Below the pieces are notes generated by a model. It was not told the origin of the DNA. It worked only from the letters and a program-made list of their open reading frames with translations, and did not search any database. Position numbers and translations under genes: made by a program. From contig JAFRDE010000003.1 of the NCBI GenBank assembly GCA_017403985.1, positions 1-35,889 of the forward strand: 35,889 bases of DNA, read 5' to 3'. This DNA comes from Ruminococcus sp. (GTDB taxonomy: Bacteria; Bacillota; Clostridia; Oscillospirales; Acutalibacteraceae). Positions 1-35,889 of this stretch are shown here, piece by piece. Within the stretch, counting starts at the first letter, position 1. Every line of letters begins with the position of its first letter.

Positions 1-401
1 TTCGATACATATATCTCCTGATTATGTATGGTGATCGTTCTGCCGCGTGACTTTTCATTGTTGGAAACTACGGTGATCGTCTGCGGCTTCTTTGCTATGA
101 TTCCCATTTCATAAAGCAGCGACATACCGGAATAGTATCCGGACACATCATCGTCGTGTTGGATATACCTTTTAGCTACCACTTTATCCACCGAGATGCT
201 GTTGTCGAAAAGTATATCGTATTTCGGAATATAGTACACCCCTGTCGCGAACCGCAATAGTCGTCGCGATGATATCAGAGACTTCAATGTATTATAAACC
301 CATTGACGAGAATGGTCCGGGAACATGTCCAGGATTTCTTCAAATAAGATCGGCTCGTTTGGTTTGTAATTTTCCAGTATTTTTTCGGTTTCCGCCATCA
401 T
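1..401 (-). CDS. DUF6088 / AbiEi-like antitoxin, partial at the left edge
   Basis: The reverse strand encodes a protein starting with two Met codons (401 or 398) behind an AGGTG ribosome binding site; the better spacing favours 398. The N-terminus reads as a winged helix (FPDHSRQWVYNTLKSLISS), followed by RFATGVYYIPKYDILFDN and YYSGMSLLYEMGIIAKKPQT, which I recognise as the DUF6088 pattern, relatives of the AbiEi antitoxin. In the family such proteins repress their own promoter and are often followed by an AbiEii-type nucleotidyltransferase toxin; here the partner would lie beyond base 1. About 133 residues are visible and the C-terminus is missing. The family call comes from pattern memory and no homology search was done. 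Confidence 0.7.
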   Translation of the reverse strand, partial: MMAETEKILENYKPNEPILFEEILDMFPDHSRQWVYNTLKSLISSRRLLRFATGVYYIPKYDILFDNSISVDKVVAKRYIQHDDDVSGYYSGMSLLYEMGIIAKKPQTITVVSNNEKSRGRTITIHNQEIYVS

Positions 402-422
402 CTTCACCTGACTTTCAATTTG

Positions 423-451
423 ATTTTACAAATTTAGGATACCGTTGTCAA
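423..451 (-). promoter_or_regulatory. Promoter of the DUF6088 gene
   Basis: On the minus strand, TTGACA (446-451) is followed after exactly 17 bases by TAAAAT (423-428). This is a near-consensus sigma-A promoter with an expected start near 416, only about 15 bases before the start codon. It lies inside repeat copy 1. The matching place in copy 2 keeps the TTGACA (minus strand, about 5816-5821) but not a good -10. Confidence 0.7.
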
Positions 452-580
452 TATTACAGTAAATTTTAAAAATATTCTCATCGAAAAATGGCTTGTATAA
501 GCCGCTTTTGCGGTATTCCAAATTGTTCCCAGCTTGACAATAGCAGGCATGACAGTTATTTCCATATTTTGACATTTTTC
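440..580. repeat. Diverged direct repeat, copy 1
   Basis: This stretch matches 5814-5952 in the same orientation. Shared blocks include TTGTCAATATT, ATGGCTTGT, GTTCCCA followed by CTTGACA, TTTCCATA and GACATTTT, in the same order and with similar spacing. The two copies lie about 5.4 kb apart on either side of the ATPase, HNH and DUF4143 genes. The divergence suggests an old duplication, not a recent target-site duplication. Confidence 0.65.
482..580 (-). pseudogene. Remnant of a small gene's 3' end, related to the ORF at 5868-6152
   Basis: Read on the minus strand, this piece gives KCQNMEITVMPAIVKLGT, which aligns with KCQIMETTVPLANVKLGT at the C-terminus of the ORF at 5868-6152. No start codon with a ribosome binding site and no upstream coding continuation are visible, so only a fragment remains. 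It directly precedes the DUF6088 promoter, as the fuller copy precedes the DUF4143 gene. Function unknown. Confidence 0.5.
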
Positions 581-748
581 GATTCTATTTAATTTAGTGA
601 CGTGTTATCGACAAGACACATTTTTTCAAAATTCGATCTGCCAACCAAAGAATACTCCTCTCCCTCCAAAGAGAATTACAGCCAGCCGGTCGCTAATACA
701 AATAACTGGCGGAGGGTGTTTGATAGACAATTAAATATCAATATAAAA
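581..748. other. Intergenic stretch with possible RNA structure, no gene
   Basis: No convincing coding sequence was seen. CCCTCC near 661-668 can pair with GGAGGG near 712-717, and an inner GCCAG can pair with CTGGC, so a bulged stem of about 55 bases is possible. The + strand ORF that begins at 602 has no ribosome binding site and runs through the terminator hairpin at 749-788. Confidence 0.3.
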
Positions 749-788
749 ACAATGAGCGATGTAGTTTTATCACATCATCGCTCATTGT
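749..788 (-). terminator. Rho-independent terminator for leftward transcripts
   Basis: The arms 749-761 and 776-788 form a perfect 13-bp stem (core AATGAGCGATG / CATCGCTCATT) with a 14-base loop. On the minus strand it is followed by TTTTTATATTG. It is placed to end the leftward transcript of the HNH/ATPase operon, as a second terminator behind the one at 901-961. Confidence 0.7.
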
Positions 789-891
789 CTTTTCCTTATC
801 AATGTGGGCTTCAATAATTCTTTAGCTTTTTTCCGATTAGTATTTGTCTGTATTCATAGATGTAATTACTAGTGGTTGCTTAATATGTTAG

Positions 892-1359
892 TTAGTCTTT
901 CTGCAAAAAAACATCTGAAATTCGATCGTTTGCTGCTGTATATGCGAATTTCAGATGTTTTCCTTCAAGCAGGGACAGATACTCTGTCTTTCCCAAACAG
1001 CTCAAACACTTTTTTGCTTGCGGAAAATCAAATCCACCGACAGATATGGAGAATAATAGGAACAATCTGTCAGGCTCAAATGTCTGTTCGTCAATTATTG
1101 TCATCATCAATTGAAAAGACAAAGGATAAGCTTCAACTATAACCGTTTCAATATGAGAAATCAGTAGCTGCGAGATAACTCTCCGGCATTCTGCGCAATA
1201 CTTTTCATAATTCGCTAATATGAACGGTAAATCTTCATCATCAAAATTATGCTGCAATATGTGTAATACGAGTTTCCCCTGATAACCCTTATCGCGTACA
1301 GAAAACGACGCATTGGTGCAGCTGAGAATTCTGAGTTTATAGTTTCGCGAATGCGTCAA
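892..1359 (-). CDS. Hypothetical protein downstream of the Septu-like pair, doubtful start and end
   Basis: A 155-residue reading frame begins at a TTG codon 41 bases after the HNH gene, with no clear ribosome binding site. The protein is acidic to neutral, lacks signal peptide and transmembrane segments, and shows no motif I recognise. An alternative ATG just upstream is in another frame and stops after 14 codons, so a frameshift may have damaged the 5' end. The last 20 or so codons are made of the perfect hairpin at 908-961, which looks like a terminator and not like coding sequence. It could be a third component of the neighbouring system, a decayed gene, or a spurious frame. Confidence 0.35.
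   Translation of the reverse strand: MTHSRNYKLRILSCTNASFSVRDKGYQGKLVLHILQHNFDDEDLPFILANYEKYCAECRRVISQLLISHIETVIVEAYPLSFQLMMTIIDEQTFEPDRLFLLFSISVGGFDFPQAKKCLSCLGKTEYLSLLEGKHLKFAYTAANDRISDVFLQKD
901..961 (-). terminator. Strong terminator-like hairpin inside the 3' end of the small ORF
   Basis: The arms 908-924 and 945-961 are perfect complements (core ACATCTGAAATTCG / CGAATTTCAGATGT, 17 bp) around a 20-base loop. On the minus strand the stem is followed by a run of seven T, as in a rho-independent terminator. It overlaps codons near the end of the 892-1359 frame. Confidence 0.65.
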
Positions 1360-1400
1360 GGTATGAAAGAATAATTTCCATAATATTTATCTCAGATGAA

Positions 1401-2345
1401 TTACCCACCCGCGTCAAAAAACACTTCGGCAAAAGACAGTAAGTCGGTTCTCAGTTTAACGTGGAGTTCATGGTATTTTTCACCTTCGGCAGGAATCTCA
1501 AATAATGACGCAACGATTTGTCTCTTTATACTTTCATCATCTGTCGACAGAATCATATTAAGCGTATCCGCGCTAAATTGCTGTTTATTCTTTAAAATCT
1601 TGTGTACCTTCAAAGCGGTATCTTCATAGCGACTTTCCAAATTCAGAACATTGACATTGGTTTCCATCCCGCCTCTCGCGTGAAAACCAACTGCACATTG
1701 GTAAGGGTCTATGCTTTCCATATTAATCCCGATCGGAATATCAGGATATAGAAATGTTTTACTTTCAATATCCTTCTCGTATGGACTCATCCCTAGGTTG
1801 GCTTTTAGTTTGATAAAATTACAATCAGAGCCGCACGGGACAAGGTTGTAGAAACACATCGCCATCAAAGGATAATCCGATTTAGGATAATAATGATCGA
1901 TTTGAGCAGTTCTGAAGCTGCGCTGATTCGGCTTGCGCGCGACAGCTTTCAGGTATTCGTTTTCACAATATGGACAAACGCCTATATTCAGATCATTAAG
2001 AAATGTGTAAGCATTGTAGGTCTTGTTTTTATCCAAGAAACGCTTGTTGCCATTGCTGAAATCATTTTCATAGATATCACGAAATATACTGACCTTCGTC
2101 CCAACGAGAGGTTCTGATTCAACCCATCCCTTAATGCTGCTGAAATCTGCCAAAATAAAATCTCTGAACCATATCTGCTTATACAACGGCTTATCATCAA
2201 AGCCGCCGGATATTCCATCTAGTTTCGAAATGATCGGATACACGATGTTTTTTATGATATCCATATATTTCTCCGCACAGTCGGACAGCGCGGTAATAAA
2301 TCTCTGTTCGGCAGGTTTGCCGTGCAAATCTTTGAGTCGTATCAT
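1401..2345 (-). CDS. HNH endonuclease, PtuB-like partner of the adjacent ATPase
   Basis: A 314-residue protein with a central zinc-containing HNH nuclease motif: C124-P-Y-C127, then ID150-H151 with YYPKS, then NLVP-C171-GSD-C175-N. This CxxC...DH..PKS...NL..C..CN layout is that of the HNH proteins found with ABC-type ATPases in Septu (PtuB) and some retron effectors, where the nuclease attacks DNA or RNA once released by the ATPase. Its ATG overlaps the ATPase stop codon by four bases (ATGA), which implies translational coupling. The N-terminal 110 residues are helical and unassigned, and the C-terminal third is also unassigned. The HNH call is firm. The Septu call is inference from gene pairing, and no reverse transcriptase is present nearby. 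Confidence 0.8.
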   Translation of the reverse strand: MIRLKDLHGKPAEQRFITALSDCAEKYMDIIKNIVYPIISKLDGISGGFDDKPLYKQIWFRDFILADFSSIKGWVESEPLVGTKVSIFRDIYENDFSNGNKRFLDKNKTYNAYTFLNDLNIGVCPYCENEYLKAVARKPNQRSFRTAQIDHYYPKSDYPLMAMCFYNLVPCGSDCNFIKLKANLGMSPYEKDIESKTFLYPDIPIGINMESIDPYQCAVGFHARGGMETNVNVLNLESRYEDTALKVHKILKNKQQFSADTLNMILSTDDESIKRQIVASLFEIPAEGEKYHELHVKLRTDLLSFAEVFFDAGG

Positions 2346-4201
2346 TCAAACATCTCCGTTACTATTTCAAAACTTTTTCTGATGATCGAGTCTCCGATTT
2401 GCGGAATACACGCTTTTATCCGTGCTACTCTCTCAGACTCGTCAGAATTCAGCGAATCTTTTCGCGGCAGCATTTCTTTCAGCTGATCCATCATTTTTTG
2501 CAGGATTGCGCGCGAATACTCGCCGATCGTATAATCCAGGAAAAAACCATCTGCCATAATGGTATGGATATTCGCACCGAAATATTGCTTATCCGATCCG
2601 TTAACGATCTCACATTTTCCATTGGGAAGACAGTTAAGGCGCGTGACTTGCTCCGGCAGAACATCAGATAACATGAAAGGAGAATGAGTACTGATAATGA
2701 TCTGAATGCTCTTTGCTTTTTGGGAATCATCGTGCTCCTTCAAAATTCCGTTGATACGGTCAATAAAACATCTGCACAGCTCCGGATGCATATAGATTTC
2801 CGGTTCATCAAGGATGTAGATAACATCATGTTCTTTTGCGTTTATTCTGACGTCAAAGCAAGATTTCTCAATGCTCCCGAATACTCTCGCCAATTGGTGT
2901 TCACCGGCGCTGATACAGGTCAATCTGTATGGCAGCAATTCTTCTTCAAATAATCCTCCGTCTACAGGGACGTCATATTGCTCCATGTTATAGAACAAAT
3001 GGTCCGTAATATTATTGTTTTTCCGCAGAAACATTTCACTTACCGGCAGAGAAAAAGTATCATAGGCAAAGTATTCTTTATCATATTTCGAAATATAACG
3101 GTATATTTGATAAATATTCTTTGCAGTACTAAATAAGGTTCCCGCCGCATCCGATTCTGAGCTTCTATCAATATAGGCTGCAAGCCACATGACCCGGTTT
3201 ACTGGGGACATTTTTTGATAATCAGGCAAAACATTCGGATCGATAACAAAGTATTTGCTCATCCGGATTTTGGGCCTTTTGCGAATCGGATTCTGATCCT
3301 CAGCTACAGAAGGGTTGTTCTTCAAATACAGCTTGTTTCGTTCAATGACAGTTCGCAGATAAAGCGCATAGTCAACCATTAGATCGTGAATAAAACACTT
3401 TTTTCTTTCAATGATATTTTTGCTGTCATCCTGATTGTTTAAATCCTCTGAAAGATAATGCTCACGATATAAATAATAATCTGACTCTATCAGTTCCCTC
3501 GGCAAAAGGTCTTCCGTGTCAGTTGACCAGTTTTGCGAACGTATCAAAAGCGACGCTTTTCTTTTATCACTTTCCGTGTCGAATGTCTTGATATATTGCG
3601 AAAGATACTTACATACGAAGAATAGATCTGTATTTTGATATGGAACATTTACGCGGGATAAAAAGACTAAATTGATATCATACTTTTGTTTGCGGCTGTC
3701 AGAGTATATCGGATCGGAAAAGGAATGTTTATCATAACCGTTGAAAATAACCGTATCGTCTTTCAAATTTCTGAAATTGCAGCCCATATGATGTTCGTCT
3801 GTGAAAAGAGAATAGGCACAATATCCTTTTCCTCCATAAACCTGCTTTTTGTCGTCATCATAATAGGAAAAGGAATAATTACAGAGCTCGACAGCATATT
3901 CGTTAGCATCCTTATGATATACCAAGAAAAAGCTTATACTGGGAGCCTGATAGATCCGATTATATAAATCCATACCGATCAGATTAAGAATATTCGTTTT
4001 CCCCGATCCGGTTTTCCCTACTATAATATGTAAATTGCGCAGATTACGGTTTTCAAAGAAAACCATCTCAGATTCTTTCTTTGCTCCCTGTTCAATATAT
4101 AAGCTTCCTTCTTTTACTTCTACTTTAAAATCCGGACAAAAAATAATTGATTGATCCTTTATATTTTTATAATCTCTTATATAGCAATAAATCAATTTCA
4201 T
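2342..4201 (-). CDS. ABC/SMC-type AAA ATPase, PtuA-like
   Basis: This 619-residue protein has the full set of ABC ATPase motifs: Walker A GKTGSGKT (62-69), an ABC signature ISAGEHQ (430-436), Walker B VIYILDEPE (D465, E466) and an H-loop STHSP (H506). The 350 residues between Walker A and the signature form a long insertion. The tail after the H-loop is short and has no TOPRIM domain, which argues against an OLD or GajA nuclease. With the overlapping HNH gene it matches the Septu PtuA/PtuB arrangement, in which the ATPase senses infection and holds the nuclease. The start ATG has only a weak upstream GGTGA. The gene lies 97 bases after the DUF4143 ATPase and may be co-transcribed with it. Domain assignment is strong; system identity is inferred. 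Confidence 0.8.
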   Translation of the reverse strand: MKLIYCYIRDYKNIKDQSIIFCPDFKVEVKEGSLYIEQGAKKESEMVFFENRNLRNLHIIVGKTGSGKTNILNLIGMDLYNRIYQAPSISFFLVYHKDANEYAVELCNYSFSYYDDDKKQVYGGKGYCAYSLFTDEHHMGCNFRNLKDDTVIFNGYDKHSFSDPIYSDSRKQKYDINLVFLSRVNVPYQNTDLFFVCKYLSQYIKTFDTESDKRKASLLIRSQNWSTDTEDLLPRELIESDYYLYREHYLSEDLNNQDDSKNIIERKKCFIHDLMVDYALYLRTVIERNKLYLKNNPSVAEDQNPIRKRPKIRMSKYFVIDPNVLPDYQKMSPVNRVMWLAAYIDRSSESDAAGTLFSTAKNIYQIYRYISKYDKEYFAYDTFSLPVSEMFLRKNNNITDHLFYNMEQYDVPVDGGLFEEELLPYRLTCISAGEHQLARVFGSIEKSCFDVRINAKEHDVIYILDEPEIYMHPELCRCFIDRINGILKEHDDSQKAKSIQIIISTHSPFMLSDVLPEQVTRLNCLPNGKCEIVNGSDKQYFGANIHTIMADGFFLDYTIGEYSRAILQKMMDQLKEMLPRKDSLNSDESERVARIKACIPQIGDSIIRKSFEIVTEMFE

Positions 4202-4298
4202 TATGTCACGTCACCATACTCTCATATTTATCCTTATCAATAATTGTGAATCTTTCCACGGTTCCATTTAGTTTGTCCGATCTTCGCTTTGATGTCTT

Positions 4299-5573
4299 TC
4301 AGATAATTTCGATTTTGTTGAGTAAAAAGTCAGTAAGGCTGCAATGAAGGATACCGTTATCGTCATTAAAGCTGGCAGGAATATCACGCCGGATGATGAT
4401 CTTTCTGAAGAAATCTTTCGTCAGCAGCAAAGAGCTGAGTTCCGTATCGGTCTTTTTCTCGCTGCCCAACTGCAAAGCGGATTGAATATAGATCTTTTTG
4501 TCGGCACTGTTTACAACAAAATCGATTTCTTTTTGAACGTTCTGTCCGTTTGTCCTGTCGGTAACGACGCCGACGTCAACAGAATAACCTCTACGGATTA
4601 AGTCGTTATAGATGATGTTCTCCATGATATGACCGGGATCGAATTGTCTGAAGTTCAGCCGAGCGTTACGCAGTCCGATATCGGCGTAGTAGTATTTATT
4701 CGGATATTTAAAATAGGTTTTTCCTTTGATATCATAACGCTTCGCGCAGGAGATCAAAAACGAATCCTGAATATAGTCCAGATAATTCGATACCAACGCT
4801 GAGTTGATCTTTTCATTCCTTATGGAGGTGATTGCGTTGGCGATATTGGACGGATTCGTTATTGAGCTGATTTGAGAAGCGAGAAAGTCCAATATATCAT
4901 TCAGGATATCCTCGCGTTCGATCCTGTTTCTCTCAACGATATCCTTGATATACAGTTCCTTATACAGAGAGGAAAGATACTCTTTTTTATCCGCTTCATC
5001 ATCAAATAAAAGGATGCGGGGCATTCCGCCGTACAGCATATACTGATCCAGCGCGTCACGCTTGTCGCCGGCGACATAGGAATAATACTCTTCAAATGAT
5101 AACGGAAAAACATGGATCTGAGTTGCTCTCCCTCGGAACTCTGTTGCGATATCCTTTGATAATCCTTTTGAATTGCTGCCTGTAACATATACGTCAAGAT
5201 TGCGGTATGACTTTAGTTCATTCAGCATGTCATAGATGGTAACCTCGATGTTTCCGTTTTCTTCATCGATTACTTTTGTAGTCATCTGAACTTCGTCGAT
5301 AAACAGATAATACTTGTTTTCAGTGTTCGTGTTGACGATGGATTCTACATACTCACACAAAACGATAGGGTTGCGATACTGATAATAACGTCTTTGATCA
5401 AGTTCAATCTTGATGATGCTTTGTTCAGATACACCCTGCTGCAACAAATACTTGTAGAACAATTCAAACAGGAGTACGGACTTACCGCACCTTCTGATGC
5501 CTGTGATCACTTTGACCTCACCGTTCCACATATGATGAATCAACTTATTGATATAATACTCTCTATTTATCAT
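4299..5573 (-). CDS. AAA_14 / DUF4143 family ATP-binding protein
   Basis: A 424-residue protein with an N-terminal AAA_14 ATPase domain (Walker A GIRRCGKS at 25-32, Walker B FIDEVQ with D93 and E94, then VTGSNS as a sensor) and a C-terminal DUF4143 domain containing FKYPNKYYYADIGLRNA, the helix near HIMENIIYNDLIRRGY, and KEIDFVV, a remnant or active PD-(D/E)xK-like strand. Members are common in Clostridia and Bacteroidia and are often near toxin-antitoxin or defence genes; their cellular role is not established. The start is supported by a GAGGTGATATC ribosome binding site and a strong promoter at 5619-5647. It may form a transcription unit with the ATPase/HNH pair, though the 97-base gap leaves this open. 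Confidence 0.85.
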   Translation of the reverse strand: MINREYYINKLIHHMWNGEVKVITGIRRCGKSVLLFELFYKYLLQQGVSEQSIIKIELDQRRYYQYRNPIVLCEYVESIVNTNTENKYYLFIDEVQMTTKVIDEENGNIEVTIYDMLNELKSYRNLDVYVTGSNSKGLSKDIATEFRGRATQIHVFPLSFEEYYSYVAGDKRDALDQYMLYGGMPRILLFDDEADKKEYLSSLYKELYIKDIVERNRIEREDILNDILDFLASQISSITNPSNIANAITSIRNEKINSALVSNYLDYIQDSFLISCAKRYDIKGKTYFKYPNKYYYADIGLRNARLNFRQFDPGHIMENIIYNDLIRRGYSVDVGVVTDRTNGQNVQKEIDFVVNSADKKIYIQSALQLGSEKKTDTELSSLLLTKDFFRKIIIRRDIPASFNDDNGILHCSLTDFLLNKIEII

Positions 5574-5618
5574 GATATCACCTCAAACTTGCGTCGATTA
5601 CGTCGTAACTTTTAGATT

Positions 5619-5647
5619 AGTATAACACGGTATTATTCATTTATCAA
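5619..5647 (-). promoter_or_regulatory. Promoter of the DUF4143 gene
   Basis: On the minus strand TTGATA (5642-5647) and TATACT (5619-5624) are separated by exactly 17 bases. The expected transcription start is near 5612, about 40 bases before the ATG at 5573. It probably also serves the ATPase and HNH genes downstream. Confidence 0.75.
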
Positions 5648-5813
5648 GATAGAAAAACCGAAAGAATTGCCGGCTTCGTTAACAATCGATAAGTTTATGG
5701 ATCAAATCGCTGCTCCATATCTTCTTTGATACTGTATCCGAAAAGAATACATAGTATTGATGAATCTGAGAAACTGTTGTCTGATTTCTATTGATCCAAG
5801 AGATTTTGACTAA
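5648..5813. other. Intergenic, no gene seen
   Basis: This stretch lies between the DUF4143 promoter and repeat copy 2. I saw no coding frame with a ribosome binding site, no hairpin followed by a T-run, and no tandem repeat. Confidence 0.4.
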
Positions 5814-5952
5814 GTTTGTCAATATTTCTCCGAAATCAGAGATTATTATTATCGAATAATGGCTTGTTTATGCGACTTTTGGGGGATTCAGCAATGTTCC
5901 CAACTTGACATTAGCAAGCGGAACTGTGGTTTCCATAATCTGACATTTTACG
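5814..5952. repeat. Diverged direct repeat, copy 2
   Basis: Same orientation and block order as 440-580. The copy covers the 3' end of the small ORF at 5868-6152 and the sequence just beyond its stop codon. The stretch after the stop, ending in CAAGCCATTATTCG on the minus strand, is among the best conserved parts, so the conserved element may be a 3'-end or promoter-proximal signal as well as coding sequence. Confidence 0.65.
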
Positions 5953-6152
5953 TAATATCCTTTGATTTCTCGATTATCATCGCGCACAGTAAAAAGCGAT
6001 ACCGATGACATACAACTATCCTCGGTATCGCAGACTGATAAAAATGTGATTATTATCTGAATTATCTCATGTTTGCGTCCTATGCTCTCATCTAACTCTT
6101 CTCCAAAACAATAATCAAAAAAGCCGACATAGGATCTGTCGTTTTCCGGCAA
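5868..6152 (-). CDS. Small hypothetical protein, probably a relic
   Basis: A 94-residue frame with a TTG start and only a weak upstream GAGAACAT. The middle reads SCMSSVSLFTVRDDNREIKG and the C-terminus is duplicated in the fragment at 482-580. No signal peptide or transmembrane segment was seen, and the family is not recognised. A faint resemblance (SC....SF.VRD) to the start of the 892-1359 ORF might mean that all three pieces derive from one family. The poor start and the fragmentary copies suggest decay. Confidence 0.35.
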   Translation of the reverse strand: MPENDRSYVGFFDYCFGEELDESIGRKHEIIQIIITFLSVCDTEDSCMSSVSLFTVRDDNREIKGYYVKCQIMETTVPLANVKLGTLLNPPKVA

Positions 6153-6317
6153 ATGTTCTCAGTTCTCTTAACAAGATACAATTATGTAAAGGGTGGTTTC
6201 TACCGCCTTAGTACATATGACTGCGGCTCATTTGTGGTGAATTGAAAAGCAGTTGTAGGAAAGGAGTATAATTGACAATCCAAACTGTAAAACACATCGC
6301 TTTGAAAGGAGCCTGTT
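6153..6317. promoter_or_regulatory. Upstream region of tnpV, left part of the mobile element
   Basis: It contains CGGCTCATTTGTGG (6224-6237), whose reverse complement recurs at 10285-10298 just before tnpX, then TTGAAA and TATAAT (6267-6272) at a long 19-base spacing, then the AAGGAG site of tnpV. The left end of the element probably lies here, but the terminal dinucleotide cannot be fixed by eye. Confidence 0.45.
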
Positions 6318-6695
6318 ATGGAACAGAAAACTATTTTTGAACAGCTTGGCGGAACATACATCCGTCAGGGAGATTATCTTCTCCCAAATCTGAAAATGCC
6401 GAAACAGCCGGAGTATAACATCGGCGTATGGGGACAGCGCCGAAGGCGTTATCTGAAACAGCACCGCCAAATCATTTACACTAACTTGCTTACCTCTTGT
6501 AAGTTATCCGAGCATTTGGCAGAGGTTGAGAAAGAATGTGCCGAGCGGATGGATAGCCTTGTAAAAGCTGTGGCTAAACAGGAAGGCGTAACCGAAGCGC
6601 TCAAAGCCGCCGATCAAATGGTTTGGGTACGTCGAATGAATAATATCCGCAACCGTGCCGAAGAAATCGTATTGAAAGAAATTGTATATGTATAG
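6318..6695 (+). CDS. tnpV: Transposon-encoded protein TnpV
   Basis: A 125-residue basic protein with the typical TnpV sequence: EQLGGTYIRQGDYLLPNL, then a YNIGVWGQRRRRYLKQHR block and a helical C-terminal half. TnpV is a small accessory protein of Tn4451-type elements with no essential role shown for excision; its molecular function is unknown. The start ATG follows GAAAGGAGCCTGTT, a good ribosome binding site. It ends just before a strong bidirectional terminator. Confidence 0.85.
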   Translation: MEQKTIFEQLGGTYIRQGDYLLPNLKMPKQPEYNIGVWGQRRRRYLKQHRQIIYTNLLTSCKLSEHLAEVEKECAERMDSLVKAVAKQEGVTEALKAADQMVWVRRMNNIRNRAEEIVLKEIVYV

Positions 6696-6697
6696 CA

Positions 6698-6739
6698 AAA
6701 TCCCGCTGTCAGCGTTGATTCGTTAACAGCGGGATTTTT
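6698..6739. terminator. Bidirectional terminator between tnpV and the DUF1016 gene
   Basis: The arms AAATCCCGCTGT (6698-6709) and ACAGCGGGATTT (6726-6737) are perfectly complementary. The stem is followed by T on the + strand and preceded by A on the + strand, so it can terminate both tnpV and the convergent nuclease gene. Confidence 0.85.
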
Positions 6740-6749
6740 AAGTTCGCTA

Positions 6750-7769
6750 TTAATTCAGTTTTTTATAATCGTCAAGATTAAGCTCTTTCTTGAACTCCTC
6801 CTCCGTGGGAAGATATGTAAAGTACTTGGAAGCAAAAATTTGATTATTATCCTCCGGCAAAGTGTATTTCACTACGGCATCACTCTTATCAGCACAGAGG
6901 ACGATGCCGATAGGAGGATTGTCTCCTTCGTTCATCAGTTCCCGTGTGTAGTAATTGACATACATCTGCATTTGTCCTAAGTCCTGATGGGTTAAAGTGC
7001 CTGTTTTCAGATCGAAAAGGACAAAACATTTCAGAATGTAATTGTAAAATACAAGGTCGATAAAGAAATCCTGCCCATCAAGTGTAAACCGCTTTTGTCT
7101 TGCGACAAATGAAAAGCCTCGTCCAAGTTCAAGTAAAAACTCCTGCAAGTGATCAAGCAAAGCCTGTTCAATTTCGCTTTCATATACATGAGTATCGGGC
7201 TTGATTTGAAGGAATTCCATTACATAGGGATCCTTGATTGCTTTTTCGTATTCGGGTTTAGGCTCTGTCGTTTGAATTTCTGCCGCAACGCTTTCTTTAT
7301 CACGGCTTGCAAGCAGTCTTTGATAATACATCGTATGTATCTGTCGTTCAAGCTGCCGTACACTCCACATGGATTTGGCACATTCTTCTGTGTAAAAATC
7401 TCGGGCGGTTTTATCCGGAATTCTCATTAGTACACGATAGTGCGACCAACTCAATTCGCTACACAGTGTGGAGCGAATTGGATATGTACAGTAAAACTGC
7501 CGCATATTGCGAAGTCCCTGAACACTGTATCCTTTTCCGAATTCCGCAGTCAGCTTGTCGGAAAGATAATTCAAAAGATTTTTACCGTACTCCGCTCTTT
7601 CGTTTTCACCGCAAGCCTTATAAATCTGTTCGCCTATTTCCCAATATGCGAAAACCATAGCGGAGTTGACCGCAGCATAGACCTTTTGCTGTGCGGTAAT
7701 AATACTGTGGCGTATCGTATTATATGTGTTTTCGGAATTGTTGCTGTTTATGATAATCTCATTTGCCAT
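6750..7769 (-). CDS. DUF1016 (YhcG-type) PD-(D/E)xK nuclease domain protein
   Basis: The protein is 339 residues when started at the ATG at 7769, which has AGGGTGATATAT in front; the upstream ATG at 7796 overlaps the previous gene and has no such site. The N-terminal half carries the DUF1016_N helical domain (AYWEIGEQI, YGKNLLNYLS, GKGYSVQGLRNMRQFY). The C-terminal half has the nuclease core: FFIDLVFYN (D238), FDLKTG (D253, K255) and Q266. The family is widespread in mobile elements and is thought to act on DNA; its biological role is not settled. It is co-oriented and tightly spaced with the zinc-finger gene upstream. The catalytic residues look intact. Confidence 0.85.
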   Translation of the reverse strand: MANEIIINSNNSENTYNTIRHSIITAQQKVYAAVNSAMVFAYWEIGEQIYKACGENERAEYGKNLLNYLSDKLTAEFGKGYSVQGLRNMRQFYCTYPIRSTLCSELSWSHYRVLMRIPDKTARDFYTEECAKSMWSVRQLERQIHTMYYQRLLASRDKESVAAEIQTTEPKPEYEKAIKDPYVMEFLQIKPDTHVYESEIEQALLDHLQEFLLELGRGFSFVARQKRFTLDGQDFFIDLVFYNYILKCFVLFDLKTGTLTHQDLGQMQMYVNYYTRELMNEGDNPPIGIVLCADKSDAVVKYTLPEDNNQIFASKYFTYLPTEEEFKKELNLDDYKKLN

Positions 7770-7782
7770 ATATATCACCCTA

Positions 7783-8700
7783 TCAATCTGTTTCATCTTC
7801 TGTTTTATTTTTGGATCTGTTCTTATACACGTTATACTGATTCTTACAACGTGGGCTGCAAAAAACAGCGCTTGGGCGGCTTGCTACAAAGAATTTGGAG
7901 CATTTCTTTCATACCCTCATAGGATTGTTTTTGTCGGTCAACATAAAGGATAACATCATCTGAATACCAAGCAGAAGCGAATGAAAATCCCATACAAGCG
8001 TCGGCTGTTCAAGCAAATCTATATGGTAGATTGGCGCGTTGCCGCCAAAGGCTTTGATACTCTCTCGCATAATCTGTTTGGTATCTTCGTTCAGATTATC
8101 GTAGTCGTTATCATAGAAGAACACCGTTGTTGCGTTGAACGCCCAATCGGTAAACACCTGCTTCATCCACTCATAGCTCTCTGCATACTGACGCTGAAAG
8201 CTCATATTGACCGCCAGCGGTCTGTCGCTCATTGTCATAGCGAGCGCCATCATCATATTGTCGCCTTCTATATTCCATAACGATTCCACACTGCGTTTTA
8301 CTACATCGAGTTTGTCAAATGGGAAAAATAAAGCAAGGTATTCCTCGGTTGACATCGTTTCCTTTTTGATAAAACGATTCTTCGGCAGATACACCGCTTC
8401 ATAATCCATAAAGGAAGGTGTGGTCGGTAACGCCGTCATCAATCCGAACAGCCCATACTTTTCCGCAAAGGCTTTTATTTCGGCTTGTATTTCTTCATCG
8501 TCCTGTTCCTGCTTCATACCCAAGCGCCCGATATACAAAGCGTCCAAGACTAACTGCTGATATTCTTTCAGCGGATCGTATATTGTAGGCTGAGCGTCGG
8601 CACAGGCTGTCAAATACAGCTTGCCGTTTTCAGCTTGTTTCCACTCATATTCGCTATATCGTACCCAAGTCGAATTGGAATGCTCAAATTGAAAGCTCAT
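7783..8700 (-). pseudogene. Zinc-finger protein of unknown function, interrupted by an in-frame TGA
   Basis: The frame starts at ATG 8700 (MSFQFEHSNSTWVRYSEYEW) with a GGTGA site five bases upstream. It runs to a TGA at 7909-7911 after NNPMRV, giving 263 residues. The same frame continues past the TGA as KKCSKFFVASRPSAVFCS followed by PRCKNQYN, a typical zinc finger whose first cysteine is exactly where the TGA stands. It ends at a natural stop (7783-7785), 13 bases before the nuclease start. I therefore read this as a nonsense mutation of a Cys codon that removes the C-terminal finger. Similar zinc-finger tails occur in TnpX here. A residual function of the truncated form is possible. I do not recognise the family by name. 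Confidence 0.65.
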
Positions 8701-8742
8701 ATTTATCACCAATGTAATCTGAAATTGAAATAATATATTACC

Positions 8743-8771
8743 ATTATACTAACTGCCCTTGCTACCGTCAA
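8743..8771 (-). promoter_or_regulatory. Promoter inside the 3' end of the sigma-like gene
   Basis: On the minus strand TTGACG (8766-8771) and TATAAT (8743-8748) are 17 bases apart, so a near-consensus sigma-A promoter overlaps the last codons of the sigma-like gene. It would drive the zinc-finger and nuclease genes independently. Downstream of the -10 lies GTAATCTG (8714-8721), a motif repeated at 9551. Confidence 0.7.
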
Positions 8772-9465
8772 GGGCTTTTTCTATAAATAGCTTTTCTTCC
8801 ATCGTGAGAGGAAACCCTTTTTCTTTGCGGCTCAATAACACTTTCAGTAATGCTTTATGTATCTTCTTCAAGGCGGTCGCTCTGACCTTGCGGATATTAC
8901 GGTCGGATTGCTCTCTGATTTTGCCGAGAGCTTTTGTACTTGTCCCTCGTACGATATTGTTAAAGATGATTTCCTTGTGATCATCAGATAGCTTATTCAG
9001 TATCTTAGATAAATCAACGTCAGTTACCAATTCGTTCAACTCAAATGGGCAGTGAAAGATTGCGTCGATGTAATCGCCTTTGCGGATTTGCTTTATCAGC
9101 ACATCATTTACATCATATGGGATAACCTCGCCGTCAAGCGCAGCACCATAATCAAGCGGAATATCCAAGCCGCTTCGGCTGACTTCGTGATAACGCTCCC
9201 TGCGCTCACGGTTACTGTCAAGACGATTCCACCAAGATACCACATTTTGGAAATCGGCGGTTGTCCTCGCGGCGTTCTCCAATCGTGCGAGCGCTTCACG
9301 CTGTATATCCCGTTTTAGCCTTTTTGTTTCGGGCGGCTCGTCAATCTGCAGCGGCTGCTCGTCTTGTTCGAGCTGTATTTCCAGCTCTGCTTGATGTTCG
9401 TCGGCTAACGCTTCGGCAAGCTGTTCTTCTTCCTGCTCGGCTAATAGTTCTTCATAATCATCCAC
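8749..9465 (-). CDS. Sigma-70 region 4-like DNA-binding regulator
   Basis: The protein is 238 residues when started at the GTG at 9465, which lies 8 bases after a GGAGGTG site; the longer TTG start at 9483 would overlap that site. The N-terminal 60 residues are extremely Glu/Gln rich (LLAEQEEEQLAEALADEHQA) and probably coiled or disordered. The middle is unassigned. The C-terminal part (LSDDHKEIIFNNIVRGTSTK followed by RNIRKVRATALKKIHKALLK) has the layout of a sigma-70 region 4 helix-turn-helix. Proteins of this shape occur in clostridial mobile elements as putative regulators. No region 2 is visible, so it is unlikely to be a complete sigma factor. Confidence 0.6.
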   Translation of the reverse strand: MDDYEELLAEQEEEQLAEALADEHQAELEIQLEQDEQPLQIDEPPETKRLKRDIQREALARLENAARTTADFQNVVSWWNRLDSNRERRERYHEVSRSGLDIPLDYGAALDGEVIPYDVNDVLIKQIRKGDYIDAIFHCPFELNELVTDVDLSKILNKLSDDHKEIIFNNIVRGTSTKALGKIREQSDRNIRKVRATALKKIHKALLKVLLSRKEKGFPLTMEEKLFIEKALDGSKGS

Positions 9466-9606
9466 CGCAAATTCACCTCCCAAAAAATTTTTAAAATTTT
9501 TTCAAAAACAGTTCCGCAAACCATACCGAATTTCTCCTATATATGGAGGGGTAATCTGTTTTATTGATTTCAGATTACTTCTATCATTAAAGAAGGAGGA
9601 AACGAT
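9466..9606. promoter_or_regulatory. Divergent regulatory region with a GTAATCTG inverted repeat
   Basis: The region lies between the leftward sigma-like gene and the rightward VLP gene. GTAATCTG (9551-9558) and CAGATTAC (9571-9578) form a perfect 8-base inverted repeat with a 12-base spacer. CTCC and GGAG flank TATATAT just to the left, and an A/T-rich palindrome lies near 9481-9502. Half-site-like TAATCTG or CAGATTA motifs also occur at 8714 and 10059. This looks like an operator region, but no promoter pair is clear enough to name. Confidence 0.4.
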
Positions 9607-9963
9607 ATGGCAGAATTATCAAAAAGAGATAAGCAACGTATCAGAAAACACGTTACCAACTGCTGCGCTAATTACAGCAAAGAGTATGGCTGTTTACCGC
9701 TTGAAACGGAGTGCTATATGTTCAGCATAGGCTTTACCGACAGTAAGCTGTGTAAGTATTACGAGCAAGCCGTATTGCCTACTGACGCTGAATTGTTAGC
9801 TTTATTCAAAGGCATACCGACACGGATATGCAAGCAATGCGGTCAATCGTTCTCCGCAATCGGAAAGAAAACCTATTGCTCTGAGCAATGCACCGCAGAA
9901 GCTCGCCGTCGGTATACAGCAGAACGTGTTAAAAGACACCGCCAAAAGAAAGCTGAAATGTAA
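9607..9963 (+). CDS. Cysteine-rich VLP-type zinc-binding protein
   Basis: A 118-residue protein with a Cys-rich N-terminal part (VTNCCANYSKEYGCLPLETE followed by CYMF), which I recognise as the Cys_rich_VLP pattern, and a C-terminal zinc finger (CKQCGQSF...YCSEQC) followed by a basic tail RRRYTAERVKRHRQKK. It is common in Tn4451-like and other clostridial mobilizable elements; its role is unknown and nucleic-acid binding is a reasonable guess from the finger and basic tail. An AAGAAGGAGGA ribosome binding site precedes the ATG, and a terminator follows directly. Confidence 0.75.
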   Translation: MAELSKRDKQRIRKHVTNCCANYSKEYGCLPLETECYMFSIGFTDSKLCKYYEQAVLPTDAELLALFKGIPTRICKQCGQSFSAIGKKTYCSEQCTAEARRRYTAERVKRHRQKKAEM

Positions 9964-9970
9964 CGCTTTT

Positions 9971-10015
9971 GCTCTCTGAAAGCCACTGTTTAAGCAGCTT
10001 TTGGAGAGCATTTTT
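9971..10015 (+). terminator. Terminator after the VLP gene
   Basis: GCTCTC (9971-9976) pairs with GAGAGC (10004-10009), with an inner AAAGC/GCTTT pairing separated by a small internal loop. ATTTTTG follows. It is located 8 bases after the VLP stop codon. Confidence 0.7.
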
Positions 10016-10122
10016 GCGCAGCTAAGGTGTTTTTATCAATGTTTCAGTTTAGGGGTTACAGATTAAGGAACTGACCTTTATTATACACAAATATATTTCA
10101 AAATTCAATGGGAGGTAATATA

Positions 10123-12391
<2,269 letters not shown>

Positions 12392-12405
12392 TCAGTTAAC
12401 GCTGC

Positions 12406-12442
12406 GGCGGCTTGTGAGAGCAATTTCACAAGCCGCCTTTTT
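12406..12442 (+). terminator. Terminator after tnpX
   Basis: GGCGGCTTGTGA (12406-12417) and TCACAAGCCGCC (12426-12437) form a perfect 12-bp stem with an 8-base loop, followed by five T. The ribosome binding site of the next gene begins only a few bases later. Confidence 0.9.
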
Positions 12443-12459
12443 GATTGGAGGAAAACCAT

Positions 12460-12660
12460 ATGATAAATTTCACAGAGAAAGAATTTATACAGGCAAAGCA
12501 CCGATTGGAAGAAGCGCAGGCTCGCAGCCGTGAGAAAGAGCGCAAGGCACGAACACGGCGGCTTATCCAAGAGGGCGCTGTTTTAGAGAAAGCTATACCA
12601 CAAGTACGGAAAATGTCATTGGAACAGTTGGAGGACTATCTATGCAGTCTAATCAAATAA
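12460..12660 (+). CDS. DUF3847 family small protein
   Basis: A 66-residue highly charged helical protein (KERKARTRRLIQEGAVLEKA) matching the DUF3847 pattern of mobile-element accessory proteins encoded ahead of relaxases. The ATG at 12460 follows TTGGAGGAAAACCAT; the TTG at 12445 is part of that site and is not the start. Function unknown; the position just before the oriT suggests a role linked to mobilization, which is inference. Confidence 0.75.
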   Translation: MINFTEKEFIQAKHRLEEAQARSREKERKARTRRLIQEGAVLEKAIPQVRKMSLEQLEDYLCSLIK

Positions 12661-12670
12661 TCATTATCAA

Positions 12671-12708
12671 TGGAACGCTTCGAGTAATCGGAGCGTTTCT
12701 TCTTTTAT
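12671..12708 (+). terminator. Probable weak terminator after the DUF3847 gene
   Basis: AACGCT and AGCGTT around CGAGTAATCG form a short stem, followed by TTCTTCTTTTAT. The stem has only about 6 bp, so the call is tentative. Confidence 0.45.
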
Positions 12709-12710
12709 CC

Positions 12711-12835
12711 CGAAGGGCGCACTTACTCACCACCTCGTCGTCGCTCGCCGTATTCGCTGAGAGAGGTCAGGCGTGACCTCTCTCGTGCTCATGTGGCGGC
12801 TCCTCCTCTCCCCCAAAAGCAGGGGCTTTTCGGGG
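12711..12835. other. oriT: Candidate origin of transfer (oriT) of the MobQ relaxase
   Basis: The minus strand reads TAAGTGCGCCCT at 12725-12714, the nick-region core known from RSF1010/R1162-type (MobQ) origins. On that strand it is preceded by a perfect inverted repeat (GAGAGAGGTCA 12759-12769, TGACCTCTCTC 12774-12784, 4-base loop). A second stem lies at 12810-12820 with 12825-12835 (one mismatch). The region is non-coding, more G+C rich than its surroundings, and lies about 330 bases upstream of the relaxase gene, the usual place for such an origin. Confidence 0.75.
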
Positions 12836-13163
12836 ACCCCTATGCGGCGGTGGTACTGCTAAAGCAGACGTGCGCTCTCCGAGGGTTGCGGCTCCGTTGG
12901 AGCCTTGCGGAAGTTGCCGCAGAGCCGTCACCTTCCGTGCGGTTGCCTATCCGACAACCGCATTGTCAACGCCGTACGACAGCCTTGACATCGTGGGTAT
13001 CGCTGCGGCGACACCCAGTATTACTCATAAGAATTCGCAATACTTTTTGACCCGCCGTTGCAGAAACTTGATCTTACAATCTAAGTATTTCAAAGGCGGA
13101 TTGGATGCAACGTCACGTTGCAAAAGAAACAAAAATACTGTCCGAAAGGTGTGATTTACAAGA
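12836..13163. promoter_or_regulatory. Non-coding leader of the relaxase gene with a 17-base palindrome
   Basis: No credible gene was seen. The stretch holds TGCAACGTCACGTTGCA (13106-13122), two 8-base arms around one central base, about 40 bases before the relaxase start, suited to an operator or accessory relaxosome site. Several short G+C-rich inverted repeats precede it. A GAAAGGTG ribosome binding site lies before the GTG start. Confidence 0.45.
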
Positions 13164-14858
13164 GTGGCAATCTATCATTTAGAAGCAAAAGTGATTGGAC
13201 GCAGTACAGGCAGAAGCGCCGTTGCCGCATCCGCATATATGAGCTGCTCCAAGATTTTGAACGACTATGACGGTGTGCTCCACGACTTCACCCGCAAGCG
13301 AGGGCTTGTGTGGGAGCATATCTTTTTACCCGAAAACGCTCCGCAGGAGTGGCAGGAGCGGAGCGAATTATGGAATGTCGTTGAACAAACCGAAAAGACA
13401 AAGGACAGCCGACTTGCCCGTGAGTTGGTTGTCGCTCTGCCCGTTGAACTCAGCAAAGAACAATGGATCAATCTGCTGTCAGAATATATCCAAAGCAACT
13501 TCGTTGCGGAAGGAATGTGCGCCGACGTTGCCATTCACGACACTGACGGTCACAATCCCCACGCCCATATTATGCTGACCGTCAGACCGTTAGACGATAA
13601 AGGTAAGTGGCAGTACAAAACCGAAAAGGAATATCTCTGCAAGCGTAACGGTGAAGAAAAAGGCTTTACCGCCGCCGAGTTTCTGCAAGCAAAATCACAG
13701 GGCTGGGAGAAGCAATATCAATACTATGTTGGCAAAAAGAAGGTGTATATGCCGCCGTCAGAAGCGGAGCGACACGGCTATGAGCGAGCCAACAAATATC
13801 CGAAAAGCACCAAATTCGGGCGACAGAATCCGATTACCGCCAGTTGGAACAGCGATGAACAGCTTGTCGCTTGGCGTGAGAACTGGGCGCATATCACGAA
13901 CAAATACCTCGATGAAGCCAATCGCTCCGACGCTCATATCGACCACCGCAGCCACGCCGCAAGAGGAATTGACGAGCAGCCTACGATTCACGAAGGTTAT
14001 GTTGCACAAGCTATGGAGCGCATAGGATTGATTGCCGACCGATGTGAGATCAACCGCCAAATCAAAGCAGATAACGCTCTGCTCCGTGAGCTGAAAGCGG
14101 CAGTCAAGAGAATCGCTCAGAGTATCAAGATGACAGTCCCCGCACTCGCCGAAGCGATGGAAACTGTGAGAGAGAAGGTCATCGTTGTCTGTTATCAAAT
14201 CCTGCACACCAAGATCGGAAAGCGTAAGGTCTCTGATTATTTCCAATTCGTAACCTCACTCTTAGGACGTTACAAAAATACCGTCAGACAAATCTCCGAC
14301 AAGAAAAAAGAACGGAAGGAACTCCGAAAGCAAAAGGAATCCACCCCCGTTATACAAATCATCAGGCACAAAGATTTAGCTCGCCGTATCGCTGAACTGA
14401 CAGAGGAAATAGAGGAACTGAAATCTGAGAAATCCCGTCTGCTTCAAGCGATGGACTGTGCCGATGATAAAGGCGTCACGACCGTACAGCGCGACCTATC
14501 CAAAATAGAAACCGTGCTTACGGAATTAGACAAGCGAGAAGCGAAATATACCGTTGAACTCAATGAAGCCATAGAACAGTATGCCTTATATAAGGAACAG
14601 GTTAAGGAGTTTGACCCCGGTGAAATCGGTCTCGCGCGTTTACAGATTCGCCCCGACAAAGAGAAATCCGCTCAACACAGGTTGGAGATGACCTACGGAG
14701 AAAAGTATGACTGGCTGACGATGGTAAGCAGTAAGCGTGACGCGGATATCAAGCTCGATGATGATATTGATATGAGAGCGGTTCGGCAATATGAATACCA
14801 ACAGCGTGATCCTTACTATCGGCAGAGAAACAGAAAATCTCACGATCATGAAAGATAA
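13164..14858 (+). CDS. MobA/MobL family (MobQ) relaxase
   Basis: A 564-residue relaxase that would nick the oriT and pilot the single strand during conjugal mobilization. The N-terminus AIYHLEAKVIGRSTGRSAVA leads to ASAY25, the likely catalytic tyrosine. The metal site is H125 with H130-N-P-H133-A-H135-IMLTVRPL. The second half is helical and rich in charged residues, with coiled coil around 390-470. The start is GTG after GAAAGGTG. It is the last gene of the element and lies next to a nick sequence of the type this family recognises. The motifs are intact. Confidence 0.9.
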   Translation: MAIYHLEAKVIGRSTGRSAVAASAYMSCSKILNDYDGVLHDFTRKRGLVWEHIFLPENAPQEWQERSELWNVVEQTEKTKDSRLARELVVALPVELSKEQWINLLSEYIQSNFVAEGMCADVAIHDTDGHNPHAHIMLTVRPLDDKGKWQYKTEKEYLCKRNGEEKGFTAAEFLQAKSQGWEKQYQYYVGKKKVYMPPSEAERHGYERANKYPKSTKFGRQNPITASWNSDEQLVAWRENWAHITNKYLDEANRSDAHIDHRSHAARGIDEQPTIHEGYVAQAMERIGLIADRCEINRQIKADNALLRELKAAVKRIAQSIKMTVPALAEAMETVREKVIVVCYQILHTKIGKRKVSDYFQFVTSLLGRYKNTVRQISDKKKERKELRKQKESTPVIQIIRHKDLARRIAELTEEIEELKSEKSRLLQAMDCADDKGVTTVQRDLSKIETVLTELDKREAKYTVELNEAIEQYALYKEQVKEFDPGEIGLARLQIRPDKEKSAQHRLEMTYGEKYDWLTMVSSKRDADIKLDDDIDMRAVRQYEYQQRDPYYRQRNRKSHDHER

Positions 14859-14955
14859 AGACCAACAGAACGAAATCATTCCAAAATAAACACCCGCCCC
14901 CGAGAGAATAATACTCATAGGGAACGGTTGTGTGCTAAAGCGGTTTTGGCAAGAT

Positions 14956-14982
14956 GTTATTTGTAATTTGAATACAAATAAC
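14956..14982. repeat. Perfect inverted repeat near the element's right side
   Basis: GTTATTTGTA (14956-14965) and TACAAATAAC (14973-14982) are perfect complements around a 7-base loop. This may belong to the right end of the element, be part of a double terminator with 14987-15032, or be a regulator site. Confidence 0.5.
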
Positions 14983-14986
14983 GAAA

Positions 14987-15032
14987 ATGTGCTGCCGGTA
15001 ATGGAGATGACCTCGCATTACCGGCAGCACAT
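14987..15032. terminator. Strong bidirectional terminator between the relaxase and the giant gene
   Basis: ATGTGCTGCCGGTAATG (14987-15003) and CATTACCGGCAGCACAT (15016-15032) form a perfect 17-bp stem with a 12-base loop. CTTTTCGTTT follows on the + strand and TTTTCG on the minus strand. It separates the convergent relaxase and giant protein genes. The remaining bases 14859-14955 and 15033-15161 show no gene. Confidence 0.8.
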
Positions 15033-15161
15033 CTTTTCGTTTATATCATCATTCTATCAGTAAGTCAAAAACAGTCAGTATATCTTTATTGAAAAAGAGA
15101 GCATAGAATGGCATTTGTTTTATATGTCACCGACAGAATGAATGATTCAAATAATCCCTTA

Positions 15162-18100
15162 TTAGATGTATTCGTCGATCGGGAATTTCACAGGAATTGA
15201 AGCCAAGTAACGCTGAATTAATGTTGCATCAATGATCGTAACTTCACCGTCACCATCAACATCAGCAGCTACTTCGTTCACAACAGCGCCCGGAATGCCA
15301 GCCAGTACGCGCTGGATCATTGTCGCGTCTATGATGGTAACTTCACCGTCGCCGTCCGCGTCACCGAGGAGAATCTTTTCTACCGTTTCAAAGGTAGCGG
15401 TGTATTCCGCGTCCGCAGTTGCCGCAACAACCTCGGGAGTCCAACCCGCGAAGGTGTAAGTATACTGATCGGTCGCGTCCTTAGTCGCGTCCGCGTGAGT
15501 CGGAACCTCGCCGTATGCGACAGTAGTGGTGTCGATCACAGTGCCGTCGTCGTTCTTCCATGTGATGGTGTACTCGTTGACGGTGCTTTCGAAGACAGCG
15601 GTGTATTCCGCGTTCTCAGTTGCCGCAACAACCTCGGGAGTCCAGCCTACGAAGGTATAGGTATACTGTTCAGTTGCGTCCTTAGTCGCGTCAGCGTGAG
15701 TCGGAACATCACCTTTTGCTACGGTAGTGGTGTCGATCACGGTGCCGTCGTCGTTCTTCCAAGTGATGGTGAAATTAACCTGTACGATCTCGAATGTGCC
15801 GGTAACCTCAACAGCGTCATACAAGTCGGTAGAAGCGATAGATGCCTTCACGACATAGCTGCCGGGCTTGGTGGGAACGGTTGCGCTGAACGCATCGGAG
15901 CCTTCGGGAGCGTAGGTGTACTTGACAGCGCCCTCGCTGATGTTGCCGGTAAGCTCAGGCTCGTTCGGCTCTTCGCCGTAGTTCCAGCTTTCGAGTGTAA
16001 CGGTGGGTTCGAATGTACCCTTGCGGATGACGAAATCCTTATAAACAGTTGCGCCGTTATAGTTATCGGTCTCAGCGATAACAGCCTTTACGGTGTAGTT
16101 GCCGGGTAATTCAGGCTTGATCTCCGAATAAGCGTCGGAACCGTGGAACGCGTAGGTATATGCTACCTCTGCGTCGCCGGGGTTGCCGCCCTCGTTGATT
16201 GCGGGGGAATTCGGCTCATCGCTGTAAGCCCAGTCGTCGAGAATGATCTCGGGATCGATATCTGCCTTGACGATGGTAAAGTCAGCGGTTGCCTCTGCGC
16301 CGTTGTAGTCAGTGGTTTCAGCTACAACAGCCTTGACGGTGTAGTCGCCTACGTTTTCGGGTCTTTCGTTGACATAAGTCTCGTCGTCTGCATCCTTGAC
16401 CTTATACAGATAGGTCACATCGCCGTTTTCGGTATTGCCGGATACGGTCGGGCCGTTCACAGCCTCGTCATATTCGCCGTAAGCCCAGCCTTCAACGGTG
16501 ACAACAGGAGTGATGTCAGCCTTTGCGATCGTGAAGTCAGCAGTTGCTTCTTCGCTGTTGTAGTTATCGGTTTCGGCGATTGTAGCCTTGACGGTGTACT
16601 CGCCCGCGGTTGTGGGAACAGTTTCGGTGAACTCGTCAGAGCCCTTAACAGCATAGGTGTAGGTAACGTCGCCTTCGCTGGTGTTATCGGTGACCTCGGG
16701 AGCGTTCGCCTCTTCGTCATATTCGCCGTAGGTCCAGCCTTCGATCGTAACGGTCGGTTCAAAATCAGCCTTAGCGATGGTGAAATCAGCGGTCGCTTCT
16801 GCGCCGTTATAGTTATCGGTCTCGGCGATCACAGCCTTGACGGTGTAGTCGCCAGCCTCTGTGGGAACAGTACCGGTGAACTCTTCGGAATCCTTGACAG
16901 CGTAGGTGATGGTAACGTCGCCGTTGCCGCTGTTGCCGGTAACTTCGGGTTCGTTTGCTTCTTCACCGAATGTCCAGCCTTCGATAGTGACGGTCGGCTC
17001 AATATCAGCCTTAGTGATTGCAAAGTCAGCGGTAGCGGTCAGGCTGCTGTAATACTCGTTATCGGAGGTGATGCTCGCCATGACAGTGTACTCGCCGACA
17101 TTCTCGGGAACATCCTCGGACCAGCATGCGGCATACTGCTCATCATAGTCGTCAGCATCAGGATCAAGGGCGTCCAGATCGGCTTTCTTCGCGTAGGTGT
17201 AGGTGAATTCTTCGTAATTCGTGAAGTTGGCGGTTGCAGCAGGAGCGTTCGCCTCTTCGTCATATTCGCCGTAGGTCCAGCCTTCAATCGCAACCTCGAA
17301 GGTAGCCGGTTCGATCTCAGCAAACAGCGGGATCAGCACCCAGTCAACTCCGTTGTAGTTATCGTTGCCTTCTACCATGTAGTAGATCGCGTAACGACCG
17401 ACTTCCTTTTCTCTCGGGATATTGCCTGCGATCTGCGGGTTCATACCCTCGGGATAGAAGCTGTAGCGAACCACAAGACCGCTGTCTTCTTTTACATATT
17501 CGGTTACGAGATTCTGGCGTTCGCCGTTGTACACCAGATTCTGTGCAACAACGTTATAGTCGCCGTCCTCTGCCATGACGGGATCAGCCTTGGCGATGGT
17601 GAAGTCTGCGGTGGCTTCTGCGCCGTTGTAGTTATCGGTCTCAGCGATCGCAGCCTTAACGGTGTAGTCGCCTGCGTTCACGGGAACATCCTCGGTCCAG
17701 CATGCGGCATACTGCTCATCATAGTCATCATCATCAGGATCAAGCGCGTCCAGATCGGCTTTCTTCGCGTAAGTGTAGGTCACGTCGCCTTCGCCGGTGT
17801 TGCCGGTGACCTCGGGATCGTTTGCGTCGTCGCCGTAAGTCCAGCCTTCGATGGTGACAGCAGGCTCGATATCAGCCTTAGCGATGGTGAAATCAGCGGT
17901 CGCTTCTGCGGCGTTATAGTTGTCGGTCGCAGCAATCGCAGCCTTGACGGTGTATTCGTCCGCGTCCTCGGGAACATCCTCGGACCAGCATGCGGCATAC
18001 TGCTCATCATAGTCGTCAGCCTCAGGATCAAGCGCATCCAGATCGGCTTTCTTCGCGTAGGTGTAGGTCACATCGCCTTCACCGGTGTTGCCGGTGACGG

Positions 18101-21100
18101 AGGGCTCGTTCGCGTCTTCGCCGTAGGTCCAGCCTTCGATGGAAACGGTCGGAGCGATATCCGCCTGAGCGATCGTGAAGTCAGCGGTCACTTCCGTGCC
18201 GTTGTAGTTATCGGTGTCGGCGATCTCAGCCTTGACGGTGTAGTCGCCCGCCTCTGTGGGAACATCAGCGGTGAACTCGTCGGAATCCTTCACAGCGTAG
18301 GTGATGGTAACTTCGCCGTCGCCGTCGTTGCCGGTGACTTCGGGCTCGTTCGCTTCGTCGCCGTAGGTCCAGCCTTCGATGGTGACAGTCGGAGTGATAT
18401 CGCTCTTAGCGATCGTGAAGTCAGCAGTGCACTCGCCGCCGTTGTAGTTAGCGCTCTCGGCGATCACAGCCTTGACGGTGTACTCGCCCGCGTCAGTGGG
18501 AACTTCCTCGGTAAACTCGTCGGAATCCTTGACAGCGTAGGTGTAGGTCACTTCGCCTTTGCCGGTGTTGCCGGTGACTTCGGGCTCGTTGGCTTCTTCG
18601 CCGTAAGTCCAGCCTTCGATGGTGACAGCCGGGGTGATGTCAGCCTTAGCGATGGTGAAGTCTGCGGAGCAGATCGCCGCGTTGTAGTTGTCGGTCTCAG
18701 CGATCTTAGCGGATACGACATACTCGCCTGCGTCCTCGGGAACATCCTCTGACCAGCAGGCGTTATACTGCTCAACATAGTCTTCAGCATCAGGATCAAG
18801 GGCGTCGAGATCGGCTTTCTTCGCGTAGATGACGGTCTCTTCGCCTTCGCTGTCGTTGCCAGTGATCACGGGCTCGTTCGCGTCTTCGCCGTAGGTCCAG
18901 CCTTCGATGGTGATCACGGGAGTGATCGCCGCCTTCGAGATGGAGAACGGAGCGGTGCAGTATGCTTCAACATAGTTGTCGGTCTCGGCGATCTTAGCGG
19001 TCAGGACATACTCGCCTGCATCCTCGGGAACATCCTCAGTCCAGCAAGCCTTATACTGATCCGCATAGTCGTCAGCCTCGGTATCGAGCGCGTCGAGATC
19101 GGCTTGCTTCGCGTAGGTGTAGGTCACTTCGCCGTTGCTGGTGTTGCCGGTGACCTCGGGCTCGTTGGGTTCGTCGCCGTAGGTCCAGCCTTCGATGGTG
19201 ACCTCGGGCAGGAAGGAGGCTTTGTTGATGGTGAATGTCTTCTCGCCGGATACGGTATAGTTGCCGCCGTCCTTATCGGTGACGGTAACGGTCGCCGTAC
19301 CTGCGTTGATGTTATCGGAATACGAAACCTCGTACTCGTCGGAGAAAATCTCTACCTCGCCGTCCTTTACGGTCACGGTGGGCTTATTCTCATCACCGCT
19401 GTAATCGATCTCATCATAAGACAGGTCGATGGTGGGCTCGTCAACAGTCTTGACGCTTACGGTGAAGTCAACAGCCTCGGTGGTGACCGCGACAGCGGTA
19501 TCGCTCTCGGCGATCTCTGCGAACATCTTATACTCGCCTGCGTCGAGGGTCAGCTCGGTGATGCTGTCGTCCCATACAACTGCGTCAGCAGAACTGCCGT
19601 CAGCGGGATAATACTTATAGGTGACCTCGCCTTCGCCGACGTTGCCCTCGACCGCGGGGGTCGGGAAGCTGTCCGCGTCGCCGTAGGTGTAATCGGTCAT
19701 GGTCACGGTCGGGACCGCGGCGATCTCTACGGTGCAGTAAGGCTCGTCGCCGTACGGCACATCCTTCACGTTTTCGGTCAGCGCCTCTACGCGGACGTAG
19801 ATGCTGTAGGTGCCGATATCCTTGCCCATGGGCACGGTATCCAGCTCGTTCAGGCCGCCTTCAAGGGAGTACCAGAGCTTGGCTTCGTTGCTGATATCGA
19901 CGCCGTCGCCGACGGTCAGCGCAGCGGACTGTATCAGCTCCTGCCAGCTGCCGTCATAGTACAGGGTCTTTGTGACGATCTCGGGCTCGGGCGCGGCTTT
20001 CTCAGCATAGATCACGCTCTCGAACCAGTCGTCGCCGCCGTCCGCGTTCGGGCGGAAGTATACGACATACTTGCCGTCGGCGTCGGGCGAATAGTTGTTG
20101 TTTTCGCCGGTGGGATACCATACGTTTTCATGTCCGGCTTCAACATAGATGACCTTTAACTCGGAATCGGTGGTCAGATCGAGTACCGCAAACATGTACT
20201 CTTCGCCGTCCGCCTTTTCGTTCTGCGTCATCTTGTAGGCGTCGTCTCTCTGCCACTCGTTGAAGTTGCCGACGATGTAATATCCGGTGAACGCTGCGAG
20301 CGTTTCCTCGGCGTCGGTCAGCTTATTCAGGGTATCTTCATCGATCAGCGCCTTCTGATCATCATCGAGCGCGTCATAAGCGTCTCTTGCCGCCTTGACA
20401 ACGTCATAGTCCTCGGGAACGAGCTCGTCCGGGATCGCGTCGATCAGGTCATAGGCTTCGAGAGCAGCCTCGGCGTCGGTGATCTTCTTCGTGGTATCCT
20501 CGTCGAGCAGCGCCTTCGCTTCGTTGGTCAGCTCGTCGTAAGCGTCGATCGCCGCTTCGAAAGCTTCCTTATTCTCTTCCGTTATGGCTTCATCCGGGAG
20601 AGCGTTTATCAGCTCTGCGGCTGCATCGGCGGCATGCTGATCGGTAACCAGAATGCCGTTGTGTCTGAACTCGATCAAATCGACCCAGCCCTCGTACAGG
20701 TCATAGCAGGTATCGTGGAAGCCCACGTAGATAGTCTGACCGGCATAATCGGAAAGATCGATGTCAAAGAAGTCCCAATTACCTCGAGGACCATTAGTTG
20801 TCGGAACGACAGTCTGGATCACGGTCATGGTCGAAGGATCGTCGGAAGTGCCGACGCAGATGTCGAATTGCTCGGGATAAGAGTCGTTTGCGTTTGTCGC
20901 ATAGAAGGTCATATGCGTAACGTACTCGGGGATCGCGATCGCGGGGGTGATCATCCAGTTATCGGCTTGGTACGCGCCGACACGGTCGATAAAGGAATAA
21001 GTGTATATGAACGCGCCGCCCTCATAGGCAAAATCGGTGTAATTATGCTTGGGATGGTTCTTCGACCACATCCATCTTGCGCTGCTGGCGGCATTGACGT

Positions 21101-24086
21101 AGGTCATTTCGTTGACTTCATCCTCAAAATCGAAGGTGAATCTCTTGATCAGACCCTCTTCCTGCTTTGCGACATGGTCGAACGTCGCGGTATAGGTCGC
21201 GTTGGCGGTTGCGGCAACGACCTCGGGCGTCCAGCCTGCGAAGGGGAAGGTATAGTAGTCGTTTTCGTCCTTGGTCGGGTCTTCGTGAGTCGGCGTGTCG
21301 CCGTATGATACGGTGGCGGCGTCGATCACGGAGCCGTCTTCATTCTTCCATGTAATGGTATACTTTGCCTTTTCGGTATAGATGCAGTATTTGAACCAGT
21401 CGTCGCCGCCCTCATAATCGGGACGGAAGTATACGTCATAGTTCGCGTCCTCGGAAACGGAATCGTTCTGATCCACGCCTTCGGGGAACCATGTCCTGAC
21501 GCCGGGAGCGGCGTACAGCACCTTGAACGAGTCGCTGGCTTTCAGCGCGACGTCGTGGATGTAATACTCGCCCTCATTCTCGGTGTTCTCAGAGAGCTTA
21601 TAGGCGGAGTCGATCGCCCATTCCTCATCGGTCATGGTGCCGACGAGGTAGTAGCCGGTCACATACTTCTGTACCGGGGTAAAGACCGCGGTATAGGTCA
21701 CGTCGCCGGTAACGGCAGGCAGCGCGTTTGCCGCGTAGGTGTTCGTGCCGTCCGTCCAGCCGGAGAAGGCGTAGGTATAGTCGTCGTCCGCGTCCTTGGT
21801 CGGGGTATCGCCGTTATAGGTCGGGGTCGTAAAGGAGACGACGCCGGTATCGGTTTCAAGAACATCGTCGCCGTTCTTCCAAGTGACGGTATGGGTGGTG
21901 GTGACGGTGATATCAAAGTCGCTGTTAAACGACATATCATAGGAGGCAGTATGCTCCTTGATTCCTAAGTTGACTCTGGCTTTGCCGAGGTCGTTAACAG
22001 TGATATTGATACCGGAAACAGAGAGGTTGCTTCCGCTGCTGATCGAGACAGAGGTAGCTGAATAGTTAGATTCATACCCCAGCGCCTGCAGAAGCTCGGT
22101 GCCCGTTATCGTAAGCGGAACGGTAACGTCTTGAGCCACGGTCGCTGTCCGGGAGTACCATGTATCATAAACGACGATTTTATAACCCTTTACCTGCTTG
22201 ATGGCAGCCATGAAAAGATCATACATTTCATCATCTTCGGTGATGATCTCGCCGTTCAATCTGAGTTCTTCCGTATCCGGGTCATATCCGGGGTTCATTC
22301 CTGCGAGCTCGGCGGCTAATTTCGCTTTGGCTTTCGCATAGGTTTCTTCGCCGAGCTCGGCGATGAAGGCTTCCCATTCTTCGTCCGTCATATCAGCGCC
22401 GATTTCCAAATGCAAGACCGTATCCATGTCGATGTAATAGTCGCCTGCAGAGAGACCCTCCGTGTCGGTGGGCAGTGCGATAAAGCGAGGATCCAGATTA
22501 TTATACGCTTTCTCAGCGTCGGTGAGCGTCTTCAGGTCGTCTTCGCCGATCAGCGCCTGCTGCTCCGCGGTCAGCGCGTCATAAGCGGCGCGAGCCGCGT
22601 CGATCTTCGCCTTGCAGTCTTCGGTGAATTCAACCTCGCCGATATCGTTGATCAGGGCGGTGACAGCGTCCGCGGCTTCCTGATCCGGGTCGGGAGCGGG
22701 AGCGGTGCTCTTAAGCGTGAACACGATGGACTCAATGCCGTAAATAGCACCTGAGAAGGTTACTTCCGATGCTTCACCTGTCCATGTAACTGTATATAAA
22801 TCATACCATTTTTCATTCCATTCATCATAATAACTGCCGGACTTCGCAACTGTGGCACCGGGGAAATTAAGGGAATCAACATATTCAGAATTCTTGAGTT
22901 CAATCTTGGTGAATACCGATCCTTCGGGCGCCGTAAAGGTGGCGGTGCCTCTTCCATCATAGAAACAATCGCCCACACGGGTATTGCCTTGTGTCGTAGT
23001 AAGGGTAACTCCACCTGATGACATTCCACCACTGGTGGTAAAGCTATCCCATGTGACGGTGCTGATTACAGGCTGAGCCTCGGTCGGAGCCTCGGTGGGA
23101 GCCTCGGTGGGAGCCTCGGTCGGAGCCTCGGTGGGAGCCTCGGTGGGCTCGGGAGCGGTGTAATACACATCGATAGAAGGGACGTCACAACAATTATTAG
23201 CGGTAAAATTCGGATTTGCGCTGAGCCTCACTTCGGAAGCGTTGATATTATCATAGGTAAAATCTTCGCCGGACTGCGTATAGGCAACGCTGTTACCGTT
23301 TGCTTTGACAATAAGAGTATTATCATAATATAATCTGTGAACGACAAGCTTTGTGATCGTCTCGCCTGACAGAGCGGAAATCGATGCATAAGCGTCTGAA
23401 TAATTGCCGTCAAAAACCCAGCCGTTGTAACTATAAGCAGTAATATCATAAGCATTTCCAACAGCTTTAACGGAAAAGTGTTCGCCGTTGAAATCAACCG
23501 GTAAATACTCATCATTACCATGCTGTGTAAGATCAAGCGTTTCCATCTGCTCCGCCACAACCTCGGTGGGCTCGGGAGCGGTGTAATACACATCGATAGA
23601 ACGGACTACACAATAACAATCATCGGTATAATTCGGATTTGCGCTGAGCCTCACTTCGGAAGCGTTGATATTATCATAGGTAAAATCTTCGCCGGACTGC
23701 GTATAGGCAACGCTGTTACCGTTAGCTTTAACAATAAGAGTATTTACATTGTCTGATCTGTGAACGACAATCTTTGTGATCGTCTCGCCTGACAGAGCGG
23801 AAATCGATGCATAAGCGTCGGGATAATCGCCGTCAAAATCCCAGCCGGCATCACCTGTAGTAATATCATAAATATCTCCAACAGCTTTAACGGAAAAGTG
23901 TTCGCCGTTGAAATCAACCGGTAACATATCATCATTACCATGCTGTGTAAGATCAAGCGTTTCCATCTGCTCCGCCACAACCTCGCCGACTTGCGCGCTT
24001 GCAGTTACGGGAACCATGGCGAACACACTGAATACCATGATCAGCGACAGCAGGATGCTGACTGATTTTTTCAATGTTTTTTTCAT
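15162..24086 (-). CDS. Giant secreted multi-repeat protein with C-terminal dockerin
   Basis: A 2974-residue protein started by ATG 24086 behind TAGGAGGAATAACAAACT. Domains in order: signal peptide 1-31 (ending VPVTASA); two near-identical modules (about 33-172 and 176-311); a TEAP linker (312-338); an unassigned beta module (340-455); a helical FIVAR-like segment (462-530); an InlB/Flg_new-like TVTWKNGDD repeat near 730-800; a beta module starting YYLVGTMTDEEW; a choice-of-anchor J domain (about 980-1140); two helical segments; a second YYIVGNFNEWQ module; about 13 MBG-like repeats of 75-100 residues (about 1455-2756) with the hallmark VTIEGWTYG; two InlB-like repeats; and a dockerin with two DxDGDGEVTIIDA calcium loops (about 2906-2974). 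A dockerin attaches a protein to a cohesin scaffold in ruminococcal cellulosome- or amylosome-like complexes. No catalytic domain was seen, so it is probably structural, adhesive or carbohydrate-binding. Confidence 0.85.
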   Translation of the reverse strand: MKKTLKKSVSILLSLIMVFSVFAMVPVTASAQVGEVVAEQMETLDLTQHGNDDMLPVDFNGEHFSVKAVGDIYDITTGDAGWDFDGDYPDAYASISALSGETITKIVVHRSDNVNTLIVKANGNSVAYTQSGEDFTYDNINASEVRLSANPNYTDDCYCVVRSIDVYYTAPEPTEVVAEQMETLDLTQHGNDEYLPVDFNGEHFSVKAVGNAYDITAYSYNGWVFDGNYSDAYASISALSGETITKLVVHRLYYDNTLIVKANGNSVAYTQSGEDFTYDNINASEVRLSANPNFTANNCCDVPSIDVYYTAPEPTEAPTEAPTEAPTEAPTEAPTEAQPVISTVTWDSFTTSGGMSSGGVTLTTTQGNTRVGDCFYDGRGTATFTAPEGSVFTKIELKNSEYVDSLNFPGATVAKSGSYYDEWNEKWYDLYTVTWTGEASEVTFSGAIYGIESIVFTLKSTAPAPDPDQEAADAVTALINDIGEVEFTEDCKAKIDAARAAYDALTAEQQALIGEDDLKTLTDAEKAYNNLDPRFIALPTDTEGLSAGDYYIDMDTVLHLEIGADMTDEEWEAFIAELGEETYAKAKAKLAAELAGMNPGYDPDTEELRLNGEIITEDDEMYDLFMAAIKQVKGYKIVVYDTWYSRTATVAQDVTVPLTITGTELLQALGYESNYSATSVSISSGSNLSVSGINITVNDLGKARVNLGIKEHTASYDMSFNSDFDITVTTTHTVTWKNGDDVLETDTGVVSFTTPTYNGDTPTKDADDDYTYAFSGWTDGTNTYAANALPAVTGDVTYTAVFTPVQKYVTGYYLVGTMTDEEWAIDSAYKLSENTENEGEYYIHDVALKASDSFKVLYAAPGVRTWFPEGVDQNDSVSEDANYDVYFRPDYEGGDDWFKYCIYTEKAKYTITWKNEDGSVIDAATVSYGDTPTHEDPTKDENDYYTFPFAGWTPEVVAATANATYTATFDHVAKQEEGLIKRFTFDFEDEVNEMTYVNAASSARWMWSKNHPKHNYTDFAYEGGAFIYTYSFIDRVGAYQADNWMITPAIAIPEYVTHMTFYATNANDSYPEQFDICVGTSDDPSTMTVIQTVVPTTNGPRGNWDFFDIDLSDYAGQTIYVGFHDTCYDLYEGWVDLIEFRHNGILVTDQHAADAAAELINALPDEAITEENKEAFEAAIDAYDELTNEAKALLDEDTTKKITDAEAALEAYDLIDAIPDELVPEDYDVVKAARDAYDALDDDQKALIDEDTLNKLTDAEETLAAFTGYYIVGNFNEWQRDDAYKMTQNEKADGEEYMFAVLDLTTDSELKVIYVEAGHENVWYPTGENNNYSPDADGKYVVYFRPNADGGDDWFESVIYAEKAAPEPEIVTKTLYYDGSWQELIQSAALTVGDGVDISNEAKLWYSLEGGLNELDTVPMGKDIGTYSIYVRVEALTENVKDVPYGDEPYCTVEIAAVPTVTMTDYTYGDADSFPTPAVEGNVGEGEVTYKYYPADGSSADAVVWDDSITELTLDAGEYKMFAEIAESDTAVAVTTEAVDFTVSVKTVDEPTIDLSYDEIDYSGDENKPTVTVKDGEVEIFSDEYEVSYSDNINAGTATVTVTDKDGGNYTVSGEKTFTINKASFLPEVTIEGWTYGDEPNEPEVTGNTSNGEVTYTYAKQADLDALDTEADDYADQYKACWTEDVPEDAGEYVLTAKIAETDNYVEAYCTAPFSISKAAITPVITIEGWTYGEDANEPVITGNDSEGEETVIYAKKADLDALDPDAEDYVEQYNACWSEDVPEDAGEYVVSAKIAETDNYNAAICSADFTIAKADITPAVTIEGWTYGEEANEPEVTGNTGKGEVTYTYAVKDSDEFTEEVPTDAGEYTVKAVIAESANYNGGECTADFTIAKSDITPTVTIEGWTYGDEANEPEVTGNDGDGEVTITYAVKDSDEFTADVPTEAGDYTVKAEIADTDNYNGTEVTADFTIAQADIAPTVSIEGWTYGEDANEPSVTGNTGEGDVTYTYAKKADLDALDPEADDYDEQYAACWSEDVPEDADEYTVKAAIAATDNYNAAEATADFTIAKADIEPAVTIEGWTYGDDANDPEVTGNTGEGDVTYTYAKKADLDALDPDDDDYDEQYAACWTEDVPVNAGDYTVKAAIAETDNYNGAEATADFTIAKADPVMAEDGDYNVVAQNLVYNGERQNLVTEYVKEDSGLVVRYSFYPEGMNPQIAGNIPREKEVGRYAIYYMVEGNDNYNGVDWVLIPLFAEIEPATFEVAIEGWTYGEYDEEANAPAATANFTNYEEFTYTYAKKADLDALDPDADDYDEQYAACWSEDVPENVGEYTVMASITSDNEYYSSLTATADFAITKADIEPTVTIEGWTFGEEANEPEVTGNSGNGDVTITYAVKDSEEFTGTVPTEAGDYTVKAVIAETDNYNGAEATADFTIAKADFEPTVTIEGWTYGEYDEEANAPEVTDNTSEGDVTYTYAVKGSDEFTETVPTTAGEYTVKATIAETDNYNSEEATADFTIAKADITPVVTVEGWAYGEYDEAVNGPTVSGNTENGDVTYLYKVKDADDETYVNERPENVGDYTVKAVVAETTDYNGAEATADFTIVKADIDPEIILDDWAYSDEPNSPAINEGGNPGDAEVAYTYAFHGSDAYSEIKPELPGNYTVKAVIAETDNYNGATVYKDFVIRKGTFEPTVTLESWNYGEEPNEPELTGNISEGAVKYTYAPEGSDAFSATVPTKPGSYVVKASIASTDLYDAVEVTGTFEIVQVNFTITWKNDDGTVIDTTTVAKGDVPTHADATKDATEQYTYTFVGWTPEVVAATENAEYTAVFESTVNEYTITWKNDDGTVIDTTTVAYGEVPTHADATKDATDQYTYTFAGWTPEVVAATADAEYTATFETVEKILLGDADGDGEVTIIDATMIQRVLAGIPGAVVNEVAADVDGDGEVTIIDATLIQRYLASIPVKFPIDEYI
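15815..19725 (-). repeat. About 13 tandem MBG-like repeats inside the giant gene
   Basis: Twelve units share VTIEGWTYG or a close form, followed by an E-V-T-G-N segment, V-T-Y-T-Y-A, then A-G-E-Y-T-V-K-A and D-N-Y-N; a degenerate first unit begins VTMTDYTYG. Units come in two lengths: a longer form with an inserted KKADLDALDP...YAACW segment (units 1, 2, 5, 6 and 7 of the twelve) and a shorter form with VKDSDEF. An unrelated YNGE-type module interrupts the array near 17330-17580. Confidence 0.8.
23073..23156 (-). repeat. Thr-Glu-Ala-Pro linker repeat
   Basis: Repeats of the 12-base unit encode TEAP about six to seven times in the giant protein. This is a typical extended linker between secreted modules; the DNA-level periodicity could allow slippage in copy number. 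Confidence 0.85.
23160..23965 (-). repeat. Tandem duplication of the N-terminal module
   Basis: About 400 bases at 23167-23540 and 23582-23965 are nearly identical. Both encode a module beginning VVAEQMETLDLTQHGND and ending in SIDVYYTAPEPTE, with scattered differences such as DAGWDF versus YNGWVF. The similarity suggests a recent duplication. Confidence 0.8.
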
Positions 24087-24323
24087 AGTTTGTTATTCCT
24101 CCTAACAAAATTTTGTTTTTGCATATTGTTCCGCACGATACGTAGAACAGACTGCCCTGCGCGCGTCGCGCTGTTCGACTGACCTTATGCCGATATCCGT
24201 CAAAACACGTTAACGGAATATTCGTATCGATCGTACAAAAGCACCGCCGGGATGCTTTTTTGTCTAAAAAACAATATATACACGCTTATAGTTTAGTAAA
24301 AACCATACAAGTTTTCAAGGTGA

Positions 24324-24340
24324 TGTGTCAGAATGACACA
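24324..24340. promoter_or_regulatory. TGTGTCA-GAA-TGACACA palindrome, candidate operator
   Basis: Two perfect 7-base arms around GAA, 25 bases upstream of the -35 of the XRE-receiver gene. Its size and symmetry suit a dimeric XRE-type helix-turn-helix, so it may bind the XRE-receiver protein itself. Confidence 0.5.
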
Positions 24341-24365
24341 CTGAATTATCAGCCCCGTCTTGTTT

Positions 24366-24393
24366 TTGACCGTACGAAAATATATAATATAAT
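24366..24393 (+). promoter_or_regulatory. Promoter of the two-component operon
   Basis: TTGACC (24366-24371) and TATAAT (24388-24393) are separated by 16 bases. The expected start is near 24400, and AGGAGG follows just before the ATG. Confidence 0.7.
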
Positions 24394-24416
24394 AGGTATA
24401 GAACAGGAGGTGCGGT

Positions 24417-25013
24417 ATGAACCGATCTATCGGCGAGAACATTCGCAAAATACGAACCGCCAGGGGGCTTTCACAGCTGCAGCTGGCGGATAAGCTGAAC
24501 GTTGACCGTTCCAGCGTCGCTAGCTGGGAGACCGGACGCCGCTCGCTGGACGCCGGGATGATCTCACGGCTCGCCGGCGCCTTGGAGGTGGACGCGAATA
24601 AGCTGCTCAGCCCGGCACAGAGCGACGCGCGCCCTGTCGTCATGATCGTAGACGACGAGAGGGTGATCATGAGATATAACGCCTCGGTCATCAAAAAGGT
24701 CATCCCCAAAGCCGAGACGGTGTGCTTCACAAAACCGTCCGACGCGGTCGAATACGCCGAAGATCACCGCGTCGACCTCGCCCTGCTCGATATCGAGATG
24801 GGCATGATCAGCGGTCTGGACGTATGCCGAAAGCTTTTAGATTTCAATCCGCGTACCAATGTGGTGTATCTGACCGCGTACAGAGACTATTCTTTTGACG
24901 CATGGGACACGGGAGCGAGCGGATTTTTGCTCAAACCGCTCACACCCGAAGGCGTAAAAAAACAGCTCAAAAAGCTGAGATACCCCTTCCTGACGGGAGG
25001 CGAGGAAGCATGA
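24417..25013 (+). CDS. XRE helix-turn-helix / receiver-domain fusion response regulator
   Basis: A 198-residue protein with an XRE (Cro/CI type) helix-turn-helix at 6-64 (RTARGLSQLQLADKLNVDRS) joined to a receiver domain from about 74 to 195. The receiver has D79-D80, phospho-acceptor D125 in LALLDIEMG, T153 in YLTAY and K173 in LLKPL, so it should accept phosphate. This order, with DNA binding at the N-terminus and of the XRE type, differs from usual OmpR, NarL or LytTR regulators. It overlaps the kinase gene by four bases (ATGA), which argues for a cognate pair. The likely target is its own operon and possibly the divergent giant gene, which is inference. Confidence 0.85.
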   Translation: MNRSIGENIRKIRTARGLSQLQLADKLNVDRSSVASWETGRRSLDAGMISRLAGALEVDANKLLSPAQSDARPVVMIVDDERVIMRYNASVIKKVIPKAETVCFTKPSDAVEYAEDHRVDLALLDIEMGMISGLDVCRKLLDFNPRTNVVYLTAYRDYSFDAWDTGASGFLLKPLTPEGVKKQLKKLRYPFLTGGEEA

Positions 25014-26281
25014 CAGATTGGATGTATATCGGCGCTTATTTGATACTCGGCGCGTTGATAGTGATGATGGCGATCGGGATCGCGTTCTCGGCTTTTATGC
25101 CCGCGCTCGACCGGTGGAATAAACGGTATTTCATCGTCTTATTTTCTCTGCTGTTCTTGTGTACCGTCACTCTTCTTTTAGCCGAGCTCTTTTGGGAGGA
25201 TCCCACTAAGGCGGCACAGGCTAAGATCGTCTATCTGTTTGAGGGGCTGTTCCTCTCGACGCCGATCTTTATGCCGACGCTCTTTCTGCTTCATTCCTGC
25301 GGCGAAAAGCTCAAAAGCTGCCTGCTGTTCAAGACCGTGACGACGCTGCAGGGCATATACATCGTCTTTTTAGCCGCCGCCCAGTTCATGGACGCCGTTT
25401 ACCGCGTTACGCCGGATAATCAGTTTATTCGCGGTCCGCTGTGGGCGCTGTGGATGGTTCCGCTGGTCGTTATCATGATCTTCAACATTATTGCTGTAAT
25501 CAAAAGGCGTAAAATGCTCTCTAAAAAATATTATATCGGTCTGCTCGTGTATCTGATTCCGATGACAGCCGCGATCATCCTCCATATGTTCATCTCTGTT
25601 GAATTGTATATTGTATTCGGTATGGCGCTCCTTGCGATGATCATGTTCGGTCTGATCCTCTCAGATAACATGGAGCAATACGCAAGACAGCAGCAGGAGA
25701 TCGTGAGGCAGCGTACCAACGCCCTGATGCTCCAGATACGCCCGCACTTTGTTTACAACACTTTGACAAGTGTTTATTGTATGATCGAGGATGATCCCGT
25801 CAAAGCAAAAGAGGTAACGGGAGATTTTTTAAACTATCTCAGAAACAATTTCACCGCCATCGCGCAGGATAAGCCGATCCCCTTTACAAAGGAGCTTGAA
25901 CATACAAAGGCGTATCTCGCCGTGGAGCAGGCTCGCTTTGAGGGGCTGATCTTCTTTGAATTTGACACGCCTGTCGTCAACTTCCGCATCCCTGCGCTGA
26001 CCCTGCAGCCCATTGTCGAAAACGCGGTAAAACACGGAGTCGACCCCGAGCTTGATCCGCTGTATATTTCCGTACTCACGAACAAAACCGAAAACGGTGT
26101 GGAGATCTCGGTGATCGACACAGGCCCCGGCTTCGGTGAGATCGACAACGACGAGCCGCATATTGCGCTGAGCAACATCCGCGAACGCCTTGAAATGATG
26201 TGCGGCGGCACGCTGAAGATCGCTCCGCGCGACGTCGGCGGTATGGCGGTCACGGTATTTGTTCCGATAGCACATAGATAG
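25010..26281 (+). CDS. Seven-TM sensor histidine kinase, LytS/YesM-like
   Basis: The protein is 423 residues when started at ATG 25010, overlapping the previous stop and preceded by GGGAGGCGAGGA; a longer frame from 24902 would lie inside the regulator gene. The first 215 residues form about seven transmembrane helices. The His_kinase domain has H246 in LQIRPHFVYNTLTSVY, then the ATPase lid motifs LQPIVENAVKHG and DTGPGFG, and LSNIRERLEMMCGG. This family autophosphorylates on the histidine in response to membrane or cell-wall signals. The signal here is unknown. A terminator follows at 26369. Confidence 0.85.
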   Translation: MTDWMYIGAYLILGALIVMMAIGIAFSAFMPALDRWNKRYFIVLFSLLFLCTVTLLLAELFWEDPTKAAQAKIVYLFEGLFLSTPIFMPTLFLLHSCGEKLKSCLLFKTVTTLQGIYIVFLAAAQFMDAVYRVTPDNQFIRGPLWALWMVPLVVIMIFNIIAVIKRRKMLSKKYYIGLLVYLIPMTAAIILHMFISVELYIVFGMALLAMIMFGLILSDNMEQYARQQQEIVRQRTNALMLQIRPHFVYNTLTSVYCMIEDDPVKAKEVTGDFLNYLRNNFTAIAQDKPIPFTKELEHTKAYLAVEQARFEGLIFFEFDTPVVNFRIPALTLQPIVENAVKHGVDPELDPLYISVLTNKTENGVEISVIDTGPGFGEIDNDEPHIALSNIRERLEMMCGGTLKIAPRDVGGMAVTVFVPIAHR

Positions 26282-26368
26282 GGTAAAGGGAATCGATATT
26301 ACGGCGTCGGCAAATTTTCTTCATTTTTTCCTCAATTACATTAGCAATACCTCACTTTGACGCCGATA

Positions 26369-26416
26369 GAAACAACCTGCGAAGATTTTTACATTCCGCG
26401 CGGGTTGTTTCTTTAT
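26369..26416 (+). terminator. Terminator of the two-component operon
   Basis: GAAACAACCTGCG (26369-26381) pairs with CGCGGGTTGTTTC (26399-26411), 13 bp with one G-T pair, followed by TTTATT. Confidence 0.8.
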
Positions 26417-26555
26417 TATAAATGATTTTAGTCGAGTTTTGCCACATTTGATTTTTTATTATGACCCCAAAAAGAAAAGAATTCTCAAGAAAACCCTTGT
26501 CGGTTTATATAGAATGTATTTATTTAGAGCACAACAAATTTAGCAGAAAATACCC

Positions 26556-26582
26556 TTGACAAATCTTGTCTCAGGATACAAT
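26556..26582 (+). promoter_or_regulatory. Orphan promoter-like sequence
   Basis: TTGACA (26556-26561) and TACAAT (26577-26582) are 15 bases apart, shorter than ideal. Transcription would run rightwards into the small ORF at 26651 and then antisense into the nitroreductase gene. Confidence 0.4.
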
Positions 26583-26650
26583 TCTTCCGTCTAATGCCAA
26601 TAAGCTTGGGGGCTTAAATAATCAAAACACTCAAAAGAAAGGATATTTTT

Positions 26651-26701
26651 GTGCGTTCCGGTATTTTTTTCGCCAAGCCCTCAAAAGCTTCCGGAATATG
26701 A
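26651..26701 (+). CDS. Possible 16-residue peptide ORF
   Basis: GTG 26651 follows AAAGGA with seven bases between and encodes a short basic, Phe-containing peptide (RSGIFFAKPSKASGI after the first residue). The promoter-like sequence at 26556 lies upstream. It could be a leader peptide, a precursor peptide for the adjacent operon, or chance. The rest of 26417-26708 shows no gene. Confidence 0.2.
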   Translation: MRSGIFFAKPSKASGI

Positions 26702-26708
26702 AGCATCC

Positions 26709-27302
26709 TCAGATATACTTACATAACTCCGTCAAAGGCCTTCTCGAGGTTTTTCCGGGCAAGCCGGATTTGTATCCAAGGCAGATTGCAGATAACAAAA
26801 CATAGCCGCTGTTCAGCTCATCGACAAAATCCTGATAGGCATACAGCACATCACCGCACCACAAACCGCCTAGCCCCAGTTCCTCAATCTTCAACAGCAT
26901 ATTCTCAACCGCCGCACCGATCGCCATCAAATCAAGCGCTTCGCGATCCGTTGCCGCCATCGACCATCCCGTATCACTGGGGATTTGCGTTCGGAAGGAT
27001 GTGTTATCATATAGGACATAAATAACAACTGGAGCGGTTTTCATGATATCAAACGTCTCAAGCGTCATATGCAGATCATTTCTTGAAGGGCTGTCTTCAA
27101 GCATCCGAATGATCTTATTCCGCGCGCTTTCTATCATGTAATCCCTTTTATCGTTTCTTTGAGAAACGATAAACCTCCACGGCTGTCTGTTCTTACCGGA
27201 AGGAGCCCTTATGCCGGCTTCCAAAATACGCTGAATCAATTCATCCGGTATATCCCGTGTATCAAAACACCTCGTACTCCTTCGAGAATCGATGACCCCC
27301 AT
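26709..27302 (-). CDS. Nitroreductase family FMN-dependent oxidoreductase
   Basis: The protein is 197 residues when started at the ATG at 27302, six bases after AGGAG; the TTG at 27308 would sit directly on that site. It has the nitroreductase signatures SRRSTRCFDTRDIPDEL near the N-terminus (FMN phosphate contact), AGIRAPSGKNRQPWRF, and GAAVENMLLKIEELGLGGLW in the second half. The family reduces or oxidises substrates with FMN and NAD(P)H, and some members act as dehydrogenases in natural-product pathways. Here it is the last gene of the radical-SAM operon, two bases after the pentapeptide gene, so a tailoring redox step is a reasonable inference. It may also be an unrelated detoxifying enzyme. 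Confidence 0.8.
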   Translation of the reverse strand: MGVIDSRRSTRCFDTRDIPDELIQRILEAGIRAPSGKNRQPWRFIVSQRNDKRDYMIESARNKIIRMLEDSPSRNDLHMTLETFDIMKTAPVVIYVLYDNTSFRTQIPSDTGWSMAATDREALDLMAIGAAVENMLLKIEELGLGGLWCGDVLYAYQDFVDELNSGYVLLSAICLGYKSGLPGKTSRRPLTELCKYI

Positions 27303-27304
27303 AT

Positions 27305-29692
27305 TCAACTCCTTTTGCCGTCAAAAATACAGTTCTGACACCTAATTTTTGCCTTTTTTAAGTCCTGACTCGTGACGCCGCTTCCTCTGAAATCGCATCG
27401 GATCAGCGTTATGTTTTCGAAAAAGGCAGGAGTCAGTCCCCTTGAATAGCTGAAATCCACGTCAATCAACTCTGATTGAGAAAACATCGGTGCGTCTCCC
27501 AAAATAAAAATCGACCTTGACATGTCCGTTCCTTCCATTGAACAAGCAGAAAACTGACATCCCATAAATACAGAATCCATCAAAACAGTTCCGGAAAATA
27601 ACGCGTTCTCCAAATGAGTCTTATTAAAAATCGAAGAAGAAAGCAATGCTTTGTCAAATATGGTTCCGCTGCCGTTGGCGTTGGTAAAGATACAGTCTTT
27701 TCCGACTGCAAAGCTGAAATTGATTCGCGACAGATCCGCAGCGCTGAAATCTGTTTTCGACAAAGTCGCATAACTAAAATCGACATTACAGTCATCATCC
27801 AATGAGCCGGCGATACTGCCGCTGTCAAGCTGATGACATTTTAATGAATCGCATACCTTGCATTTGTCCTGAATCACTCCGACAAAAGAAGCGTTATGGC
27901 AATACGAATTTGAAAAATTGCACCGCAGGATATTGGAATCCGAGAAATTAGCATTTTCCAGTAATACGCCTCTGAAATTGTTTCGATACAAAATGGATCC
28001 GGGAAAAACGATCCCATTCATATCAGAACCGTGGAAGTTACAGCTTACCACCACGCTGTTCGTCATCGTTACCCCTTCAAAGCCCGCTTTTTCAGCTGAG
28101 CATTGAAACCAAACGGAATTGAAAATCAATGCCTTTTGGAAATTAGCTTTATCAAAATTGATATTAGCTAATCGAGAAGAATAGAGCTTTGCGTAGTCAA
28201 ATGAGGTGTTCTCCATGGAAAACAAGTACTCTTTTTCCGGTTCGTCGGCGGAGTCAAAAGGGAAACTGTCGTTCCAGAGCGGACCTTCGGCAAGAAGGCA
28301 CGCACGGCTGACATCTGCATTGGCAAATGTCGCCCCGGAAAAGTAAGTCGCTTCCTTTCCGTTATACGGATCCCAAACCCCTTTGGAATCATCCTTAAAG
28401 GTGACCGCGATCTCACCATCGCAGTTTCCGGAATCAATAAAGTACAATCCCGGCATTTTTGCATTACTGAAATCCGCTTCTTTACAGTAAGCGCCCTTCA
28501 GCCGGGAATAGGTCAAGTCGCATTTGGAAAAATCCGTATTTTGAAAATCGCCGCCTGACAGACTCATGCGAGACAGATCCATTCCATTGAAGGATTCGCC
28601 CCACATCATAAAAATCAATAATCTTTTTTTGATAGATCTTCTTAAACAAACAGCTTGCCTGATCTGATCCTTTTCCTTTTGACTGTTCTTAGAGACCAAA
28701 ACGGTATCGCGGTAACAGATCAAATCGTCGTAAACCTCCGTAAAACCGATATCGCTCGGTAACGCCGGTTCCGTTTTTCTGTCACAGGATTCTTCTTTTT
28801 CGAGCCACTCCTTATCATGCTTTGCCATTTCGCAGCAGCAATCCCAGCGAGACTGTCTTTTTTCCGTATTCTTGATGGAGTCCCACGTGTGACTGCAGGT
28901 GTTGTTCTCAGAAAGATATCCGTCGTTAATCTTGCGCAAAAAAAGATTACTGATCATCCTATCGTTTCTTTCCTCGCTGTTGAACGACTTGCCGACGTCT
29001 TCATGATTCTTGATGATCCGATTGATCAGCTTTTCCAGATTATTGACCTTTTCCAGTCCGATATCGGTTTGATCTTCTTCGTTTTCCGGCTGAGCATACC
29101 TTGATGCGATCTCTTGCCGCATTTCTATTGCGATCTTGTCATATTTTGCTTCCCGCTGGAAAATATGATAATTAAATGCCAGCATAACAAAAAACGCAGT
29201 CAGCGAAATAATACATACCGCAAAAGTCAGTATACAAAGAACGGTAAAACTATCATTATAATATCGAATCTGAGTTTCGGAAAAAACCTCCAACAGCACA
29301 TCCGACCCCAGATACTGTCCAAAACTCAAGCAAAAAACACATGTAACCAAAGCCATCCCGCTAAATATAAGCGAAGAGATAAAGTATATCCACATATTTT
29401 CAAAATACTTTTTCAGTACTTTGCTCAAATATGGTTTTTTGCTTTCTTCCGCACGCAACTCGCTGCATACAAAAGCATAGGACGCCGCACTCAAACCGAA
29501 CATGGTAATCACGACCGCTGCCAAGGTACTGCATATCGTTGACATGTATTGATCTAAACGAAATGCCAGATATTCATTCGCAACAATCGCATATATTGCA
29601 TATCCTGCAATCAACAAACCATCGATCAAAATCGGTGTAATAATCAATTTTCTGATTGCTTTGCGTTTTCTAATTTTATCTTTCGCTGCCAT
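27305..29692 (-). CDS. Four-TM pentapeptide-repeat membrane protein
   Basis: A 795-residue protein with a basic N-terminus (MAAKDKIRKRKAIRK), about four transmembrane helices (about 16-35, 50-75, 95-125, 148-172), a charged linker region (about 175-365), and a long pentapeptide-repeat domain from about residue 370 to the end (for example MDLSRMSLSGGDFQNTDFSK, and CDFRGSG near the end). Pentapeptide repeats fold as a right-handed beta helix; some members mimic DNA and protect gyrase, but most have unknown roles. The tail seems cytoplasmic. It starts four bases after the radical-SAM stop, with GGAG inside the preceding gene's end. A role in self-protection, scaffolding or membrane anchoring of the enzymes is inference. 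Confidence 0.8.
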   Translation of the reverse strand: MAAKDKIRKRKAIRKLIITPILIDGLLIAGYAIYAIVANEYLAFRLDQYMSTICSTLAAVVITMFGLSAASYAFVCSELRAEESKKPYLSKVLKKYFENMWIYFISSLIFSGMALVTCVFCLSFGQYLGSDVLLEVFSETQIRYYNDSFTVLCILTFAVCIISLTAFFVMLAFNYHIFQREAKYDKIAIEMRQEIASRYAQPENEEDQTDIGLEKVNNLEKLINRIIKNHEDVGKSFNSEERNDRMISNLFLRKINDGYLSENNTCSHTWDSIKNTEKRQSRWDCCCEMAKHDKEWLEKEESCDRKTEPALPSDIGFTEVYDDLICYRDTVLVSKNSQKEKDQIRQAVCLRRSIKKRLLIFMMWGESFNGMDLSRMSLSGGDFQNTDFSKCDLTYSRLKGAYCKEADFSNAKMPGLYFIDSGNCDGEIAVTFKDDSKGVWDPYNGKEATYFSGATFANADVSRACLLAEGPLWNDSFPFDSADEPEKEYLFSMENTSFDYAKLYSSRLANINFDKANFQKALIFNSVWFQCSAEKAGFEGVTMTNSVVVSCNFHGSDMNGIVFPGSILYRNNFRGVLLENANFSDSNILRCNFSNSYCHNASFVGVIQDKCKVCDSLKCHQLDSGSIAGSLDDDCNVDFSYATLSKTDFSAADLSRINFSFAVGKDCIFTNANGSGTIFDKALLSSSIFNKTHLENALFSGTVLMDSVFMGCQFSACSMEGTDMSRSIFILGDAPMFSQSELIDVDFSYSRGLTPAFFENITLIRCDFRGSGVTSQDLKKAKIRCQNCIFDGKRS

Positions 29693-29696
29693 GCTG

Positions 29697-30794
29697 CTAT
29701 TTCTCCGATAATAATTCCAACGACAACACGATCTGTTCGATTTCTTCCTCGCTCTTACGGACAGGATGGTTCTTTAATTCTTCAATCAGTTTCTCTCTGC
29801 AATCGCAGCCCATCTCTTTTGCTAATAACGCTTCTGTCAGGCGCTTTCTCTCAGCTCCGCGTTTCGCTCTCAGAAAATCACCGTAAAAAGAAAACAGTTC
29901 ATCATGACACGACTCGCAATCCTCAGGAGGAAGCAAGGGGTATTCATTATTCTCATAAAAGTTCTGACGGTCACCGTACCAAGAAAGCGAAATGCGCTCC
30001 AGCACATCCTCCGTCAGCTCGCTGAACAAAAGCGGCAGCATCCACTGGGATACAGACTGATACTGTCCCGCAAGATACAACTTGTGCAGCAAAGTAAACG
30101 GCTTGATGTTAGCGGGAAACAGCACCAATGAGTCGACCTTTCTCTCAACCGCCCACTGTATCGATTTACATGCTGTCTCCATCTGATCGGACGCGTTAAG
30201 AAAAGGAGCGCCGACAAAAACATTCAAACAAACCGACATTTCCATCGTTTCAACCAAATCAATTGCTTTTTCCAACACTTCCAATTCCAATACCTTGTTC
30301 AAACAACGATGCAGCACATAAGTATCGCATGTCTCGTAACCCATCTCTATGATTACGTCTGTATCCGGTGAAATGCTTTCTTTGATCCATTGCAGTTTTG
30401 CTTCACTGACGGTTTCGCAATGCGTTTCAAAAATAACAGTAGGAATCTGATATTTGCGGATAAAATCAAGAATAACATCCAGACACTCCGCCGAGATCTC
30501 GCTTTCATCAAAGATACTGCCGTATGTTCCGAACAACATCTTATCTGTATACGGTACACAGGGAGCAAGCTCCTTTTCCAGCGCCAAAGCTAATTCTTCC
30601 GCACTCACATTGCAGCCTATTCCGTAATCACACATAATACACGCGCCGGCATTGCGACTGTATCTGCACCCACGGCTTTGGATACAACAGTGAATAAAGC
30701 CTTTCTCCGGCTGCCATAAAGTGAGGATCTTGTCTTTGGGTGTTTGCGGTCTCTTTTTATGCATTTCCAGATTCACTTTGCTTAAAATGTTCAT
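29697..30794 (-). CDS. Radical SAM enzyme, Elp3/RaSEA-like
   Basis: A 365-residue protein with an N-terminal cluster motif RG-C43-x8-C52-IM-C55-DYG, a Cx8Cx2C spacing that is not the classical Cx3Cx2C but resembles the Elp3/archaeosine-synthase (RaSEA) group. LFGTYGSIFDESE, VIFETHCE and IIEMGYET follow as the barrel strands expected of that group. Further Cys (C36, C37, C61, and CESC near the C-terminus) might bind a second cluster. Such enzymes cleave S-adenosylmethionine to a 5'-deoxyadenosyl radical. The start is supported by AGAGG eight bases before the ATG. It lies 21 bases after the ATP-grasp/radical-SAM gene and 4 bases before the pentapeptide gene. A plain tRNA-modification role cannot be excluded, but the operon suggests otherwise. 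Confidence 0.75.
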   Translation of the reverse strand: MNILSKVNLEMHKKRPQTPKDKILTLWQPEKGFIHCCIQSRGCRYSRNAGACIMCDYGIGCNVSAEELALALEKELAPCVPYTDKMLFGTYGSIFDESEISAECLDVILDFIRKYQIPTVIFETHCETVSEAKLQWIKESISPDTDVIIEMGYETCDTYVLHRCLNKVLELEVLEKAIDLVETMEMSVCLNVFVGAPFLNASDQMETACKSIQWAVERKVDSLVLFPANIKPFTLLHKLYLAGQYQSVSQWMLPLLFSELTEDVLERISLSWYGDRQNFYENNEYPLLPPEDCESCHDELFSFYGDFLRAKRGAERKRLTEALLAKEMGCDCREKLIEELKNHPVRKSEEEIEQIVLSLELLSEK

Positions 30795-30815
30795 CTTAAA
30801 AACCTCTGTTAATCT

Positions 30816-33110
30816 TTATCCGCAATAATCATCAGGCATACTCAGTGTATTATTCTGACACGGTACACATGAAGGACCGGGCTTCAAACCATACTCAGCA
30901 CATATTTCATGTGCTTTTAAATAAATTGATAACAGCCTCTCGTTATCGTACGGGATGACATAGTGTGCGGGCGTACCGGGGATCGGACGAAAAACGGATA
31001 GGATAGGAGCCGCTCCGCATCTGCAAACAGATCTGATTCCTTCCAGCAGCGACGCATCCGGCTCCAAGCCGACCACAAAAGCCGACCTCACCTTTCCGGT
31101 TTTTCCCCAAACCTTTACTGCCGCCTCCAGCGCTTTAAGATAGTATTCTCGAGAAATTGCTCCTTTTCCGGGCATCCATTTTTTGGCCAGACAAGAATCC
31201 CAAATCTCGAGGTTCATCGCAATTTCCGTAACTCCTGCATTCGCCCACGTTTCAAAAACTTCAAAGTTTCGCGGCGGAACGCACATAACATATATCGGCG
31301 CAGGTTGATGAGCGGTAATGTACTGCGCTATCCTCAGTACGGATGCCGGCTCCTTTTCCGGACTGTCCGATCTTCCGCCTATCAGGTAATGACGGTATTG
31401 ATGAGCAGAATCCATATAAGTTTGCACAGCGCTTTCTACTTGTCCGAGATCAAAGGAATAGTCGTAATCCTGCACCTCACAAAATCGGCATCCCATACCG
31501 TTGTGCTTGAAATAGCAGTTGGAAGAATGCTGTATACGAACCCTGTCGGTAGCCAGCAAACATATATCGCTCATTTTTGTGTCATGAGAGATCCGGATAT
31601 CCTGAAGCTCGTCTGCAGGATAAAACCCGACATCCGTCACCTTATCCCCATAATATCTGAGAACAAGATGATCACCTTCCGGTTCAAGACTGAACGGTGA
31701 CAGTCTTGCGAACTTGACCCTCACTGCGCTGTTGATGACGATGCCGTGTACATCCAGATCGACTGCATTGAATACGCCGCTGCGTATTCCTCCGTTTTGG
31801 CGGAGATACTTTTCAGCTTCCGACGAAATAAACAGGCCTTGATTGATCAAAGCGATTTTCAAATAAAGCGGATCATGTTCGATCGCAATTTTTCGATACC
31901 ATTTCGGATCCGCTTCCATGATATTCGGATGAATCAATAACGTATTTTCAGCTGAAATACTGACAATGTTCGTCTTAAAAACGACTCTGTCCAAACTGGC
32001 AAGGGGATAGATCGACCAGCTCAAATCCAAACCGTCGTTGTTTACGGAAACAACATTGTTATCCCTCAACAGGTCATAAGGATACCCCACCGGTATTTTG
32101 CCGTTTTCATCTGAAATATATGTATAGCAGCTGTACGGAACCGATAATGAGCTGATGTCCACACCGGAACGGCTTTCTTCAAACGCTCTTAAGTTCAATT
32201 CCTGTAAACACGGAAGTCCGTGATCGTGAAGCGCTAAATTGATCAGCGGCGACGAACCCTGAAACCGGTTATTGATTTCTACAAAAAACACCTGCCCGTC
32301 AACGATAAGACCGTCAAGACCTGCGATCCCCCGAAAGCCCTCGCTTTGCAGCTTTCGACAAAGACAAAAGGTCTTCTCTCTGAATCGCTCCATGATTCCG
32401 CTGTCGATCTGATCGGCAGCGATAAAATCCGCTCCACGGTACAGTATTCTTCTATTGCGGATCGTCGTAATTTGCACGGAAACAGGCGTCAGAAGAATCT
32501 CTTCGTCATAAATGATGACATGTATATTGATGGAAATACTGTTTTCCATATAACGAGAAATCAGGTATTGGTTTCCGTCCTCCAAAGAAAGCACATGGCT
32601 TTCTATTTCGCTTTTTTCAAGCAAAACGGTATCTTCTCCGCCGCTGGATACTTCCTTCTGAAACACATACTTTTCAGCAAGTCCGACTCGCTCTACGATT
32701 GTATCCAAGCTGCATTCCCTGCCGTACATTACCGTATACGGCAAGATCTCGACCGTGTCCGAAGCCCATTCTTTGAATCTTATTTTGCTTTTAAGCCGAT
32801 CCATCAGCGATTTGCGATTTAAGCACAAGGTTCGGCTGATAATTCTCTCTCCGCAGTCAAAAGCAGCATTCGGATCGTAAGACATAAAACGTATTTCGGG
32901 ATCCTCTTCAATCAGCTTCTCCGCTTCATTAATAATATAACTATTCTGTTCATCTGTCGTGATATTATGATTAATTCGTGTTTGATTCGCCGAGCAATAG
33001 GAACGGTTTTTTTCTGTTCCTCTTCCGTAAAGAGTAATACTTCCGTCAAATAAACCGTTTGTAAATTGAAAGTCCTGCTCTCTCGGTCCGATCGCTATGA
33101 TTTTTCTCAT
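30816..33110 (-). CDS. ATP-grasp / radical SAM fusion protein
   Basis: The protein is 764 residues when started at ATG 33110 (MRKIIAIGPREQDF), preceded by a weak GGGGCG; a TTG 12 bases upstream has no room for a site. Residues about 1-310 form an ATP-grasp ligase: KYVFQKEVSSGGEDTVLLEK (nucleotide-binding lysine loop) and GLDGLIVDGQVFFVEINNRF with E278, N280 and R282 as metal ligands. Residues about 320-525 are unassigned. The C-terminal part is a radical-SAM domain with C532-x8-C541-x2-C544 (NCYFKHNGMGCRFCEVQ), and a final C748-x2-C751-x11-C763 set that could bind an extra cluster. An ATP-grasp joins a carboxylate to an amine or thiol, so one polypeptide could ligate and then modify by radical chemistry. 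It is the first gene of the operon. Confidence 0.75.
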   Translation of the reverse strand: MRKIIAIGPREQDFQFTNGLFDGSITLYGRGTEKNRSYCSANQTRINHNITTDEQNSYIINEAEKLIEEDPEIRFMSYDPNAAFDCGERIISRTLCLNRKSLMDRLKSKIRFKEWASDTVEILPYTVMYGRECSLDTIVERVGLAEKYVFQKEVSSGGEDTVLLEKSEIESHVLSLEDGNQYLISRYMENSISINIHVIIYDEEILLTPVSVQITTIRNRRILYRGADFIAADQIDSGIMERFREKTFCLCRKLQSEGFRGIAGLDGLIVDGQVFFVEINNRFQGSSPLINLALHDHGLPCLQELNLRAFEESRSGVDISSLSVPYSCYTYISDENGKIPVGYPYDLLRDNNVVSVNNDGLDLSWSIYPLASLDRVVFKTNIVSISAENTLLIHPNIMEADPKWYRKIAIEHDPLYLKIALINQGLFISSEAEKYLRQNGGIRSGVFNAVDLDVHGIVINSAVRVKFARLSPFSLEPEGDHLVLRYYGDKVTDVGFYPADELQDIRISHDTKMSDICLLATDRVRIQHSSNCYFKHNGMGCRFCEVQDYDYSFDLGQVESAVQTYMDSAHQYRHYLIGGRSDSPEKEPASVLRIAQYITAHQPAPIYVMCVPPRNFEVFETWANAGVTEIAMNLEIWDSCLAKKWMPGKGAISREYYLKALEAAVKVWGKTGKVRSAFVVGLEPDASLLEGIRSVCRCGAAPILSVFRPIPGTPAHYVIPYDNERLLSIYLKAHEICAEYGLKPGPSCVPCQNNTLSMPDDYCG

Positions 33111-33145
33111 TTTTCGCCCCAATTTTTCTTGTATATATATAGTAT

Positions 33146-33174
33146 ATTATATCAAAACCAAGATGAATTATCAA
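33146..33174 (-). promoter_or_regulatory. Promoter of the radical-SAM operon
   Basis: On the minus strand TTGATA (33169-33174) and TATAAT (33146-33151) are separated by exactly 17 bases. The expected start is near 33139, leaving a leader of about 28 bases. No operator palindrome is evident. Confidence 0.8.
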
Positions 33175-33670
33175 GAAATTTTTCGAAACGAAAGCTCCTA
33201 TATTATTATTCCGATGCATTAGTCAATATTTATGAGGTTTTGCCTGAGCATTTGCCGCTCGGTAAAGTGTTCCGTCTGTTTTTGCAAAAACCACCATTTC
33301 CGGCTTGATGGAACAGTTGTTTCCGTTTCTTGACAAAACATCAATCATCGCATTAATTGTTATTATTATATAGCAGGTCTTTCCAAATATGATAAAGGCT
33401 TTTGTTTTGGATTACTAAAATAGTATCGATGTGCAATAACAGGCGAATATTTTGTTTCTGAATTATTACATCTTTCGGTTCTTCAAACTAACGTAATCGA
33501 TCGATTGTATTCTTCTTGTTGCACCAGAGCTTTTCAACGACTTCTTTCGCAATACAATCGTCATCATCGACACTTTCTTGAATTCATATGGAATTTATGC
33601 AATTAAGAATTCAGTGATATGATATTATTAGACTCTTCCCAACCGTTAGTGCAACAGTTAATTCAAAAGT
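33175..33670. other. Intergenic stretch of about 500 bases, no confident gene
   Basis: The sequence is A+T rich. CGATTGTATT (33502-33511) and AATACAATCG (33551-33560) form an inverted repeat 39 bases apart. A short + strand frame ending near 33308 (VLPEHLPLGKVFRLFLQK) has no start signal of its own and may be a remnant of an unidentified gene. Nothing here looks like a precursor peptide with a ribosome binding site. Confidence 0.35.
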
Positions 33671-33739
33671 AATATTGCAAAAAAACACACGCGTGCGATT
33701 TTTTGATTGACAAAATCGCACGCGTGTGTTAATATTGCA
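33671..33739 (+). promoter_or_regulatory. Promoter of the AlbA_2 gene embedded in a perfect 19-bp inverted repeat
   Basis: The arms 33684-33702 and 33712-33730 (core ACACACGCGTGCGATTTT) are perfect complements with a 9-base loop. TTGACA (33707-33712) lies at the loop and TAATAT (33730-33735) at the far end, 17 bases apart, so the whole spacer is the right arm. AATATTGCA occurs directly on both sides (33671-33679 and 33731-33739). This strongly suggests an operator, probably for the protein it precedes. Confidence 0.75.
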
Positions 33740-33768
33740 TTATAGAATTATATCTTGAGGTGGAATAC

Positions 33769-35412
33769 ATGAATAAAATAGGAATCGCTGAGAGTATATC
33801 AGTTGAGTTTAAGAGTGACAAGCAATGTATTTCTGACAACGGAATCATAGATGCTATAGTTGCATTTGCCAACACAGACGGGGGAGAGCTATATATCGGA
33901 GTTGAAGATAACGGAGAGATTACCGGTTTGCACAAAAAGCATGAAAACGCATCAAAACTGGCGGCATTCATCGCGAATAAAACTGTTCCCCCTGTTCCGG
34001 TGCGCGTTGAAAAGATAACTCTGGGAGGAACATACATTAGAATAACGGTACCTAAAAGCTTTTCCGTAGTAGCTTCATCTAACGGAAAAATACAGCGAAG
34101 ACGATTAAAAACAGACGGAACGCCTGAAAATATTCCAATGTATCCTTATGAGATATCCTCTCGATTATCGTCGCTTGGGCTATTGGATTATTCTGCGCAG
34201 GCTGTACCGGATGCTGATTATTCTGATTTAGATCCTTTGGAAAGAGAAAGACTTAGGAGTATTATCAAAAACTACAGAGGCGAATATGAATTATTGGATT
34301 TGGATGATTTAGATTTGGACAAAGCGCTGAATCTTGTAATTAAACAAGAAGGGAAGTATGTACCGACATTTTGCGGTTTATTATTGATTGGAAAAACAGA
34401 AGCGATAAAAAAGCATATGCCTACATCTGAATCGTCTATTCAGATTATGAGCGGCAGCGATATAAAAGTTAACCAAAACTTTTATGGATCTATTATATCG
34501 TCTTTTGAAAAAATCAATGAATACTTTATGGCTTGGAATAAAAGCGAAGAAATGGAAGTTGGATTATTCAGGTATACGATCCCGGACTATGATCCACGTG
34601 CATTTCGAGAAGCTTTGGTAAATGCTTTTTGTCATCGAGATTATTCTATTTTGGGCAGAGTTTTGATACAAATTAATAATGACGGTATGACTATCAGCAA
34701 TCCAGGTGGTTTTATTGAAGGTATCACAGCAGATAATCTGTTGGATGCGATTCCGCAGGGAAGGAATCCTTTATTAGCCACTGCGCTGAAAAGAATCGGC
34801 TTAGCAGAAAGGACCGGCAGAGGAATAGACAGAATATATGAAGGCTCGTTATTATACGGAAGATTATTACCGGATTATTCTCGATCAAGTGCGAAAAATG
34901 TAATCTTATTTATCCCGAAGGGACCGACTGATAAAGAGTTCATTAAGATGATCTCAAGTGAACAGGAAAAAACCGGTAATACACTGCCAATATATTCCTT
35001 GTTGATTCTTAATCACTTAAAAGGAGTCCCGAAATCACAAATCAAGGAAATAGCAACTTCCCTTAAATTATCAGAGAGTTCCGTGCGGGTAACCATTGAA
35101 TCTTTAGTGGCAGCCGGAATTGTTGAAGCGGTTGGACAAAGCCGCGGAAGATACTATATGCTCAGTTCTAAGTATTATAGAAAAGCAAATGATACCATTA
35201 GATATGTTCGTCATAAGGATATTGATCCGATAAGATACGAAGAACTGGTTTTAGAACTGGCCAGAACCAAAGGGGACATTCGACGAGCTGATGTAATGGA
35301 ACTGTTACATATTAATGGTGCTCAGGCATATCGCATTTTAAAAAAGTTGGAAGATTCCGGTAAAATACTTCAAAAAGGAAAGGGTGCGGGAGTTAAGTAC
35401 TATCTGACATAA
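33769..35412 (+). CDS. AlbA_2 (Schlafen-type) domain protein with RecG-like C-terminal ATPase fold and winged helices
   Basis: The protein is 547 residues when started at ATG 33769 behind GAGGTGGAATAC; a GTG nine bases upstream is part of that site. Residues about 5-115 form the AlbA_2 domain (ISVEFKSDK, AIVAFANTDGGELYIGVEDN). Residues about 250-390 contain REALVNAFCHRDY, ISNPGGF and RTGRGIDRI, the HATPase_c_4 module often annotated as RecG-like, without helicase motifs. The C-terminal part has two winged helices (SESSVRVTIESLVAAGIVEA and HINGAQAYRILKKLEDSGKI). Such proteins are putative transcriptional regulators, and some relatives are linked to phage defence. The inverted-repeat promoter suggests autoregulation. 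Operon partners are absent. Confidence 0.85.
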   Translation: MNKIGIAESISVEFKSDKQCISDNGIIDAIVAFANTDGGELYIGVEDNGEITGLHKKHENASKLAAFIANKTVPPVPVRVEKITLGGTYIRITVPKSFSVVASSNGKIQRRRLKTDGTPENIPMYPYEISSRLSSLGLLDYSAQAVPDADYSDLDPLERERLRSIIKNYRGEYELLDLDDLDLDKALNLVIKQEGKYVPTFCGLLLIGKTEAIKKHMPTSESSIQIMSGSDIKVNQNFYGSIISSFEKINEYFMAWNKSEEMEVGLFRYTIPDYDPRAFREALVNAFCHRDYSILGRVLIQINNDGMTISNPGGFIEGITADNLLDAIPQGRNPLLATALKRIGLAERTGRGIDRIYEGSLLYGRLLPDYSRSSAKNVILFIPKGPTDKEFIKMISSEQEKTGNTLPIYSLLILNHLKGVPKSQIKEIATSLKLSESSVRVTIESLVAAGIVEAVGQSRGRYYMLSSKYYRKANDTIRYVRHKDIDPIRYEELVLELARTKGDIRRADVMELLHINGAQAYRILKKLEDSGKILQKGKGAGVKYYLT

Positions 35413-35498
35413 ACTGTACTTCTTCGCTATTGTAAAAACAAATCACCATATATTTTCCAACTAAGCCGTAATAATATTAAGTTAAAATACAGGAACCA

Positions 35499-35594
35499 CT
35501 GACCCGACCTCCAAAAGTTAGACCAAGAATCTAAGTTTTGGAGGTCGGACCTTTTATGTCAAAACATAGTTTCAAATTCAGTAAAAAATCTTAA
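35499..35594 (+). mobile_element. Remnant of an IS3-type (IS150-like) element left end
   Basis: The stretch begins TGACCCGACCTCCAAAAG, as in IS3-family ends, with an internal inverted repeat (CCGACCTCCAAAA 35504-35516, TTTTGGAGGTCGG 35536-35548, extended by GTTAGA/TCTAAG). It is followed at 35556 by an ATG encoding MSKHSFKFSKKS before a stop, resembling the start of an IS150-type orfA. The rest of the element is absent. The hairpin followed by CCTTTT may now terminate the AlbA_2 transcript. Confidence 0.5.
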
Positions 35595-35742
35595 CAGAGT
35601 ATAATCATCTCTTCACCTTTTCACATGATAACAGTCCTTTCATGGCAGATTTATGTATGATTCTGTGAACGGTTCTGCACCTCGTCAATGAGAATGCTAC
35701 CCTAACTTTCAAGTATATTATAAACTCCGTTTCATATCGAAT
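35595..35742. other. Intergenic, no gene seen
   Basis: This stretch lies between the IS remnant and the right-edge gene. No frame, hairpin with T-run, or repeat stands out. Confidence 0.4.
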
Positions 35743-35889
35743 TCAAACGAACAATCTTTGATTCTCATTATGCATCAGGAGTTTCAAAAGCGTTCCGCTC
35801 AGGATCCGTTTGGATACCGCATCGGGAAAGTATACGCAATATCTGCTGACATCACTGATGGTGATCCTTTTTTCTCTGGCATATTCGTA
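35743..35889 (-). CDS. C-terminal end of an unidentified protein, partial at the right edge
   Basis: The minus strand is open from the window edge to a TGA at 35743-35745, giving about 48 residues (YEYAREKRITISDVSRYCVY near the edge, then RILSGTLLKLL and QRLFV). The helix-loop content would fit a winged helix or another small helical tail, but no family is recognised. Confidence 0.4.
   Translation of the reverse strand, partial: YEYAREKRITISDVSRYCVYFPDAVSKRILSGTLLKLLMHNENQRLFV

Follow-up and report, generated by a model that had tools for sequence, protein, structure and literature searches.

The operon and its four products

The window (the whole stretch of 35,889 nucleotides analysed here) contains a minus-strand operon of four intact reading frames, running from 33110 to 26709, with the following features:

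33146..33174, minus strand: promoter-like site, TTGATA-17-TATAAT with an extended -10 (TG before the -10), 11/12 matches
30816..33110, minus strand: gene 1, 764 aa, ATP-grasp half (residues about 1-313), linker and variant radical SAM half (about 414-755)
31479..31517, minus strand: C-x8-C-x2-C motif of the gene 1 radical SAM domain (C532, C541, C544)
29697..30794, minus strand: gene 2, 365 aa, RaSEA/queuine-lyase-type radical SAM protein
27305..29692, minus strand: gene 3, 795 aa, pentapeptide-repeat protein (PF00805) with four predicted N-terminal membrane helices
29186..29659, minus strand: predicted membrane part of gene 3, residues 12-169 (hydropathy segments 12-30, 52-70, 104-122 and 151-169)
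27338..28582, minus strand: pentapeptide-repeat part of gene 3, residues about 371-785 (PF00805 and hydropathy)
26709..27302, minus strand: gene 4, 197 aa, nitroreductase-family flavin enzyme (PF00881, 107.4 bits)

The intergenic gaps, from gene 1 to gene 4, are 21, 4 and 2 bases, and the promoter-like site (33174-33146), the top-scoring sigma-70-like site of the region, directly precedes the first ATG (33110). Since promoter-like sites overall did not exceed shuffled sequences (16 found versus 15.7 expected), only the strength and placement of this site count. An earlier sequence-only reading had given the same gene coordinates, spacing and near-consensus promoter, all borne out on the minus strand, and had taken the four genes as a single unit, which is backed by the spacing, the promoter and the recurrence of the same order elsewhere. 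All the families that it listed were recovered, with the correction that a single fused protein holds both the ATP-grasp and the first of the radical SAM domains. Its proposal that this may be a biosynthetic or modification cassette is supported by the family assignments and the conserved catalytic motifs. It had named close matches of each gene to known housekeeping enzymes as a result that would speak against a single new system; no operon gene exceeds the cut-off of a known equivalog.

Gene 1 passes the cut-offs of ATP-grasp_3 (33.8 bits, cut-off 23.2) and of the variant radical SAM family NF045502 (166 bits versus 125), and lies slightly below that of Pfam Radical_SAM (26.4 bits, cut-off 29.5). 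Its AlphaFold model has a mean pLDDT of 87.5. K109, Q151, G157-G158, D266, E278 and N280 of the ATP-grasp half are invariant in all 12 aligned rows, as are C532/C541/C544 and C748/C751 of the radical SAM half. The best matches of the gene-1 profile among solved structures are peptide ligases (PGM1 at 3.5e-5, 8ynd at 2.4e-4), over stretches of 40 to 57 residues only. A Foldseek search with the whole model is headed by pyruvate and biotin carboxylases; because pyruvate carboxylases also combine an ATP-grasp with a barrel domain, this fold search says little on the subclass.

No Pfam radical SAM model matches gene 2, which scores 90.0 bits against RaSEA (TIGR01210), below the cut-off of 212.15; its profile (A5) matches the queuine lyase 6p78 at 3e-11. 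C43/C52/C55 and C164 are invariant in seven of seven rows, and C293/C296/C330/C332 are kept in six. The row lacking these last four cysteines, from locus L030 (114.2 bits against TIGR01210), is also the one whose RaSEA-type domain is fused to a nitroreductase. From its kinship with RaSEA and queuine lyase, gene 2 probably attacks a carbon adjoining nitrogen.

The pentapeptide repeats of gene 3 reach 106.8 bits (Pfam), and the nearest solved sequence to gene 4 is 3gfa (1.9e-30). The sequence-only reading, which treated the operon as one system, would have these families keep together; this holds for the gene-2 family, found in 5 of the 12 genomes behind related loci and each time within the cassette (two of the five with a further copy), and less strictly for the nitroreductases, which also have relatives outside the cassette (e.g., 197 bits in genome G1206 and 156 bits in G1228).

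Related loci, pentapeptide partners and distribution

The four-gene order recurs in two Lachnospiraceae bins, with genes 1, 2 and 4 at 34-55% identity: intact in locus L028 and, interrupted by a contig boundary, in L027 together with L089, one bin's cassette split over two contigs whose linkage we infer. Judged by this recurrence of the identical order, the four-gene set is beyond chance. Three different fusions elsewhere also tie the cassette families together at the level of their domains: nitroreductase–ATP-grasp–radical SAM in L029, ATP-grasp–radical SAM–RaSEA-type–nitroreductase in L030 (a single 1552-aa frame) and membrane-pentapeptide–nitroreductase in L040. In L037, the four enzyme domains are four consecutive genes. 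Among 17 judgeable loci, the gene-1-type enzyme has gene 2 as a neighbour in only 8 and the nitroreductase in only 7; therefore, the common core does not comprise the full chemistry.

Of all its partners, gene 1 is accompanied most constantly by the pentapeptide protein, ahead of gene 2 and the nitroreductase. A pentapeptide protein adjoins the gene-1-type enzyme, or lies one gene beyond, in 11 of 13 judgeable loci, and a comparable repeat run was found in none of 235 ORFs of other regions. By these adjacency counts, the near-constant pair is the gene-1 enzyme with the pentapeptide protein, gene 2 and the nitroreductase being additions in a subset. No pentapeptide gene adjoins the enzyme within the stretches seen of L030 and L036, showing that the partner is not strictly required. 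At the threshold applied, the short PF00805 model fails to pick up even gene 3, so the genome-wide absence of pentapeptide proteins cannot be claimed.

The partners are of two types. The membrane type occurs in the window, L027, L028 and L040, with membrane segments predicted in all four. The other type (L029, L032, L033, L035, L039 and L065) is in all six loci encoded convergently to the fused enzyme, as a direct tail-to-tail neighbour in all except L033. Of the five partners of this type that were scanned, L032, L035 and L039 have predicted membrane segments, and L029 and L033 have none. A comparison by eye revealed no evident common motif of the two types outside the repeats. The C-terminal part of the other type gave a low-confidence model (mean pLDDT 59.8), which retrieved no match in a structure search at E up to 0.001.

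The system was not found in three genomes of the same genus, and is, by the genomes compared, rare and patchily spread, named genomes having been scanned with two short peptide patterns. The tree of these sequences indicates transfer between phyla. Absconditabacteria read TGA as glycine; the two genes of L029, a bin named as Absconditabacteria, contain no in-frame TGA, so its taxon label may be wrong and its phylum is not relied on here. Carriage by phages or plasmids was considered and dropped. The single match at 1e-5 in the phage collection, MT835476, is an unverified faecal scaffold in which a variant radical SAM gene is all that matches, the genes around it being of bacterial type, and a scan of IMG/VR with two short patterns found none. 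No plasmid record out of 41 reaches 80% coverage of gene 1; the 20 plasmid matches listed are confined to the radical SAM half, and 18 of them are annotated as MSMEG_0568.

Comparison with known systems

By membership tests on its sequences, the cassette fails to fall within the archaeosine, graspetide, MSMEG_0568 or Hailong systems, and no description of it was found in the literature searched. Gene 2 shares its family, and probably its radical chemistry at a nitrogen-bound carbon, with RaSEA (TIGR01210) and the queuine lyase QueL (PDB 6p78), but differs in its score and in sitting in an operon with a ligase and a nitroreductase. The C-terminal half of gene 1 shares the variant radical SAM domain NF045502 with the MSMEG_0568 radical SAM protein (TIGR04043) of the nitrilase Nit1C clusters; in contrast, this half is fused to an ATP-grasp, the operon is without a nitrilase gene and gene 1 does not reach the family cut-off (81.5 bits versus 303.7).

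In pyrrolysine biosynthesis, PylB, PylC and PylD, a radical SAM enzyme, an ATP-grasp ligase and an oxidoreductase, act in series on amino acids, a combination resembling that of the cassette; PylC is not named among the 24 solved-structure matches of the gene-1 profile. Hailong combines a synthetase (HalB) with a pentapeptide-bearing membrane protein (HalA), and the cassette likewise pairs an enzyme with such a protein. Nevertheless, the enzyme is unrelated, the HalB nucleotidyltransferase is not among the four operon genes (Pfam and NCBIfam, operon genes only), gene 3 is far under the HalA cut-off and defence evidence is absent.

Peptide clusters with ATP-grasp, radical SAM and nitroreductase genes are known (PMC8939145). 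Among the closest systems are ATP-grasp peptide ligases such as PGM1 of pheganomycin, and the branch-6 ATP-grasp clusters of that graspetide survey, where radical SAM enzymes and members of the nitroreductase superfamily likewise go with an ATP-grasp. They differ from the cassette, in which no precursor peptide was seen (window and L028, by eye), the radical SAM enzymes are of other classes and the partner is a pentapeptide-repeat protein.

Proposed function and alternatives

Our preferred reading, held at a probability of about 0.45, is that of a mobile accessory enzyme cassette that would make a group derived from an amino acid or a peptide, or attach it, the pentapeptide protein serving as the target or as a scaffold for docking. 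The sequences themselves show which genes belong to the set, that it is conserved, fused in places, paired with its partner and patchily spread, and that the catalytic motifs are intact; the chemical steps, their order and this role of gene 3 are what we infer. The ATP-grasp half of gene 1 would activate a carboxylate as an acyl phosphate and join it to an amine; its radical SAM half and the radical enzyme encoded by gene 2 would rework the ligation product, the latter attacking the carbon beside nitrogen; and the flavin enzyme of gene 4 would oxidize or reduce the result. Gene 3 would hold the enzymes at the membrane, the work being done on or beside it. The recurring four-gene order, the fusions, the pentapeptide pairing, the peptide-ligase profile matches and the invariant catalytic residues make this the best explanation, against which stand L030 and L036, the shortness of the peptide-ligase match, the carboxylase-led fold search, the partial co-occurrence of gene 2 and the nitroreductase, and the nitroreductases found elsewhere.

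The pentapeptide protein could instead be the substrate itself, receiving a group that the enzymes would attach to it or cross-link on it. We regard this as unlikely, if worth keeping in view: the six convergent arrangements, five of them directly tail-to-tail, favour it, as does the failure to see by eye a conserved small ORF for a graspetide or other RiPP precursor in or beside the operon (window and L028 only), whereas two partner types without an evident shared motif, and the two loci without an adjoining partner, argue against it. Somewhat less probable is conflict signalling by a Hailong logic with unrelated enzymes, in which gene 1 and its helpers would make a small signal opening or triggering a membrane pentapeptide effector. 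The small core, its patchy spread, the apparent transfer between phyla and the membrane segments predicted in both partner types are consistent with it, as are the SIR2, AAA–SIR2–pentapeptide and NB-ARC–TPR proteins near L037 and a match to the solved pentapeptide protein HalA (9nyi, 1.2e-4), within the repeats only. However, gene 3 and the L040 partner (23.9 and 47.8 bits) do not reach the HalA NCBIfam cut-off of 250, and PADLOC (2023) matched 0 families to each of the four operon proteins at E up to 1. Around the loci, PADLOC matched 110 families among 95 neighbour proteins (95 of 108 ORFs, the 13 omitted being mostly antisense-looking, one a second RaSEA-type gene) versus 100 among 116 control proteins (116 of 123, mostly from the same genomes, with 3 of 14 control regions too short for any protein). 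Per protein, the neighbours come out slightly above the controls, but the counts are pooled and one protein can match a dozen families (a single helix-turn-helix protein matched 12), so no enrichment is claimed. A TIR domain suspected by eye at the N-terminus of L034 was not confirmed by Pfam or PADLOC.

The surroundings of two loci bring to mind a small-molecule natural product cluster, with gene 3 as a self-protection or export-linked protein: around L037, a QueC-like enzyme and a carbamoyltransferase are also encoded, together with what looks by eye like a B12-type radical SAM protein, and the Nocardia locus L038 has QueC-like and asparaginase-like genes nearby, to which inspection by eye adds aldehyde dehydrogenase and amidase genes. 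The peptide clusters mentioned above point the same way. The operon in the window, however, contains no transporter, and known protective pentapeptide proteins are soluble, unlike gene 3 with its predicted membrane helices, making this reading improbable. Salvage of queuosine or archaeosine, with gene 2 as a lyase on a 7-deazaguanine, is highly improbable. The kinship of gene 2 would suit it, as would a TGT match in 8 of the 9 genomes that carry the cassette or its core, but gene 2 is far below the RaSEA cut-off, genome G193 has the gene-2 family without a TGT match, and QueC has no match in the window's genome and, at 1e-6, only one among the nine, the QueC-like gene of the L037 cluster. To our knowledge, neither an ATP-grasp nor a nitroreductase has a role in the queuosine/archaeosine pathway.

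The gene set is small and self-contained. Besides a ligase and a flavin enzyme it has two radical enzymes, both from classes that are sparsely characterised; three different fusions tie the set together, and a repeat protein is paired with it across phyla. The partner is a single candidate scaffold or target, making the substrate question directly testable. As many pentapeptide-repeat proteins have no known role, a defined enzyme partner would give a handle on one class of them. We also advance, as a rather doubtful extension, a two-part system transferred between bacterial phyla, in which the fused ATP-grasp–radical SAM synthetase would make a non-nucleotide signal or protein tag controlling a dedicated, often membrane-bound pentapeptide-repeat effector, the second radical and flavin enzymes elaborating the tag in one branch. 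If true, bacterial conflict or regulation would here run on a new chemical currency.

Operon layout and protein families

All four genes are on the minus strand, one behind the other, with intergenic gaps of 21, 4 and 2 bases, confirming the spacing described in the sequence-only reading:

33110-30816, minus strand: gene 1, ATP-grasp–radical SAM fusion ("the enzyme"), open frame of 764 aa
30794-29697, minus strand: gene 2, radical SAM protein of the RaSEA/queuine-lyase type, open frame of 365 aa
29692-27305, minus strand: gene 3, pentapeptide-repeat protein with predicted membrane helices, open frame of 795 aa
27302-26709, minus strand: gene 4, nitroreductase, open frame of 197 aa

The near-consensus promoter also claimed there proved to be the top-scoring promoter-like site of the region (TTGATA-17-TATAAT, TG before the -10, directly 5' of gene 1), the overall number of such sites being that expected from shuffling. 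A similar site (TTGACA-17-TATACT, at 7892) lies about 80 bases 5' of gene 1 in the Lachnospiraceae locus L028, which carries the four genes on a single contig. Upstream of the operon and divergent to it, the gene at 33760-35412 encodes a Schlafen AlbA_2, HATPase_c_4 and winged-helix protein, a possible regulator.

Gene 1 is a fusion of two halves, an ATP-grasp (PF02655 at 33.8 bits, with a cut-off of 23.2) and a variant radical SAM domain (NF045502 at 166 bits, with a cut-off of 125), the latter related to MSMEG_0568 at a score far under that family's cut-off (TIGR04043, 81.5 versus 303.7 bits). Invariant in a 12-row alignment are, in the ATP-grasp half, the lysine, the glycine pair, D266, E278 and N280 and, in the radical SAM half, C532/C541/C544 and the C-terminal CxxCQNNT. 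Its predicted structure has a mean pLDDT of 87.5, and the solved sequences best matching its profile are PGM1 (3.5e-5) and a second peptide ligase (2.4e-4), with only about 40 to 57 residues aligned. Gene 2 is akin in sequence to RaSEA and queuine lyase, its profile best matching queuine lyase 6p78 (3e-11) among solved sequences, with scores under the cut-offs for RaSEA (TIGR01210, 90 bits, cut-off 212) and MnmL/YtqA (35 bits, cut-off 180). Gene 3 carries pentapeptide repeats, and gene 4 is a nitroreductase scoring far under the cut-offs of FbiB- and BluB-like models. None of the four proteins matched PADLOC, an anti-phage model set.

Recurrence of the cassette and its pentapeptide partner

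The operon is real and conserved, as its order recurs and its families are joined in varied fusions. The fused enzyme occurs in 13 distinct loci (the window, L027 to L036, L039 and L065); its halves are two adjacent genes in L037, L038, L023 and L066, and only its last codons are on the contig of L040. Searching other genomes for the same order, as the sequence-only reading had proposed, recovered the complete four genes in L028 and in a second Lachnospiraceae bin, L027 with contig L089. We infer continuity between these two contigs, gene 3 being interrupted such that its first half meets a stop close to the end of one contig, and the other contig opens with its repeat half. Identities to the window's proteins are 42-50% for gene 1, 38-55% for gene 2, 22-41% for gene 3 and 34-46% for gene 4. 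The strongest evidence that these families would act together is their differing arrangements: nitroreductase, ATP-grasp and radical SAM in a single 966-aa frame (L029, named Absconditabacteria); ATP-grasp, radical SAM, RaSEA-type and nitroreductase in a single 1552-aa frame (L030, an alphaproteobacterial bin); a RaSEA-type gene followed by a membrane-pentapeptide–nitroreductase fusion (L040); and consecutive nitroreductase, RaSEA-type, radical SAM and ATP-grasp genes (L037, an Anaerolineae contig). In L036, a carboxynorspermidine-decarboxylase-like gene (3616-4749; 342 bits, cut-off 409) lies directly 3' of the fused enzyme.

For the pentapeptide (PENTAPEPTIDE) partner, 13 loci could be judged (the fused loci and L040, setting aside L031, where the contig ends), and in 11 of them it adjoins the enzyme or lies one gene beyond. 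No pentapeptide gene lies by the enzyme within the stretches seen of L030 and L036, and none was recognised in those read of the split loci L023, L038 and L066. N-terminal membrane helices are predicted for the partners of the window, L027, L028 and L040; that of L034 is on the enzyme's strand and lacks them. A second type of partner is convergent to the enzyme (L029, L032, L033, L035, L039 and L065), the gene ends being 4 to 10 bases apart or overlapping by 17 to 20, except in L033, where one gene intervenes. This gene (10389-12218) joins a weak alpha/beta-hydrolase match to an EgtD-like methyltransferase (PF10017). By our own measure, runs of at least 8 repeats occur in 10/11 partner proteins, the exception being the repeat-less L027 half, and in 0/130 ORFs of control regions and 0/105 of other loci, a comparison that shows the rarity of the feature and is no independent test, because the partners were initially found through their repeats.

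Gene 2 adjoins the enzyme in 8 of the 17 judgeable loci (L023, L036 and the window counted) and the nitroreductase in 7 of the 17, so that, from gene neighbourhoods, the shared core appears to be the enzyme plus the pentapeptide protein, with gene 2 and the nitroreductase as a putative elaboration. Exceptions to this two-subtype split are L029, with the nitroreductase and without gene 2, and L036 and L023, with gene 2 and no nitroreductase adjoining. Profile searches of the whole genomes behind 12 loci found gene 2 in five (L027, L028, L030, L037 and L040), each time in the cassette and twice with an additional copy; its absence from the other seven (L029, L032, L033, L034, L035, L038 and L039) is provisional because many are draft or metagenome bins. 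Relatives of the nitroreductase are also found outside the cassette (e.g., in G1206 at 197 bits and in G1228 at 156 bits).

Distribution and apparent transfer between phyla

Within the window's family, 3/250 genomes match gene 1 at 1e-20, including the window's own, the only one at full length. At the order level, 8/345 match at 1e-12, adding two full-length proteins (G435 and G519, whose contigs are, judging by their lengths, L031 and L036 over again and not extra loci), and at the class level 12/391 match the gene-1 profile at 1e-30, adding one full-length protein (G1206) and, in G1129, the two halves as an adjacent split pair. The same-genus genomes G074, G185 and G555 gave no gene-1 match (1e-20 / 1e-12), and gene 2 was matched at 1e-15 in 1/299 genomes of the phylum, the window's own. 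Two short peptide patterns run against 84,980 named species, a search of limited recall, yielded 14 loci (L027 to L040). Among class-level relatives, G1137, G1155 and G1159 carry two variant radical SAM domain copies about 7 to 19 kb apart. In L024, L025 and L026, the radical SAM half of gene 1 has relatives that stand alone; those of L024 and L026 lie downstream of a gene that by eye is acetyltransferase-like, pairs that resemble MSMEG_0567/0568. L041 (MT835476) is catalogued as a bacteriophage; by eye, its genes (transporters, a kinase, acetyltransferases) give it the look of a bacterial contig.

The tree was built from 20 radical SAM domains and has some long-branched rows and weak deepest forks. 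In it, the window and L027 are sisters (99/98) within a five-member group also containing L028, G435 and L030 (88/94). L030 branches with G435 (100/100), which belongs to the window's order, and L033 (Pseudomonadota) with L039, labelled Nitrospirota (100/99); these pairings indicate that the enzyme has moved between phyla. A binning error could be envisaged for L030, which shares the sample label Lab288P3 with L031; its flanks (by eye, trigger factor, DsbB and flagellar hook genes) argue against this. In L028, a 57-base direct repeat (7148-7204 and 14118-14174, 93% identical) brackets the four genes, and its first 27 bases have four copies in that genome. By eye, the repeat adjoins an IS21-like gene pair.

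Genomic context and relation to described systems

The neighbours of L037 include a SIR2 protein, an NB-ARC–TPR protein and a 1625-aa AAA–SIR2–pentapeptide protein, surroundings suggestive of a conflict context, along with a carbamoyltransferase, a QueC-like enzyme and what by eye is a radical SAM protein of the B12 type. Over about 30 kb of this contig (L070, L037 and L091) lie two RaSEA-type genes, two nitroreductases, the QueC-like enzyme, the carbamoyltransferase, and SIR2 and NB-ARC proteins. We do not claim a defence system, because pooled PADLOC families are not clearly in excess around the loci (110 for 95 proteins, versus 100 for 116 controls). In the window, PADLOC marks candidate defence genes at 1404-7796 (a PDC-M62A/B ATPase and HNH-like pair, PDC-S01 and PDC-S02). 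Genes that by eye resemble those of a serine recombinase (at 10322-12391) and of a relaxase (at 13164-14858) follow them, and the whole region, some 12 kb away from the operon, has a mobile look. The 2974-aa protein at 15162-24086 has many repeated domains and, by eye, a C-terminal dockerin. The resemblance of gene 2 to RaSEA and queuine lyase led us to check TGT and QueC: TGT was matched in 8/9 genomes (exception G193) and QueC in 1/9, as the QueC-like gene of the L037 cluster itself. Therefore, a queuosine or archaeosine role is unlikely, at least as a common function.

In line with the sequence-only reading, which knew of no described pathway with this set, the cassette is apparently undescribed: none of the open-licence papers searched combines ATP-grasp, radical SAM, pentapeptide repeat and nitroreductase, and the one paper with the first three is on an unrelated subject. 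In the portions consulted, a paper on the QueC family (PMC13329287) mentions neither ATP-grasp nor nitroreductase, PMC10723273 deals with queuosine salvage, and papers on conflict and defence systems (PMC7159879, PMC8195603, PMC10853773) mention pentapeptide repeats and not ATP-grasp, radical SAM enzymes being also described in the first. The closest kind described in these excerpts comes from a graspetide survey (PMC8939145), with loci in which nitroreductase and SPASM radical SAM genes accompany the ATP-grasp. We rate the cassette, with its putative chemistry and putative role for the pentapeptide protein, as belonging with the modification clusters that combine ATP-grasp, radical SAM and flavin enzymes, and as having an unusual, near-constant pentapeptide partner.
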